Origin: an uncultured Lachnospiraceae bacterium
GTDB taxonomy: Bacteria; Bacillota; Clostridia; Lachnospirales; Lachnospiraceae
Reading direction: 5' to 3'
DNA length: 64,000 bases
Assembly: GCA_947626435.1 (NCBI GenBank)
Contig: CANQSB010000002.1
Coordinates: forward strand, 1 to 64,000
The notes beneath the pieces were generated by a model, which was given only the letters and a program-made list of their open reading frames with translations, was not told the DNA's origin and did not search any database. Below, in pieces: positions 1 through 64,000 of the stretch. Within the stretch, counting starts at the first letter, position 1, and every line of letters begins with the position of its first letter. A program made the position numbers and the translations under genes.

Positions 1-297
1 CGTATCTTCCAAAACGACATTCAGGAAAAGATGTTTGAGATTATCGGGCTTACGAAGGAGACTGCAAATGAGCGCTTCGGCTTTTTGCTGAACGCTTTCA
101 AATACGGAGTGCCGCCTCATGCGGGACTTGCTTATGGTCTTGACCGAATGGTCATGCTTATGGCGCAGGCAGATTCAATCCGCGAGGTGATTGCATTCCC
201 CAAGGTAAAGGATGCCTCATGCCTTATGACGGACGCGCCGAATCTGGTAGACGACATACAGCTTGAAGAGCTTGGCATTGCTGTTGTAAAGAAATAA
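1..297 (+). CDS. aspS: Aspartyl-tRNA synthetase, C-terminal fragment
   Basis: This is the 3' end of a gene that begins before the window; the frame is open from base 1. The enzyme charges tRNA-Asp with aspartate in the cytoplasm. The visible part is the end of the class II catalytic domain. It contains the motif 3 region [12 protein letters not shown], with the ATP-binding arginine, and the [13 protein letters not shown] and REVIAFPK segments that are nearly invariant in bacterial AspRS. The stop is at 295-297. The nth gene follows after about 30 bases, so the two may be co-transcribed. Identity is secure; only about 98 residues are visible. Confidence 0.95.
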
Positions 298-328
298 AAA
301 CGAAAATATACAAAGGAAGTGTTAGCGG

Positions 329-1015
329 ATGTCGGCAAGAAAGCAAAGCGCAGCTCAAAATCCTGATGAGGAAAAAAAGCTTAAAGGTAAAAAGGACTTG
401 GCGTTGGAGATAATAGAGCGGCTGAAAAAGGAGTACCCTGACGCGGACTGCACGCTTGACTACAATCAGGCGTGGAAGCTGCTTGTCAGTGTGCGCCTTG
501 CCGCTCAGTGCACTGACGCGAGGGTGAATATTGTTGTGAAGGGGCTTTATGAAAAATATCCGAGTGTTGCGGCGCTTGCTGCTGCCGATGTCGAAGATAT
601 AGAGGCGATTGTCAAGCCATGCGGGCTGGGGCACAGTAAGGCGCGGGATATAAGTGCGTGCATGAAGATGCTGCAGGAAAAGTACGGCGGCAATGTCCCA
701 GATGACTTTGACAAGCTCTTGGAGCTTCCAGGAGTGGGCAGGAAAAGCGCCAACCTTATAATGGGTGACGTATTCAAAAAGCCCGCGATAGTCACGGACA
801 CCCACTGCATAAGGCTTGTAAACCGTATGGGACTGGTGGACGGCATAAAAGAGCCAAAGAAGTTAGAGATGGCGCTTTGGAAAATAATACCGCCAGAGGA
901 GGGCAGCGATTTCTGCCACAGGCTTGTAAACCACGGCAGGGAGGTCTGCACGGCGCGCAAAAAGCCTTATTGTGATAAATGCTGTTTGAATGATATTTGT
1001 AAAAAGAATATATAG
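329..1015 (+). CDS. nth: Endonuclease III (DNA glycosylase/AP lyase)
   Basis: Base-excision repair enzyme that removes oxidised pyrimidines and nicks the abasic site. The helix-hairpin-helix motif is LPGVGRKSAN, with catalytic Lys139. Catalytic Asp157 lies in IVTDTHCIRL; the Lys-Asp spacing of 18 equals that of the E. coli enzyme (K120/D138). The C-terminus has the four-cysteine iron-sulfur loop, Cys207, 215, 218 and 224. The first spacing is seven residues rather than the usual six. Length (228 aa) is normal. There is an N-terminal lysine-rich extension of about 20 residues. The start is the ATG about 8 bases after AAGGAAG. It lies just after aspS. Confidence 0.95.
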   Translation: MSARKQSAAQNPDEEKKLKGKKDLALEIIERLKKEYPDADCTLDYNQAWKLLVSVRLAAQCTDARVNIVVKGLYEKYPSVAALAAADVEDIEAIVKPCGLGHSKARDISACMKMLQEKYGGNVPDDFDKLLELPGVGRKSANLIMGDVFKKPAIVTDTHCIRLVNRMGLVDGIKEPKKLEMALWKIIPPEEGSDFCHRLVNHGREVCTARKKPYCDKCCLNDICKKNI

Positions 1016-1017
1016 CA

Positions 1018-1150
1018 ATTGCGGAATGTGGTCTTAACCGTCCGAGTTTGTGCGAAATATACAAAAACGCGACTTGGTGCGCGATGCGAATCGTCGCTTA
1101 TTTTGTATATTTCACCCAAACTCTATGTTATAGAATAGAGTTTCGCAAAT
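1018..1150. repeat. ~131-bp palindromic intergenic element, copy 1
   Basis: An imperfect palindrome fills the gap between nth and the next gene. The core arms are GCGAAATATACAAAA and TTTTGTATATTTCAC, followed inward by CGCGAC and GTCGC. The outer ends ATTGCGGAAT and TTTCGCAAAT are inverted repeats. Similar elements occur at 6167-6297, 38786-38900 and 38911-39043. There is no coding potential and no T-run after the stem, so it looks like a MITE- or REP-like element rather than a simple terminator. Confidence 0.8.
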
Positions 1151-1183
1151 ACCTAAATAAATATATGTAAAAGGGAGAATCAT

Positions 1184-1621
1184 ATGAAAAGACTTGAAAC
1201 TGCTGACGATTTGATAGATTTGGCACATAAGCTGCTTGATGCGTTTAAGGAAAAGAGGAAAGAGCTCAATTTTGACGAGGTCTTGGGCAGGATACTGGCA
1301 AATGCGACCGAGCCTGACGACCGCTTTAAATGTGACGAGTTGGTGCGCATTATCAGTAATATTGAGCGTGGCGAGGAGAAAATTAATTACCTTTACCGTC
1401 CCGTAAAATTTGAGGGAATGCTGCAGAGAAAGCTTGACGGAAAGGTGTATCTCAATGATATTGCTATTCCGGAGGGCACTACTGTTGAATTTATGCAGGA
1501 TGACAATTGGGCGATAGGTTATCTTAGGAAAAATCCAAAGACGATAGGAATGAGTATTTTTGACAGAAACGGGAATATGGTTATCGAAACGATTAACCAA
1601 GTTAAGGCGAGGGTAAGATAA
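1184..1621 (+). CDS. Conserved hypothetical protein, possible DUF5348-like C-terminal half
   Basis: A 145-residue soluble protein of unknown function. The first ~80 residues are helical and charged. The second half has short beta-strand character and resembles, from memory, small Firmicute DUF5348 proteins (a pattern around LDGKVYLNDIAI, then a W/G-rich strand, ending KARVR). That assignment is tentative. The start ATG is preceded by AAGGGAGA at good spacing. It follows a palindromic element and stands alone, so it is probably monocistronic. Low-complexity or transmembrane segments are absent. Confidence 0.75.
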   Translation: MKRLETADDLIDLAHKLLDAFKEKRKELNFDEVLGRILANATEPDDRFKCDELVRIISNIERGEEKINYLYRPVKFEGMLQRKLDGKVYLNDIAIPEGTTVEFMQDDNWAIGYLRKNPKTIGMSIFDRNGNMVIETINQVKARVR

Positions 1622-1736
1622 ATATTAACAGATGCTGATAAGACCGCAAAAGATTTATGTTTAAGACGCTTTAAGGGTCTGGAAAATACGATGTTTCCAT
1701 AATAGTATACGGATAATGCGTCATATACAAATAAAA

Positions 1737-1834
1737 GGGCTGCCGCACTAAGGAACGCAAACGCAAAATATAGTATCATATGACTTAGATACGATACGAT
1801 ATTTTGCTTGCTTAATCCTTATTGCTACAGCCCC
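1737..1834 (-). terminator. Long hairpin terminator for comFB
   Basis: A long imperfect inverted repeat has ends GGGCTGCCGCA and TGCTACAGCCCC and inner arms AAAATATAGTATC / GATACGATATTTT. Read on the minus strand it is followed by TTTTATTT, as in an intrinsic terminator. It lies downstream of the minus-strand comFB-like gene. The rest of 1622-1909 shows no convincing gene. Confidence 0.6.
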
Positions 1835-1909
1835 TGATTTATTATATTAATGCCAATTATAAAATCCGTAAAGCGCACTTTCTATCCGTTTAATGTAGAA
1901 TAATAATCT

Positions 1910-2179
1910 TTAATCATGATTTGGATGAGCGCCGATAACGGTTATGGCGTTTACTACGGTAGCGAGTATTTCAGTCTTAGCCTGCTGCGAGGAAACATTC
2001 AATTTGTGAAAAAGAGCGCCCTTGTCCGAACGCACATAATTTGGTTTAAGCCGGTTAAGCGCGTATGTAGCCATATCAAGTCGGCATTGCTCGCAGCCGC
2101 AGATGTTTGGCATAGTCGGCAAAAGCTTGTTTAACTGTTCTTCGACATCTTCTTCAGTTATGTTTCTCAAACCCTCCAT
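1910..2179 (-). CDS. comFB: ComFB-family (late competence) protein
   Basis: An 89-residue protein of the ComFB family, named after a gene in the Bacillus competence operon. Molecular function is not established, though some family members bind cyclic dinucleotides in cyanobacteria. The hallmark is the cysteine pair region CGCEQCRLDMATYALNRL followed by KPNYVRSDKGAL, matching the family pattern C-x-C-x2-C-x2-D-(I/M)-x-A-x-ALN-x-LPP-x-YV. The start follows GGAGG seven bases upstream. It is divergent from the chemotaxis receptor gene and shares its upstream region. No comFA or comFC is adjacent, so a role in DNA uptake is not implied here. Confidence 0.85.
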   Translation of the reverse strand: MEGLRNITEEDVEEQLNKLLPTMPNICGCEQCRLDMATYALNRLKPNYVRSDKGALFHKLNVSSQQAKTEILATVVNAITVIGAHPNHD

Positions 2180-2238
2180 GGTCGTCCTCCAATCAGTGAT
2201 ACATAATGTTGCAGTGCATAAATATATCTGCTTCTTCT

Positions 2239-2267
2239 ATATTATTACATTTTTCTAAAATAGGCAA
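2239..2267 (-). promoter_or_regulatory. Sigma-A-type promoter for comFB
   Basis: On the minus strand TTGCCT is followed after 17 bases by TAATAT, about 60 bases upstream of the comFB start. Both hexamers are close to the consensus and the spacing is ideal. Confidence 0.65.
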
Positions 2268-2316
2268 TCAGATTTTTACATATTTATTAATAATTTTCCT
2301 GTATATGAACAAACAA

Positions 2317-2345
2317 TTGCATTTTCGCTATATCAATGATAAAAT
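2317..2345 (+). promoter_or_regulatory. Sigma-A-type promoter for the chemotaxis receptor
   Basis: TTGCAT, 17 bases, then TAAAAT, about 55 bases upstream of the receptor start. This forms a divergent promoter pair with that of comFB. A sigma-28 flagellar-type promoter was looked for and not recognised. Confidence 0.6.
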
Positions 2346-2400
2346 ATTCATAATCTAATTTCACAAAAATCAGTCAAAAATAACTTAGGAGGACAATTTT

Positions 2401-4461
2401 ATGAGGACCGAAGCTAAAGTCAGTACAGGCAGCAAATTTCGCGCGGGAGGACTTTTTAAGACAATCTTCCTTACGGCGATACTCTGTATGCTCATACCGC
2501 TTGCGATTATGGCATACACGACCATCAGCGCGGTTCGCGCAAATCTCACGCAGACTACGAATTCAAACCTAAGCCAGCTATCGCTTGAAAAGATGAATGA
2601 GGTAAATTCAGTCATTCAAAATCAGGTAGCGCTCACCAAGGCAGTCGCGCAGTCGCCTTATGTCGCCGGTGAGGTGGCAAAGCAGTATGCGTCGGGAAAA
2701 ATTGACGATGGCGCGGACGGCGTTCTGCAGGATTATTTTGGCACAATATTTGACAATGCCAACGGTTTATATGAAAACTTCTTCATCACTTGCGGGACGG
2801 CGGGCATAGCCGACGGCATAGGCGGAAGCACTCTACATGATGTTACGGGTGAGCCATGGTATGACGCGTGCGTATCGTCGGGCGAGTTCCTTGGCAACAA
2901 TATTTCTCCCGTTACAGGCAGACCTGTTTATGTCATTTCTTATGCGGTTAAAAATCCGGACACAGGTGAGACGGTCGGAGGTCTGAACAATTCAATCGAC
3001 TTAGGAAATATGACAAATACCATCACAGGCTCTATAAATGACGAGAACACAAAGGTTTTAATCATAGACGAGGACGGCTACATAATCGCGAGCCAGAACG
3101 ACAGTCAGATTCTGCAGATAAATTTTAATGAGGAAAATGAAAGCACAGCGGCAGCCATGAAGACGATGCTTGCCGAAAAGACAGGGAGCATCAAATTTGA
3201 GTTTGACGGTGAGGAAAATGTGGGCGCATTTTCAAACAGCGGCAGCATGTACACGCTTGTATATATGCCCGAGCGCGCGTATATGTCAACCATAAACGCA
3301 CTTTTTGGAAAAATAATTATTGTCGGTATTCTCTGCTTTGTTGCAGCCACAATATGCATTGTGTTTATTTCGATATCAATCACATCGCCGCTTGGCAGAA
3401 TGGTTGACATTATTGAGGCATACGGCAATGCGGACTTTACGCGCGAAGTGCCTCAGAGCATGATGAAGCGCAAGGACGAAATCGGCATACTTGCGAGGTC
3501 AATGGAAAACATGCAGGGCGCTATGAGAGATACAGTGCGCGAGATTATGAGCGAGGCGGGTTCTGTAAATGACAGCGTAAACATTTCAAATGAGCAGATG
3601 GAGGCACTCACAGTAAAGATTGACGAGGTGAACGGGCATGTAACTGACCGCGCCGCGGAAATGCAGGAAACGGCGGCAAGCACAGAGGTCATGAATCAGA
3701 ACACATCAAGCATCAGAGCCGCAATTGAGGCAATCAGTAAGGACACAGGCAATGGCAAGGAAGTATCGGAGGGCATAAGCAGGCGCGCGCAAGGCCTGAA
3801 GCAGAATGTGGAGCAGTCAAGCAGACGCGCGGAAGTGCTTACGGAGGATATAAACAAAAATCTCAGGAACGCAATCGAGCAGTCAAAGGCGGTCAACAAG
3901 ATTAACGAGCTTTCGGATGGCATAATGGAAATAGCGTCACAGACAAACCTCCTCGCGCTCAACGCTTCGATTGAGGCGGCGAGAGCAGGTGAGCATGGAA
4001 GGGGCTTCGCCGTAGTCGCTGACGAGATAAGGAAGCTTGCCGAGGATTCGCAAAAGGCGGTAGAGGCGATTCAGGAGATTACGCAGAAAGTAGTTGTAGC
4101 CGTCAATAACTTATCGGACAATTCTGAAAAGGCAATTTCCTTTATCAGCAATGACGTGATAAATGACTACCAGACGATGGTTGAGATAGGCGAGCAGTAT
4201 TATGAGGATGCGCAGTCGGTTAAGAATATCGTGGAAGCGATAGACGTATCGGCGGCAGAGCTTACAAAATCAATAAACATTATGGCGGACTCAATAGGTG
4301 AAATTTCAATAGCAAACAATGACGGAGCGGAGGGCATCACGAACATTGCGCAGAATACGGCTGACATTTCAGAGAGCGCGGGACAGATTTCAGGTATGAT
4401 GAGGTCGGTAGAGGAGAGCGCGCAGAGGCTTAAGGACTCTGTTGGAAAGTTTTTAGTTTAG
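2401..4461 (+). CDS. Methyl-accepting chemotaxis protein
   Basis: A 686-residue membrane receptor that signals to CheA/CheW. The layout is: transmembrane helix about 19-43; a large extracytoplasmic dCache-like sensor, about 50-295, with [13 protein letters not shown] and [11 protein letters not shown]; a second membrane helix about 300-328; a HAMP domain starting at [10 protein letters not shown]; and a long cytoplasmic coiled coil. The kinase-contact hairpin (about 508-560) contains [20 protein letters not shown] and [15 protein letters not shown], the invariant MCP tip. Start ATG follows AGGAGGA. The ligand cannot be told. It stands alone next to comFB, away from flagellar genes in this window. 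Confidence 0.95.
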
Positions 4462-4463
4462 GT

Positions 4464-4503
4464 TTTATATAAAAAGCCGCCTGGAGCGGCAGAAGGAGGA
4501 AAG
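4464..4503. repeat. Direct repeat copy A (hairpin plus Shine-Dalgarno)
   Basis: This segment (TTTATATAAAAAGCCGCC, a short GCCGC/GCGGC hairpin, then AGAAGGAGGAAAG) recurs almost unchanged at 4586-4626, just before the phosphomutase gene. The two copies bracket a palindrome and a terminator, as if the leader had been duplicated around an inserted element. Confidence 0.6.
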
Positions 4504-4562
4504 TGTGAAAAGTACTTCTAAGGCAGCGGAGGACGCAGCCTAAGAAGTACTAAGTTTCACAC
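4503..4562. repeat. 60-bp palindrome
   Basis: The ends GTGTGAAA and TTTCACAC, with inner arms AGTACTTCT / AAGAAGTACT and AGGC / GCCT, form a near-perfect stem. It sits directly upstream of an AAAAACGC hairpin terminator. A similar palindrome-plus-terminator pair is found at 13038-13110. Confidence 0.7.
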
Positions 4563-4565
4563 TGG

Positions 4566-4588
4566 AAAAACGCAAGAACGGCGTTTTT
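4566..4588 (+). terminator. Intrinsic terminator, AAAAACGC/GCGTTTTT
   Basis: An eight-base-pair stem AAAAACGC / GCGTTTTT with a seven-base loop ends in five T. It closes the receptor transcript and lies before the second copy of the duplicated leader. Confidence 0.65.
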
Positions 4589-4626
4589 CATATAAAGAGC
4601 CGCCCAAGGCGGCAGAAGGAGGAAAG
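4586..4626. repeat. Direct repeat copy B, supplies the phosphomutase RBS
   Basis: Near-identical to 4464-4503: an A/T-rich start, a GCCGCC/GGCGGC hairpin and AGAAGGAGGAAAG. Its GGAGG is the ribosome-binding site of the gene starting at 4629. Confidence 0.6.
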
Positions 4627-4628
4627 GT

Positions 4629-6128
4629 ATGTCAGACATTATGAAGCTTCAAAACGGAAGCGATATCCGCGGTATTGCGTGCGAGGGCGTGGAAGGTGAA
4701 AACGTAAATCTTACGGAGGAAGCGGGCAACCGCATAGGAGGCGGCTTTGTAAAATGGCTTTCTGAAAAGAAGGGCGTGGAGGCATCCAAGCTGCGCATAG
4801 GCGTAGGACATGATTCGCGAATTACTGCGGACAGTCTGCTTGCGGCTGTCGCAAAGGGCATGACGGCGGCGGGCGCAAAGGTTTATTCCTGCGGTCTTGT
4901 ATCTACGCCGTCAATGTTTATGACTACTGTTTTTGATGAGTTTAAATTTGACGGCTCGGTGATGATTACGGCAAGCCATCTTCCGTTTAACAGAAACGGA
5001 TATAAATTTTTTGACAGGGACGGTGGTTTGGAGCATGACGACATTACGGCGATATTAAAGACGGCTGCCACCCTGCAGGCTGCGGACGCGGATATTTCCG
5101 CTATGGAAAAGGTTGATACGCTTTCGGTATACTGCGCGTTTTTGAGGGATAAGATAAAAAAGAGCATAAACGCGGCGGATTATGAAAAGCCGCTTAGTGG
5201 GCTTCATATCGTGGTTGATACAGGAAACGGCGCGGGCGGATTTTTTGTGGAAAAGGTATTAAACCCGCTGGGCGCGGACACGTCAGGCAGCCAGTTTTTA
5301 GAGCCCGACGGCAGATTCCCCAACCACATACCAAACCCTGAAAACAAACAGGCTATGGAATCAATCCGCAAGGCGGTATTGGACAATAAAGCGGACTTAG
5401 GCATTATCTTTGACACAGACGTGGACAGAATGTCGGCAGTGCTGCCAAACGGCGACGAGATAAACCGCGACGCGATAATCGCCATGATGACGGCAATCAT
5501 CGCGGAGGACTATCCCAACGGCACTATAGTCACTGATTCTGTGACAAGCGACCGTCTCACACGCTTTATTGAGAGCATAGGGATGAAGCACCACAGATAT
5601 ATGCGTGGATATAAAAATGTGATAAATGAGTCAATCCGCTTGAATAAAGAGGGAATCGTCTCGCCGCTTGCGATAGAGACATCGGGACATGGTGCGCTGA
5701 GTGAAAATTATTTCCTTGACGACGGCGCGTATATGGCGGTTAAGCTTTTGATTGCGCTGGCTAAGGCGGCAAAGGAGGGCAAGGCACTTGCGTCGTTTAT
5801 AGAGGGCTTTGAGAAGAGCTTTGAGGAGAGAGAGTACCGCTTTAAAATAGACTGTGAGAATTTTGCGGATTATGGTAGAGAGGCTCTATGTGTATTTGAG
5901 GAAAGGGCAAGGCAACGCGGCTACGATATAGCGCCCAATTCCTACGAAGGAGTCCGTATCACATTTGACACAGACGACATAAAAGGGTGGCTGCTGCTGC
6001 GCATGTCGCTCCACGATCCGCAGATGCCGCTAAAAATGGAGGGCGCGCGAGAGGGCGACTGTGACAGGCTTTTTGGCATAGTGCTTTCCCTGCTTGAAGG
6101 GTTTGACTTGCTGAAAATTAAAAAATAG
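4629..6128 (+). CDS. Phosphomannomutase/phosphoglucomutase family protein
   Basis: A 499-residue alpha-D-phosphohexomutase that moves phosphate between C1 and C6 of hexose phosphates and so feeds nucleotide-sugar synthesis. The phosphorylated serine is Ser116 in ITASHLPFNRNG. The Mg-binding loop is DTDVDR (262-267). The sugar-binding loop is SGHGALSENYFLDDGAY. The C-terminal domain 4 ends the chain. The TASHLPFNRNG form of the active loop is typical of a Clostridial subgroup; substrate preference (mannose, glucose or glucosamine phosphate) cannot be decided. Start ATG follows AAGGAGGAAA. It could supply sugar precursors to the polysaccharide locus far downstream. Confidence 0.92.
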   Translation: MSDIMKLQNGSDIRGIACEGVEGENVNLTEEAGNRIGGGFVKWLSEKKGVEASKLRIGVGHDSRITADSLLAAVAKGMTAAGAKVYSCGLVSTPSMFMTTVFDEFKFDGSVMITASHLPFNRNGYKFFDRDGGLEHDDITAILKTAATLQAADADISAMEKVDTLSVYCAFLRDKIKKSINAADYEKPLSGLHIVVDTGNGAGGFFVEKVLNPLGADTSGSQFLEPDGRFPNHIPNPENKQAMESIRKAVLDNKADLGIIFDTDVDRMSAVLPNGDEINRDAIIAMMTAIIAEDYPNGTIVTDSVTSDRLTRFIESIGMKHHRYMRGYKNVINESIRLNKEGIVSPLAIETSGHGALSENYFLDDGAYMAVKLLIALAKAAKEGKALASFIEGFEKSFEEREYRFKIDCENFADYGREALCVFEERARQRGYDIAPNSYEGVRITFDTDDIKGWLLLRMSLHDPQMPLKMEGAREGDCDRLFGIVLSLLEGFDLLKIKK

Positions 6129-6166
6129 GCAGCAGGCGGTTTTTATGTTATAAAATGGGATTTTGA

Positions 6167-6297
6167 ATTGCGAAATGTGTTCTAAACTGTCCGAATTTAG
6201 TCAAAATATATAAAAACGCGGCTAGGCGCTGCGCGAGACGCCGCTTATTTTATATATTTTGCCTAAATTCTAAGTTGTCGAATATAGTTTCGCAAAT
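6167..6297. repeat. ~131-bp palindromic intergenic element, copy 2
   Basis: Same family as 1018-1150. The termini are ATTGCGAAAT and TTTCGCAAAT, the inner arms CAAAATATATAAAA / TTTTATATATTTTG, and the centre GCGGC/GCCGC. It lies between the phosphomutase and ispF. The arms differ from copy 1 at several positions but change in a compensating way, so pairing is kept. Confidence 0.8.
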
Positions 6298-6348
6298 GTT
6301 TATGATACATAATATAAGGAAGGGAACGAAAAGTTACAGGTTGTTGTT

Positions 6349-6912
6349 ATGAGAATTGGAATGGGATATGACGTACACCGTCTTGTGGAGGGCAGGCCGC
6401 TTATAATGGGCGGCGTCACGATACCATATGAGCTGGGGCTTTTGGGACATTCTGATGCGGATGTGCTGCTCCACGCCATAATGGACGCGCTCTTGGGGGC
6501 GGCGGCGCTTGGCGACATAGGCAAGCATTTTCCAGACACTGATGAGCAGTACAGGGGCATTTCGAGCATTGTGCTGCTTGAAAAGGTTGGCGCGCTTTTG
6601 GAGGAAAATATGTTTTTCATAGAAAATATTGATGCCACGATAATAGCGCAGGCGCCGAAAATGCGTCCGCACATCGACCAAATGCGCCAAAACATAGCCG
6701 ATGCGCTAAAAATTGACATTTCGCAGGTAAACGTCAAGGCGACCACAGAGGAGGGCTTAGGTTTTACGGGCGAGGGAAAGGGCATATCCGCGCAGGCGGT
6801 ATGTATGCTCGCAAGCCCGAGAGATATAAGCATGCTGATCCCTGAAGGGCGGCAGTGCGAAGGCTGCAGCGGGTGCGTGGGAAATTTTGCAGGCGAGTCC
6901 GCTGAAAATTAG
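6349..6912 (+). CDS. ispF: 2-C-methyl-D-erythritol 2,4-cyclodiphosphate synthase with Cys tail
   Basis: The fifth enzyme of the MEP isoprenoid pathway: a cytoplasmic trimer that cyclises CDP-methylerythritol phosphate. Metal ligands Asp8 and His10 (GYDVH) and His42 (HSDADVLLH) are present, as are IGKHFPDTD and [19 protein letters not shown]. The canonical domain ends near residue 155. This protein continues to 187 with a tail holding CEGCSGC (Cys170, 173, 176), which ordinary IspF lacks. The ribosome site is weak: GGAAGGGA lies over 20 bases upstream, with only AGG close to the ATG. The start fits the family N-terminus. Confidence 0.95.
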
Positions 6913-7023
6913 ATTTAGAAGCTGGGCGTAACTTTTGCGGTTAATATAGTGATTGCAAAACGCTTTGAAGTTTTTCAAAGGTTTAAAAAATTAATAAAAA
7001 TTAAGAAATCGGAGGAAAGAATT

Positions 7024-7740
7024 ATGATTACAACACCACACATAAACGCAGAAAAAGATGCTTTTGGAAAGACAGTCCTGATGCCGGGCGATCCGCTGCG
7101 CTCGAAATTTATCGCGGAGAATTATCTTGAAAACGCAAAGCTTGTAAACAACATAAGAGGCATACAAGGCTACACAGGCACGTACAAAGGCACAAAAATC
7201 AGCGTCATGGCAAGCGGAATGGGCATGCCCACGATAGGCATATATTCATATGAGCTGTTCAATTTCTTCAACGTGGAAAACATAATGCGCATCGGCTCGA
7301 CAGGCTCTATTCAGGAAAAAGTAAAAGTGCGCGACATCGTTATCGGAATGGGCGCATGCACAAACTCAAACTACGCAAGCCAGTACCAGCTTACAGGCAC
7401 ATTTGCGCCGATAGCGAGCTACCCGCTTATGAGGGAGGCAATCGCGCAGGCTGAAAAGGCAGGCGCAAGCTACCATGTCGGCAATATCCTGTCCTCAGAT
7501 ACATTTTACAGCGACAACAAGACAGAAAATGAGAGCTGGAAAAAGATGGGAGTGCTCTGTATCGAGATGGAGGCGGCGGCGCTCTACATGAACGCGGCTC
7601 GCTGCGGCAAAAAAGCGCTTGCGATACTTACCGTATCGGACAGTCTTGTGACAGGCGAGGAGACCACAGCGGAGGAAAGACAAAATTCATTTACGCAGAT
7701 GATGGAAATTGCGCTTAACACGGCGGTTGCCGTGGATTAA
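7024..7740 (+). CDS. deoD: Purine nucleoside phosphorylase, DeoD type
   Basis: Phosphorolyses purine (deoxy)nucleosides to base and (deoxy)ribose 1-phosphate in nucleoside salvage. This is the hexameric DeoD form of 238 aa, the normal length. The phosphate-binding loop is MPGDPLRSKF, the family segments GSGMGMPTIGIYSYEL-like and MRIGSTGSI are present, and the catalytic Asp lies in VSDSLVTGE near residue 204. The open frame extends 25 codons further upstream, but the ATG at 7024 is chosen because it follows CGGAGGAAAG and opens with ITTPHINAE, the usual N-terminus. cysE follows 37 bases later. Confidence 0.95.
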   Translation: MITTPHINAEKDAFGKTVLMPGDPLRSKFIAENYLENAKLVNNIRGIQGYTGTYKGTKISVMASGMGMPTIGIYSYELFNFFNVENIMRIGSTGSIQEKVKVRDIVIGMGACTNSNYASQYQLTGTFAPIASYPLMREAIAQAEKAGASYHVGNILSSDTFYSDNKTENESWKKMGVLCIEMEAAALYMNAARCGKKALAILTVSDSLVTGEETTAEERQNSFTQMMEIALNTAVAVD

Positions 7741-7777
7741 AGAAGTCTAAGACGTCAAAGGTGGCACGGAAATCAAA

Positions 7778-8467
7778 ATGGGCATTTTCAAAAATATAAG
7801 GAATGAAATAAGGGTTATACGCGAGCGCGATCCCGCAATACATTCAAACATGGAGGTTTTTCTCTATCCAAGCTTTAAGGTGATGCTGCATTACAGAGTG
7901 GCGCATAAGCTTTACAAATCGGGACATTATTTCTGGGCAAGGTGGGTGTCGCAGCGCGCCGTGCGAAAGACAGGCATAGAGATACACCCAGGCGCGGAAA
8001 TCGGTGAAAATCTGTTTATCGACCACGGAAACGGTGTTATAATAGGAGAGACGGCAATTGTCGGCAACAATGTCACGCTCTATCAGGGAGTGACGCTTGG
8101 CGGCACGGGCAAGGAGCACGGCAAGCGCCACCCGACTATAGGCGACAATGTAATGATAAGCGCGGGCGCAAAGGTGCTGGGTTCATTCAAGGTGGGCGAA
8201 AACTCAAAAATCGGCGCGGGCAGCGTCGTGATTGAGGAGGTGCCGCCAAACTGTACCGTGGTGGGCGTGCCGGGGCGCATAGTGCGGCACAACAACCAAA
8301 AGCTTGTGCGCGAGGACTTGAACCAGGTCGATCTGCCCGATCCCGTAAACGAGGATTTGAAGGAATTAAAATACGCCAATTCGCAGATGATTAACCGCAT
8401 CATCGAGCTGGAACAGCAGGTTAAGCTTTTGCAGAAGGAGCTTGACGGCAGGAATGGAGGACAATGA
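7778..8467 (+). CDS. cysE: Serine O-acetyltransferase
   Basis: Makes O-acetylserine from serine and acetyl-CoA, the first committed step of cysteine synthesis. The left-handed beta-helix hexapeptide repeats cover about 65-165. They include GIEIHPGAEIGENLFIDHGN with the catalytic His and GVTLGGTGKEHGKRHPTIGD. The C-terminal part forms a short coiled coil. Length is 229 aa. The stop overlaps the cysS start by four bases (ATGA), giving a cysE-cysS coupling known from Bacillus and relatives. No T-box leader was recognised upstream. Confidence 0.95.
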   Translation: MGIFKNIRNEIRVIRERDPAIHSNMEVFLYPSFKVMLHYRVAHKLYKSGHYFWARWVSQRAVRKTGIEIHPGAEIGENLFIDHGNGVIIGETAIVGNNVTLYQGVTLGGTGKEHGKRHPTIGDNVMISAGAKVLGSFKVGENSKIGAGSVVIEEVPPNCTVVGVPGRIVRHNNQKLVREDLNQVDLPDPVNEDLKELKYANSQMINRIIELEQQVKLLQKELDGRNGGQ

Positions 8468-9897
8468 CAAAAATGGAAAACAAACTATCCTTTTACAATA
8501 CGCTCACAAGGCGCGTGGAAAGGTTTATACCGAATAATGATGGAAAGGTGTCAATGTACACCTGCGGGCCGACAGTATATCATTATGCGCATATCGGCAA
8601 CCTCAGAAGCTACATAATGGAGGATTTGCTTGAAAAAACGCTGCGCTATATAGGCTATGACGTCAAGCGCGTTATGAATATAACTGACGTGGGGCATCTT
8701 TCAAGCGACGCCGATACGGGCGAGGACAAAATGCTGAGCGGAGCAAAGCGCGAGCACAAGAGCGTGATGGAGATAGCAAAATTTTACACTGACGCGTTTT
8801 TTAGCGACTGCAGAAAGCTGAATATCAAGACGCCTGACGTCGTGGAGCCTGCCACGAACTGCATAGACGAGTTTATTCATATGATTACGGTATTGCTGGA
8901 AAAGGGCTACGCGTATGAGAGCGGCGGAAATATATATTTTGACACTTCAAAGCTGAAGGAATACTATGTATTTTCGAGCCAGAGCGAGAAAGAGCTGCTT
9001 GTCGGCGTGCGCGATGACGTGGGCGAGGACGAAAATAAGAGGAATAAGAGCGACTTCGTGCTGTGGTTTACAAAGTCAAAGTTTGAGGATCAGGAGCTTA
9101 AATGGGAGAGCCCGTGGGGGCTTGGGTATCCAGGGTGGCATATTGAGTGCTCGTGCATCAGCATGAAGCATCTTGGCGAGTATATGGATATTCACTGTGG
9201 CGGCGTGGACAATATTTTCCCGCACCATACGAATGAGATTGCGCAGAGTGAGGCGTATCTTGGGCATAAGTGGTGCAATTACTGGTTTCATGTGCATCAT
9301 TTGAATGACAAGTCGGGGAAGATGAGTAAGTCGAAAGGGGATTTCCTTACTGTGTCGCTTTTGGAGGAAAAGGGGTATGATCCGCTTGTTTACCGCTTTT
9401 TCTGCTTACAGTCGCATTACCGCAAGCCGCTTGAATTTTCGTATGAGGTGCTTGACAACATGAGTGCGGCGTATGACAAGCTGGTGAAACGGATAGGCGC
9501 GCTTGACAGGAGCGGTGAGGTTGATAAGGAGAAATTTGATGAGTACAGGGCGCAGTTTGAGGAGGCGCTTTGCGACGACTTAAATTCGGCTATGGCGGTG
9601 ACGGTACTTTATGATATGCTCAAGGCGGATATGTCGGATGCGACAAAGTTTGCGCTGGCGGAGAGCTTTGATGAGGTGCTGTCGCTTGATTTTGCCGTGG
9701 CGCACGAGAAGAAGGCGGCGGACAGCGGAGTTGATGCGGAGTTTGAGGCGTATATACTTGAAAAGATAGAGGAGCGTAAGGCTGCGAAAAAGGAGAAGGA
9801 TTTTGCTAAGGCTGATGCAATTAGGGATGAGCTGATGGCGAAGGGAGTTACGCTTAAAGACACGCGGGAAGGTGTTGTCTGGGAGCTTAAGAAGTGA
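8464..9897 (+). CDS. cysS: Cysteinyl-tRNA synthetase
   Basis: Class I enzyme that charges tRNA-Cys. The zinc-site cysteine is in YTCGPTVY, the HIGH motif appears as HIGN, the GWHIECS segment holds a further zinc ligand, the KMSKS loop is GKMSKSKGDFLT, and the DALR and anticodon-binding C-terminal parts follow. Length is 477 aa, normal for bacteria. Translation is probably coupled to cysE through the ATGA overlap. mrnC starts 14 bases after the stop. Confidence 0.96.
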   Translation: MTKMENKLSFYNTLTRRVERFIPNNDGKVSMYTCGPTVYHYAHIGNLRSYIMEDLLEKTLRYIGYDVKRVMNITDVGHLSSDADTGEDKMLSGAKREHKSVMEIAKFYTDAFFSDCRKLNIKTPDVVEPATNCIDEFIHMITVLLEKGYAYESGGNIYFDTSKLKEYYVFSSQSEKELLVGVRDDVGEDENKRNKSDFVLWFTKSKFEDQELKWESPWGLGYPGWHIECSCISMKHLGEYMDIHCGGVDNIFPHHTNEIAQSEAYLGHKWCNYWFHVHHLNDKSGKMSKSKGDFLTVSLLEEKGYDPLVYRFFCLQSHYRKPLEFSYEVLDNMSAAYDKLVKRIGALDRSGEVDKEKFDEYRAQFEEALCDDLNSAMAVTVLYDMLKADMSDATKFALAESFDEVLSLDFAVAHEKKAADSGVDAEFEAYILEKIEERKAAKKEKDFAKADAIRDELMAKGVTLKDTREGVVWELKK

Positions 9898-9911
9898 TAT
9901 GAGGGTTTGTT

Positions 9912-10352
9912 ATGGAGAATGACGGTATGCTTTCGCAGATACGGGCGGCGTTTGGCGGAGGCGGAGTGGATATCAGGACTTATTCACCGCTGACGTTTGC
10001 CTATATTGGTGATGCGGTTTATGAGATTATCATGCGTACTATTGTGGTGGATATGGGGCAGCGTGCAGTGGAGGAGCTGCACAGGCATACGATTAAGCTG
10101 GTGTGCGCGCAGACGCAGGCGGCTATGGCTGAGGCGCTGTATGATGATTTTATGACTGAGGAGGAGCAGGCAATTTACAGGCGTGGGAAAAATGCAAAAA
10201 TTAATTCGTCAGCAAAGAATGCCAGTCTTGCGGATTACAAAAAGGCGACGGGATTCGAGGCGGCCTGCGGTTATTTGTTTTTGAGCGGCAGGTCGGAGCG
10301 TGCCGTAGAGCTTGTAAAAAAAGGGATTGAGCTGCTGGGCATTGAGATTTGA
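9912..10352 (+). CDS. mrnC: Mini-ribonuclease III
   Basis: A 146-residue RNase III catalytic domain without a double-strand-RNA-binding domain; in Bacillus it matures 23S rRNA ends. Family motifs are AYIGDAVYEI (the acidic metal site), RRGKNAK and a second acidic region. The ATG follows GAGGG. The position between cysS and rlmB matches the Bacillus and Clostridium gene order and supports the call. Confidence 0.93.
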   Translation: MENDGMLSQIRAAFGGGGVDIRTYSPLTFAYIGDAVYEIIMRTIVVDMGQRAVEELHRHTIKLVCAQTQAAMAEALYDDFMTEEEQAIYRRGKNAKINSSAKNASLADYKKATGFEAACGYLFLSGRSERAVELVKKGIELLGIEI

Positions 10353-10382
10353 CGGAATATTTGCGGTGAATGGAGTATTATT

Positions 10383-11129
10383 ATGAGATATGAAGAATTT
10401 ACGATAGAGGGAAGGAATGCCGTTATCGAGGCATTCCGCGCGGGCAAGCCGATTGATAAGCTGTTTATGCTTGACGGGGCGCAGGACGGGCCTATGCAGA
10501 CTATAAAGCGCGAGGCAAAAAAGCACGATACCTTTATAAAGTATGTGACGAAGGAGCGTCTTGACCAGATAAGCAGCACGGGCAAGCATCAGGGCGTTAT
10601 CGCGTATGCGGCGGCGTATGAATATGCGCAGGTTGAGGATATATTGACAGCGGCGCGGGAAAAGGGTGAGCAGCCGTTTATATTTCTGCTTGACGGCATA
10701 GAAGATCCGCACAATCTGGGGGCGATTATCAGGACAGCAAATCTTTCTGGCGCGCACGGCGTAATTATTCCAAAGGACCGCTCTGCGGGGCTTACCGCAG
10801 CTGTGGCTAAAGCGTCGGCGGGGGCTTTGAATTATACGTCCGTAGCGCGCGTGACAAATCTTGTCAGGACTATGGAGGATTTGAAAAAAGAGGGGCTGTG
10901 GTTTGTGTGCGCTGATATGGACGGTGATTTGATGTATGACCTTGATTTGAGGGGAGCTATTGGTCTTGTCGTAGGAAATGAAGGCTCGGGAGTGAGCAGG
11001 CTTGTGAAGGAGAGCTGCGATTTTAACGCCGCAATTCCTATGAAGGGCGATATTGATTCGCTAAACGCGTCGGTGGCGGCGGGAGTGCTTGCGTATGAGA
11101 TAGTGCGCCAGAGAATGATGAAAAAGTGA
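10383..11129 (+). CDS. rlmB: 23S rRNA (guanosine-2'-O-)-methyltransferase RlmB
   Basis: A SpoU/TrmH-family trefoil-knot methyltransferase of 248 aa. The N-terminal substrate-binding domain (1-75) begins with EGRNAVIEAF. The knot motifs are LDGIEDPHNLGAIIRTA, VVGNEGSGVSR and IPMKGDIDSLNASVAAGVLAYE. It uses SAM to methylate a guanosine ribose in 23S rRNA. The stop leaves only seven bases before sigH, so the two are co-transcribed. Confidence 0.93.
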   Translation: MRYEEFTIEGRNAVIEAFRAGKPIDKLFMLDGAQDGPMQTIKREAKKHDTFIKYVTKERLDQISSTGKHQGVIAYAAAYEYAQVEDILTAAREKGEQPFIFLLDGIEDPHNLGAIIRTANLSGAHGVIIPKDRSAGLTAAVAKASAGALNYTSVARVTNLVRTMEDLKKEGLWFVCADMDGDLMYDLDLRGAIGLVVGNEGSGVSRLVKESCDFNAAIPMKGDIDSLNASVAAGVLAYEIVRQRMMKK

Positions 11130-11136
11130 GGCGGAA

Positions 11137-11760
11137 ATGGCATCTGGATTTGAAACCTTTTCAGACGAGGAGCTTATCGACAGGATAAGGCAGGGCGAGA
11201 GCGGCATCACGGATTATATAATGGACAAGTACAAAAACCTTGTCAGAAAAAAGGCAAAGTCGATGTATATACTCGGGGCGGACAGCGACGACCTCATACA
11301 GGAGGGAATGATAGGGCTTTTCAAGGCTGTGCGCGATTATGACGCAGGCAGGGACGCGAGCTTTTACACGTTTGCGGATTTATGCGTGTCGCGCCAGATG
11401 TACAACGCCGTGCAGTCCTCGCGCAGGAAAAAGCATACGCCGCTTAACTCATACGTGTCGCTTTATGCTGATGCAAGGGAGAATGAAGGCGATGGCGATA
11501 CTACGGAGCTTGTAAACCTGTTGATTTCGGGAATACAGACGAATCCCGAGGAGCTTTTCATAGATAAGGAGAATGTCGAGCAGATAGAGGCGATTATTTC
11601 CAAGGAACTGAGCGGCTTTGAAAAGCAGGTACTTGACTTGTACCTGACAGGGATGTCATATTCGCAGATAGCAAAGGTGCTGGGGCGTGACGCCAAATCT
11701 ACAGATAATGCGCTGCAGCGGCTAAAGGCAAAGCTTAAGCGTGCTGTGGATAATAGTTGA
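11137..11760 (+). CDS. sigH: RNA polymerase sigma factor SigH
   Basis: A 207-residue sigma-70-family factor of the sporulation and transition-state type. Region 2 contains DSDDLIQEGMIGLFKAVRDYD and FYTFADLCVSRQMYNAVQ-like sequence; region 4 ends with LTGMSYSQIAKVLGRDAKS, the -35-binding helix-turn-helix. Its place at the end of the cysE-cysS-mrnC-rlmB operon is the standard Firmicute arrangement; the yacP gene usually before sigH is missing. Presence of sigH suggests, but does not prove, sporulation ability. GAGGCGGAA overlapping the rlmB stop is the ribosome site. Confidence 0.92.
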   Translation: MASGFETFSDEELIDRIRQGESGITDYIMDKYKNLVRKKAKSMYILGADSDDLIQEGMIGLFKAVRDYDAGRDASFYTFADLCVSRQMYNAVQSSRRKKHTPLNSYVSLYADARENEGDGDTTELVNLLISGIQTNPEELFIDKENVEQIEAIISKELSGFEKQVLDLYLTGMSYSQIAKVLGRDAKSTDNALQRLKAKLKRAVDNS

Positions 11761-11773
11761 GTTTCGTTGTCTG

Positions 11774-11798
11774 GCCATTTGAAATAAATGGCAGTTTT
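11774..11798 (+). terminator. Probable intrinsic terminator after sigH
   Basis: GCCATT / AATGGC with a seven-base loop is followed by AGTTTT. The short T-run makes it a modest terminator; it closes the cysE-sigH operon. Confidence 0.45.
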
Positions 11799-11835
11799 GG
11801 GCTGAAATAATGAAATAAATGATACAAGCAATTTA

Positions 11836-11864
11836 TTGACTATGCGTGGAATAGAAGTTAAACT
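11836..11864 (+). promoter_or_regulatory. Sigma-A-type promoter for the DUF3048 gene
   Basis: TTGACT, a 17-base spacer, then TAAACT, some 40 bases before the start codon at 11902. Confidence 0.65.
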
Positions 11865-11901
11865 ATTATTGTAATTATAGCTAAATATGAGGAGGAGCTT
11901 T

Positions 11902-13038
11902 ATGAAGAAAAGGGAATTAATTAAAAAAAAGATTAATAAGGGGCTTGTGCTTGGAATTGCGGCAGCAGTGGCAGCGGCTATGATAAGCCCGGTTAATTTT
12001 GGACAGGCAGGGCTGTCGGAGGTGTATGCAGCGGAAGATGATAACGGTATTTCCACTATGCCTTTGCCGATAGAGACTCCGGCGTATGTCAGAAGCGTAT
12101 ATACGAATGAATGGATTACGCCTGAACAGGCGGCAGTCAGACCGATAGCCGTAATGATGCCGACGGACAAGACGGCGCAGCCCTCATATGGCATAAGCCA
12201 TGCCAAGGTTTTGTATGAGGTTATGGAGGAAGGCGAAATTTCGCGGCAGATGGCAATTATTGATGATTGGGCGGGACTTCCGCAGATAGGAAATGTGAGA
12301 AGCTGCAGGGCATACTATATTCCCGAAGCTACAGAATGGGACGCTATACTTGTGCATTTTGGCGGTGTAGTATATATGAAGGACAGGATTACCGCTCCCG
12401 ACATAAATAACATCAGCGGTACGGCGCAGTACGGGGTGGGAGGCGGAGCTCCGGGTTCTGGTGCGTTCTTTAGGACTACGGATAAAAAAGCGCCGCATAA
12501 TGCTTACACAAGTGCGGCAGGAATTATAAATGCCTGTGCTGAGCTTGGATATTCGACAACAATAAGACCTGAATACTACAAGGCGAAGCATTTTACCTTT
12601 GCAGAGGGAGTAAATACATTAGAGCAGTACGGTGCGGCAGCAGAGACGGCAAACACGATTGACCTTTCAAATATTTTTACATATACTAAAAGCTCGCTTG
12701 TATATAACCCTGCGGATGGTTTGTATTATAAGTCTTTACATGGAAAGCCACAGACGGACGCGCTAAACGGTGAGCAGCTTAAGTTTGCGAATGTAATTGT
12801 GCAGAATACAAAGTGGGCTAAGCTTGACGATAAGGGGTATCTTTATTTCCAGAATTATGATGCGACGGAGGACGGCTATTATTTTACAAAGGGTAAGTGC
12901 ATACATGTGACATGGCAGAAGACGGACGATTATTCGCCGACAGTGTATTATGATGATTTTGGCAACGAGATACAGCTTAATGAGGGTAAGACTTATATTG
13001 CGATAGCCCAGAAAGGCAGAGAAGCTTTAAAATATTAA
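11902..13038 (+). CDS. Secreted DUF3048 (YerB-like) protein
   Basis: A 378-residue exported protein. The N-terminus has a lysine-rich start, a hydrophobic helix (about 13-35) and a probable cleavage near VYAAED, with no lipobox. The DUF3048 domain is recognisable from RPIAVMMPTDKTAQPSYGIS, the LYEVMEEGEISRQMAI strand and the GNVRSCRAYYI segment. The C-terminal half carries HVTWQKTD and the closing Y-rich strands. The family is found in Firmicutes as YerB; its biochemical role is unknown. The ATG at 11902 is chosen because AGGAGGAG stands 4-11 bases before it; an ATG at 11887 would overlap that site. Confidence 0.88.
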   Translation: MKKRELIKKKINKGLVLGIAAAVAAAMISPVNFGQAGLSEVYAAEDDNGISTMPLPIETPAYVRSVYTNEWITPEQAAVRPIAVMMPTDKTAQPSYGISHAKVLYEVMEEGEISRQMAIIDDWAGLPQIGNVRSCRAYYIPEATEWDAILVHFGGVVYMKDRITAPDINNISGTAQYGVGGGAPGSGAFFRTTDKKAPHNAYTSAAGIINACAELGYSTTIRPEYYKAKHFTFAEGVNTLEQYGAAAETANTIDLSNIFTYTKSSLVYNPADGLYYKSLHGKPQTDALNGEQLKFANVIVQNTKWAKLDDKGYLYFQNYDATEDGYYFTKGKCIHVTWQKTDDYSPTVYYDDFGNEIQLNEGKTYIAIAQKGREALKY

Positions 13039-13077
13039 GAAACATTAAGGTTGTAAGGACACAACCTAAGTGTTTCT
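13038..13077. repeat. 40-bp palindrome before a terminator
   Basis: AGAAACATTAAGGTTGT and ACAACCTAAGTGTTTCT form a 17-base stem with two mismatched pairs. Like the element at 4503-4562 it is followed closely by an AAAAACGC/GCGTTTTT hairpin. Confidence 0.65.
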
Positions 13078-13087
13078 AAATGTTTAG

Positions 13088-13110
13088 AAAAACGCAAAGG
13101 CGGCGTTTTT
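13088..13110 (+). terminator. Intrinsic terminator, AAAAACGC/GCGTTTTT
   Basis: The stem AAAAACGC / GCGTTTTT ends in five T; same stem sequence as the terminator at 4566-4588. After it, 13120-13190 contains a degenerate repeat of the preceding palindrome (GAGTGCTTGTAAATGTTT versus AAGTGTTTCTAAATGTTT) ending with an ACACCGC/GCGGTGT stem, apparently a decayed tandem copy. Confidence 0.6.
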
Positions 13111-13230
13111 CCGAATGATTTAGGTTGCTTAAAAAGACACCGCCTGAGTGCTTGTAAATGTTTGGGAAAATTTAGAGCGGTGTTTTGGGTGATTGGTGTG
13201 CCTGGTGGAGCGGGCAGATGGAGGATTAGG

Positions 13231-14064
13231 ATGAGATACGAGAATATTAAACTGGATATGGATGGGGCGGTGCAGGCGTCGCTTTCGCTTTACATTCAGG
13301 AGGATTACCCTGCTGTATATGGGTTGCGCAAGCGTCCGTTGGTGCTTATCTGTCCGGGGGGTGGGTATGAGCATGTCTCTGTGAGAGAAGGTGAGCCGAT
13401 AGCGCTTAATTTCCTTACGGCCGGCTGTCATGCGGCTGTGCTTTGGTATGACATTTCCAAGGACGGTGTGGAATATCCGCAGGAGCTTTTAGAGCTTGCG
13501 AAGGCAGTGAGCATTATCAGGAAAAGAGCGGATGAGCTTGCGATAGACAAGGACAAAATCATATTGGCGGGTTTTTCGGCAGGTGGGCATTTGGCGGCGT
13601 GTCTCGGGTGCTTTTGGAATGAGGAATGGCTCGAAAGGGAGATGAATATTTCAAAGGAAAGCTATAAGCCAAACGGTTTGATTCTGGCGTACCCTGTCAT
13701 TACCTCTGGGGAATATGCGCATGTCGGCTCGTTTGTAAACTTTATGGGAGAAAAGGCATCACATGAGCTTGAGGTTAAGCTTAGCCTTGAAAAGCAGGTG
13801 ACTAAGGCTGTGCCGCCGGTGTTTATGTGGCACACCTTTGAGGATGGAGCGGTACCTCTCGAAAATTCGCTTTTGTTTGCGTCGGCATTGAGGCGTGCAG
13901 GTGTAAATTTTGAATATCATGTATTCCCTCATGGAGGACATGGTTATGCCCTTGCTACCAAAGAAACGGCTGCTATACCTGAGTGCAAGGAGATAGACCC
14001 GCAGTGTGAGCAGTGGATGGAGCTGTGCAAAAACTGGCTCGAATATAATTTTGTTGAGAATTAA
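13231..14064 (+). CDS. Alpha/beta-hydrolase, probable carbohydrate esterase
   Basis: A 277-residue cytoplasmic esterase of the acetyl-xylan-esterase/BD-FAE-like group. The oxyanion region is CPGGGYEHVS, the nucleophile Ser is in GFSAGGHLA, the likely acid is in HTFEDGAVP and the catalytic His is in FPHGGHGYAL. There is no signal peptide. Such enzymes commonly remove acetyl groups from short sugars. The next gene is a hexuronate-type reductase, so a role in plant-polysaccharide breakdown is plausible. The frame opens at 13162, but the ATG at 13231 follows GGAGGATTAGG and matches the family start. Confidence 0.88.
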   Translation: MRYENIKLDMDGAVQASLSLYIQEDYPAVYGLRKRPLVLICPGGGYEHVSVREGEPIALNFLTAGCHAAVLWYDISKDGVEYPQELLELAKAVSIIRKRADELAIDKDKIILAGFSAGGHLAACLGCFWNEEWLEREMNISKESYKPNGLILAYPVITSGEYAHVGSFVNFMGEKASHELEVKLSLEKQVTKAVPPVFMWHTFEDGAVPLENSLLFASALRRAGVNFEYHVFPHGGHGYALATKETAAIPECKEIDPQCEQWMELCKNWLEYNFVEN

Positions 14065-14127
14065 AAAATAGGCAGTCGTTTTTACGCGGTCGATACTGCA
14101 TTAGCTGTAAGCAGAGCCTTGCAGATG

Positions 14128-14160
14128 CCTAAATTCGGACGGTTTAGAACATATTTTACA
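14128..14160 (-). repeat. Half copy of the ~131-bp palindromic element
   Basis: CCTAAATTCGGACGG and TTTAGAACATATTT are the reverse complement of one arm of the element at 6167-6297 (AAATGTGTTCTAAAC, GTCCGAATTTAG). The other arm is absent, so this looks like a decayed remnant. The remainder of 14065-14207 shows nothing else. Confidence 0.55.
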
Positions 14161-14207
14161 ACTACCTATTTTATTTATGACGCTGAGGCGGCGGAAGGGA
14201 GATTGAT

Positions 14208-15824
14208 ATGAGGTTAAATAAAGAGGGGTTAAAGGATAGGGATGCATGGATAAAAGCGGGTTATTATGTGCCCGCGTTTGACAGGGAGAAGCTGGCGGAA
14301 AGCACGAAGAAAAATCCGGAGTGGATTCATTTTGGAGCGGGCAATATTTTCCGAGCGTTTCAGGCAAATCTGCTGCAGCAGCTTATCGAAGAGGGCAAGA
14401 GCGGGACAGGGCTTATCGTCGCAGAGGGCTTTGACTATGAAATCATAGAAAAAATGAATCGACCTCATGATGATTACAGCATTCTTGTGACACTCAAAAG
14501 CAGCGGAGAAGTTGAAAAAACGGTGATTGGCAGTATAGTGGAGTCGCTTATTTTAGACAGTGGAAATGAAAGCGAGTTTTCGCGCCTAAAAGAGATTTTT
14601 GCCGCAAAGTCATTGAAGCTGGCGAGCTTTACAATCACAGAAAAAGGCTACAGCCTTGTGGATGGCAAAGGCAATATGCTTCCCGCCGTTCAAAGTGATA
14701 TGGAAAACGGCTTTGGCAGCCCCAAGAGCTATCTGGGAAAGGTATGTGCGCTGATATATGAGCGGTATCTGCATGGCAGGCTGCCGCTTGCGCTTGTGAG
14801 CATGGACAACTGTTCTCACAACGGAGACAAATTAAAAGCAGCCGTAACCGCTTTCGCGGAAGCATGGACAAAATCGGGCATAGCGGAAGCTGGATTTATG
14901 GATTATGTAAATAATCCTTCGTGCCTGTCTTTCCCATGGAGCATGATTGACAAAATCACGCCGCGCCCTGACCCAAAGGTGGAGGCAGTATTGGCGGCAG
15001 ATAAAATAGAAGATTTGGAAAAGGTAGTGACAAGCAAGAATACATGGGTAGCGCCATTTGTAAACGCGGAGGAATGCCAGTATCTCGTGATTGAGGATGC
15101 TTTTCCAAACGGGCGTCCTAAGCTGGAGGACACAGGCGTAATCTTCACCACGAGGGAAACAGTGGACAAGGTTGAAAAAATGAAGGTATGCACATGCCTT
15201 AATCCGCTTCATACTACGCTTGCTGTATTTGGCTGCCTGCTTGGATATGAGCTTATTTCAGAGGAGATGAAAAATCCGGCGCTGAAAAAGCTGGTAGAAC
15301 GGATAGGATATCAGGAAGGATTGCCGGTAGTGGTTAATCCGGGCATTTTAAATCCCGAAAAATTTATTGACGAGGTAGTGAATACGCGTATTCCCAATCC
15401 GTTTATGCCTGATACGCCGCAGAGAATTGCCACAGACACATCGCAGAAGCTTCCGATACGCTTCGGGGAGACAATCAAGGCGTACGATGCCTCAAAGGAA
15501 TTGTCACTCGATACGCTTGAAGGCATACCGTTTGTGTTTGCCGGGTGGCTTAGATATTTGATGGGCATTGATGATAAGGGTAATGCGTTTACGCCAAGCC
15601 CCGACCCATTGCTTGAAGATTTGATGCCGCTGCTTGCGGATGTAAAGCTTGGAGGCAGCTATGATGTGCGTGCTGTGGTAACACCGATATTACGGCGTTC
15701 GGACATATTCGGTGCAGACCTTACGCAGTCTGTGCTTGGGGATAAGGTTATTTCATTTTTTGAGGAAATGATAAAGAAGCCCGGAGCGGTTGCGGAGCTG
15801 CTGGATAAAAAGTTTAACTGTTAG
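14208..15824 (+). CDS. uxuB: Mannitol dehydrogenase family, probable fructuronate reductase
   Basis: A 538-residue NAD-dependent polyol/hexonate dehydrogenase. The N-terminal NAD-binding part starts at WIHFGAGNIFRAF. The all-helical C-terminal catalytic part carries KVCTCLNPLHT, the K...N-x2-H active-site signature of this family. Best guess is D-mannonate oxidoreductase (fructuronate reductase) in glucuronate breakdown; tagaturonate reductase or a mannitol enzyme cannot be excluded. No uxuA or uxaC is adjacent. The ATG follows AAGGGAGA. The gene symbol is a family-level inference. Confidence 0.8.
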   Translation: MRLNKEGLKDRDAWIKAGYYVPAFDREKLAESTKKNPEWIHFGAGNIFRAFQANLLQQLIEEGKSGTGLIVAEGFDYEIIEKMNRPHDDYSILVTLKSSGEVEKTVIGSIVESLILDSGNESEFSRLKEIFAAKSLKLASFTITEKGYSLVDGKGNMLPAVQSDMENGFGSPKSYLGKVCALIYERYLHGRLPLALVSMDNCSHNGDKLKAAVTAFAEAWTKSGIAEAGFMDYVNNPSCLSFPWSMIDKITPRPDPKVEAVLAADKIEDLEKVVTSKNTWVAPFVNAEECQYLVIEDAFPNGRPKLEDTGVIFTTRETVDKVEKMKVCTCLNPLHTTLAVFGCLLGYELISEEMKNPALKKLVERIGYQEGLPVVVNPGILNPEKFIDEVVNTRIPNPFMPDTPQRIATDTSQKLPIRFGETIKAYDASKELSLDTLEGIPFVFAGWLRYLMGIDDKGNAFTPSPDPLLEDLMPLLADVKLGGSYDVRAVVTPILRRSDIFGADLTQSVLGDKVISFFEEMIKKPGAVAELLDKKFNC

Positions 15825-15849
15825 TATGCTTTGAAATTCATATAACGCA

Positions 15850-15885
15850 AAAATACCGCAGAACCAATGGTTCTGCGGTATTCTT
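15850..15885. terminator. Strong bidirectional terminator
   Basis: The perfect 13-base stem ATACCGCAGAACC / GGTTCTGCGGTAT has a three-base loop, with A-runs on the left and TTCTTT on the right. It can end both the dehydrogenase transcript and the tRNA-Pro transcript arriving from the other side. Confidence 0.85.
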
Positions 15886-15899
15886 TAATGGTTGCACAG

Positions 15900-15974
15900 T
15901 CGGAGTGACAAGATTCGAACTTGCGGCCTCCACCTCCCTAAGGTGGCGCTCTAGCCAAACTGAGCCACACCCCG
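15900..15974 (-). tRNA. tRNA-Pro (anticodon AGG)
   Basis: On the minus strand the acceptor CGGGGTG pairs with CACTCCG. The D-arm is GCTC...GAGC. The anticodon stem CCACC/GGTGG holds the loop TTAGGGA, so the anticodon is AGG, reading CCU. The T-arm GCAAG TTCGAAT CTTGT is normal. CCA is not encoded. An A in the wobble position is unusual for a bacterial proline tRNA and implies either inosine formation or unmodified A34. Confidence 0.92.
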
Positions 15975-16090
15975 TTACAACTGACAAAAATTATTATACT
16001 TATATATGTAATAAATGTCAAGAAAAAAATAAAATTTTTTACTGATTACAAAAGATAAAAAAAATCAAGAAAAATGATTAATTTTAATCA

Positions 16091-16119
16091 TTGTTTTAAA
16101 TGAGGATATATGTTAAATT
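16091..16119 (+). promoter_or_regulatory. Possible promoter of the leuA-araC gene
   Basis: TTGTTT, 17 bases, TAAATT. Downstream (16120-16230) is a leader of about 110 bases with a short TGTGCC/GGCACA hairpin, but no T-box or other riboswitch signature was recognised. Confidence 0.4.
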
Positions 16120-16230
16120 AACTACTAAACTACCCAAAACAGTATGGGAAAGAAAATGTTTGTGCCTGCGCTGCCGGCACAGGCAATAAATGCGCAAAGG
16201 GCAGTGCAGAAATAAGGGGATGAGGAAAAG

Positions 16231-18219
16231 ATGAAAAACGCAGACAAATATCAAAAGGCATATTTTATGCCGCCGGAAATGTCATATGACTGGGTGAAAA
16301 AAGACGCAATAGAAGCGCCGCCTATATGGTGTTCAGTGGATTTGAGGGACGGCAATCAGGCGCTTATTGAGCCGATGAGCCTTGACGAAAAGCTGGAATT
16401 TTTCCAGATGCTTGTGGATATAGGCTTTAAGGAAATCGAAGTGGGCTTTCCCGCCGCGTCTGATACGGAGTATGAATTTATGCGCGCGCTTATCGAACGC
16501 AATATGATACCTGATGATGTTACAGTACAGGTGCTCACGCAGGCAAGAGAGCACATCATCAGAAAGACCTTCGAGGCGATAAAGGGAGCGCCTAAGGCAG
16601 TTATTCATCTCTATAATTCGACATCGGTGGCACAGAGGGAACAGGTATTTAAGAAGGATAAGGACGCCATCAAAAAACTTGCGGTAGATGGCGCGAAGCT
16701 TCTCAAGACGCTTGCGGACGAAACGGAAGGCAACTTTTCATTTGAGTACAGTCCTGAGAGCTTTCATGGTACAGAAGTGGAATATGCGTTGGAGGTGTGC
16801 AATGCGGTATTGGACGTATGGCAGCCGAGCAGCAAGCAAAAGGCTATTATAAATATTCCTGCTACAGTTGAAACAGCTATGCCGCATGTATTCGCGTCGC
16901 AGATAGAATACCTGAGCAAAAACCTTAAATACAGGGAAAACGTAGTGCTGAGCATACACCCCCACAACGACAGAGGATGCGGCGTGAGCGATACGGAGCT
17001 TGGAGTGCTTGCAGGCGCGGATCGTGTCGAGGGTACGCTGTTTGGCAATGGAGAGCGCACGGGCAATGTTGACATTATCACTGTGGCAATGAATATGTTT
17101 TCGTACGGCATAGACCCGAAGCTTGACTTTTCAAATATGCCTGAAATCCGCCAAAAGTATGAAAAGCTTACCGGAATGACTGTCCATGACAGGCAGCCGT
17201 ATGCGGGAAATCTTGTTTTTACGGCATTTTCGGGCTCTCATCAGGATGCCATCGCTAAAGGCATGCAGTGGCGTGAAGACTGCAAGAGCAACAAATGGAC
17301 GGTGCCGTATCTGCCGATAGACCCTAAGGACGTCGGAAGAAATTATGACGCTGACGTTATCCGCATAAACAGCCAGTCAGGTAAAGGCGGCGTCAATTAC
17401 ATATTGAAGCAGAATTTTGGCATATCGCTTCCCGACACCATGCGGGAGGAGGTAGGCTATCTGGTAAAGAGCGTATCCGACCAAGAGCACAAGGAGCTTT
17501 CGCCCAAGTGGGTTTATGATATATTCTGTGAAAATTATGTGGACATTATGCCGCATTTCCAGATAAACGAGTGCCATTTCAAGCAGGTAGACGGCATAAT
17601 GGCTGAGGCGACGATAACCTGCGGCGATAAAAAGACCATAGTCGACGCAAACGGCAATGGACGACTTGACGCGGTGAGCAACACGATAAAGCAGTATTTC
17701 GGCATAAGCTACCAGCTTTCGGATTATGAGGAGCATGCGCTTACGAAGGGGTCGTCTTCAAAGGCGATTGCCTATGTGAGCGTGACCTGCAACGGCAAAA
17801 AATACTGGGGCGTAGGCTTTGACGATGACATAATCAAGGCGTCAATACACGCGCTCTGCGTCAGCGTCAACAAGCTTCCGGAGCTTCAAAGCAGCGAAGC
17901 GTGTAATGACGAGCGTCTGATGGATATTATGAATTATATGCAGTCGCGTTATCAGGAGGTTACTCTCAGCGAGCTTGCGGAACATTTTCATCTTTCAGAA
18001 CCGTATGTAAGTAAGTACATACACGAAAAGTCAGGCAAGACGTTCAATGAAATCCTGACGAATATCAGGTTAAAAAAGGCAAAGACGCTTTTGCGGAATG
18101 GGAGTATGACCGTTGAAAATATAGCTATTGCGGTTGGATATCCAAATGTCGAGCACTTCAACCGCACATTCAAGAAAAAGCTCGGAATGACACCAGTGCA
18201 GTACCGCAACGAAAACTAA
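16231..18219 (+). CDS. leuA: 2-isopropylmalate synthase fused to an AraC-type HTH domain
   Basis: A 662-residue fusion. Residues about 1-560 are a complete type-2 LeuA, which condenses acetyl-CoA with 2-ketoisovalerate in leucine synthesis: N-terminal [17 protein letters not shown], metal and catalytic segments including [12 protein letters not shown] and [12 protein letters not shown], and the C-terminal leucine-sensing dimer domain (about 430-555). Residues about 563-662 are an AraC/XylS DNA-binding domain with two helix-turn-helices: [20 protein letters not shown] and [20 protein letters not shown], ending [11 protein letters not shown]. The frame is continuous, with no sign of a junction error. 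No other leu genes are adjacent. GAGGAAAAG precedes the ATG. The fusion suggests a leucine-responsive enzyme that also regulates genes (inference). Confidence 0.93.
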
Positions 18220-18224
18220 ATCCG

Positions 18225-18257
18225 CAGCCTGCGCGGCTTTGATGACCGCGCAGGCTG
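18225..18257 (+). terminator. GC-rich hairpin after leuA-araC
   Basis: CAGCCTGCGCGG / CCGCGCAGGCTG form a perfect 12-base stem with a nine-base loop. No T-run follows, so it may be a weak terminator or an mRNA 3'-end stabiliser. Confidence 0.5.
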
Positions 18258-18309
18258 ATATACTATGGCAATTTAGAAAATAAAGGTATTTATAAAATGC
18301 ATTAAGCTA

Positions 18310-18338
18310 TAGACAAATTTGAATAAATGTGATAATAT
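18310..18338 (+). promoter_or_regulatory. Promoter of tRNA-Arg
   Basis: TAGACA, 17 bases, TAATAT, about 80 bases before the tRNA. Just downstream CGTGAT (18345) and ATCACG (18369) form a 30-base inverted repeat that could be an operator. Confidence 0.5.
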
Positions 18339-18416
18339 TACAAACGTGATGTAACAATTTCGTAATATATCACGCTATGGTTTAAGCTAATACAGGTGTT
18401 TTAAAACCATCATTTT

Positions 18417-18488
18417 GCACCCGTAGTCTAATGGATAGAACGGAGGCCTCCGACGCCTTTAATGCAGGTTCGATTCCTGTCGGGTGCA
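18417..18488 (+). tRNA. tRNA-Arg (anticodon CCG)
   Basis: The acceptor GCACCCG pairs with CGGGTGC. The anticodon stem GAGGC/GCCTT (one G-T pair) encloses the loop CTCCGAC, giving anticodon CCG for codon CGG. The T-arm GCAGG TTCGATT CCTGT is standard. The D-stem has one mismatch. CCA is not encoded. Confidence 0.93.
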
Positions 18489-18551
18489 TTCCTTTATGCG
18501 CGTTTTTGCAGAATCGCAATTCTAATCGGCAAAAGCAGAATGGAGACCAAA

Positions 18552-20045
18552 ATGAGTAAGAAAAAAAATAACAGTTCCGGAAACAGGACAGATAATAATA
18601 AAAAAGACCAAAGTACAAATACGGCAAATCCAAGCGGCACAAGCATAGAAAATAAGGAAAAAGCAAACGGGACAAAGAATAATAATAAAAGCAATAAGGG
18701 GTCAGACCTTGCCAAGTCCGTCGGCGGTAAGCTTGAGGACGTAAAAAAGACAGGAAAGACGGCAGTAAAACAGCTTGAGGCAAATGACTTTAAAATCTTG
18801 GGATTTTCCGCGCTGAAGGTTATTCTTCCCATCGCTGCCTGTATCATGGTTTTGGCGGTCATTGTTTCGATAGTGGTATCAAGAAAAAGTCCCGATGCCG
18901 CTGAAGTGTCAAATGACGCCGAGCAGACGGAAAATCAGGATTCTGCCGCGCTTCCGGAAGAGCCTCTTGCGGTGAATGAATATCCGGCGATAAATGAGCT
19001 TATGAGCAGATTTTTCAAGGCGCTTGCCGATGGCGAGATGAATACTGTTTCAGAGCTTTGCGATGAAATCAGCGATACGCAGCGTATTATATTTGAAAAG
19101 AGAAGCGAATTTATTGAATCATATGACGACTTGGTATGCTATACCAAAAAGAGCGTCAATGAGGAAAGCTATTTTGTGTATGTGACATTTTCCGTTAAAT
19201 TCAATAACGTGGAAACTAAAGCGCCGGGACTTAATGCATTTTATGTATATACGAAGGATGACGGAGCATTGGTGATTGACGGAGTAATGGAGGAAAATGT
19301 CAAGGCTGTGTTTGACCTTGTGACGTTTCAGCAGGATGTAGTAGACCTTTACAACAGGATAGACGTGAATTATGAGGAAGTGCTTGCGTCTGACGAAGAG
19401 TTAAAGACATATATGGACGAGCTTCCCGCACAGGTGACAAGTTCTGTCGGAGTGGCGCTTGCCCAGCTTGAAGAACATGAGAGCGAGCAGCAGACAGAAG
19501 CGCAGACTGAGGAAAGCTCGGAAAGCACTCCAGCGCAGGAACAGCAGTCAAGCGAGCCGCAGTCCGAGGAACTTATGGAAAACAAGACGGTAAATGAGAT
19601 TGTAAGGACTACGGACACTGTAAACGTGCGTTCTTCAGACAGTGAAGAGGCTGATAAGATAGGGCGTGCTACGGAGGGTACGGAGCTTACGCGCACAGAG
19701 CAGCGCGTGAACGGTTGGAGCAAGGTTATTTTTGAAGGAAAAGAGGCATATATAAAGAGCGATTATCTTGAAGTGGTTTCCTCACAAGACGTAGAGGGAG
19801 ACGGTGAGGCAGATAACGCGGGCGCTGCCGAGGACACTGGCACGACGGGCGGCACAGGCACTGTGATTAAGAAGGTAAAGGCGAAGACGAACGTGAATGT
19901 CAGAAGCGCGGCAGACCAGACTTCCGATAAGCTTGGTCTGGTTGAGGCAGGCAAGACATATGACCTTCTTGAAGACCTTGGCGAGTGGTACAGGATTGAT
20001 TACAACGGACAAAACGGTTATGTAAAGGCCGAATATTTTGAATAA
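18552..20045 (+). CDS. Membrane-anchored protein with two SH3b domains
   Basis: A 497-residue protein of unknown role at the cell surface. Residues 1-60 are Lys/Asn/Ser-rich and cytoplasmic. A single transmembrane helix lies near residues 83-110 (ALKVILPIAACIMVLAVIVS). An extracellular alpha/beta domain (about 130-290) is followed by a Glu/Gln/Ser-rich linker and two bacterial SH3 domains (about 340-400 and 440-497) with TVNVRSSDSEEADKIG and NVNVRSAADQTSDKLG, which usually bind peptidoglycan. ATG 18552 is chosen because GGAGA precedes it by five bases; upstream starts overlap the tRNA. It probably shares the tRNA-Arg transcript. Confidence 0.85.
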   Translation: MSKKKNNSSGNRTDNNKKDQSTNTANPSGTSIENKEKANGTKNNNKSNKGSDLAKSVGGKLEDVKKTGKTAVKQLEANDFKILGFSALKVILPIAACIMVLAVIVSIVVSRKSPDAAEVSNDAEQTENQDSAALPEEPLAVNEYPAINELMSRFFKALADGEMNTVSELCDEISDTQRIIFEKRSEFIESYDDLVCYTKKSVNEESYFVYVTFSVKFNNVETKAPGLNAFYVYTKDDGALVIDGVMEENVKAVFDLVTFQQDVVDLYNRIDVNYEEVLASDEELKTYMDELPAQVTSSVGVALAQLEEHESEQQTEAQTEESSESTPAQEQQSSEPQSEELMENKTVNEIVRTTDTVNVRSSDSEEADKIGRATEGTELTRTEQRVNGWSKVIFEGKEAYIKSDYLEVVSSQDVEGDGEADNAGAAEDTGTTGGTGTVIKKVKAKTNVNVRSAADQTSDKLGLVEAGKTYDLLEDLGEWYRIDYNGQNGYVKAEYFE

Positions 20046-20067
20046 TTATTTTTAATAATTGACTGCT

Positions 20068-20102
20068 AAACCCATGTGGACATTGCGTATACATGGGTTT
20101 TT
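20068..20102 (+). terminator. Intrinsic terminator
   Basis: AAACCCATGT / ACATGGGTTTTT form a ten-base stem ending in a run of five T after the stem G residues. It ends the SH3-domain gene transcript. Confidence 0.8.
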
Positions 20103-20186
20103 GCATAATAATATGGCAAAAGGCAATACTATAGCTATCTATATTTTGGCTGAAAATGCAAGATTCAGGCCAGAAAAGAGGTGGCT

Positions 20187-20618
20187 ATGAAAAAAGACGA
20201 TTTGGCGATTTTGAGAGAGGTTCAAAAGGATACGTCAAGAGCCATAAGGGCGATTGATACTATGGCAGGAAAGGTATGCAATGATGAGCTTTCAAGGGAG
20301 CTTTCCAAAGAAAGGCTTGCTTATTCCATGATACAAAATAAGGCGACGGATAAGCTTCAAAACGGAAATGCGGACAGCTATTATAAGAGTGCGGTGGACG
20401 ATATGCTGCTTTCTGGAAGTATCCATATAAATACGCTTGCAAATTGCAGCAGCGGCAAAATAGCAGAGCTTATGATTGACGGCAGCCACAGGAATATTAC
20501 GCGTATGTGGAAATCAATCAATCATCATGATAATTCGGGCGCGGCGTCTATGGAGATTGCGCGCGAGCTTATGGACTTTGAGGAAAAAAGCATAGACTGC
20601 CTGAAAAAGTTTTTGTAG
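20187..20618 (+). CDS. Hypothetical all-helical protein
   Basis: A 143-residue soluble protein, not recognised. It is predicted to be all alpha-helical from its heptad-like charge pattern. It has two His-containing stretches (SIHINTLANCSSGKIAELMI and INHHDNSGA), giving a four-helix-bundle, ferritin-like or spore-coat-like appearance, but no metal motif is certain. The ATG follows AGAGGTGG; a GTG two codons upstream is an alternative. It lies 26 bases before the rluF-like gene and may be co-transcribed. Confidence 0.7.
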   Translation: MKKDDLAILREVQKDTSRAIRAIDTMAGKVCNDELSRELSKERLAYSMIQNKATDKLQNGNADSYYKSAVDDMLLSGSIHINTLANCSSGKIAELMIDGSHRNITRMWKSINHHDNSGAASMEIARELMDFEEKSIDCLKKFL

Positions 20619-20644
20619 CGGACGAATAGGGATTAAAATTAAAG

Positions 20645-21379
20645 ATGACAAGGATAAACAAATATATAGCGGACTGCGGGATATGCTCGCGCAGAGAGGC
20701 GGACAAGCTTATAGAGGCGAGGAGGGTCACGCTGAATGGACAGCCTGTTCAAAGCGGTATGAAAGCGGGCGGGGACGATATCGTTGCGATAGACGGGAAG
20801 CGCATATATCCTGCGGAGGCAAGGGTAGTGCTTGCTTACAATAAGCCGAGAGGTATTACATGTACGGAAAAGGATAAATACGCTGAAAAGACAATTACGG
20901 ACGCTATAAATTATCCCATACGCCTTACTTACGCGGGGCGGCTTGACAAGGACTCAGAGGGGCTTATTATAATGACGAACGACGGCGAGCTGATTCAGCA
21001 GATGATGAAGGGGGCAAACCGCCACGAAAAGGAATATATTGTAAAAGTAGACAGGGCAGTTACGGACAGCTTTATAGAAAGCATAAAAAAAGGCATGTAT
21101 CTCAAGGAGCTTGACTGTACGACGCGCGAGTGTGAGGCGGAGAGGCTGGATAAATATACTTTCCGCATAGTGCTGACGCAAGGGTTAAACAGGCAGATAA
21201 GGCGAATGTGCCAGTGCTTCGGTTATGATGTTAAATCGCTTGTGCGAGTGCGGGTGATGAATATAAAGCTGGACGGCATAAAAAGCGGTGAATACAGGGA
21301 GATAACGGGCGACGAGTTGGAGGCGCTCTATAGACGGTGTGGCATTAGTCGAAGCGGTCAGCAAGTTGGCGGCAAGTAA
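20645..21379 (+). CDS. rluF: RNA pseudouridine synthase, RluF/RsuA family
   Basis: A 244-residue enzyme that isomerises uridine in rRNA. An N-terminal S4 RNA-binding domain (RINKYIADCGICSRREADKL) is followed by the catalytic domain with Asp in AGRLDKDSEGLIIMTNDG and the closing GLNRQIRRMCQCFGYDV segment. The closest subfamily by feel is RluF (23S rRNA U2604), but RluB/RsuA-type specificity is possible. The ribosome site is weak (GGGA). Confidence 0.85.
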   Translation: MTRINKYIADCGICSRREADKLIEARRVTLNGQPVQSGMKAGGDDIVAIDGKRIYPAEARVVLAYNKPRGITCTEKDKYAEKTITDAINYPIRLTYAGRLDKDSEGLIIMTNDGELIQQMMKGANRHEKEYIVKVDRAVTDSFIESIKKGMYLKELDCTTRECEAERLDKYTFRIVLTQGLNRQIRRMCQCFGYDVKSLVRVRVMNIKLDGIKSGEYREITGDELEALYRRCGISRSGQQVGGK

Positions 21380-21400
21380 AAGCAATGGAGGAACAATTGT

Positions 21401-23377
21401 ATGGAAACAAGTTTACATAGAATGAGGGAGCTTGTTGAGAAGCTTAGAGCGGCATCAAGGGCGTATTATTCGGAAGATAGGGAGATAATGAGCAATCTTG
21501 AGTACGATGCGCTTTATGACGAGCTTGCTGCGCTTGAAAAGAAAACAGGAATGGTGCTCACGGGCAGCCCGACTGTCAGCGTGGGCTATGAGGCAGTTGA
21601 CGATTTGCCCAAAGAGGCGCACGAAGCTCCGATGCTGTCGCTTGACAAGACAAAGGACAGGGAGGCGCTTGCGGAATGGCTGAACGGAAGGGAGGGGCTT
21701 CTTAGCTGGAAGCTTGACGGGCTGACTATAGTGCTTACCTATCAGAATGGCGAGCTGCAGAAAGCGGTCACGCGCGGAAACGGTGAGGTAGGCGAGGTTA
21801 TCACAAACAATGCAAAGGTATTTAAAAACATTCCGCTGCGCATCAGGCATAAAGGCGAGCTTATCCTGCGCGGGGAGGCTGTTATCACTTACAGGGATTT
21901 CGAGGAAATAAACAGCCGTATCGAGGATATCGAGGCAAAATACAAAAATCCGCGCAACCTTTGCTCAGGCTCAGTGCGGCAGCTTAACAACCAGATAACG
22001 GCAGAGAGAAATGTACAGTTTTATGCCTTTTCGCTTGTGCGCGCCGAGGGCGTGGATTTCCAAAATTCAAGGGAAAAACAGTTTGAATTTTTAAAACAGC
22101 AGGGCTTTGACGTGGTAGAATATGTAAGGGTTAATCCTGAAAATATCGTTGACACAGTAGCGCAGTATGAGGAAAAAATCAAAACCTATGATGTGCCTTC
22201 CGACGGTTTAGTGCTTATTTATGATGACATAGAATATGGACGTTCATTGGGACGCACGGCAAAATTCCCGCGGGATTCAATTGCGTTTAAATGGGCTGAT
22301 GAGATACAGGAAACGACGCTTCGCGAGATAGAATGGAGCCCAAGCCGCACGGGACTTATCAATCCAGTCGCGATATTTGAGCCCGTCGAGCTTGAAGGCA
22401 CTACGGTAGGCCGCGCGTCTGTCCACAACATCAGCATTTTGCGCGGGTTAAAGCTTGGAATTGGCGACAGGATTACGGTATATAAGGCGAATATGATAAT
22501 TCCGCAGATTGCGGAGAACCTGACGAAAAGTGATAATGTAGAAATACCAAAAATCTGTCCCGTATGCGGCGGAGAAACGCAGGTAAAGGCAGTAAATGAC
22601 GTGCAGTCGTTATATTGCGTAAATCCGAATTGCGAGGCAAAAAAAATAAAGTCGTTTACCCTTTTTGTAAGCCGCGATGCGCTCAATATAGACGGCTTAT
22701 CCGAGGCGACGCTTGAAAAATTTATAGCAAAGGGCTTTATCCACGAATACAGCGATATTTTTCATCTTGATAAGCACTATGATGAAATTATGGCAATGGA
22801 AGGCTTTGGTGAGAAATCGTACCAACGCCTTATGGAGAGCATAGACGCGGCAAAAGATGTGACGCTGCCTAAGCTTATCTACAGCCTTGGGATAGCCAAC
22901 ATCGGACTAGCAAACGCCAAGGTTATATGCAGGCATTACGACTATGAGCTTGACAGCATGAGGCACGCTGATGTCGAGGAGCTTAGCGAGATAGACGGCA
23001 TCGGGGAAGTGATAGGCAAGGCGTTTGTCGATTATTTTGCAGTGCCGCAGAACAACGAACGGCTTGACAGGCTTTTGAAGGAGGTAAACATTGTCAAGGA
23101 GGAAAGCAGCGGCGAGCAGACGCTTGAAGGTAAGGCGTTTGTAGTCACCGGGAGCCTTGTGCACTTTGGCAGTAGAAATGAGCTGAAGGATTTAATCGAA
23201 AGCAAGGGAGGCAAGGTCACAGGCAGCGTTACTTCCAAGACAGTCTGCCTGATTAACAACGATATAGCGTCAAATTCCTCAAAAAACAAAAAGGCGAAGG
23301 AGCTTGGCATTCCGATTGTCACGGAGGAGAGCTTTATGAGGGAATATTTGGAAATAGATGTAAAGGAGAACGGTTGA
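21401..23377 (+). CDS. ligA: NAD-dependent DNA ligase
   Basis: A 658-residue replicative ligase that joins Okazaki fragments using NAD. The N-terminal Ia domain, then the adenylated Lys104 in [10 protein letters not shown], are followed by the OB fold, a four-Cys zinc finger (CPVCGG...CVNPNCEAK, about 386-412), helix-hairpin-helix repeats ([12 protein letters not shown]) and a C-terminal BRCT domain (about 578-658). The active-site sequence is a divergent form (KLDGL preceded by SW rather than EP), seen in some Clostridia. ATG follows GGAGGA. metA begins one base after the stop. Confidence 0.94.
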
Positions 23378-23378
23378 T

Positions 23379-24284
23379 ATGCCTATAAAAGTACAAAATG
23401 CATTGCCTGCAAAGGAAATTCTTGAAAATGAAAATATATTCGTGATGGACGAAAACAGGGCGATACATCAGGATATTCGCCCATTGCAGGTGTGTATACT
23501 CAATCTTATGCCCGTAAAGCAGGACACGGAGTTGCAGCTTCTGCGCGCGCTTTCAAATACGCCGCTGCAGGTTGACGTGACATTTTTAATGGTTAAAAGC
23601 CATGTGTCGCTCAATACCTCCGCCAACCATTTAAACCGTTTTTACACGACGTTTGACGACATAAAATATAAGCGTTTCGACGGCATGATTATCACGGGTG
23701 CGCCGGTTGAGGATATCGCCTTTGAGGAGGTCGATTATTGGGACGAGCTTTGTGAAATTATGGACTGGGCTGACAAGAAGGTTACCTCTACATTACATAT
23801 CTGTTGGGGGGCGCAGGCGGGCTTTTATCATTATTATGGCATTCAGAAGCGTTTGTTGCCTGAAAAGCTTTTCGGCTTGTACAATCATAAGGTGCAGAAC
23901 AGGAAAGTACCCTTAGTGCGCGGCTTTGACGATTATTTTTTAGCGCCGCACAGCCGCCATACGGAAACGCCAGCCGCGGATATACATAATTGTCCGGAGA
24001 TTACTGTGCTTGCCGAGTCCGAGGAGGCAGGAGTATTTCTTGCATATGCGGAAAATGGGAAGAAGATTTTTGTAAACGGGCATCCTGAATATGACAGATA
24101 CACGCTTGACGCGGAGTATAAGCGCGATTTGGCAAAGGGGCTTCCGATACATATGCCGAGAAACTATTATCCCAATGACGACGCGACACAGAAACCGCAT
24201 TTGCAGTGGAGGTCGCACAGCAATAATCTTTATACCAATTGGATTGACTATTACGTGTACCAGAATACGCCGTATGAGTGGTAG
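23379..24284 (+). CDS. metA: Homoserine O-acetyltransferase (MetA family)
   Basis: Activates homoserine for methionine synthesis. The catalytic Cys142 (HICWGAQAG) and the His/Glu of VNGHPEYD form the triad. Residue 111 is Glu (TGAPVED); published work on MetA shows that Glu111 gives acetyl-CoA and Gly111 succinyl-CoA preference, so this should be an acetyltransferase despite the usual succinyltransferase label. Length is 301 aa. AAAGGAGAA within the end of ligA is its ribosome site; the one-base gap implies co-transcription with ligA. Confidence 0.93.
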
Positions 24285-24601
24285 GGAATATTGAAAAATC
24301 AAGGTTTTATGTGGGATTGGAGGGAACTTGGTTTTACGTAAAATTTCATAAATTTACACCATTTTACGGTGAATTGGTGTAGTAATGGTGTAGTAAAAAT
24401 CAAAAAATGGTGTAGTAAAATTAGTGAGAAAAGAGTCTTTATATAGTTAATATTTAGCCATGTGTATCCAAATACTTGTCATATGATTAGTAGAAAATAT
24501 TTTATATAAACTGGAAAAGTATGAATATTTTTCCATTCTTGTCCATATAATATAGTACAAAACATTTACTCAACAAAAATATAATGGACAAGGAGGCAGA
24601 A
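24285..24601. other. Non-coding stretch with short direct repeats
   Basis: There is no gene in this AT-rich gap. It holds three near-copies of TGGTGTAGTAA(AA) at about 24375, 24385 and 24408. No riboswitch, terminator with T-run or strong promoter was recognised. Confidence 0.5.
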
Positions 24602-24823
24602 ATGGCACGAGGAGTCAAAAAATCATTACAGGAAAAGATTGCGCAGAAGGAGGAGCTGATTGACGCGCTTTCGCTGAGAATGAAGAAGGAGCGTGATGAG
24701 CTGAACGAGCTTCTGGAAATGCAGAAGATGGAGGAGCTGAATGAGCTTCGCACGGCTGTAGAACAGTCTGGAATGGAAATATCCGAGCTCATACAGGTTG
24801 CCCAGATGCAGAACGCGCAGTAA
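24602..24823 (+). CDS. Small coiled-coil protein
   Basis: A 73-residue charged protein, almost wholly helical with heptads (IAQKEELIDALSLRMKKE, then ELNELLEMQKMEELNEL). Function unknown; similar small proteins seem common in Lachnospiraceae. The ATG at 24602 is chosen because AAGGAGG precedes it at seven bases. It lies alone between metA and asnS. Confidence 0.7.
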   Translation: MARGVKKSLQEKIAQKEELIDALSLRMKKERDELNELLEMQKMEELNELRTAVEQSGMEISELIQVAQMQNAQ

Positions 24824-24868
24824 AAGGCATTTTTTACAAAAATATTTTAAGAAAAAGTCCAAACACAA

Positions 24869-24898
24869 TTGCGTACATAGCCTTTGATAAGGTATAAT
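24869..24898 (+). promoter_or_regulatory. Promoter of asnS
   Basis: TTGCGT, 18 bases, TATAAT, about 55 bases before the asnS start. The promoter is bracketed by an inverted repeat, AAAAAGTCC (near 24852) and GGACTTTTTT (near 24916). No T-box was found. Confidence 0.6.
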
Positions 24899-24954
24899 GG
24901 AAAGCAAGTGAGAGGACTTTTTTATATTAAAATAATAAAAATATGGAGGAAAAA

Positions 24955-26340
24955 ATGATAAACATACGAGAGCTATACCACAATTACAAGGAATACGCGG
25001 ACAAGGAGGTAACAATCGGCGGCTGGCTTAGGAGCAAGAGGGACTCAAAAACCTTTGGCTTTCTGGTGGTGAACGATGGCACGTTTTTTGAACCGCTGCA
25101 GGTGGTGTACAGCGATAAGCTGGGCAATTTCGCCGATATTTCAAGGCTGAACGTAGGCGCGGCGATAATTGCGACGGGCATAGTGACGCTTACGCCTGAG
25201 GCGAAGCAGCCATTTGAGCTGCAGGCGACGGGAGTGGAGATAGAGGGAGACTCCACGCCTGATTATCCTTTGCAGAAAAAGCGTCACAGCTTTGAGTATC
25301 TTAGGACCATATCGCATTTAAGACCGCGTACAAATACGTTTCAGGCGGTTTTCAGGGTGCGCTCTTTGTGCGCTTATGCGATACACAAGTTTTTCCAGGA
25401 GAGGGATTTTGTGTATGTCCATACGCCGCTGATAACGGGAAGTGACTGTGAGGGCGCGGGCGAGATGTTCCAGGTGACGACGCTTGACTTGGCAGATATT
25501 CCGATGACGGCTGACGGCAAGGTTGACTATGCAAAGGACTTTTTCAACAAGCCGACTAATCTCACGGTAAGCGGGCAGCTCAATGGCGAGACATATGCCA
25601 TGGCGTTTAAGAACATATATACCTTCGGACCTACTTTCCGTGCGGAAAATTCCAATACTACGCGCCACGCGGCGGAGTTTTGGATGATAGAGCCTGAGAT
25701 TGCGTTTGCTGATTTGAAGGATGATATGATGCTTGCGGAGAGCATGCTTAAATACATTATTAACTATGTGCTTGAAAATGCGCCTGAGGAGATGGCGTTC
25801 TTTAACCAGTTTGTGGACAAGGGGCTGATTGAGAGATTAAAGCATGTAGCGGGCTCGGAGTTTGGGCATATAACATATACTGACGCGATAGAGGAGCTTG
25901 CAAAGCATAATGATGAGTTTGAGTACAAGGTATCCTGGGGATGCGATTTGCAGACGGAGCATGAGAGGTATCTTACGGAAAAGCTTTTCGGGCGCCCTGT
26001 GTTTGTGACGGATTATCCTAAGGAGATTAAGGCGTTTTATATGAAGCTTAATGATGATGGGAAAACTGTGGCTGCTATGGATTGTCTTGTGCCTGGTATT
26101 GGTGAGATTATCGGGGGCAGCCAGAGAGAGGATAAGCTTGAGGTGCTTGAAAAGAGAATGGCAGAGTGCGGCTTGAAGGCGGAGGATTATGATTTTTATC
26201 TTGACCTTAGAAGGTATGGCAGCGCACGGCATGCGGGATTTGGGCTTGGGTTTGAGAGGTGTGTGATGTATCTGACGGGGATGGGGAATATCAGGGATGT
26301 TATTCCGTTCCCCAGAACCGTTAATAATTGCGAGCTGTAG
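24955..26340 (+). CDS. asnS: Asparaginyl-tRNA synthetase
   Basis: Class IIb enzyme of 461 aa that charges tRNA-Asn. The N-terminal OB-fold anticodon domain holds [19 protein letters not shown]. Motif 2 is [21 protein letters not shown], and motif 3 is [15 protein letters not shown] with the ATP-binding Arg. THISH-like SRHA is replaced by the AsnRS-type [11 protein letters not shown] 24955 follows GGAGGA; the frame opens four codons earlier, through the ribosome site. A terminator follows. Confidence 0.95.
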
Positions 26341-26422
26341 GATAAGAAGTAATGGTTATTTATGTGTGATTATAGGGTATTGTGGCGATTTAGTTAAAAA
26401 GATTAGGGATAAACAAAATGTG

Positions 26423-26464
26423 CCTCGGGGGTAGTCGGTGTTTGGCTGGTTCCGAGGTTTTTTT
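26423..26464 (+). terminator. Intrinsic terminator after asnS
   Basis: CCTCGG / CCGAGG stem with a loop of about 23 bases, followed by seven T. Confidence 0.75.
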
Positions 26465-26499
26465 ATGTTGAGATTGGGAGGGGGAGGTGAATGAGGACG

Positions 26500-26724
26500 A
26501 GCCAGTCAGATATAATGTCTGCTGCGCCTGTAGTGGGAATGCGAAATTTTCTAATGCAATGCGTGTAGGTGTATTAATGAGGTCGTGGTCGTCGGGAGGC
26601 GACGTACGTGTCGCCGCCCGACTAAAATCGGCGTCCGTGCCGATTTTACCACTTGGTATCGAGCATTGCATAAGAAAATTACGCATTTCCACTAATGGCT
26701 TGCAGACATTATATCAGGCTGGCT
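26500..26724. repeat. 225-bp palindromic element, left copy
   Basis: A large nested inverted repeat. The outer arms are CAGATATAATGTCTGC / GCAGACATTATATC with AGCCAG / GGCTGGCT ends. The middle arms are TGGGAATGCGAAATTTTC / GAAAATTACGCATTTCCA and TAATGCAATGC / GCATTGCATA. There are two inner hairpins, GTCGGG...CCCGAC and AAAATCGGC / GCCGATTTT. It is nearly identical to 27967-28191, and flanking bases TGAATGAGGACG and CTGGTTATT are shared too. Open frames of 80-120 codons through it are by-products of the palindrome. The remaining bases of 26341-26944 hold a terminator and an AT-rich leader. Confidence 0.9.
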
Positions 26725-26944
26725 CTGGTTATTAGTAGAAATTGTTATTAGTAGAATAAATTTTTGAGCAAAAATGCATACATTTTTGCTCAAAAATTGT
26801 ATTGTGCAAAATGTCATACACTGTTCTTATTTTACGATATAAGTGGGTTAAAGTCAATAAAGTTTTTGTGCAATTTCACCATTATATACCGCAAAAACAT
26901 ATCGGCAAAAAAGTATAGGTTTTTGCCGAAGCGGAGGAATATAG

Positions 26945-27937
26945 ATGGTGGTTCAAATTAACAAAAAGGAAGTTATATCAAGACTGAACATGCTTAGGGG
27001 GCTTTTTGCGATTCTTATAGTTATTGGTCATTGTAGTCAGAGGTTTGAAAAAGAAATATTGCCATTTTTTATAATACACAAATTTAATATGGTAGGGGTA
27101 TGCTTTTTCTTTTTTGTATCGGGGCTTAGTCTTACTTATAATTTTAGGACAAGGCAGAATTACCTTAAAAATTTTATTAAGAATAAGGTGGTTGTATTAT
27201 TTTTGTTTGCAGTTTTAAATCAGGTTATTTATCATATTTTGCAAGCAGCTATATTGAATGAGAAATTAAATATAAGCTTATCTTTGTTTAGTGAATTTAA
27301 TTGGTACATATATGAAATGATAGTTTTCTATATAATGTTTTATATTGTATTTCGGTTTATTGATAAAAGTATAGTTAGAAACATTACTATATTTTTTATT
27401 ACGTTTCTGGTGGCGGTGATTACTTTATATTTTTACAGATATGGTGAATGGTCGGGATGGAGTATGGCTTATTATATCAGTTCATTTAGTTTCCCGTTTG
27501 GAATATTGATGAGTGAATATTTTGAGAGTATTATGAGCAGATTAAATAAGCATATTGTGATTTATTGTATATTACTTGTGTGTGTTGCAGCTGTCTGTTG
27601 TGTATCGCTTGCGCTTCCGAGGGATAGTTTTTTAGGCGGCGTTATATTGAAAAATATTATGGGGATTTGTATTATGACGGTTGTGACGGTTATGGTTTCT
27701 ATTGTTGATATTAGGAAAATACCTGTCATTGGAGCGGTAATATTATTTTTGACTGGGTATTCTACGGAGATATATTTGTATCAATTTTGCTGGTTGGATA
27801 TAATTGCGAGATTGTATGAGAGAGGTGGGGTGGAGATAAATATAGTGTATATAGTTTTGGTTACGGGAGTAACGGTATTGACGGCGGTGGTTATGAGGAG
27901 GGTGGATGGGTATATATTAAAGTATGTTAAGGGGTAG
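26945..27937 (+). CDS. Membrane acyltransferase, Acyl_transf_3 family
   Basis: A 330-residue integral membrane protein with about ten hydrophobic helices. The N-terminal RLNMLRGLFAILIVIGHCSQ matches the family start, with the active-site His in GHCSQ. It is predicted to transfer acyl groups (often acetyl) onto surface sugars or glycopolymers. The gene is far more AT-rich than its neighbours and sits alone between two copies of a 225-bp palindrome, which points to acquisition as a unit. ATG follows GGAGGAAT. The substrate is unknown. Confidence 0.85.
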   Translation: MVVQINKKEVISRLNMLRGLFAILIVIGHCSQRFEKEILPFFIIHKFNMVGVCFFFFVSGLSLTYNFRTRQNYLKNFIKNKVVVLFLFAVLNQVIYHILQAAILNEKLNISLSLFSEFNWYIYEMIVFYIMFYIVFRFIDKSIVRNITIFFITFLVAVITLYFYRYGEWSGWSMAYYISSFSFPFGILMSEYFESIMSRLNKHIVIYCILLVCVAAVCCVSLALPRDSFLGGVILKNIMGICIMTVVTVMVSIVDIRKIPVIGAVILFLTGYSTEIYLYQFCWLDIIARLYERGGVEINIVYIVLVTGVTVLTAVVMRRVDGYILKYVKG

Positions 27938-27966
27938 TGTATTTGGAGGGTGGATGAATGAGGACG

Positions 27967-28191
27967 AGCCAGCCAGATATAATGTCTGCTGCGCCTGTAG
28001 TGGGAATGCGAAATTTTCTAATGCAATGCGCGTAGGTGTATTAATGAGGTCGTGGTCGTCGGGAGGCGACGTCCGTGTCGCCGCCCGACTAAAATCGGCG
28101 TCCGTGCCGATTTTACCACTCGGTATTGAGCATTGCATAAGAAAATTGCGCATTTCCACTAATGGCTTGCAGACATTATATCTGGCTGGCT
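27967..28191. repeat. 225-bp palindromic element, right copy
   Basis: Same length and orientation as 26500-26724, differing at roughly eight positions. Terminal arms and the two inner hairpins are conserved. Direct-repeat copies bracketing one gene resemble the ends of a compound mobile unit or a recombination cassette. Confidence 0.9.
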
Positions 28192-28211
28192 CTGGTTATT
28201 GGCAAAAAAAT

Positions 28212-28279
28212 AAAAATCCCTGTTTCCTTTCTGGAGAACCACAGGAAATTGGTTTCGCGGATAGGGAATGGGGATTTTT
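28212..28279 (+). terminator. Hairpin terminator after the acyltransferase
   Basis: AAAAATCCC pairs with GGGGATTTTT across a structured loop that itself contains TTTCC/GGAAA. It is followed by further T and A residues. Confidence 0.55.
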
Positions 28280-28307
28280 ATATATGTAATGAGCCTGGGT
28301 TGTGTAG

Positions 28308-28345
28308 GTCAAATGCCCCGCAGCTGTGCGCTGCGGGTGTTTGAC
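28308..28345. terminator. Bidirectional hairpin between convergent genes
   Basis: GTCAAA...CCCGCAGC / GCTGCGGG...TTTGAC form a symmetric hairpin between the acyltransferase (+) and the activase (-). The rest of 27938-28411 is the palindrome and a short spacer. Confidence 0.65.
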
Positions 28346-28411
28346 TATGTTGGGTTGTTAAGAGATGTATTTCAGATGTTATTTTTTGCATTTATTTATT
28401 GTGGTGTTTAG

Positions 28412-31400
28412 TTATGCCGACTTGTTAGCGGCATTATCTTTTGAATGTTGCTTTTTCTGCTCGGCGTTTTTGGCGGCGGCAGCGTTGCGGGCTTTGTTTG
28501 CGCGCTGTTTTGCGATATCAGTGGTGTTAGATGTACGTGAGTTTTCGCTTGTGTGCGCGTTTTCGTTTGCAGACTTGGCAGCGTTTTCCTGCATTGCATC
28601 CTTTTCTGCCGCAATTGCTTTATTAAGGTTTTTCTGTGCGGTAGACAGCATAAGCTTTATGCGGTTAAGCTGGTTTACCTCTGATGCGCCTGGATCATAG
28701 TCTATGGCGACTATGTTTGCTTCGGGGTGGCGCTTTCTCAACTCCTTGATAACTCCCTTGCCGACTACGTGGTTTGGCAGGCAGCCGAAGGGCTGTGTGC
28801 ATATGATATTCGGCGTATTGTTATGTATGAGCTCCAGCATTTCGCCTGTCAGGAACCAGCCTTCGCCTGTCTGATTGCCGAGTGATACGATTTCGGCGGC
28901 GTTTTTGGCTGTTTCGTAAATGTCGGCGGGCGGCGTGAAGTGTCTGCTTGCGGCAAATGCCTCGCTCATAGGCTTTCTGAGCATTTGGATTGCCTTTATG
29001 CCGAGCCTGCTTATTTCAGCGCCTTTTTTGCTTGTGCCGAGGTTTTCTGCTTTGTACAGCTGATTGTAAAAGCAATAGAACATAAAGTCCATCAAGTCGG
29101 GAACTACAGCCTCCGCGCCCTCGTGCTCCAGTAGCTCTACGAGATGGTTGTTGGCGGCGGGAGAGAACTTCACAAGTATTTCCCCGACGATGCCGACGCG
29201 TGGCTTCTTTATATCAAGCGTAGGTATTGAGTCAAACTCCGCAATCATTTCCCTGCACATTTTTTTGTAAACAGAGAATGACAGATATTTGTGCCCGAGA
29301 AATTCGCAGCATTTATCAATCCATTTTTTATGTACTCTGTCTACCGCGCCTTTTTCTGCCTCATATGGGCGCATCCTATATACGCAGCGCATAAATATGT
29401 CGCCGAAGTTTACGGCGTATATGGCGCGAAGCAGCAGCATAGGAGTGAGCTTAAAGCCAGGGTTGCTTTCAAGCTTTGACAGGTTTATTGAAATGACGGG
29501 AATATGTCCGTAGCCTGCCTTGGCGAGCGCACGGCGTATAAAGCCGATATAGTTTGTAGCGCGGCAGCCGCCGCCTGTCTGCGACATTACTACGGCAAGC
29601 TTGTCGGTGTCGTATTTTCCCGAAAGCACAGCCTCCATAATCTGCCCGACGACCAGAAGCGATGGGTAGCAGGCATCGTTGTTTACGTATTTAAGACCTA
29701 CATCAACGCTGTTGTGGTTGTCGTTGTTCAGTACGACTAGATTGTAGCCGCAGCGCCTGAAGGTGGGCTCCAGCAGGTCAAAGTGAATCGGCGACATCTG
29801 CGGGCATAAAATTGTGTAATTTTTGCGCATTTCCTTCGTGAAAAGCACTCTGTTCATTTTGCTTGAATTTATGGTGCGCTCCTGATGTCTTTGCTCCTTT
29901 ACGCGGATAGCGGAAAGCAGAGAGCGTATTCTTATGCGCGCCGCGCCGAGGTTGTTTACCTCGTCAATTTTAAGGCATGTGTAAATCTTACCCGAACCGC
30001 TCAAAATATCGTTGACTTGGTCGGTCGTGACAGCGTCAAGTCCGCAGCCGAAGGAATTAAGCTGTATCAGGTCTAAATCGTCGCGCGTCTTGACATAGCT
30101 TGCGGCGGCATAAAGCCTTGAATGGTACATCCACTGGTCGGACACGATAAGCGGGCGCTCTGGCTTTGCAAGGTGCGAAACTGAGTCCTCCGTCAATACG
30201 GCAATGCCATAAGACGTGATTAGCTCAGGTATTCCGTGGTTAATCTCAGGATCAATGTGGTACGGGCGTCCCGCAAGTACAATGCCGCGCTTATGGTTCT
30301 TTTCGAGGTAAGCGATGACCTCCTCGCCCTTTTTGTACATATCATTGCGAGCTGCGTTCAGTTCAGCCCAGCCTGCGTCAACGGCGGCTTTAAGCTCGTC
30401 GGCGGGAATATCGGGAAATTCCTTTGCAAGCGACTGTGCGATAAGCGAAGGCTCCCTAAACGACATAAACGGATTTTTGAAGACAACTTCTCCGCGTCCG
30501 ATTGCCTCGACATTATTTTTGATGTTTTCAGAGTATGATGTCACGATAGGGCAGTTGTAGTGGTTGTTAGCCTCATCAAATTCATTTCTTTCATAAAACA
30601 GCGCGGGATAGAATATGAAATCCACACCCTGTTTGATAAGCCATTCTATGTGTCCGTGGGCAAGCTTTGCAGGGTAGCACTCGGACTCGCTTGGTATCGA
30701 CTCGATGCCCATCTCGTAAATCTTTCTGTTTGAAACGGGTGAGAGCACTATCTGATATTTAAGCTTTGTAAAAAACGTAAACCAGAACGGATAATTTTCG
30801 TACATATTCAGTACGCGGGGTATGCCGACCTTGCCGCGCACGGCTTCACTTTCGGAAAGCGGTTCATAAGAAAACAGGCGTTTAAGCTTATAGTCAAACA
30901 GATTTGGTATATCGCTGTTTGTCTTTGCCTTGCCAAGCCCTTTTTCGCAGCGGTTGCCTGATATGTAGCTTCTGCCGTCGGAAAATTTATTTACGGTAAG
31001 ACGGCATGAGTTTGTGCAGCCTTTGCATTTTACAAGCGAGGTGTTAAAGCTGAGAGCGTTAATCTGCTCGATATTGAGCATAGTGCTTTCAACCTCGGGT
31101 GCAAGCTGATAGCGCTCCCTTGCAATAAGCGCCGCGCCGAATGCGCCCATTATGCCCGCGATGTCAGGTCTTACGGCATCGCAGCCCGCGATTTTTTCAA
31201 AGCTTCTAAGCACGGCATCATTGTAAAAAGTGCCGCCCTGGACTACTATGTTTTTGCCAAGCTCGCTTGCGTCAGATACCTTTATAACCTTAAATAAGGC
31301 ATTTTTTATTACAGAGTAGGCAAGTCCCGCCGAAATGTCAGAAACCTCCGCGCCCTCCTTCTGCGCCTGCTTAACCTTTGAGTTCATAAATACTGTGCAG

Positions 31401-32851
31401 CGCGTGCCAAGGTCAATCGGGTGCTTGGCAAACAGCGCCGCCTTGGCAAAATCCTCCACTGTATAATTCAGCGATTTTGCGAAGGTCTCAATAAATGAGC
31501 CGCAGCCTGATGAGCATGCCTCGTTTAGCTGTACGGAATCGACAGTCTGATTTTTAATCTTAATGCACTTCATATCCTGTCCGCCGATATCTATTATACA
31601 ATCAACGTCAGGGTTAAAGAATGCGGCAGCATAGTAATGGGCAACCGTTTCAACCTCGCCCTCGTCAAGCATAAATGCTGCCTTGAAAAGCGCCTCGCCG
31701 TAGCCCGTAGAGCATGAGCGCACGATATGGGCGTCGCTTGGCAGCAGCGAATATATTTCCTGAATGGACTTAATCGCGGTATTCAGGGGGCTGCCGTTGT
31801 TGTTGCTGTAAAAAGAATAGAGCAGCGTGCCGTCTTCCGCGACTACAGCGATTTTGGTAGTGGTAGAGCCCGCGTCAATGCCCAAAAAGCAGCTGCCGTG
31901 ATAATTTTTTAATTCCGCGTTTTTGACGTGGTGGGAGCCGTGCCTTTCCTTGAAAGCATTGTATTCGTTTTCGTCAGCAAAAAGCGGCTCCATGCGCGCC
32001 ACTTCAAATTCCATTTTTATGTCAGAGGAAAGCTTGTCAGTCATTTCCTTCATGGTAAAGGAAACGTCTTCCTTTGCGTTGAGCGCCGAGCCGATAGCGG
32101 CAAAAAGGTGCGAATTTTCAGTGTTTATGATATGCTCATCATCAAGCTTTAACGTGCGTATAAACGCCGCCCGAAGCTCGGACAAAAAGTGGAGCGGTCC
32201 TCCGAGAAACGCCACGTGTCCGCGTATAGGCTTGCCGCAGGCTAGTCCGCTTATTGTCTGGTTTACGACTGCCTGGAAAATAGACGCGGACAAATCCTCC
32301 TTTGTCGCGCCCTCGTTTATAAGCGGCTGTATATCGGTCTTTGCGAAAACGCCGCAGCGCGCGGCAATAGTGTAGAGCGAATGGTAATTTTTGGCATATT
32401 CATTTAAGCCTGACGCGTCGGTCTGGATAAGCGACGCCATTTGGTCGATAAAAGAGCCTGTACCGCCCGCGCATATGCCGTTCATGCGCTGCTCGACATT
32501 GCCGCCCTCGAAATATATGATTTTGGCATCCTCGCCGCCAAGCTCGATAGCCACGTCTGTCTTTGGCGCAAGCTCCGAAAGCGCCGTGGAAACGGAAATT
32601 ACCTCCTGCACAAAAGGAACACCCAAGTGGTTGGCAAGCGTAAGTCCGCCAGAGCCTGTAATCATTGGGTGGAGCGTGATATTTCCAAGCTTAGAATAAG
32701 CATCATTTAAAAGTGAAGAAAGAGTTTCCCTGATGTTTGCATAATGTCTTTTGTAATCAGAGAATAATAAGTTATGCGCGGTGTCAAGTATCGCCACCTT
32801 TACTGTAGTGGAACCAATATCAATGCCGAGCGTGTAGAACTCTTTTTCCAT
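28412..32851 (-). CDS. Giant (R)-2-hydroxyacyl-CoA dehydratase activase-like protein
   Basis: A 1479-residue cytoplasmic protein. It has two BadF/BadG/BcrA-type ASKHA ATPase domains: about 5-265 ([27 protein letters not shown]) and about 318-585 ([36 protein letters not shown], with the cysteines that hold a [4Fe-4S] cluster in true activases). A DUF2229-like region (about 680-880) and a HgdB-like dehydratase region (about 1040-1400) follow. Residues about 1405-1479 are an Ala/Asn/Lys-rich low-complexity tail. In known pairs the ATPase injects electrons into a dehydratase; here both parts lie in one chain, as in a widespread but uncharacterised family. The start follows GGAGG. Confidence 0.9.
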
Positions 32852-33098
32852 TCAAAATCCTCCATTCCTAGTGTACCCGCAAACCGTAGACGGCAGAATG
32901 TACAAGCGCCGAGGCAGTTATGGCAGGTAAGACGCTGCAGCCTGCAGGCAGGCTGCGTATTTATATAGATGATATCAGCATAATTCGATAATTTTTACAT
33001 ACATTTGCTATTATACGACAGTGTTTAGAAAAAGGCAATAAAACAAATGCTGAAAAAATAAGGAAATTATAAAAAAATATGCAGCATTTCATATTAAA

Positions 33099-33120
33099 AT
33101 GATAATCAAAAATGATAATC
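33099..33120 (+). promoter_or_regulatory. Direct repeat ATGATAATC x2, possible regulator site
   Basis: ATGATAATC occurs twice, 13 bases apart, just upstream of the -35 box at 33134. It resembles half-sites of Fur-family operators (GATAAT), but as a direct rather than inverted repeat. Confidence 0.3.
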
Positions 33121-33133
33121 GGCGTGAAATTGG

Positions 33134-33162
33134 TTTACTTTTTGGGTTATGAATGGTACAAT
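33134..33162 (+). promoter_or_regulatory. Promoter of the rhomboid-like gene
   Basis: TTTACT, 17 bases, TACAAT, about 110 bases before the start codon. Confidence 0.5.
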
Positions 33163-33271
33163 GTTTAAATATGGTAAATAATCAATGTATGCGGGCGAAT
33201 AAAAAGGCAAATAAAAAACAAATTTCATAAAATAATAGTCTGCCTGCATCAGAAAGGAAATGATTATAATA

Positions 33272-34153
33272 ATGAATTTTTTGTATAAACTTGAAAGAAA
33301 ATTCGGCAAATATGCCATACCGAATATTTCGCTGTATCTGATACTGTGCTATGCGTGCGGTTATCTTATGAATATGATAAATCCGATGTTTTTGAATTAT
33401 CTGACACTAAATCCGTATCTTATTCTTCATGGGCAGATTTGGCGCATAGTGACGTGGATTTTGGTGCCGCCGTCAAGACTTGATTTCTGGACAATTATTA
33501 TGCTGTACTTTTATTATTCAATAGGCACGAACCTTGAGCGCACGTGGGGGACGTTTTATTATAACCTGTATTTGTTTATGGGTATGCTGTTTACGGTGAT
33601 TGGCAGTTTTGTTGTTATGGGGATAAGTTATCTGCCGATTACGGATATAAATGCTGTGCTGCAGATAAGCGGACCTGAAGCGTATTTTTCAAGTGTTGCG
33701 CTTTATTTTAGTACGTATTATATAAATATGTCGATTTTCTTGGGGTTTGCGGCGACTTTTCCGAATGTTCAGGTGCTTTTGATGTTTATTCTGCCTATAA
33801 AGGTGAAATGGCTGGGTGTGGCGTATGCGGTGCTGCTTTTGGTGGAATTTTTGCAAAGTATTATTATTGGAAAGATTGTTATTGCAGCGTCGCTGCTTAA
33901 TTTTGTAGTGTTTTTCTTCCTTACGCGCAGCAGCCTGCGGATGAGGATGTCGCCGAAGCAGGTTAGGAGGCGGCATGAGTATAAGAGGGAGGTTAAGAGG
34001 GCTAGGCCGGTGTCGATATCTAAGCATAAGTGTGCGATTTGCGGGAAGAATAGTGAGGATAATCCGGAGGCGGAGTTTCGGTTTTGTTCGAAGTGTAATG
34101 GGAATTATGAGTATTGTCAGGATCATTTGTTTACGCATACGCATGTGAAATAG
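33272..34153 (+). CDS. Rhomboid-like membrane protein with C-terminal zinc-finger-like domain
   Basis: A 293-residue protein with about six membrane helices (residues 10-215). Rhomboid hallmarks are the L1-loop GQIWRIVTW and GTNLERTWGTFYYNLYLF. The catalytic GxSG serine and the matching His were not found, so it is probably an inactive rhomboid-fold (derlin/iRhom-like) protein. The cytoplasmic tail is Arg/Lys-rich, then carries HKCAICGK...FCSKCNGNYEYCQDH, a likely zinc site. ATG 33272 is preferred because the ATG at 33260 is one base from the AAAGGA ribosome site; the choice is uncertain by four codons. Function unknown. Confidence 0.75.
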   Translation: MNFLYKLERKFGKYAIPNISLYLILCYACGYLMNMINPMFLNYLTLNPYLILHGQIWRIVTWILVPPSRLDFWTIIMLYFYYSIGTNLERTWGTFYYNLYLFMGMLFTVIGSFVVMGISYLPITDINAVLQISGPEAYFSSVALYFSTYYINMSIFLGFAATFPNVQVLLMFILPIKVKWLGVAYAVLLLVEFLQSIIIGKIVIAASLLNFVVFFFLTRSSLRMRMSPKQVRRRHEYKREVKRARPVSISKHKCAICGKNSEDNPEAEFRFCSKCNGNYEYCQDHLFTHTHVK

Positions 34154-34177
34154 ATGGTGGGATTATTATAAGCGGTC

Positions 34178-34343
34178 GCCCGAGAAGGGGCATATTTCCC
34201 CTTCGGACATCGCTTGCGCTCAGTGGGAAACGTAGCGGTACTAAGCTCAATGGCGCTGTAAAAGGAGCTACGCTTTTACAGCTTATTTCGCTAAGTGCCG
34301 ACGTTTCCCAAGGTCCTTAGGGGAAATATGCCCCTTCTCGGGC
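34178..34343. repeat. 166-bp palindromic element
   Basis: The outer arms GCCCGAGAAGGGGCATATTT / AAATATGCCCCTTCTCGGGC are a perfect 20-base match, extended inward by CCCCTT / TAGGGG. Inner arms are GGGAAACGT / ACGTTTCCC and GCTGTAAAA / TTTTACAGC. There is no coding content. It is unrelated in sequence to the other palindrome families here. It lies between the rhomboid-like gene and the sigma-like gene. Confidence 0.85.
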
Positions 34344-34423
34344 TAGGTTTTTGAGAATGCTTGACTAGTTAATTGATATTGGATTAATTTTTTGACTTAA
34401 AAGAGTTTAAAAGGGTGATTTGG

Positions 34424-35167
34424 ATGGAATTAAATCAGCGGGCGTTTGCGGAGGCGTTGGAGCAGTTGAGGGAGACGGCGCGGCTGCAGGGGAATATGTT
34501 GACGAGTGAGCAGATTAGTGAGGCTTTTGGGGAGTGGAAGCTTGAAAAGGCGCAGCTTTTGCTGATACATGATTATCTTAAGAATAATAAGATAAGTATT
34601 GATGAGGTGAATGATTCGGAGGAAAATCTTTCGGATGATGATGTGAATTTTCTTAATATGTATCTTGATGAGTTGAAGGAGCTGCCGAGGGTTTCGGATG
34701 GGGAGAAGCGTGCGGTGATGATGTCGGCTCTTGCGGGGGATAATGTAGCGAGGGAGATGTTGGTTAAATTGTTTTTGCCGAATGTGGTGGAGATATCTAG
34801 GCTTTATGCGGGGCAGGGGGCGCTTGTTGAGGATTTGATTGGCGAGGGCAATGTTGCGGTCACGATGGCGGTGACTATGCTTGAATGTGTTGAGGGTGTT
34901 GACGAGGTTGAGGGTTTTATTGGCAAGATGATTATGGACGCTATGGAGGAGTATATCAGTGAAAATGCGGACAGCAGGCAGGCGGGGGAGAATGTTCTTG
35001 CAAAGGTTAATGATGTGAATGACAAGGCTAAGGAGCTTTATGAGAGTCTTTTGCGCAAGGTGACTGTGAAGGAGGTTGCGGAAGAGATGGGTATTGGCGA
35101 AGACGAGGTGCGGGAAGCTGTTAAATTTTCGGCGAATAATATTGAATATATAGAGGGCGAGAATTGA
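34424..35167 (+). CDS. Degenerate sigma-70-like protein
   Basis: A 247-residue acidic protein. Residues about 75-150 follow the sigma-70 region 1.2-2.2 pattern: NMYLDELKELPRVSDGEKRA, then MLVKLFLPNVVEISRLYAGQ and ALVEDLIGEGNVAVTMAV, matching the L-x-NLRLV...DLIQEGN-GLmkAV signature. The aromatic promoter-melting residues of region 2.3-2.4 (FSTYA-x-WWI) are missing. Region 4 is also missing; only a short region-3-like helix-turn-helix (VKEVAEEMGIGEDEVREA) remains near the C-terminus. It may bind core RNA polymerase without recognising promoters (inference). ATG 34424 follows AAAAGGGTGA. Confidence 0.7.
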   Translation: MELNQRAFAEALEQLRETARLQGNMLTSEQISEAFGEWKLEKAQLLLIHDYLKNNKISIDEVNDSEENLSDDDVNFLNMYLDELKELPRVSDGEKRAVMMSALAGDNVAREMLVKLFLPNVVEISRLYAGQGALVEDLIGEGNVAVTMAVTMLECVEGVDEVEGFIGKMIMDAMEEYISENADSRQAGENVLAKVNDVNDKAKELYESLLRKVTVKEVAEEMGIGEDEVREAVKFSANNIEYIEGEN

Positions 35168-35249
35168 GGATTAGGGTTTTCGGGCAGGATTTTGGCTGAT
35201 GTGTGGTTTTGGCTTGTAAATGGCTGTTGACGGTAGGATGAGGGGAATA

Positions 35250-35672
35250 ATGGCAAATAAATATGACGATTTCAAGTATGTGATTCAGGATATGAATTGT
35301 ATTTACTTTGGAAGGGAGCTTACCTATGGCGAGCTTATGGAGAGGGAGGACGTGCCTTTTAAATTAAAGGCGATAATTAATACGCATATCGAGAAGGACG
35401 CGGGGCTTGATGAGAAGGTTTCGGAGCATATTTTGAGGATTTCGGAGCAGGAGTTTAGCTATAGGATTTTTGAGCAGCTTAAAATGAACATAAGGGTTAG
35501 CTATCAGGAGCAGAAGAAGAATCTGCTGGGGAAGCAGAGTGTTAAATGGGTGCACAAGGTCTGCCCTATAGGGAAATTCTGCGGTGAGTACCGCGAGATG
35601 GTGAAGGCGCAGAAGGCGCGTATAGAGGAGATTTCCATGTCTAAGCTTGCGCTTATGACGATAAGCATATAA
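35250..35672 (+). CDS. Hypothetical protein downstream of the sigma-like gene
   Basis: A 140-residue soluble protein, not recognised. Mostly helical; it contains a Cys pair CPIGKFCGEY near residue 105 and a basic stretch RVSYQEQKKNLLGKQSVKW. The ATG at 35250 is preceded by GAGGGGA. It lies 82 bases after the sigma-like gene, same strand, and may be its partner. No membrane segment or signal peptide is seen. Confidence 0.65.
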   Translation: MANKYDDFKYVIQDMNCIYFGRELTYGELMEREDVPFKLKAIINTHIEKDAGLDEKVSEHILRISEQEFSYRIFEQLKMNIRVSYQEQKKNLLGKQSVKWVHKVCPIGKFCGEYREMVKAQKARIEEISMSKLALMTISI

Positions 35673-35779
35673 ATCAGGCAATTGTGGCGGTCTGTCTGGC
35701 GGCATAGGATTTGTATAAAATATAAGGAATAAGAGTGCCTTGCATACAGCTTACTGTGTTGGTGTTTAGCCGCGGATTT

Positions 35780-35820
35780 GTATATTTTTACATAAATTCG
35801 GACAATTTCGGATACATTTT
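35780..35820 (-). repeat. Degenerate half copy of the ~131-bp palindromic element
   Basis: Reverse-complemented, it reads AAAATGTATCCGAAATTG then TCCGAATTTATG and AAAATATAC, corresponding to one arm of 6167-6297. The second arm is missing. It lies just before the protease gene and may supply part of its promoter. Confidence 0.4.
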
Positions 35821-35855
35821 AAAATTACATAATAATATCAATGGAGAGGTTTACA

Positions 35856-38783
35856 ATGAAAAATATTGAAGAATTAAAAAATTATGAGCTTATAGAGAAA
35901 AGGCAGATAGACGACATCAAATCGACAGGGTATCTTTTAAGGCACAAAAAGACGGGCGCGCGGATTGCGCTTATAAGCAATGACGATGAGAACAAGGTGT
36001 TCAATATCGGTTTCCGCACGCCGCCTGCGGACTCTACGGGAGTGGCGCATATTATAGAACATTCAGTGCTTTGCGGTTCAAAGGAGTTTCCGTTAAAGGA
36101 CCCTTTTGTGGAGCTTGTTAAGGGCTCGCTTAATACCTTTTTGAACGCAATGACATACAGCGACAAGACGGTATATCCTGTGGCAAGCTGTAATGGCAAG
36201 GATTTCCAAAACCTTATGCACGTCTATCTTGACGCGGTTTTTTATCCGAATATTTACAATGAAAAAAAGATATTTATGCAGGAGGGCTGGCACTATGAGA
36301 TGGAGAGCGCTGACAGCCCGCTTACGATAAACGGCGTAGTTTACAATGAGATGAAGGGCGCGTTTTCATCGCCTGACGAGATTAATGACAGGGAAAGCTT
36401 TAATTCGCTTTTCCCAGATACGGCATACGGCGTGGAGTCGGGCGGCGATCCTAAGGACATACCGAGCCTTACCTATGAGAGGTTTCTTGATTTTCACAGG
36501 CGTTATTATCACCCGTCAAACAGCTATATTTATCTTTATGGCGATATGGATATGGCGGAGAAGCTTGAGTGGATTGATGAGCATTATTTAAGTAAATTTG
36601 ACCGTCTGGAGATTGACTCCGCTCTTAGGCTGCAAAAGCCTTTTGAAAAGCCGATAGAGATACAAAAGGAGTACCCTATCACAGACGACGAAAGCCTTGA
36701 AAACAACACTTATCTTTCATACAATGCGGTGGTGGGGACAAGCCGTGACAAGGAGCTTTATTTTGCCATGCAGATTTTGGAGTATGCAATCTGCTCATCA
36801 TCTGCGGCACCGTTAAAGCTTGCGCTTATACGTAAAAATATAGGCACGGAGGTTTACTCGGTCTATGACAATGGCGTATATCAGCCTTATTTTTCAATCG
36901 TGGCAAAAAATGCGAACGCTTCGCAGAAGGATGAGTTTGCCACGGCGATAGAGGAGGAGCTTAAAAGGCTTGTGAAAGAGGGCATTGACAAAAAGGCTCT
37001 GCTTGCGGGACTGAATATGTATGAGTTTAAGTACAGAGAGGCGGATTTCGGCTCATATCCAAAGGGGCTTATGTATGGCCTGCAGATGCTTGATTCGTGG
37101 CTGTATGACGACAATATGCCGTTTGATATGATTGAGGCACTTGACGTATTTAAGCTTTTGAGGGAAAAAATAGATACTGACTACTATGAGCGGCTTATTG
37201 AAAAATACCTTATAGACAACACGCACAAGACAATAGTAGTGCTGTCGCCCAGCGCGGGGCTTACCGAAAAGACAGAAAAAGAGCTTGCTGATAAGCTTGA
37301 GGCGTATAAGAACAGTCTTGACAGCGCGCAGATTGATGAAATTGTGGAAAATACGCGCGCGCTAAGGGAATATCAGGAAAAGGAGGATTCGGCGGAGGAT
37401 TTGGCAAAGCTGCCTATGCTTAAGCGTTCGGATATGAAGAAAAAGTCGGACGGCTTTGTAAATGAGGTAAGGCATACAGGCGGCGCAAACGTGCTTTTCC
37501 ACAATATAGAGACAAATGGGATAGGCTATGTAAAGCTTATTTTTGACGCGTCGCAGATTCCGTATGAGCTGTTTAAATATATTGGAATACTGAAAAACGT
37601 GCTTGGCTATGTTGATACGCAGAATTATGATTTTGGTTCGCTTTACAATGAAATGAATATTCATACGGGCGGTATTGTAAGCTCTGTGAATACCTATGTC
37701 AATGCCAAAAAGCTTGATGAATACAAATTGACCTTTGAAGTCAAGACAAAGGCGATGTATGGCGAGCTTGGGGCGGCGTTTGGGCTTTTAGAGGAAATAA
37801 TGACGAGGTCGAAGTTTGACGATGAGGAGCGCATACTTGAAATTTTGGAGGAGCTTAAATCAAGGATGCAGGGCAGTATGACGTCGGGCGGACATGCGCT
37901 TGCGGCAATCAGGGCAATGTCGTATTTCAGCGAGACGGCTGCGGTGTCGGAGCTTGTGAATGGTATTCCGTGCTACAGGCTTTTGGAGGAGCTTACGGCG
38001 GATTTTGAGGGGCGCAAAAAGGAGCTGATTGAGAAGCTTGGCGAGCTTACGAGGAGTATTTTCAGACCTGAAAATCTTATGGTTGATATTACTGCGGCAG
38101 AGGAGGGGTATGAGCGTCTTGAGGGGCTTATGCCTGCGTTGAGGGACAGTCTTTATACTGGCGCGGTGAAGAAGGAGTTGTTTGGCATTGAAACGCTGAA
38201 ACGCAATGAGGCATTTTCGACTTCGGCGCAGATACAGTATGTGTGCCGTGCGGGCAATTATATGAGCGAGACTGATTTTAAATATACGGGCGCGCTTAGG
38301 GTATTGAAGGTTATACTGGGGTATGATTATTTGTGGAGCAATATCCGTGTGAAGGGCGGGGCATATGGCTGTATGTGCAGTTTTGGAAAGACTGGCGACA
38401 GTTATCTTGTGTCGTATCGTGATCCGAATCTTAGAAAGACGGTAGATGTGTATGAAGGTACGGGGGATTATTTAAGGAATTTTGATGCGGATGAGAAAGA
38501 GATGACGAAGTATATTATAGGGGCGGTTAGTGAATTGGATGTGCCGCTTACGCCGTCGCAGAAAGGTAGCCGTTCGTCGAGTGCTTATCTTACTAATCTT
38601 GATGTTTTGGAGGTGCAGAGGGAGAGAGATGAGGTGCTGGGGTGTACGGCGGAGGATATTAGGATGCTGGCGGATTATGTTGATGCGATTATTGCGCAGG
38701 AGGTTGTCTGTGTTGTGGGGAATGGGCAGGCGATTGAGGAGAATAGGGGGATGTTTGGGGTGATTGAGCCTTTGTTTCATTAG
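35856..38783 (+). CDS. M16 family zinc metalloprotease (insulinase/presequence-protease type)
   Basis: A 975-residue cytoplasmic peptidase. The inverted zinc motif HIIEHSVLCGS (near residue 65) supplies both His and the catalytic Glu, and the downstream zinc Glu lies in the NEMKGAFSSPDE region. The four-domain M16C clamshell is complete: the C-terminal inactive half contains RVKGGAYGCMCSFGKTGD and SYRDPNLRKTVDVY. Family members degrade short peptides or presequences; the natural substrate here is unknown. ATG 35856 is chosen over the upstream in-frame ATG because GGAGAGG lies between them. Palindromic repeats follow directly. Confidence 0.92.
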   Translation: MKNIEELKNYELIEKRQIDDIKSTGYLLRHKKTGARIALISNDDENKVFNIGFRTPPADSTGVAHIIEHSVLCGSKEFPLKDPFVELVKGSLNTFLNAMTYSDKTVYPVASCNGKDFQNLMHVYLDAVFYPNIYNEKKIFMQEGWHYEMESADSPLTINGVVYNEMKGAFSSPDEINDRESFNSLFPDTAYGVESGGDPKDIPSLTYERFLDFHRRYYHPSNSYIYLYGDMDMAEKLEWIDEHYLSKFDRLEIDSALRLQKPFEKPIEIQKEYPITDDESLENNTYLSYNAVVGTSRDKELYFAMQILEYAICSSSAAPLKLALIRKNIGTEVYSVYDNGVYQPYFSIVAKNANASQKDEFATAIEEELKRLVKEGIDKKALLAGLNMYEFKYREADFGSYPKGLMYGLQMLDSWLYDDNMPFDMIEALDVFKLLREKIDTDYYERLIEKYLIDNTHKTIVVLSPSAGLTEKTEKELADKLEAYKNSLDSAQIDEIVENTRALREYQEKEDSAEDLAKLPMLKRSDMKKKSDGFVNEVRHTGGANVLFHNIETNGIGYVKLIFDASQIPYELFKYIGILKNVLGYVDTQNYDFGSLYNEMNIHTGGIVSSVNTYVNAKKLDEYKLTFEVKTKAMYGELGAAFGLLEEIMTRSKFDDEERILEILEELKSRMQGSMTSGGHALAAIRAMSYFSETAAVSELVNGIPCYRLLEELTADFEGRKKELIEKLGELTRSIFRPENLMVDITAAEEGYERLEGLMPALRDSLYTGAVKKELFGIETLKRNEAFSTSAQIQYVCRAGNYMSETDFKYTGALRVLKVILGYDYLWSNIRVKGGAYGCMCSFGKTGDSYLVSYRDPNLRKTVDVYEGTGDYLRNFDADEKEMTKYIIGAVSELDVPLTPSQKGSRSSSAYLTNLDVLEVQRERDEVLGCTAEDIRMLADYVDAIIAQEVVCVVGNGQAIEENRGMFGVIEPLFH

Positions 38784-38785
38784 GT

Positions 38786-38900
38786 TTTCTCAGCCGACCG
38801 AATTTGTGCGAAATATACAAAAACGCGACTAGTGCGCAGTGCGAATCGTCGCTTATTTTGTATATTTCGCCCAAATTCTACGTTGTTTAATAATTTATGA
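38786..38900. repeat. ~131-bp palindromic element, copy 3
   Basis: The core arms GCGAAATATACAAAA / TTTTGTATATTTCGC and centre CGCGACT...AATCGTCGC resemble copy 1 most closely. The left terminal inverted repeat is cut short by the protease gene end. It stands in tandem with copy 4. Confidence 0.75.
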
Positions 38901-38910
38901 AAAAAATGTT

Positions 38911-39043
38911 ATTGCGGGAGGTTTTGGCAGCCGTCCGAATTTAGTCAAAATATATAAAATCGCGACTTGGTGCGCGATGCGAAACGTCGCTGATTTTATA
39001 TATTTTGACTAAATTCTACGTTATTGAATTGGGGTTCGTAAAT
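38911..39043. repeat. ~131-bp palindromic element, copy 4
   Basis: Termini ATTGCGGG and TTCGTAAAT; the inner arms TTTAGTCAAAATATATAAAA / TTTTATATATTTTGACTAAA form a perfect 20-base stem around CGCGAC...CGTCGC. It resembles copy 2. Together with copy 3 it fills the gap 38784-39123. Confidence 0.8.
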
Positions 39044-39123
39044 GGGTAGGTTTATGGAATAGATAATAATGGTGATGGTTGTATAAAGCGGTTATAATGG
39101 TTATAAAATAAGAGGAAATGCAG

Positions 39124-40035
39124 ATGAATGAAAATAATCCAAAATACAAATCGGGTTTTGCGGCGCTTATAGGTAGGCCGAATGTGGGGAAATCGACGTT
39201 GATGAATCGGCTTATTGGGCAGAAGATTGCTATTACGTCGAGGAAGCCGCAGACTACTAGGAATCGGATACAGACGGTTTATACATCGGATGAGGGGCAG
39301 ATAGTGTTTGTGGATACGCCGGGGATACATAAGGCGAAAAATAAGCTGGGCGATTATATGGTGAATGTTGCGGAAAAGAGCTTAAAAGGCGTTGACGTGG
39401 TTTTGTGGCTTGTGGAGCCGACGGATTATATTGGGGCGGGAGAGCAGCATATAATAGAACAGCTGAAACGCGTAAAGGCGCCGATTATTCTTGTGATAAA
39501 CAAGGTGGACACTGTTAAGAGGGAGCAGCTTTTGGGGTATATTGACGCGTACAGGAAGCAGCTTGATTTTGCGGAGATTGTCCCTGTGTCGGCATTGAAG
39601 GGCGAGAATACGGATACTCTGATAGAACAGATTATGAAATATCTTCCTTATGGTCCTGCATTTTATGATGAGGACACGATTACTGACCAGCCAACGCGGC
39701 AGATTGTGGCGGAGTTGGTTCGTGAGAAGGTGCTGCGCAGCATTGATGAGGAAATCCCGCATGGCGTGGCGGTGGTTGTGGAAAATATGAAGTACACAAA
39801 AAAGATGGTCAACATTGACGCTACTATTATTTGCGAGAAGGATTCACACAAGGGGATTATCATAGGAAAAGGCGGCGCAATGCTTAAAAAAATCGGCTCG
39901 CTGGCGCGTCCTGAGATAGAGGATTTGCTTGAAAAACAGGTGAATCTGCAGCTGTGGGTGAAGGTTAAAAAGGACTGGCGCGACAGTGATTATCTCATCA
40001 GAAATTTTGGCTATTACCAAAAAGAAAATGAATAA
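39124..40035 (+). CDS. era: GTPase Era
   Basis: An essential GTPase for 16S rRNA processing and 30S assembly, 303 aa. The G motifs are G1 GRPNVGKST, G3 DTPGIH and G4 NKVD; the KH domain contains KGIIIGKGGAMLKKIG. ATG 39124 is preferred because GAGGA ends two bases before the alternative ATG at 39118. It heads an era / YqzL-like / recO gene order typical of Firmicutes. Confidence 0.96.
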   Translation: MNENNPKYKSGFAALIGRPNVGKSTLMNRLIGQKIAITSRKPQTTRNRIQTVYTSDEGQIVFVDTPGIHKAKNKLGDYMVNVAEKSLKGVDVVLWLVEPTDYIGAGEQHIIEQLKRVKAPIILVINKVDTVKREQLLGYIDAYRKQLDFAEIVPVSALKGENTDTLIEQIMKYLPYGPAFYDEDTITDQPTRQIVAELVREKVLRSIDEEIPHGVAVVVENMKYTKKMVNIDATIICEKDSHKGIIIGKGGAMLKKIGSLARPEIEDLLEKQVNLQLWVKVKKDWRDSDYLIRNFGYYQKENE

Positions 40036-40063
40036 ATTTGGCTCATAAGCACAACCTATCTAT

Positions 40064-40321
40064 GTGATAAAAAATGCTTTCCGCGCAGGCAAAAACGAAG
40101 CGGGCGGCAGCATAAAATTACATGGAAAGGATATGACGGGAATGTACGATGAGGAATGGGACCGATTTATGCAGACAGGGCAGATATGCGATTATCTGGC
40201 ATACAAAAAGCTGCCGCCAATGAAAAGCGACATTGGCAAGTCGGAGGATATACGCAAATTTGAATATGCAGGAATTTCTAACATTAACAGGGATAGTAAT
40301 AAAATCAGAGCCGATAGGTGA
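40064..40321 (+). CDS. YqzL-like small protein
   Basis: Up to 85 residues. The segment EEWDRFMQTGQICDYLAYKK resembles the Bacillus YqzL family (WKLFEKTGSI-x-AYL-x-YK pattern), and its place between era and recO is the same. The start is uncertain: a GTG at 40064 has no clear ribosome site, and ATG at 40142 follows AAAGG at 11 bases. The 3' end runs 56 bases into recO in another frame. Function unknown. Confidence 0.6.
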   Translation: MIKNAFRAGKNEAGGSIKLHGKDMTGMYDEEWDRFMQTGQICDYLAYKKLPPMKSDIGKSEDIRKFEYAGISNINRDSNKIRADR

Positions 40322-40916
40322 ATATGACAGGCGTGTCGTTATTTTGACAAAGGAGCGCGGGAAAATATCAGCGTTTGCAAAGCTTGCAAGAAAGCCAAAC
40401 AGTCGCCTTATGGCGCCAACAAATCCGTTTTCCTTCGGGCAGTTTAAGCTTTATGAGGGGAGGAGCTCATACAGTCTGTCGGAGGCGGAGATTACAAACT
40501 ATTTTGAGGAATTAAGGCAGGATTACGTCGGGGCGTATTATGGAATGTATTTTCTTGAGATATGCGATTATTATGCAAGGGAAAACATCGACGAAACGCA
40601 GATGCTGAAGCTTTTATATCAGGCATTGAGGGCGCTTTTGTCGCCAAGCTTTGACAATCGGCTTGTGAGGTGCATTTTTGAGATTAAAGCCATTGCCATC
40701 AACGGTGAGATGGGATATGACGGAAAAATCAAGGGGCTTGGCGATACGGCGGCATACACGGTTGACTACATAATAAAAACACAGCCCGAAAAGCTTTTTT
40801 CCTTTAAGGTGACAGATGAGACTGTAGACGAATTAAGGCAGTTCTGCAAAAGCCTGTGCAGCAGCCGCTTTGACAAAAATTTTAAAAGTCTTGAAATACT
40901 TGAAAATATGGAATAG
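40266..40916 (+). CDS. recO: DNA repair protein RecO
   Basis: A recombination mediator of 216 aa that works with RecF and RecR to load RecA. The N-terminal OB fold starts MQEFLTLTGIVIKSEPIGEY and continues DRRVVILTKERGKI; the helical domain follows. The zinc-binding four-Cys cluster of longer RecO proteins is not evident. The start ATG lies 17 bases after GGAGGA, which is long; a TTG at 40260 is an alternative. It overlaps the YqzL-like frame. Confidence 0.88.
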   Translation: MQEFLTLTGIVIKSEPIGEYDRRVVILTKERGKISAFAKLARKPNSRLMAPTNPFSFGQFKLYEGRSSYSLSEAEITNYFEELRQDYVGAYYGMYFLEICDYYARENIDETQMLKLLYQALRALLSPSFDNRLVRCIFEIKAIAINGEMGYDGKIKGLGDTAAYTVDYIIKTQPEKLFSFKVTDETVDELRQFCKSLCSSRFDKNFKSLEILENME

Positions 40917-40970
40917 TATGTTTATAATATAAAAATGGTGCGGGAAATATGGCGGTATGGGAGGATTTTT

Positions 40971-41633
40971 ATGAGAAAAATTTTTAAGTCAGGGGCATTT
41001 GCCGCAATTCTTTTTGCAGTGTGCGCACTGGCTCTTACGGCGTGCGGCAAAAACGGCGCGCAGGAGGAGGGCGCAGTTGACAGCAAGGAGCTTTCGGCTA
41101 TTTCCGTGAAAAAGGACGGTACTGTCGAGGGCAGGATTGTCGAGGATTTTGGGGAGGAATACTATGATGAGGCGGGGCTAAAGTCTATGATAGACGAGGC
41201 TGTAAGCGAATACAGCGCAGAGTCGCCTTCAGCTAAGATAACATTAAAATCGTGCAAGGCGTCTGACGGAAAAATAAACGTTGAGATGGAGTACGGCGAT
41301 TACAAGGCATATGCGGGATTTAATAATGAGGATTTTTTTGTCGGCACGATACAGGAGGCGTATGCGGAGGGGTATGGATTGGATTATATTCTAAGCGCGG
41401 CTGCGGCGGATAAGGTTGAGACAATATCGAAACAGGATATATTAAATATGGGAGAAAACCATATCATAATTTTTGAGAGAACGGCAGCAGATGATGACGA
41501 GCCGATTGTTTCTCCGCTCAGGATTAACTGCTTTGATGAAATACTGTATGTGAGCGAAGGCGTTACGGCTGTCGGTAAGAAAAGCGCTAATTTTACGCTT
41601 TCAGAGGGTATGGGCGTGATTGTCTTTAAATAA
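40971..41633 (+). CDS. Predicted lipoprotein
   Basis: A 220-residue exported protein. The signal peptide MRKIFKSGAFAAILFAVCAL ends in the lipobox LTAC, with the anchoring Cys at about residue 25. The mature part is acidic alpha/beta with no recognised domain. ATG 40971 follows GGGAGGA. It sits between recO and glyQS; a chromosomal neighbour of unknown role. Confidence 0.75.
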   Translation: MRKIFKSGAFAAILFAVCALALTACGKNGAQEEGAVDSKELSAISVKKDGTVEGRIVEDFGEEYYDEAGLKSMIDEAVSEYSAESPSAKITLKSCKASDGKINVEMEYGDYKAYAGFNNEDFFVGTIQEAYAEGYGLDYILSAAAADKVETISKQDILNMGENHIIIFERTAADDDEPIVSPLRINCFDEILYVSEGVTAVGKKSANFTLSEGMGVIVFK

Positions 41634-41706
41634 CAGTTTTTTAATCATATGTTAAAAAATGTAAGATATTATTATAAAAACTAAAAAATATAGAGGAGAA
41701 ATTACT

Positions 41707-43095
41707 ATGGAAAAGACACTTGACAAAATTGTTAATCTTTCAAAGGCGAGAGGGTTTGTATATCCTGGATCGGAGATTTACGGCGGGCTGGCAAACACAT
41801 GGGATTACGGAAATCTTGGCGTAGAGCTTAAAAACAATGTAAAAAAGGCATGGTGGCAGAAGTTTATCACGGAGAATCCGTATAATGTAGGCGTTGACTG
41901 CGCCATTCTTATGAACCCGCAGACATGGGTTGCGTCAGGGCATCTCGGCGGATTTTCTGATCCTCTTATGGACTGCAAGGAGTGCCATGAGCGTTTCCGC
42001 GCCGATAAGATTATAGAGGATTATGCCACAGAGAACAATATCGCGCTTGACGGCTCTATAGACGGCTGGTCACAGGAAAAGATGAAGAACTTTATTGAGG
42101 ACAACAATGTGCCGTGCCCTTCGTGTGGCAAGCACAATTTTACGGATATCAGACAGTTTAACCTTATGTTTAAGACTTTCCAGGGCGTTACCGAGGATGC
42201 TAAAAATACAGTATATTTGAGACCAGAAACTGCGCAGGGCATTTTCGTGAATTTTAAAAACGTGCAGAGGACATCGAGGAAAAAGATACCGTTTGGCATA
42301 GGCCAGATTGGAAAGTCGTTTAGAAATGAGATAACGCCAGGCAACTTTACTTTCAGGACAAGGGAGTTTGAGCAGATGGAGCTTGAATTTTTCTGTGAGC
42401 CCGATACGGATTTGGAGTGGTTTGCATACTGGAAACAGTTCTGCATTGACTGGCTAAAGAGCCTTGGAATGAAGGAAGATGAGATGCGTGTGCGCGACCA
42501 TGAGAAGGAGGAGCTTTCATTCTACTCAAAGGCGACGACTGATATTGAGTTTCTGTTCCCGTTTGGCTGGGGCGAGCTTTGGGGCATTGCGGACAGGACA
42601 GACTACGACCTTACGCAGCACCAGAATACGTCGGGACAGGATTTGACATACTTCGATGATGAAAAGAAGGAAAAATACATACCGTATGTTATAGAGCCGT
42701 CGCTTGGCGCGGACAGGGTAGTGCTTGCGTTCCTCTGCGCGGCATACGACGAGGAGGATTTGGGCGAGGGAGATATGAGGACAGTGCTCCGTTTCCACCC
42801 TGCGCTTGCACCTGTCAAGATTGGCGTGCTCCCGCTCAGCAAAAAGCTTAACGAGGGCGCGGAGAAGATTTACGCACAGCTTTCAAAGAAGTACAACTGC
42901 GAGTTTGACGACAGGGGAAATATCGGAAAGAGATACCGCCGTCAGGACGAGATAGGCACGCCGTTCTGCGTGACATATGATTTCGAGTCTGAAAATGACA
43001 ATGCCGTGACGGTCCGCTTCCGCGATTCTATGGAGCAGGTGCGCGTGAAGATTGATGAGCTTGACGCTTACTTTGCAGACAAGTTTGATTTTTAA
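41707..43095 (+). CDS. glyQS: Glycyl-tRNA synthetase, single-chain type
   Basis: A 462-residue class II dimeric enzyme, the archaeal/eukaryotic-like form found in many Firmicutes, unlike the two-subunit GlyQ/GlyS type. Segments seen: [21 protein letters not shown], the Cys-rich insertion (CKECHE...CPSCGKHNF) likely binding zinc, [16 protein letters not shown], motif 2 [16 protein letters not shown] and motif 3 [17 protein letters not shown] follows GAGGAGAA. alaS follows 25 bases on, so the two may form an operon. No T-box was found upstream. Confidence 0.95.
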
Positions 43096-43120
43096 TGTAT
43101 GAAAATTGGAGGAAAAGGTT

Positions 43121-45781
43121 GTGAAAAAATACGGAGTAAATGAGCTTAGGCGCATGTTCCTTGAATTTTTTGAGAGCAAGGAGCATCTTGCGATGAAAAG
43201 CTTTTCGCTGGTGCCCCACAATGACAACAGCTTATTGATAATCAATTCAGGCATGGCGCCGTTAAAGCCATATTTTACGGGGCAGGAGATACCGCCGAGA
43301 AGGCGCGTCACCACATGCCAGAAGTGTGTCAGGACGGGCGATATCGACAATGTGGGCAAGACCGCAAGGCATCTTACGTTTTTTGAGATGCTTGGCAATT
43401 TCTCCTTCGGCGATTATTTCAAGAAGGAGTCGCTTGCGTGGAGCTGGGAGTTTCTTACCGAAGTAGTCGGCTTAGATCCTGAGAGGCTGTATCCTTCGAT
43501 TTACAGCGAAGATGACGAGGCTTTTGAAATCTGGACAAAGCAGATTGGTGTGCCTGCAGAGAAGATTACGCGTTTTTACCGCGATCCCGAGACGGGCGAG
43601 TGCGATAATTTCTGGGAGCATGGCGCAGGACCATGTGGACCTTGCTCGGAAATTTACTATGACAGGGGCATAAAGTACGGCTGCGGCAAGCCTGATTGCA
43701 AGGTGGGCTGCGACTGCGACCGTTTTATGGAGGTCTGGAACAACGTATTTACGCAGTTTGACGGCGACGGACACGGGCATTATGAGGAGCTTGCGCAGAA
43801 AAATATAGATACAGGAATGGGCTTGGAGCGCCTTGCCGTAGTGGTGCAAGACGTTGATACAGTATTTGACATCAACACCATGAAGGCTATCCGTGACAAA
43901 ATCTGCGAGATTGCGGGCGCAGAGTATCTTGCCGATGAGAAAAAAGATGTTTCCATAAGGCTTATCACGGATCATATGCGTTCGTCAACTTTTATGATTT
44001 CAGACGGCATACTTCCGTCAAACGAGGGCAGGGGCTATGTGCTCAGGCGTCTTATCAGGCGTGTGGCAAGGCATGGAAGACTTCTTGGTATTGAGGGAAA
44101 GTTTCTCACAAAGGTTGCTCAGACTGTAATTGACGAGTGCAAGGACGGCTATCCTGAGCTTGAAGAAAAGAAGGACTTTATCTTCAATGTGCTTGTCCAG
44201 GAGGAGGATAAGTTCAGCAAGACTATCGACCAGGGGCTTGGCATTCTGGCTGATATGGAGGATAAGCTCAATAAAGAGGGCAAAAAGACGCTTGACGGCG
44301 CTGACGCATTCAGGCTCTATGACACTTACGGATTTCCGCTTGACCTCACGATAGAGATATTGGAGGAGAAAGGCTTTGGAGTAGACGAGGACGGCTTTAA
44401 GGCGGCAATGAAGGAGCAGAAGGAAACCGCCAGAAAAGCGCGCAAGGAAACGAATTACATGGGCGCTGACGTGACGGTATATGAGTCGCTTGATCCTTCG
44501 ATAACCACCAGTTTCGTAGGCTATGACAAGCTTACATACACTTCAAAGGTGACGGCGCTTACCACGGAGGACGAGGTAGTTGAGGCGCTCACTGACGGAC
44601 AGGCGGGCACGATTATAGTGGAGGAAACGCCGTTTTACGCTACGATGGGCGGTCAGGAGGCGGACACAGGTATTATCACTCTGGGCGACGGCGCGGAATT
44701 TGAGGTAAAGGATACGATTAAGCTTCTCGGAGGCAAGGTAGGTCATGTGGGCGTTGTCACAAAGGGAATGTTTAAGATGGGTGACAATGTCACGCTCAGC
44801 GTAAACGAGGCGAAGCGTGCGGACACCTGCAAAAACCACAGCGCGACGCATCTTCTGCAGAAAGCGCTCAGGACAGTGCTTGGCACTCATGTAGAGCAGG
44901 CGGGCTCATTTGTAAACGAGGACAGGCTTAGGTTTGACTTTACGCATTTTCAGGCTATGACGGCAGAGGAGCTTGAAAAGGTAGAGCAGATGGTGATAGA
45001 GCAGATTGCGAATAATCTGGACGTAAAAACAGAGGTAATGACACTTGAAGAAGCCAAAAAGACAGGTGCGATGGCGCTTTTTGGCGAAAAGTACGGCGAG
45101 ACTGTAAGAGTGGTAAAAATGGGAGATTTCTCTACAGAGCTTTGCGGCGGCACTCATGTAGGCAATACGGGCGCGATTATGGCGTTTAAGATTGTATCTG
45201 AAAGCGGAGTGGCGTCAGGCGTGAGGAGAATAGAGGCGCTTACAGGCAATGGCGTTTTCAAGTATTATAAGAACTTGGAGACTGAGCTTGAAAAGTGCGC
45301 AAAGATTGTAAAGACTACGCCGTCTGCGCTTACGGAGAGGCTTGAGCATCTAATGGCGGAGGTTAAGGCGCTGCAGAGCGAGAATGAGTCGTTAAAGAGC
45401 AAGGCTGCGAAGGATGCGCTTGGCGATGTTATGGACAAGGTTGTAGAAATAAAGGGTGTAAAGCTTCTCGCCGCGCGTGTTGACGGCGTAGATATGAATG
45501 GGCTGAGGGACTTAGGCGACCAGTTAAAAGGAAAGCTTGGCGAGGGCGTGGTAGTGCTTGCGTCAGGCGTTGACGGCAAGGTTAATCTCGTAGCCATGGC
45601 GACAGAGGGCGCTATGGCAAAGGGCGCGCATGCGGGCAATCTCATAAAGGCAATCGCGGCTGCGGTTGGCGGCGGAGGCGGCGGACGCCCCAATATGGCG
45701 CAGGCAGGCGGTAAAAATCCTGAGGGGATAGATAAGGCTGTGGAGGAAGTTAAAGGCGTGCTGGAGGGACAAATTCGTTAA
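43121..45781 (+). CDS. alaS: Alanyl-tRNA synthetase
   Basis: An 886-residue enzyme that charges tRNA-Ala and edits mischarged Ser/Gly. The class II catalytic core has MKSFSLVPHNDNSLLIINSG and the GNFSFGDYFK segment. The editing domain carries the zinc ligands HSATH and CGGTH. The C-Ala domain ends with a Gly-rich stretch (GGGGGGRPNMAQAGG). A GTG start at 43121 is chosen because GGAGG lies seven bases upstream; a TTG at 43106 would overlap that site. Confidence 0.95.
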   Translation: MKKYGVNELRRMFLEFFESKEHLAMKSFSLVPHNDNSLLIINSGMAPLKPYFTGQEIPPRRRVTTCQKCVRTGDIDNVGKTARHLTFFEMLGNFSFGDYFKKESLAWSWEFLTEVVGLDPERLYPSIYSEDDEAFEIWTKQIGVPAEKITRFYRDPETGECDNFWEHGAGPCGPCSEIYYDRGIKYGCGKPDCKVGCDCDRFMEVWNNVFTQFDGDGHGHYEELAQKNIDTGMGLERLAVVVQDVDTVFDINTMKAIRDKICEIAGAEYLADEKKDVSIRLITDHMRSSTFMISDGILPSNEGRGYVLRRLIRRVARHGRLLGIEGKFLTKVAQTVIDECKDGYPELEEKKDFIFNVLVQEEDKFSKTIDQGLGILADMEDKLNKEGKKTLDGADAFRLYDTYGFPLDLTIEILEEKGFGVDEDGFKAAMKEQKETARKARKETNYMGADVTVYESLDPSITTSFVGYDKLTYTSKVTALTTEDEVVEALTDGQAGTIIVEETPFYATMGGQEADTGIITLGDGAEFEVKDTIKLLGGKVGHVGVVTKGMFKMGDNVTLSVNEAKRADTCKNHSATHLLQKALRTVLGTHVEQAGSFVNEDRLRFDFTHFQAMTAEELEKVEQMVIEQIANNLDVKTEVMTLEEAKKTGAMALFGEKYGETVRVVKMGDFSTELCGGTHVGNTGAIMAFKIVSESGVASGVRRIEALTGNGVFKYYKNLETELEKCAKIVKTTPSALTERLEHLMAEVKALQSENESLKSKAAKDALGDVMDKVVEIKGVKLLAARVDGVDMNGLRDLGDQLKGKLGEGVVVLASGVDGKVNLVAMATEGAMAKGAHAGNLIKAIAAAVGGGGGGRPNMAQAGGKNPEGIDKAVEEVKGVLEGQIR

Positions 45782-45788
45782 AATAAAG

Positions 45789-45836
45789 AAGGCTGTTGCA
45801 TTATAGATGTTCAATCATTTTTATTGCGGCAGCCTT
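45789..45836 (+). terminator. Probable terminator after alaS
   Basis: AAGGCTGTTGCA / TTGCGGCAGCCTT form a 12-base stem with one mismatch and a loop of about 22 bases. The sequence resembles the comFB terminator stem (GGCTGCCGCA). The T-run is poor on the plus strand. Confidence 0.5.
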
Positions 45837-45876
45837 GGATTTAAGTTAAGGAATCTGATTGATATGGGAAATGGGT

Positions 45877-47487
45877 ATGAATAAAGTTAAAGATTTTTTT
45901 AAGAAATGTAATGTTGCACTGTTAGCGATTTTGATTATTCAGTGCATTTATATGATATATTGGGGATTCCAGAAGAGCGGGTATTATGTAGATGAATTTT
46001 TTACATATGATAATGCGCATTATATGTCTGCATCAACACCTGACAGAATTAAGCTATATGATGCGGATTTCCTTACATATGATGAATGGCATAATTTATC
46101 AGATTTAAAAAGCACGCTTACAGTTAAAAAATCAGAATCTCTGTTGACTGATTCGTTAAAGTATAATGTTAATGTGCTGATGAACAAATATCCCTATATG
46201 TGTTTATTAAATTATGTGGAGGCAATTTTTTTTGATGGTTCATTCAGCAAATGGAGTGCGATTTCTATTAATATAATATTATTTCTCATTACTCAAATTA
46301 TATTGTACAAACTAACTTTAAAAATCTCAAATGACAAAGCAGCTGCTGCTATTGCTGTGTGCTTGTATGGTTTTTCAGGAATGGCGGTAAGTATGACTGT
46401 CTATGTAAGATTTTATACGCTCGTTACCATGTTTATGACATTATACACGTATCTTCATATATGTATGTTGTATAGTTCCAGCATGGTGAAATTTATTGTA
46501 TTTGAAATATTGTCGCTCCCTGCTTTATTTTTTGCATATAGAGATTCGCCGTTGTCAGTTATTCAAGGTGTGGGAATGATAGGCTTTTTTGTATTGTTGC
46601 TTTTGATTAAAAAAAGGTATAAGCAGGCAATAATATACGGAGTACCTGTTATAGGTGGTGGCTTTTTTTACGCGGCATTTAAAACAGAATATGTCAAGTA
46701 TTTTCTGAATATTAGTGCCGCTGCCAATGCAGAAAATTCAAATGTGGCGACGGCCAGTTTACTTGAAAATTTATTAAGCTTAACACCAAGCAATTTTGTG
46801 AGCAGAACGATGGAGTTTGCGCATATTGTCTGCAGATATTTGTTTGGACATTCTATAGTCTTGATGATATATATATTGCTGGCTGTTGGGGCAATGGTAT
46901 TATTTGGCACAAAAAAGAATAAGTTAAACGGAAATGGTACAGACTGCATTTTCTTATTGTTGTTACCATGTGTATTTTATGGTATAATATCAATATGTTT
47001 GAATCTTAGCGCTATACGATATAACTCATCTATTTTTCCAGAGGTGGCAGCATGTGTGGCAGTAATTGTCGCATATGTGTTTAAGAGCAGCAAACTAAAA
47101 AAGCCGGCAATGTCAATTATCGCAGTGGCAATAGCAGGAGAGCTTGTATTTACCTGTTATATACCGCGAATAGAAAACATATATTTGGAAGATAGACATG
47201 CAATAGACAGTATGCAAAATTATCAAGGAATAGATTCGATAGTTGTTGATTACCATTATGATGATAAGGTAATGTATGAATGTCTTGCATACTGTGATAA
47301 AGATACAAGGGTTATGTTTACTGCTTATGATACAATTGACTATAATGACTGGGAAGATACGGTTTTGGTTTGGCAGAGTGTGAATCAAGAACAGAAAGTG
47401 GCAGACGAAATATTAAAATCAGGTTTTTCTTCAATTGATGAGATTGGTAGGACGCATGAGTCAATAATTTATATCGCTTCAAGATGA
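45877..47487 (+). CDS. GT-C type membrane glycosyltransferase
   Basis: A 536-residue protein with about eleven membrane helices, first gene of the polysaccharide locus. The first extracytoplasmic loop carries YYVDEFFTYDNAHYM, where Asp-Glu matches the catalytic acidic motif of PMT/GT39-like enzymes that use polyprenyl-phosphate sugars. A soluble C-terminal domain (about 440-536) faces outside. The gene is much more AT-rich than alaS, marking the locus boundary. The ribosome site is weak (GGGAAATGGG); ATG 45877 is the best of three near starts. Confidence 0.75.
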   Translation: MNKVKDFFKKCNVALLAILIIQCIYMIYWGFQKSGYYVDEFFTYDNAHYMSASTPDRIKLYDADFLTYDEWHNLSDLKSTLTVKKSESLLTDSLKYNVNVLMNKYPYMCLLNYVEAIFFDGSFSKWSAISINIILFLITQIILYKLTLKISNDKAAAAIAVCLYGFSGMAVSMTVYVRFYTLVTMFMTLYTYLHICMLYSSSMVKFIVFEILSLPALFFAYRDSPLSVIQGVGMIGFFVLLLLIKKRYKQAIIYGVPVIGGGFFYAAFKTEYVKYFLNISAAANAENSNVATASLLENLLSLTPSNFVSRTMEFAHIVCRYLFGHSIVLMIYILLAVGAMVLFGTKKNKLNGNGTDCIFLLLLPCVFYGIISICLNLSAIRYNSSIFPEVAACVAVIVAYVFKSSKLKKPAMSIIAVAIAGELVFTCYIPRIENIYLEDRHAIDSMQNYQGIDSIVVDYHYDDKVMYECLAYCDKDTRVMFTAYDTIDYNDWEDTVLVWQSVNQEQKVADEILKSGFSSIDEIGRTHESIIYIASR

Positions 47488-47545
47488 GCGATATATGTAG
47501 TATATTATTATATGGCTATTTACGAGGTTAAGAGGAGAAATAAAT

Positions 47546-48493
47546 ATGGCAAGAGTATCTGTGGTGGTGCCGGTTTTTAATGAAGAAGGAAATGTTGCAA
47601 AGCTTCACAAGGAAATAAAAGATGTGTGCGAGGCTAATAATTATGAGTATGAAATAATATTTGTAAACGATGGCTCATCAGATCGCTCAGAGGAGATATG
47701 CAGGACTCTCAGACCATTGAAATATATAAGGCTTAGGAGAAATTTCGGACAGACAGCAGCTATGGATGCTGGTATAAAAGAGGCAAAGTATGATTATATA
47801 GTCACAATGGACGGTGACAGGCAGAATGACCCCGCAGATATTCCAATGATGATAGAGTATTTAGAGGAAAATAACCTTGATGTAGTGTCAGGATGGCGTA
47901 AGCATAGGAAAGATACGGTTATGAAAAAGTTTACATCAAGGGGGGCGAATTTTTTAAGGCATATATTAATACATGATGGCATACATGACAGTGGCTGTTC
48001 ACTTAAAGTTTATAAAAAAGAATGCTTTGAGCATGTTAATCTATACGGTGAACAGCATAGATTTATTCCAGCAATTTTGAAAATAAAGGGCTTTGAAGTT
48101 GGTGAGGTAGTAGTAAATCACAGACCGCGGACATCAGGAAAAACAAAATACAACTGGAAACGCACTATAAAGGGATTTGTTGATATGATATCAGTGTGGT
48201 TCTGGAATAAATATTCGACAAGACCGCTTCATTTATTGGGCGGACTGGGATTTTTGTTTATGCTGGCAGGCGGAGGCTGTGGTATTTGGTCGATTGTTTT
48301 GTTTGCGATGGGAAGAAAAATGTCAAATAATATTTTCCCGCCGTTGTTTACCATATTTTTTATCATAATAGGATTACTGTTGTTTGTGTTCGGTCTGATG
48401 AGTGAGATACTAATAAAAACATACTATGGGGTGCATGTTGATTCGTCGTACAGTATAAAGGAAATAACGGATTACAGTGAGGAAAAAGACTGA
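47546..48493 (+). CDS. Family 2 glycosyltransferase, GtrB/DPM1-like
   Basis: A 315-residue enzyme that puts a sugar onto polyprenyl phosphate. The GT-A domain has SVVVPVFNEEGN, the metal-binding VTMDGDRQNDP (DxD) and RRNFGQTAAMDAGI. Two C-terminal membrane helices (about 228-285) anchor it. Its lipid-linked sugar is the expected donor for the GT-C enzymes of the locus. Start follows AGAGGAGA. Confidence 0.88.
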   Translation: MARVSVVVPVFNEEGNVAKLHKEIKDVCEANNYEYEIIFVNDGSSDRSEEICRTLRPLKYIRLRRNFGQTAAMDAGIKEAKYDYIVTMDGDRQNDPADIPMMIEYLEENNLDVVSGWRKHRKDTVMKKFTSRGANFLRHILIHDGIHDSGCSLKVYKKECFEHVNLYGEQHRFIPAILKIKGFEVGEVVVNHRPRTSGKTKYNWKRTIKGFVDMISVWFWNKYSTRPLHLLGGLGFLFMLAGGGCGIWSIVLFAMGRKMSNNIFPPLFTIFFIIIGLLLFVFGLMSEILIKTYYGVHVDSSYSIKEITDYSEEKD

Positions 48494-48576
48494 TAAAAAG
48501 AATATAAGTCATTGCATTTTTAGCATTATAGAAATAAGTGAATATACTATTGTATATTTGTAGGAGGAGAATTGGC

Positions 48577-49905
48577 ATGTGCATACGGGCAATAAAGTTA
48601 TCTCAAATGCAGGATGCGTTTGCATCCACACCGCTTACGACGCCGGATGAGTTAAGTAAATTTTATCAAGAAACAGCGCATGCAAGGACAGGTGATGAGT
48701 TCTCGGATTTTGTGAAAAGCCTTTCTCTTAAATTGGAAGACAGCAAGGAAGTTGTTCAGCATATTCTCTTTGTCGGCCATCCGGGATGTGGCAAGACGAC
48801 AGAGCTTTATCAGCTGCTTCAAAAAACTCAGAATATGGGATTTATATCATGCTTTGGGCGATGTGATTTGGAGTTGGATTCGGCTGATATTGAATATACG
48901 GATGTTTTATTTTTTGTTCTGGATTTATTGGTACAGGCGGCTGCTGAAAATAATATTGATATAGATGACTCACTGATAAATGAAATTCACAGCTACTGGA
49001 AGGATGAAATTGAAGTAATAAAAACCGAAAACAGGCAGGAGGAAACGGACATATCAGGAGGCAGTTCGGCAGAAGTTGGAATCTTAGGACTGATTAAAGT
49101 ATTTACAGAGATAAAAGGAATAATAAAAAACAGTTCAGAATCAAGACGGCAGATTAGAAATCGTATTGAGCCAAGAAGCAGCGAGTTGGTGAATAAAATA
49201 CAGCGGATTATAAGGGAAATATCTAATAAAGCTAACGTAATGGGTAAGAAAAAAGTCCCGTTGGTTATTTTGGATGGATTGGATAAAATACCTTTGGAGC
49301 AGGCAAGGAAGATATTTAAAGAAAATGGTGCGCGTTTTTCACTGTTGAATGTTCATCTTATAGTCACGTTTCCTATAGCGCTTACCTATACGCCTGAGTA
49401 TAGCGATATTACTACATGGTTTCCAAATCCCGAAAAGCTGCCGATGATAAAGCTGCGCAAGTGGGAGAATAACAGGTACATTGACGGATATACAGAAGGC
49501 ATAATTACAATGAAAAAAATTATTGGGAAACGGGCGGATGAAAATTTGTTTGAGGCTGGGGTTTTGGATAAGCTTATTATGCAGACTGGCGGGTATATTA
49601 GAGATTTGTTCCGATGCATATCAAAAGCAGCTAATCGAGCTAGGCTGAGAGCGTCACAGACAATTTCGCTTGATGATGCACAGGTTGCTTTGGATAACTT
49701 GGAATCTGATCTTAACGGCAGGTATGATGCGAATATGATACCTATTATGAAAGCAATATATCAAGGAGAAAAATATGTATCTACATCAGATAACATTACA
49801 AGATTATTGCAGGTAGGAGCAGTGCTTGAATACAATGGTCAGAAATGGTGTGATTTGCATCCATTAGTTGAAAAATGGCTGGTAGAGCATGGAAGATTGG
49901 CTTGA
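48577..49905 (+). CDS. AAA+ ATPase (Orc/STAND-like) with C-terminal winged helix
   Basis: A 442-residue cytoplasmic ATPase. Walker A is GHPGCGKTTEL (67-77), Walker B VILDGLDKI (about 230-238), and a sensor-like strand (LIVTFPIAL) follows. The region 340-400 forms the lid, and the last 60 residues (ITRLLQVGAVLEYNGQKWCD) look like a winged helix. Residues 140-190 form a charged insertion. It is not a known glycan-synthesis enzyme. The next gene, 15 bases on, encodes a TPR protein that looks like its partner. The start ATG follows AGGAGGAG. Possible roles are signalling control of the locus or defence (inference). Confidence 0.75.
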   Translation: MCIRAIKLSQMQDAFASTPLTTPDELSKFYQETAHARTGDEFSDFVKSLSLKLEDSKEVVQHILFVGHPGCGKTTELYQLLQKTQNMGFISCFGRCDLELDSADIEYTDVLFFVLDLLVQAAAENNIDIDDSLINEIHSYWKDEIEVIKTENRQEETDISGGSSAEVGILGLIKVFTEIKGIIKNSSESRRQIRNRIEPRSSELVNKIQRIIREISNKANVMGKKKVPLVILDGLDKIPLEQARKIFKENGARFSLLNVHLIVTFPIALTYTPEYSDITTWFPNPEKLPMIKLRKWENNRYIDGYTEGIITMKKIIGKRADENLFEAGVLDKLIMQTGGYIRDLFRCISKAANRARLRASQTISLDDAQVALDNLESDLNGRYDANMIPIMKAIYQGEKYVSTSDNITRLLQVGAVLEYNGQKWCDLHPLVEKWLVEHGRLA

Positions 49906-49920
49906 TTAGGGAGGCATGCT

Positions 49921-51333
49921 ATGGATAATTGGAAACAGTATAATGATGAGCAATATAGCATGCTTCGTTTGGCGATTACTGATACAAGTACAGGAATATG
50001 TCTTTTTCGTGCGAATAATCCGGTGTTCCAATTAGATGTTGCAAGACGGTTAAAACGGGAGCTATCAAAAAAGTGCTGTGTATTAAATCTGGCTAAGGTT
50101 AGTCCCGACCTTATGCCGGATAGCATTATGAAGCTGCATAAGCTTTTAGATGGATATGAAGATTGCAAAGTGATTGTAATGTGCAATCTGCAGCTTTGCG
50201 GTATTGAATTAGGCGAGGACGAATACATTCAAAGGTTGAATTATATGCGCGATCAGCTGCTTGCTATGAACAAGGTCTGGGTGCTTGGAATGTCAAATTA
50301 TTTTGCACTTCTGCTTAGCCGGCATGCTATAGATTTGTATTCATGCATTATGAATCACTTCGAATTTAAATCGGATGAAGAAGTACCATTTCAAGAATTG
50401 AAAATGGATGATTTTACAGGCAATATTATAATTGAACTGTATCATTTTATGATTTTGCGGAATGAAATTAAAAAAGAGGGAATAGAAAACGCTTATATTG
50501 ATGAACTGTTTGAACTGATTGGAGTTTGGAATAAAATATATGAGTATAGTACTGAAGAAATAGCATTGTTTGTTAAAAATGTATGTAAACGGGTTTATGA
50601 CATTATGGTATCTGATAATGGTATTGCGGCAAAGGAATATACCAGGTACTGCATGTTAGTGGATGCATATAGCTATTTGGGAGATTATAAAATATCGCAT
50701 GAAATTATGTCTTCGATAAAAGAAAAATACAAAAAAGACATATTAAAGTATAATGAGCAATCATATATAGTTGAATATTCGTATGGGAATATATGCATTA
50801 AAGAGGGGGAATATGCTCTTGCAGTGAAATCTTTTAATCGTTTGTTGTCATACGATATTAAGTTTCAATCATATTTTAATTATAAGATAAGTGATATGCT
50901 TGCATGGGCATATATATGTCAAGGCAATTACAATAAAGCAATTAAGATATATATTCAAATGTGTAAACTTATTAATAATGATGGCATGGCAGCAGAAAGT
51001 GACAAGGCGTTTTTATGCAATAATGAAGGCGTATGTTTTTTAGCAAAGCACGATTACTCAAAGGCCTTGCAATGTTTCTTTGAAACAGAATCGCTTATAA
51101 ATAAAAAAAATTCCATAGGAATACACATAAAAGCAGGTGTGCTGAAAAATATAGGATATACATACACAAGGCTTGGTGATTATGATAAGGGGATTGATTT
51201 TTTGATAAGAGCAAAAAGTCTGTTGGAGCAGTTAGACAATAGTGTTAATATAATAGAAAAAATGAGATTTATTGAGAATACAATAAAGGAATGCAAGGAT
51301 AATATTGATGAAAATACTGATTATATCTCATGA
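49921..51333 (+). CDS. TPR protein with degenerate NTPase-like N-terminal domain
   Basis: A 470-residue soluble protein. Residues 1-160 have an alternating strand/helix pattern (ICLFRANNPVFQLDVARRL, then KVIVMCNLQL) ending LNYMRDQLLAMNKVWVLGMS and SRHAIDLYSCIMNHFEF. This recalls the LN-x2-RD...APDLWS-x5-F-x-F layout seen next to bacterial STAND and AAA modules. No Walker A is present. Residues about 200-460 are at least five TPR-like helical repeats (YSKALQCFFETE, YDKGIDFLIRAKSLLE). GGGAGG precedes the ATG. The 3' end overlaps the next gene by 26 bases, tying the pair into the glycan operon. Confidence 0.72.
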   Translation: MDNWKQYNDEQYSMLRLAITDTSTGICLFRANNPVFQLDVARRLKRELSKKCCVLNLAKVSPDLMPDSIMKLHKLLDGYEDCKVIVMCNLQLCGIELGEDEYIQRLNYMRDQLLAMNKVWVLGMSNYFALLLSRHAIDLYSCIMNHFEFKSDEEVPFQELKMDDFTGNIIIELYHFMILRNEIKKEGIENAYIDELFELIGVWNKIYEYSTEEIALFVKNVCKRVYDIMVSDNGIAAKEYTRYCMLVDAYSYLGDYKISHEIMSSIKEKYKKDILKYNEQSYIVEYSYGNICIKEGEYALAVKSFNRLLSYDIKFQSYFNYKISDMLAWAYICQGNYNKAIKIYIQMCKLINNDGMAAESDKAFLCNNEGVCFLAKHDYSKALQCFFETESLINKKNSIGIHIKAGVLKNIGYTYTRLGDYDKGIDFLIRAKSLLEQLDNSVNIIEKMRFIENTIKECKDNIDENTDYIS

Positions 51334-52453
51334 ATATCCGCCGATAGGCGGGGGCGGGGCAAATGCCTGCTTATTTTTGGCGAGAGAATTGGCCGCTAAA
51401 GAAAATCAGGTTACAATCGTAACAGCAGCATATAGTGACCTGCCGACAGATGAAACGACAAAAGCCGGTGTAAGAATATATAGGGTCAGATGTAAGAGAA
51501 AAAATAAAGAAAAAAGCAGTTTCCCAGAAATGTTGTCGTATCTTGTAAACGCTTGGAGGAAAGCGGAAGAATTATTAAAAGATGCGCACTATGATAAATG
51601 TCTTGTATTTTTTGGAATTCCCAGTGGACCGCTTGCATTGCATTTAAAGAGAAAATATAAGCTGCCATATGTTGTAAGGTTTGGAGGAGGCGATATTCCT
51701 GGAGCGCAAAAAAGATATAAATATTTATACATGGTGCTGGCACCTGTTATAAGAAGCATATGGAAAAACGCAGATAATCTTGTCGCGAATAGTGAGGGGT
51801 TAAAACAGAGAGCGCTTGGTTTTGATGATAAGTATGATATAAGCATTATAGAAAATGGCGTTGATAGTGATTTTTTTGTGCCTAATGGTGAGAAAAGCGA
51901 CAGTGATATAATTAAAATCTTGTTTGTTTCACGATTAATAGAGGGAAAAGGACTTCAATATGTAATCCCAAGCCTATATGATATACAAAGACAAGTTAAG
52001 GCACAGACAGGGAAAAGTATAGCACTTATAATAGTCGGTGATGGACCATATAGGGAGACACTGGAAGAACTTGTGGCAAAGACAGGGACAAAGGGGCTTG
52101 TGAGTTTTGAAGGAAGAAAGGACAAGCAGGAGGTCAGAGAATATTATCAAAAAGCGGATATTTTTATACTTCCGTCACTGTCAGAAGGTATGCCGAATGT
52201 CGTTTTGGAAGCTATGGCAAGCGGATTGCCTATTGTAATGACGCCTTGCGAGGGAAGCAAGGAACTTGTCACTGACAATGGAATTATATCCTCCATAGAC
52301 AAAATCCCGGAAAGCATAGCTCAATTGTGCATAAATGAATCAATGAGAAACGATATGGGGAAAAACAGCCGAAAAAATGTGGAAGCGAGTTTCAGATGGG
52401 AAAGCATAGGGGAGAGATACCTTAAAATGCTAAATAATGAGGATGAAAAATAG
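51308..52453 (+). CDS. Family 4 glycosyltransferase
   Basis: A 381-residue cytoplasmic GT-B enzyme. The N-terminal domain starts MKILIISHEYPPIGGGGANA; the C-terminal nucleotide-sugar domain holds FVSRLIEGKGLQYVIPSL and the EX7E motif in LPSLSEGMPNVVLEAMASGLP. It adds a sugar to the growing lipid-linked glycan. ATG lies inside the end of the TPR gene, so translation is probably coupled. asnB starts two bases after the stop. Confidence 0.9.
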   Translation: MKILIISHEYPPIGGGGANACLFLARELAAKENQVTIVTAAYSDLPTDETTKAGVRIYRVRCKRKNKEKSSFPEMLSYLVNAWRKAEELLKDAHYDKCLVFFGIPSGPLALHLKRKYKLPYVVRFGGGDIPGAQKRYKYLYMVLAPVIRSIWKNADNLVANSEGLKQRALGFDDKYDISIIENGVDSDFFVPNGEKSDSDIIKILFVSRLIEGKGLQYVIPSLYDIQRQVKAQTGKSIALIIVGDGPYRETLEELVAKTGTKGLVSFEGRKDKQEVREYYQKADIFILPSLSEGMPNVVLEAMASGLPIVMTPCEGSKELVTDNGIISSIDKIPESIAQLCINESMRNDMGKNSRKNVEASFRWESIGERYLKMLNNEDEK

Positions 52454-52455
52454 AT

Positions 52456-54315
52456 ATGTGCGGTATTTGTGGATATATTGGATATAAGTCAGTTACGGAA
52501 GAACAGCTATGGGACATGAATAATACAATGTATCATAGAGGACCTAATGACGGCGGTATTTTACAGTTTCGACAAGGAGAAAAGGAGATAGGCTTGGCTC
52601 AAAGGAGGCTCTCCATCTTAGACTTGTCTGAATTAGGCCACCAGCCGATGCTCTCAGCAGACGGAAGGTATATAATAGTATATAATGGTGAAATATATAA
52701 CTTTAAAGAGCTTCGCAAAGAGCTGGAGAATAAAGGATATAAGTTTATTTCTAACTGTGATACAGAAGTTATTTTATATGCGTATGCAGAGTGGGGGAAG
52801 AATTGCTTTTCACGCTTTAATGGTATGTTTGCGATTGCCATATATGATAAGAGTGAACAGCGTTTAATTTTGGCAAGAGACAGAATTGGTAAAAAGCCAT
52901 TGTATTATTATTCCGACAAGGGACATTTTGTATTTGGCTCAGAATTAAAGCCGATTATGCAGTATCCATATTTTGAAAAAAAAGTCAACAAAGATGTTAT
53001 TGGACATTATTTGTGCAATAAATATTTGGTAGCGCCATTATGTATTTTTGAAAATACTTATAAGATGATTCCTGGGACAATCCTTGAATATGTCGATGGA
53101 GATTTTAATATAAGCAGCTATTGGAATGTGACTGAACGCTATAATGCGCTTAGGGCAGATGAACAGTACAGCTTTGAGGAAGGCAAGAAAGCGCTTAATG
53201 ATATCCTACAGGATGCAGTCGCGTCACGACTGGTCGCTGATGTGCCGGTTGGGACATTTTTAAGCGGCGGCATAGACTCGACATTGGTCACGGCGATAGC
53301 GCAAAGAAATACGGAAAAGCCTGTAAACACATATTCTATTGGCTTTTATGATAAGGAGCGGAACGAAGCGCCGTTTTCGGCGGAGATAGCAAAACATTTG
53401 GGAACAAATCATCATGAACACTATATTGATGACAATGACATATTTGAGATGATTGCCGATTTGTCTAAATATTATGATGAGCCGTTTTCGGATTCGTCGC
53501 AGCTTCCGACTATGTTGGTGTCTAAATATGCGGCTCAGGATATTACTGTGGCGCTTTCCGGAGATGGCGGAGATGAGATTTTTTGCGGTTATACGACATA
53601 TGATTTGACATGGGTTGCCCAACATGTAGACTTTATGGGAGGGATTGCTTATCATATTCCGGGCGTAAGGCAATTATGCGAGGCATTGTCGCCGGAGATG
53701 AGGGCGTTTATAAGAAATAGAAATAAAAATACAAAGACGCAGCTTTTTACAGATGTTACCATAGAAGAAGTTGATAAAATATTGGGCAGAAAGTCAAACA
53801 ATATAAAGTTTTGGCATGAAGATGGTCTTAATATGCCGAATTGGCAGGAGAGAAGGATGCTGCTGGACATGCAGACATATCTTCCCGATGAAATATTAGC
53901 CAAAACTGATAGGGCGTCAATGAAATATTCTCTGGAAGTTCGATGTCCTATATTGGATTATAGGATTATAGAGGCGTCATTTAGAGTGCCGCATAAATAT
54001 AAATATAACAAATTTGATAAGAAACATATTCTTAAGGAAATAACATATGATTATGTGCCTAAAGAGCTCTTAGACAGACCTAAAAAAGGTTTTGGTGTGC
54101 CGCTTCGCAAATGGCTTAGGACAGTATTAAAAGATGAAATACTGCATTATGCCGATAAGGATATTTTAAGCAGACAGGATATTTTTGTCCCGGAGGCAGT
54201 CCACAGGCTTATAGAGACGCAGCAGCATTCGGACAAGATTATTTACAGCTCTATATTATGGTCGTTTTATGTGTTTCAGAAATGGTATCAGGTGTATATA
54301 GAGGATTTGTGGTGA
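52456..54315 (+). CDS. asnB: Asparagine synthase (glutamine-hydrolysing) family
   Basis: A 619-residue two-domain enzyme. The N-terminal glutaminase starts with Cys2 (MCGICGYIGY). The C-terminal synthetase has the ATP loop FLSGGIDSTLVTAIA and ALSGDGGDEIFCGYTTY. In capsule loci such proteins usually amidate a uronic acid or another carboxylate on the glycan rather than make free asparagine. The ATP-dependent mechanism is the same; the acceptor is unknown. It lies tightly between two GT4 genes. Confidence 0.9.
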   Translation: MCGICGYIGYKSVTEEQLWDMNNTMYHRGPNDGGILQFRQGEKEIGLAQRRLSILDLSELGHQPMLSADGRYIIVYNGEIYNFKELRKELENKGYKFISNCDTEVILYAYAEWGKNCFSRFNGMFAIAIYDKSEQRLILARDRIGKKPLYYYSDKGHFVFGSELKPIMQYPYFEKKVNKDVIGHYLCNKYLVAPLCIFENTYKMIPGTILEYVDGDFNISSYWNVTERYNALRADEQYSFEEGKKALNDILQDAVASRLVADVPVGTFLSGGIDSTLVTAIAQRNTEKPVNTYSIGFYDKERNEAPFSAEIAKHLGTNHHEHYIDDNDIFEMIADLSKYYDEPFSDSSQLPTMLVSKYAAQDITVALSGDGGDEIFCGYTTYDLTWVAQHVDFMGGIAYHIPGVRQLCEALSPEMRAFIRNRNKNTKTQLFTDVTIEEVDKILGRKSNNIKFWHEDGLNMPNWQERRMLLDMQTYLPDEILAKTDRASMKYSLEVRCPILDYRIIEASFRVPHKYKYNKFDKKHILKEITYDYVPKELLDRPKKGFGVPLRKWLRTVLKDEILHYADKDILSRQDIFVPEAVHRLIETQQHSDKIIYSSILWSFYVFQKWYQVYIEDLW

Positions 54316-55511
54316 TGAGGATACTTTTTTTTATTTCGACATTGGAAAACGATGGTGCGGAAAGGGCTATGTCTAACATTACGACGCATTTGCCGGATAA
54401 TGTTGAGGCGGATATACTTTTAAATTCTGTTTCAGACCATGATTTTCCGACTGATGCCAATGTGATTAGCTTAGGAATGCCTGCTGATAAAAAGAAAGGT
54501 ACACTATATCAAATAGTGGCTTTATTTAAGCGCATACCAAAGTTATATAGACTTAAAAAAAATAATAATTATGACGCGTGCATAAGTTTTATGGATAGCG
54601 CCAATATGTGTAACATTTTGACCGGAAATAAATATTGCAGGACGATAATTTCCGTGCGTGTAAGTGTGGCGCAGGATAGGACGTTTATATATAAATATGT
54701 TGTCAGAAACATGATAAAGCTATTGTATAATAAGGCTGATTATATCGTTGCTGTGGCAGAGGGCATACGAAGAGAGCTTATAAACAATTTTGATCTATGT
54801 TCAGAAAAAGTGAAGACAATCACTAACGGATATGATGTGGCAGATATAAGGAAGAAATCAAATATGCCTATGCCTGATAAGCTATTGACAGACATGGAAG
54901 GTAAGTTTATTTATGTTACTGTGGGCAGATTTTCAGATCAAAAAGCGCAGTGGCATTTGATACGAGCGTTTTCGAGGGTTGCGTCTGAATGTAACAATGC
55001 ATGTTTGTTGGTTGTCGGGCAAGGTGATGATAAAGAATATCTTGAAAATATAATAAAGGTCAATTCGCTGCAGGATAAGGTATATTTAATACCATACCAA
55101 AAAAATCCGTTTGCTGTTTTAAAACAATGTGATGTATTCGTTATGCCGTCTATGTTTGAAGGATATTGTAATGCATTATGTGAGGCATTGATATGTGGGC
55201 TTCCGTGCATTGCCACAGACTTTCAGTCAAGTGCAAGGGAGATTTTGGCACCGGATACAGATTATAGCTATAGAATCAAAACGGGGGTAGAGAAAGCAGC
55301 CTATGGTATATTGACACCGGTATGCTCAGGAACGCGATATAAAGGAAATGAACCATTAGAGAAGAATGAGGAATATTTGGCAGAGGCTATGATGTGTTTG
55401 AATAATGATAGGGAATTATTTGATAAATATAGAAAAGCTTCTGCAATAAGGGCAGATGAGCTGGATATAGATACTAAAGTGAATGAATGGATTGAACTTG
55501 CGGATAAATAA
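54315..55511 (+). CDS. Family 4 glycosyltransferase
   Basis: A 398-residue GT-B enzyme: MRILFFISTLENDGAERAMS at the N-terminus, TVGRFSDQKAQWHLIRAF and the EX7E motif in MPSMFEGYCNALCEALICGLP. ATG 54315 shares one base with the asnB stop (TGATG), so translation is coupled. An in-frame open stretch upstream lies within asnB and is not used. Confidence 0.9.
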   Translation: MRILFFISTLENDGAERAMSNITTHLPDNVEADILLNSVSDHDFPTDANVISLGMPADKKKGTLYQIVALFKRIPKLYRLKKNNNYDACISFMDSANMCNILTGNKYCRTIISVRVSVAQDRTFIYKYVVRNMIKLLYNKADYIVAVAEGIRRELINNFDLCSEKVKTITNGYDVADIRKKSNMPMPDKLLTDMEGKFIYVTVGRFSDQKAQWHLIRAFSRVASECNNACLLVVGQGDDKEYLENIIKVNSLQDKVYLIPYQKNPFAVLKQCDVFVMPSMFEGYCNALCEALICGLPCIATDFQSSAREILAPDTDYSYRIKTGVEKAAYGILTPVCSGTRYKGNEPLEKNEEYLAEAMMCLNNDRELFDKYRKASAIRADELDIDTKVNEWIELADK

Positions 55512-55540
55512 TGAGATAAGGGAGTGTTATTAACATTATA

Positions 55541-57320
55541 ATGAATCGGTTTGACAGTATTGGTAATCTATTAAAAAGGATGGATAATAACAATAATATT
55601 GTACATTTTGCAATTGTGTTCTATTGGATTGCGTTTATATCGTATACTAATATGTGTTATATGGTATATTTAGTGGTTGGTATATTCAGTTTATTTTGTA
55701 TGTGTTACAAATCAAACAAAGTAGTAGAAAACAATGGTATAAATAAAATTATATTGGATTTCTCGTCGATCGTTTTTTCCATTATAGTTTTGTTAGGAAA
55801 TTATGAATTGTTTATTGATTTGCATGTATCAATGAACAAAAATATAATTAACAATACATATAAAATTTCAGTTGCGTTAATATTGTTAATTGGAGGTTTC
55901 TTTGTATTCCATAATATATTGTCGTTTTTTACGAACAGGCTCTGGAATTTTTATTGGCATAAACATGAATATGCAACAAGTCCAATGGTAATTTTTATGA
56001 TTTCAGTTGTACTAATTTCGACAATATATATATCAACGATGCTAATAGGATATTATCCCGGAATAGTTGGACCTGACGCTTTGAATCAAATCGGTCAAAC
56101 ATTATCAGGAGAATATACAAACCACCATCCATTTTTTCATACGATGGTAATAAAACTATTTCAAGTAATAAGCTTAGAATTTTCCAACGATATCAATGTT
56201 TCTGTGGCATTGTATAATATATTTCAGGGAATTTTTATGGCATGTTGTTTTTCATATATTATAGTAACCTTATATCAGATGAAGCTTCATTGGGGGATAA
56301 TTATAGGAGTATGGCTGTATTACGCAATTTTTCCAATGCATATATTTTACAGTTGGACGATATGGAAAGATGTTATGTTTGGAGGATTTGTTGCGGTTAT
56401 GGTTACGGCGCTGTGGAGAATATTCAAAGGCGTAGATTCAAATAACAGGCTTAATTATATCATCTTTGGAATAGGGGGGGGGGGGTACATGCCTGTTTCG
56501 CAGCAATGGATATTTTGCTTTTTTATTTTTTACATGCTGTTTTGCAATAATATTCAGAAAAAAATATCGCAAAGTATTTGCAATATTTATAGCAGTTTTG
56601 GTTTTTGCGTTTATATTAAAGCATCCGGTGATGGAGCTTTTGAGTGTAAAACAACCAGACACAATAGAACATTTAGCTGTCCCCACTCAACAGATTGCGC
56701 GTGTTATAACTGATTGTGATTGTTTGTCTGAAACGCAGGTATCGTTGTTGAGTAATATAATTGACATATCAAAAATTAAAAATGCTTATAACCCGCGATT
56801 GGTTGATCCTATAAAGGAACTGGTTAGAGATAAGGCAAATCAGGATTACCTGAAAGAGCATAAATATGAATTTCTGAAGCTGTATATAGAGCTTGGGATG
56901 GCTAAACCACATAAATATGTTCAGGCGTGGGTTGATTTGACGAGAGGATATTGGGCTGGTGGAGCTTCATATTGGTCAAGTGGGGTAGTTAATGAAAACA
57001 ATTTTGGAGTTAAGGAAAGCATATACTCTAAAAATTTTCAGAAATTGTTGTGTTGGTATGCGGAAATTTTTAATACTGATTGTCTTAGAATTTTTTTGAG
57101 CATAGGTTTTTGGGTATGGATAGTGCTTGCAATTGGAATTATAGGCGCCGTCAGAGGCGACAAAGAAATGGTCTGCATGGTAATTCCTATTGTTGCAATA
57201 ATAATATCGTTATTAATAGCAACGCCGATAGATGCTGATTTACGGTATTGTTATTCTGTCTTTTGCTGCACGCCGTTTTTGGGTTGTTCATTATTTTATG
57301 GTTATAGAGGTGTATTATAG
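55541..57320 (+). pseudogene. Multi-spanning membrane protein, frameshifted at a 12-G tract (phase-variable OFF)
   Basis: Two overlapping frames make one gene. Residues 1-315 contain about eight membrane helices (ISTMLIGYYPGIVGPDALNQ, TNHHPFFHTMVIKL) and run into 12 G at 56474-56485. As written, the frame then reads unrelated sequence and stops at 56713. In the +1 frame the natural continuation appears at once: TCLFRSNGYFAFLFF, then FAFILKHPVMELLSV and a hydrophobic C-terminus to 57320. With 11 G the gene would be intact at about 592 aa. The layout (PGIVGPDALNQ...FRSNGYFAF) resembles DUF6020/GT-C-like proteins of capsule loci. No good ribosome site lies near the ATG. A sequencing error in the homopolymer is the alternative. 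Confidence 0.8.
56474..56485 (+). repeat. Poly-G tract, 12 G, out of frame
   Basis: A 12-base homopolymer inside a coding region. Its length breaks the frame by one base. Such tracts change length by slipped-strand mispairing. Confidence 0.9.
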
Positions 57321-57383
57321 TGAAAGTCTGCAAATAAATATGATTTATAAATATATATTATATATTATATTTCGGAGAGTGTA

Positions 57384-58913
57384 ATGACTGAATCAAGAGT
57401 GAAAAATACAACAAGAAATATTGTAAGCGGTATAGTCAGCCAAGTGATAAATATAATTGTTCCGTTTATTATAAGCACACTTATTTTGTATGTTTTGGGT
57501 GTGAATTATCAGGGATTTGACGGATTGATGTTTTCTTTGCTGAAAGCACTCAATTTGGCTGAGTTGGGTTTTTCGTATGCGGCAGTATATATTTTATATA
57601 AGCCTGTAGCTGAGGGCGATTACCAAATGATATGTGCAATTATGGCATACTATAAAAAAATATATAGGCTGATAGGACTGGCAATTCTTGTGTTAGGTTT
57701 GCTGTTAATTCCGATTTTACCAAGGCTTATAAAGGATGACTGTCCGAATGATATTAATATATATATTCCCTATTTGATTTATTTGTCTAATTCTGTAATT
57801 TCATATTGGGTGTTTGCATATAAAAGCGCACTGTTAACTGCCATGCAGAGGGCAGATGTGATAAATAATATCACAACAGTCATAAGATTATTTATGCAGG
57901 CTATCCAAATAATAATTTTGCTTTATTTTAAAAATTATTATGCGTATTTAATAATTTTGCCGATATTTACATTTTTTAACAATATTTTGGTGGAATATTC
58001 ATCAAGAAAATTATTTCCGCAAGTTGTGCCATATGGTATAATGCCAGATGATGCAAAGGCAGGGCTGATAAAACAGATAAAGGGAATTTTTATAGGAAAA
58101 ATTAGTGATGTTTCAAGAAATGGAGCAGACAGTATATTTTTATCGGCGCTGATAGGACTTACTGCGGTTGCTGTGTATAATAATTATTATGCATTATGCG
58201 CAGGTATATGTAATATCTCTTTTGCTATTGCTAATGCTTTGGGCGCGAGTGTTGGAAACAGTATGATAAAGGAAACTGTGTACAAGAACTACAACGATAT
58301 GTGTAAATTTACATTTATTTACTCGGTATTTTCGGGTTGGTGTACAGTATGTTTATGCTGTCTTTATCAACCATTTGTTTTTATATGGATGAGGGGCAAT
58401 ACCGAATTATTGCTTTCAAATCACAATATGTTTTTATTTTGCGTCTATTTTTACGCTATAACAATGAACAACATAAGGAATCAATATCTAAATGGATGTG
58501 GTATATATTGGGAACTGCGTATATGGTATATTTTAGAGGCATTGGGAAATGTTGTTTTGAATCTTTTATTGGGACATTTATTTGGAATTACAGGAATATT
58601 GATTGCCACGCTGTTCACTATAATTGTATTTAATTTTGTTGCAAGGACTAATGTTATGTTTAAAGCATATTTTAAGCGAAGTCCTAGAGAGTACTATATA
58701 CAGCACATAAAATATATACTGGCAACTTTGGTCAATGTTGTGTTGACATATTGGGTATGTTCATTGATTCGGTTAGATGGAATACTTGGATTGGGAGTAA
58801 AGCTTATAATATGTATGTTACTTCCGGAAATAATATATGTATGTATATACCATAAAACAAAAATATATAATGAATCGTTAAGCTGGGTGATGAGCATATT
58901 GAAACATAGTTAA
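57384..58913 (+). CDS. Wzx-like oligosaccharide flippase
   Basis: A 509-residue polytopic protein with about 12-14 membrane helices, of the polysaccharide-exporter branch of the MOP superfamily. It begins NTTRNIVSGIVSQVINIIVP, typical of the PST family, and has the GAD SIFLSALIGL-type central segment. It should flip the lipid-linked repeat unit to the outer face. Start ATG follows CGGAGAG. Confidence 0.88.
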   Translation: MTESRVKNTTRNIVSGIVSQVINIIVPFIISTLILYVLGVNYQGFDGLMFSLLKALNLAELGFSYAAVYILYKPVAEGDYQMICAIMAYYKKIYRLIGLAILVLGLLLIPILPRLIKDDCPNDINIYIPYLIYLSNSVISYWVFAYKSALLTAMQRADVINNITTVIRLFMQAIQIIILLYFKNYYAYLIILPIFTFFNNILVEYSSRKLFPQVVPYGIMPDDAKAGLIKQIKGIFIGKISDVSRNGADSIFLSALIGLTAVAVYNNYYALCAGICNISFAIANALGASVGNSMIKETVYKNYNDMCKFTFIYSVFSGWCTVCLCCLYQPFVFIWMRGNTELLLSNHNMFLFCVYFYAITMNNIRNQYLNGCGIYWELRIWYILEALGNVVLNLLLGHLFGITGILIATLFTIIVFNFVARTNVMFKAYFKRSPREYYIQHIKYILATLVNVVLTYWVCSLIRLDGILGLGVKLIICMLLPEIIYVCIYHKTKIYNESLSWVMSILKHS

Positions 58914-58966
58914 TAGAATGGTGTGTCGCTGCTGGTACAGTTCTAATAAGGTGGGAGTATAAAGAC

Positions 58967-61171
58967 ATGTTTATATTGATTTGCGTAGTCATAACTATAA
59001 TAGAAGTTATGATTTTAAAAGTTTTAAACAAAACTTTTGAGAGGAAAGTTTATATAGGTATATTTTTTTGCAATTTAATAATGTCGATTGCAGTATATGT
59101 CTATGCCATAGGCTATTCATTAAATGTTTTTAAGGCAATTACATATCGCATAACACCCAATCTGGTATATTTCAGTTGTATTGTGTTTGTATCAGCAGTA
59201 TGTTCAGCAATCACATGTTATTTTTACAAGCCATGTAGTCGAAACAAAATAAAAATATTTGCAGAAAATGATAAGAAAGACAAGCTTGTATTGACAATGG
59301 CTATTGTAGTTGCTGCCGTACTCAGAATTACAGGCTTTTGGTGGGGCAACGGAGTGACATTTCATCCGGATGAGGGAAATGTTGTCCGTAGTCCCATAAG
59401 TATGTCTGAAAATAATACATTGATGTCTGAAAATACATTTTATCCCGCTCAAACATCGGCTAAAATAATGTCAATCATATTTAAAATATATCGTATAATA
59501 TGTTCAGCAATCAATGTTGAGTATTCAACTGTGAATTTTTATTATCTTGGCAGGATTTATATAGCGATTTTAAGCACGGCAATAGTAATATGCGTATTTT
59601 TTATAGGAAACCGGCTAAAAAAACATGCAGGAACGCTCGCCTGTGTTTTAACCGCGTTGTTTCCGCCATTTGTACATATGGCGCATTGCATAACAGGTGA
59701 TACGGTTATTGCGTTTTTCGGGTGTTTGGCAATGTTGTTGTCACTCTGTTATCTCAATAATAATACATCATACAGATGGTTGGTTGGTATGTCAGTGACA
59801 GCGGCTGCAGCTGCAATGGAAAAATGGAACGGTGCGGTCATTTGTGGATTGATAGCAGTGGTAGTTATTGTAAAGAATTGTGATAGAAAGAAAATCTACT
59901 TTGACAAGATAATAAAGCAAGGAATATTTTCGATTATCTGCGTGTTGGTTTCAATAGTTATAATAGCTCCCAATCTGGTGTCAAGATTGCCTGAAGTTAT
60001 AGAAAATATATTGTATATACAAAATGGTTATGAAGGCAGTAACTCATTTTTGGATAATTTCTATCAATATATGATGGAGTTTGTGTCGTATGCAGGCATT
60101 ATATGTTTGCCATTGTTGATTGTAGGTATTTATTGTGTATTAAAATTGGTATACCAGGGGGGGGGTAAAGATATCTGCTGCCTTAGCGTAGGTCTGTTTT
60201 CATTGATTGGGATGTGCATTCAAAATAGGGCGCTTACACGCTGGGGGTATATGTTTTATGTATGCTTTATTATATTGATTGGTATAGGTATGATGTACAT
60301 TATAGAAAGTCATTTGCAGCATAAGCGTATAGTGAGGATGGGCATTGGTTTTATAACGGTGTTGGTTTTGCTGAATATGCTGGCAGGTTCGTTTTGGCTT
60401 GATGTTATATACACCCATTCGGATAAGGATACGCGAATTGTTTCGGAGAAATGGTGTTTGGACAATAATATTAGAGTAGAGGAATGTATATATGACAATT
60501 ACACATGTTGGGAACCGGGAGGAGTAACGAGGCATCCGGTTGAGTGGGATAAAACAGGGGTTTCACGAAACATTTTAGATAATGAAAATGACATTGTGAT
60601 AAAATGTATAGGTAAAAAATATGCTGTGGATAATCCGGATCGGTTCCCGGACAGTAATGGTATTACAAAAAATCTTCCAATTGTGGCTGTATTTGAGAGT
60701 GCATACAATGAAGACGGGTTTATCTTTGAATTTTACCACAGCTATTCTAATAAAATTTACACATTAAAAAGTATATACGATTCTATAAGTAAAAGTATAG
60801 ATGTATTAAAAAATAATGTATATATAGGTGATACCATAAACATATATGATATTAGCGGTTTTCCGTCATCTGAAATATTTGAGATTGACCGGTTCGAAAA
60901 GACTGATTTAGAGGATGGAATGACCCAATATAGCGAGAATATATCAAGTATTACTCAAGGAAAGTATACAATAGAATTTACAGATGCGAAGTTTTCTGAT
61001 GGCAAGGTGTATTTTGAAGACGCTTCGGGTAATATGCTTACATCAGTATCATTGACGGATAAATCAAGTTATACAGTCGAATTTGAAAAGCAATATTACA
61101 ATGTTATATGTCGAATAGCTGCAGATGAAGCTGATTGCTTTTCAAGCGTGACGATTAAGTCGCAACTTTGA
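58967..61171 (+). CDS. GT-C (PMT/GT39-like) glycosyltransferase with in-frame poly-G
   Basis: A 734-residue membrane enzyme. After two or three helices the catalytic loop reads GVTFHPDEGNVV, with the Asp-Glu motif of GT39/ArnT-like enzymes. About ten helices follow, then a soluble extracytoplasmic domain (about 500-734). It is predicted to transfer a sugar from polyprenyl phosphate to an external acceptor. A run of nine G lies at codons 397-400 (KLVYQGGGKD), between membrane segments; in its present length the frame is open. The start follows GGTGGGAG. Confidence 0.85.
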   Translation: MFILICVVITIIEVMILKVLNKTFERKVYIGIFFCNLIMSIAVYVYAIGYSLNVFKAITYRITPNLVYFSCIVFVSAVCSAITCYFYKPCSRNKIKIFAENDKKDKLVLTMAIVVAAVLRITGFWWGNGVTFHPDEGNVVRSPISMSENNTLMSENTFYPAQTSAKIMSIIFKIYRIICSAINVEYSTVNFYYLGRIYIAILSTAIVICVFFIGNRLKKHAGTLACVLTALFPPFVHMAHCITGDTVIAFFGCLAMLLSLCYLNNNTSYRWLVGMSVTAAAAAMEKWNGAVICGLIAVVVIVKNCDRKKIYFDKIIKQGIFSIICVLVSIVIIAPNLVSRLPEVIENILYIQNGYEGSNSFLDNFYQYMMEFVSYAGIICLPLLIVGIYCVLKLVYQGGGKDICCLSVGLFSLIGMCIQNRALTRWGYMFYVCFIILIGIGMMYIIESHLQHKRIVRMGIGFITVLVLLNMLAGSFWLDVIYTHSDKDTRIVSEKWCLDNNIRVEECIYDNYTCWEPGGVTRHPVEWDKTGVSRNILDNENDIVIKCIGKKYAVDNPDRFPDSNGITKNLPIVAVFESAYNEDGFIFEFYHSYSNKIYTLKSIYDSISKSIDVLKNNVYIGDTINIYDISGFPSSEIFEIDRFEKTDLEDGMTQYSENISSITQGKYTIEFTDAKFSDGKVYFEDASGNMLTSVSLTDKSSYTVEFEKQYYNVICRIAADEADCFSSVTIKSQL
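60157..60165 (+). repeat. Poly-G tract, 9 G, in frame
   Basis: Nine G within the GT-C gene. A gain or loss of one base would cut the protein after about 400 residues. Confidence 0.9.
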
Positions 61172-61254
61172 CGGCTAAAAAGTATGATTTTTAAGATAGT
61201 AAATTTTTAAACCGCAGAAAAAAGTGTCCGTTGAAGCGGATTAGAGGTATAAAA

Positions 61255-62157
61255 ATGAAAAGAATATTTGTAACACTAGACACAGAGATGGACAATGACG
61301 AGCATTGGGGAAAGCATTATCCGCCAGAGTATTCGTCTGTGATTGAAGGCATTCCCCAAATGCTTCGCCCGATTTGGGATAAATATAATGTGCATCCGAT
61401 ATATTTTGTTTCACCGGAAGTACTATATGACGAGCGCTGTATTGATGTCTTAAAGAGTGAGGTGAAAAAGGGCGCAGTGATTGGGGCGCATCTGCACCCT
61501 GAATATATAGAGCCTGACAGGATTTGGGGAAAAGAAATTGAGAGCGAAACCGCAAAATTTCCCTGTTATTATTATTCTGAAGAGATAGAGAAGGAAAAGC
61601 TGATAAATTTAACGGAAATGATAAGCGAAAAATTGGGAGTAACTCCGATTTGGTATAGGGCGGCGCGTTTTGGGGCAGATATAAACACGATTCAGATTTT
61701 AAAAGAATTAGGCTATCAATATGACAGTTCAGTTACGCCGCATATCGACTGGAGCACAAAGGGAGGTCCCAATCACAGTAATGCGCCGGTTACCGGATAT
61801 AAGATATCAAGGAAATGCCTGCAGGAGGAAGCCGGTTCGGAAGCGGACTTTAGCGGGGTCATAGAAAAACCGGTTACGATTTATGGAAAACGCTGGGGAG
61901 TTATTGGACATTTCCTGCCGGATAACTGGCTGTTTTACCGTTGGCTGAGACCGACACACATGACATATTGTGAGTTGAAGCATGTCATCCGCCATATGTA
62001 CAAAGCAGATGTAGAGGAAGGCGTGATGATGTTCCATAGTATGGAAATAATGATTAATAAGACGCCATATGTCAGGTCAAGGTGGATGCAGAAATATTTT
62101 TTGTGGAGATTAGACAGGATATTGAAATATGCCGCGGATATGGGTTATGATTTGTAA
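61255..62157 (+). CDS. Polysaccharide deacetylase-like (NodB-fold) protein
   Basis: A 300-residue cytoplasmic protein. Motif 1 is changed to VTLDTEMDNDEHWG, motif 2 appears as GAHLHPEYIE with the His-x-His pair, motif 3 as YRAARFGAD, and the late catalytic His as MMFHSMEI. This fits a divergent carbohydrate esterase 4 member with metal ligands largely kept, perhaps acting on glycan intermediates. ATG 61255 is used because AGAGGT precedes it. Base composition rises again here toward that of the housekeeping genes. Confidence 0.78.
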   Translation: MKRIFVTLDTEMDNDEHWGKHYPPEYSSVIEGIPQMLRPIWDKYNVHPIYFVSPEVLYDERCIDVLKSEVKKGAVIGAHLHPEYIEPDRIWGKEIESETAKFPCYYYSEEIEKEKLINLTEMISEKLGVTPIWYRAARFGADINTIQILKELGYQYDSSVTPHIDWSTKGGPNHSNAPVTGYKISRKCLQEEAGSEADFSGVIEKPVTIYGKRWGVIGHFLPDNWLFYRWLRPTHMTYCELKHVIRHMYKADVEEGVMMFHSMEIMINKTPYVRSRWMQKYFLWRLDRILKYAADMGYDL

Positions 62158-62189
62158 GGCGAATAAATAGCACAGGAGAAAAAAGCAAC

Positions 62190-63266
62190 ATGAAAAAATA
62201 CAACTTCACCCTCATCATCCCATCCTTAAATCCTGACGAAAAGCTTTCGCATACAGTAAGACTTGCCGTTGAGGCGGGAATTGGCGATATCATTCTTGTA
62301 GATGATGGAAGTGATGCCGGACATAAGCATTATTTTGATGAGCTTGTAAAAAAATATCCGCAGGTAACGCTTTTGTCCCACGAAAAAAATCTTGGCAAAG
62401 GCGCTGCACTCAAGACGGCATTTGAGTATTTCATAAAAAACAGACATGGCAGCGACGGCGTGGTGACTGCCGATTCAGACGGACAGCATAGAATGGAGGA
62501 CATTATAAAATGCGCCGAAGAAATGATGAATGGCGAGCAAGCCATAATAATATTAGGCTGCCGCGATTTTTCGCTTGAAAATATTCCCGCAAGGAGCCGT
62601 TTTGGCAATAAGGCAACATCACTCGTGTTTCGTCTGTTCTTTGGCATGAGCATTTCAGATACTCAGACAGGGCTGCGTGCCATACCTTTCAAATATGTAA
62701 AGGAGATGCTTGAAGTCAAAGGCACGCGATACGAATACGAGACAAATATGCTTATATATATGAGCCGGAAAAAACTTCCGTATCGTGAAATAAAAATTGA
62801 AACATTGTATTTTGATGATAACAGTGCGTCGCATTTTCGTCCGATACGTGATTCAATGCGCGTATATGGAATTATCATAAAATACGCGGCTAATTCCATT
62901 GCTTCAGCGATTGTTGACATTTTGGCGTTTTATTTGCTGGGGCAGTTTGTTTTTGTGGGCGGAGGCAAAATTGCCGTTTTGTTGTCCACCGCGGCGGCGA
63001 GAGTTATTTCGTCAGTCGCAAATTTTGCCTTAAACAGAAAATATGTATTTGACAGCCATTCAAATGTGTTGAAAACATTTTTTAAATATGTGTGTCTTGC
63101 AGTCCCGATAATGCTTATATCGTGGATTAGCGTATACGGACTGTCAAAGGCAATGGATTTTGGCCAGCTTGGACGCACATTGTGGAAAGCTGTAGTGGAT
63201 ACGATGCTTTTTGTCGTGAGCTTCCGCGTGCAGCGCAGATGGGTGTTTGCCGAAAAGAGCAAATAA
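62190..63266 (+). CDS. Family 2 glycosyltransferase fused to a GtrA-like membrane domain
   Basis: A 358-residue fusion. Residues 1-225 form a DPM1-type GT-A domain: FTLIIPSLNPDEKLS, ILVDDGSDAG, GKGAALKTAF and the DxD in TADSDGQHRM. Residues about 232-355 have four membrane helices with the GtrA pattern (ARVISSVANFALNRKYVF, FRVQRRWVFAEK). GtrA domains are thought to flip the polyprenyl-phosphate sugar made by the GT domain, so the fusion makes and presents the donor for the GT-C enzymes. Start follows AGGAG. Confidence 0.9.
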   Translation: MKKYNFTLIIPSLNPDEKLSHTVRLAVEAGIGDIILVDDGSDAGHKHYFDELVKKYPQVTLLSHEKNLGKGAALKTAFEYFIKNRHGSDGVVTADSDGQHRMEDIIKCAEEMMNGEQAIIILGCRDFSLENIPARSRFGNKATSLVFRLFFGMSISDTQTGLRAIPFKYVKEMLEVKGTRYEYETNMLIYMSRKKLPYREIKIETLYFDDNSASHFRPIRDSMRVYGIIIKYAANSIASAIVDILAFYLLGQFVFVGGGKIAVLLSTAAARVISSVANFALNRKYVFDSHSNVLKTFFKYVCLAVPIMLISWISVYGLSKAMDFGQLGRTLWKAVVDTMLFVVSFRVQRRWVFAEKSK

Positions 63267-63316
63267 AATCAGAACACAGGATATTCAGGTCATGATGCGA
63301 TTGGGGATAAAAAATT

Positions 63317-64000
63317 ATGAAAAATAACAGGAGAGGAAAGAAAAACAACAGGAGAAAGAGGCTACGCGCTTCAACGGTGATAGGCAGGACGCTGCTTGTA
63401 TTTTTTACGGCTGTGTTTATTGCGCTTTTTACATTGGTGGCGCTGTGCTATACGCTTTTGACGGGACCGAGCGCTACGATGCGTGACAGGGTGGTGCTTT
63501 CCGCAATGCAGGCGAGCGCTACTAAGTGGCTGCCGGGGCTGTTTATTGACGATACCTTAGTCGAGGAGATATGTGCCAGAAGCGCAAATGTGCAGGAGGA
63601 AGTTATTTCGATGGGCGCATTCGGCGCTACCGAGGATTCTGATAAAGAGACTTCTGATGTAGAGGTTTCAGAAACGGAAGCATCCGCAGACGAGTGGGAG
63701 GATGCCGTGGACGGCATGATTTATAAGACATACAGCGGCGCTACATATAAGGCGTATCTGCTTATTGTCAAAGACCCGTCGCGCGTGTATGTCGGCACGT
63801 CAAGCGATTACAAGAGTGGCAAGGCGGGTGTGCGCATATTTGACATAGTGGAGCGTGAAAATGCCTTGGCGGCGATTAACGGTGGAGAATTTGAGGACAT
63901 AAACGGGCACGGTAAGGGCAATACGCCTGTGGGACTTACATATTCAAAAGGAAGCTGCGTCTGGGACGATGGGGAAAGGCGTACCTTTATAGGCTTTGAC
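63317..64000 (+). CDS. Phosphodiester glycosidase (NAGPA) family protein, 5' part
   Basis: Cut by the window end after 228 codons with no stop. The basic N-terminus (KNNRRGKKNNRRKRLR) precedes one membrane helix (about 23-50), so the protein is anchored and faces outside. An acidic linker follows. The NAGPA-type domain then begins: SRVYVGTS, GVRIFDIVERENALAAINGG and the GNTPVGLTYSKG segment. Family members cleave phosphodiester-linked sugars in surface polymers. ATG 63317 has no strong ribosome site nearby. It fits as a last, surface-modifying gene of the glycan region. Confidence 0.82.
   Translation, partial: MKNNRRGKKNNRRKRLRASTVIGRTLLVFFTAVFIALFTLVALCYTLLTGPSATMRDRVVLSAMQASATKWLPGLFIDDTLVEEICARSANVQEEVISMGAFGATEDSDKETSDVEVSETEASADEWEDAVDGMIYKTYSGATYKAYLLIVKDPSRVYVGTSSDYKSGKAGVRIFDIVERENALAAINGGEFEDINGHGKGNTPVGLTYSKGSCVWDDGERRTFIGFD

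Follow-up and report, generated by a model that had tools for sequence, protein, structure and literature searches.

A 12-G tract divides a probably phase-variable DUF6020 gene within a candidate poly-G phasome of a probable Lachnospiraceae genus

Random on/off switches built on poly-G tracts are best known from pathogens, for example Campylobacter and Neisseria. Campylobacter is not known to possess a MutS/MutL repair system. In the Campylobacter phasome, the lengths of poly-G tracts were reported to peak at 9 (53%) and 10 (26%) (PMC6321876). Tracts of 11, 10, and 9 G in the promoter of porA of Neisseria meningitidis were reported to give graded expression (PMC3639595), and slippage was demonstrated by deep sequencing in pilus genes of Bifidobacterium breve (PMC9187656). 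Among the matches listed from open-licence PubMed Central, as judged from titles and abstract openings, none describes phase variation by poly-G tracts in a member of the Lachnospiraceae or of any other clostridial group, a scope that does not prove absence; in the parts consulted of the article in which the terms best co-occur (PMC6437147), Lachnospiraceae are mentioned for their abundance only. The poly-G system described here is of a known kind, in a probable Lachnospiraceae lineage for which no such report was found.

The stretch of DNA analysed, hereafter the window, spans 64,000 nucleotides (positions 1-64000 of contig C2) of a 3.70 Mb draft genome in 98 contigs (G000). The genus is probably a member of the Lachnospiraceae, and a gut life is probable from the titles of relatives and from a choloylglycine (bile-salt) hydrolase gene (L236:1279-2277, on contig C56 of G000) that fits it. 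The locus under study consists of the following features.

55541 to 56713, + strand: upstream ORF of 390 aa (from ORF reading), which before the tract encodes the 5' part of a membrane protein of DUF6020 type and after it an off-frame tail.
56474 to 56485, + strand: 12-G tract (from the sequence), the proposed slippage site.
56487 to 57320, + strand: post-tract frame of 277 codons and a stop (from a DUF6020 match), the 3' part of the same protein.

The ORF from 55541 crosses the 12 consecutive G at 56474-56485 and stops at 56713, whereas the frame ending at 57320 begins right at the tract, in a different phase, with 281 open codons. Within the 831 bases 3' of the tract, the used frame contains no stop, and the other two contain 27 and 24; none of 20,000 base shuffles was stop-free. 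In Pfam, the 3' piece (56487-57317) matches DUF6020 (PF19484) with 81.4 bits, against a cut-off of 28.3, over model positions 324-587 of 604. The 5' piece (55541-56473) matches positions 182-277 weakly, with 22.2 bits, so that membership in DUF6020 is given by the 3' piece, which exceeds the gathering cut-off, while the 5' piece by itself falls below it. Both structural claims of a first-pass annotation, namely that the frame from 55541 is broken at 12 G and that the rest of the protein lies in the frame ending at 57320, are therefore borne out. As the two parts of the family meet at the tract, a change in its length is so placed as to switch between a complete and a truncated protein. A promoter-spacer switch of the porA type was ruled out for this gene, because its tract is intragenic. 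The gene is probably a translational contingency (phase-variable) locus, OFF in the assembly, and part of a large poly-G phasome.

Homologues show what the unbroken gene looks like. The 5' piece has matches in 65 of 299 family genomes, the present one included, and 33 homologue loci were examined: 29 taken from among the matches in other family genomes, and four from a scan of named genomes, which are distant relatives (29-36% identity). At all 33 loci, the 5' and 3' pieces match a single ORF, in order, and at 32 of them this ORF has at least 544 codons. At the six loci whose two alignments, taken together, reach to within three residues of the tract (L064, L069, L082, L083, L085, and L114), the two matches lie 2 to 8 residues apart. 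It is thus not so that homologues all end where the window ORF stops at 56713, the outcome named beforehand as one that would speak against a switch; the exception, in part, is L064, whose ORF of 395 codons is cut by a later stop. That interruption lies at a different place, with no tract seen there, and shows that decay does occur in the DUF6020 family. The window gene might likewise be a plain pseudogene, broken once at a mutation-prone run and now decaying, the more so since homopolymers are frameshift hotspots in any genome. We regard this as quite improbable: the 277 post-tract codons are stop-free, the 81-bit DUF6020 match is kept, no second break was found in either piece, and long G-tracts recur in other surface-type genes and in DUF6020 genes of sister species.

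Two such sister genes occur in one genome of the genus (G034). One, a DUF6020 gene of 629 aa (L139), carries an in-frame 9-G tract; the other, a DUF6020-like gene with 25% identity to the window 3' piece (L166), carries an out-of-frame 9-G tract. As far as BLAST offsets show, the positions of these tracts within the protein differ from that in the window gene, and no orthologue of the latter with the same tract was found among the homologue loci examined. A poly-G tract seems, then, to have arisen more than once within the DUF6020 family. These differing positions also bear on recoding, by which RNA polymerase or the ribosome would slip on the G-run and yield some full-length protein, with or without slippage of the DNA. 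For the poly-A tracts of Buchnera, slippage during transcription of long homopolymers has been mentioned (PMC2831843), and recoding is compatible with DNA slippage. The scattered tract positions give no hint of a conserved recoding signal, however, and tracts in promoter spacers, described below, cannot act in this manner; recoding therefore appears very doubtful as the explanation. A structural model of an intact homologue (L111), built with L112-L114 and both window pieces as separate rows, reached a mean pLDDT of 50.9, too poor for comparison with the GT-C fold.

The 12-G tract is not an isolated run. The window contains 118 G-runs of length 4, 22 of length 5, and 3 of length 6; lengths 7 and 8 are missing, and the two longest runs have 9 and 12 G. 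In 400 kb sampled elsewhere in the genome, there are 906, 181, 23, and 1 G/C-runs of lengths 4, 5, 6, and 7 and none longer, a zero that is partly by choice, as these stretches were picked after the tracts were known and are not random. Over the whole genome, there are 13 runs of exactly 7 G and 33 of at least 8 G (three of 8, 16 of 9, seven of 10, three of 11, two of 12, and one each of 14 and 15). The distribution is thus bimodal, with a second peak at 9-10 that is beyond chance, and A/T-runs in the 400 kb sample (152, 27, 1, and 2 for lengths 7 to 10) have no such second peak. A chance run as the source of the 12-G tract was dropped, since the genome-wide counts of G-run lengths speak against it.

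By our own sorting, 21 of the 33 tracts are intragenic and in frame, five are intragenic and out of frame, three lie between promoter hexamers, one precedes a start codon, one lies in a 116-aa ORF without a family (C67:6081), one is at a contig end (C17:66348-66362, 15 G), and one, of 8 G, is outside these classes (C27:5034). For three in-frame tracts (C13:38905, C17:62151, and C17:35031), "in frame" says little, as only 14 to 33 codons follow. The out-of-frame class comprises C1:161120, C2:56474 (the window gene), C5:91355, C17:41292, and C34:510; at C1:161120 the tract is very near the start, and a later start is possible. The 9-G run before a start codon (C17:40039; L102:10040-10048) lies 11 to 19 bases 5' of the ATG of a 376-aa ORF, in the position of a ribosome-binding site, and might switch translation initiation.

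A rival explanation is that the tract is uniformly in frame in the organism and that misreading of a long homopolymer produced the break. The exact number of G at 56474-56485 is uncertain and may result from an error in assembly. Long G-tracts are difficult to sequence: repetitive G was reported at the end of Illumina reads that pass through such a tract, and one tract with an annotated length of G11 was reported to be mostly G12 in cells (both PMC9187656). One contig of the present genome ends on 15 G, and some contigs of sister species start within a few bases of a G-run. On the other hand, 26 intragenic tracts are flanked by sequence on either side, and 21 of these, with lengths of up to 11 G, read in frame, so not every long tract is broken by the assembly. 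The class of long tracts is, moreover, independent of the exact length of the 12-G tract. An artefact at this locus is accordingly rather unlikely, though less so than decay or recoding. The 15-G contig end was set aside as evidence of switching, as it may reflect either heterogeneity or an artefact.

The genes that carry long tracts are of a particular kind. Counting the 26 genes with an intragenic tract and the one at the contig end, there are 27 tract genes, and on our reading 23 of them belong to families usual in surface-glycan assembly or modification: four Acyl_transf_3 proteins, five methyltransferases, and one each of GT2, GT4, PMT_2, MBOAT, YfhO, DUF6044, DUF6492, DUF6020, sulfatase type, epimerase, formyltransferase, ATP-grasp, UbiA, and hexapeptide, with the DUFs, UbiA, and methyltransferases so counted from context. 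The other four are three genes without a family (C1:158192, C17:36304, and C40:1771) and a FAD-dependent protein (C11:30922, 8 G). As a control, all 13 runs of 7 G were inspected: six fall within a long ORF in the sense orientation, four lie opposite one, and three do neither. The ten ORFs concerned are Epimerase_2, carbamoyl-phosphate synthase, SH3_3, a protein that we read as RadA-like, an aminotransferase, HemN, an ABC transporter, a BlaR1-type peptidase, a choloylglycine hydrolase, and one without a family. Most are thus of housekeeping or other types, as against 23 of 27 for the long tracts, although the Epimerase_2 ORF lies inside a glycan cluster on C1 and is not a clean control.

Three loci of the genome have poly-G between the -35 and -10 hexamers, the layout of porA: C7:39060, C29:34075, and C45:4347, with spacers of 16, 20, and 19 among them. 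Perfect TTGACA and TATAAT hexamers with at least 8 G between them occur at 14 places (L211-L224) in six of 38 genus genomes, the three above included; the spacers range from 16 to 21 and measure 19 at seven of the 14 places. The reversed hexamer pattern around G-runs was absent from all 38 genus genomes. The gene after the tract encodes an LRR_5 protein at C7 and C29 and a 403-aa protein without a family at C45; the C29 tract could also be classed as intragenic, since the open LRR_5 frame extends across it. In G034 and G035, several poly-G promoters precede proteins that read as LysM-like from their first residues. Overall, such promoters precede secreted LRR and LysM-like proteins, in addition to an unnamed protein of about 400 aa kept in four species. 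Tract length across species varies in one of two promoters compared: an orthologous promoter in G004 and G029 has 9 G and 10 G, respectively, with similar sequence after it, and that at C45 has 10 G in the present genome, G033, G034, and G035 alike.

Long G-runs recur throughout the genus. Runs of at least 9 G occur in 32 of 38 genus genomes, with 50 in G033, 29 in the present genome (by the pattern of that count), 29 in G034, 23 each in G035 and G016, and 0 to 17 in the rest. At the level of the family, 115 of 298 genomes contain runs of at least 10 G, usually a single run or very few; the highest counts are 28 (G097), 20 (G319), and 14 (G016), followed by 13 in the present genome. The 23 runs in G016 mostly follow a C, and some are close to the end of a contig; assembly artefacts may be among them, so counts from single drafts need care. 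Contigs that start near long G-runs were seen in G033 (C63 and C120), G023 (C180), G024 (C74), G026 (C42), and G029 (C76). Contigs ending on or near such runs may reflect either length heterogeneity or an Illumina poly-G artefact. In G033-G035, 55 distinct tracts were viewed out of 102 counted, and 33 of them are flanked on either side by at least 40 open codons; of these 33 tracts, 21 are in frame and 12 out of frame. Ten of the 21 in-frame tracts were scanned and gave four methyltransferases, DUF6020, DUF1919, DUF1796, two genes without a family, and one Acyl_transf_3 match below its cut-off.

A DUF6044 match is present in 25 of 38 genus genomes, and none of the 12 close orthologues examined has the tract that the DUF6044 gene carries in the present genome. 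Where the present genome has Gly-Gly-Gly, these have Ala-Ala-Gly, Met-Ala-Gly, and similar residues of equal length, from which it follows that the tract replaced codons, rather than being inserted, and is not shared. Thus, tracts come and go, and a given tract may be young. The methyltransferase gene at C17:41292 has an orthologue in one close species only, with weak matches in two other genomes. In G035 this gene is in frame, whereas here it is out of frame; each copy has 9 G, with slightly different flanks, so tract length alone does not explain the difference in frame. One MutS match over the cut-off was found in each of the present genome, G033, G034, and G035. With MutS present, the rate of slippage should be lowered and need not equal that of bacteria without it.

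Around the DUF6020 gene, the window holds the following features.

47546 to 54315, + strand: upstream genes of an AT-rich island, GT2 (47546), AAA-like (48538, weak), TPR (49921), GT4 (51305), and asparagine synthase type (52456).
54258 to 55511, + strand: glycosyltransferase group 1 (GT4 type, from a family match), 30 bases upstream of the DUF6020 gene.
57384 to 58913, + strand: 509-aa ORF without a family match, earlier called a flippase.
58967 to 61171, + strand: gene of the second tract, encoding a membrane protein of 734 aa that weakly matches the glycosyltransferase family PMT_2 (27.7 bits, cut-off 26.1).
60157 to 60165, + strand: second tract of the window (from the sequence), 9 G, in frame.
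62190 to 63266, + strand: GT2 with a GtrA-type membrane domain, downstream.

The first-pass annotation had placed the gene between glycosyltransferases and a flippase. A glycosyltransferase just upstream is confirmed; the flippase is not, as the ORF at 57384-58913 has no Pfam match at E up to 1 and no NCBIfam match at E up to 0.1. NCBIfam likewise had no match for the 5' piece and for four of the tract or promoter genes without a name; its matches elsewhere were only weak. DUF6020 is a family without a known function. Judged by the setting of its gene here, an AT-rich stretch that also holds GT2 and GT4 genes, the protein most likely has a part in the assembly or modification of a surface glycan. 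The stretch from 46001 to 62000, which holds glycosyltransferase genes, has a GC content of 0.33-0.40, and most of the rest of the window lies at 0.42-0.50 (0.37 for 26001-28000). It may be of foreign origin. Positions 53500-58900 had no match in a phage collection.

The earlier proposal that the gene is a likely phase-variable one in its OFF state gains support from the unbroken homologues, the genome-wide class of long G-runs, and the pattern in sister species. During replication, the tract would gain or lose single Gs through slipped-strand mispairing, and each change would reversibly shift the downstream 277 codons into or out of frame, with a complete protein in one of three phases and one cut short in two. 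In this way, a clone would divide into cells that make the complete DUF6020 membrane protein and cells that lack it; the protein would build or modify a surface glycan. About 30 such loci, most of them putative reading-frame switches, three acting on promoter spacing, and one possibly at a ribosome-binding site, would together create a combinatorial surface repertoire, of possible benefit in escape from phages or immunity or in a change of niche.

We favour, with moderate confidence, a wider reading, in which a probably gut-dwelling genus runs a poly-G phasome of Campylobacter size with MutS intact and with tracts that arise anew, in one species after another, within shared protein families, as a lineage-wide strategy by which a commensal diversifies its surface. 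Its switches would form three layers: the reading frame would be switched in genes for glycan-, acyl-, and methyltransferases, promoter spacers ahead of secreted LRR and LysM-like proteins would give graded switching, and a ribosome-binding site may form the third. If true, this would run contrary to the impression that multi-locus phase-variable genomes are a trait of pathogens. Single assemblies of such bacteria would miscall surface genes as pseudogenes, and one gut strain may mix many surface types that face phages and antibodies.

Among known systems, that of Campylobacter is alike in having many poly-G tracts per genome, mostly intragenic and in surface-modifying genes, and in having tract-free homologues that show how loci arise (PMC6321876). 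The length peaks are also alike, at 9 and 10 in Campylobacter and with 16 and 7 of 33 tracts at 9 and 10 here. The present bacterium differs in being Gram-positive, probably of the Lachnospiraceae, and in possessing MutS; variation between isolates was shown for Campylobacter (PMC6321876). The porA promoter of Neisseria meningitidis shares the position of poly-G between the -35 and -10 hexamers with three loci of this genome. However, the DUF6020 tract of the window is intragenic, and the three promoters have both hexamers in perfect consensus. In the gut commensal Bifidobacterium breve, an intragenic G-tract (annotated as 10 or 11) splits a surface gene into two ORFs, but one or two loci per genome, in pilus genes, are described there (PMC9187656), as against about 30 loci in glycan-type genes here. 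Finally, the invertible promoters of Clostridioides difficile provide ON/OFF variation in a relative within the Clostridia, although by site-specific DNA inversion and not by repeat slippage (reviewed in PMC11868660).
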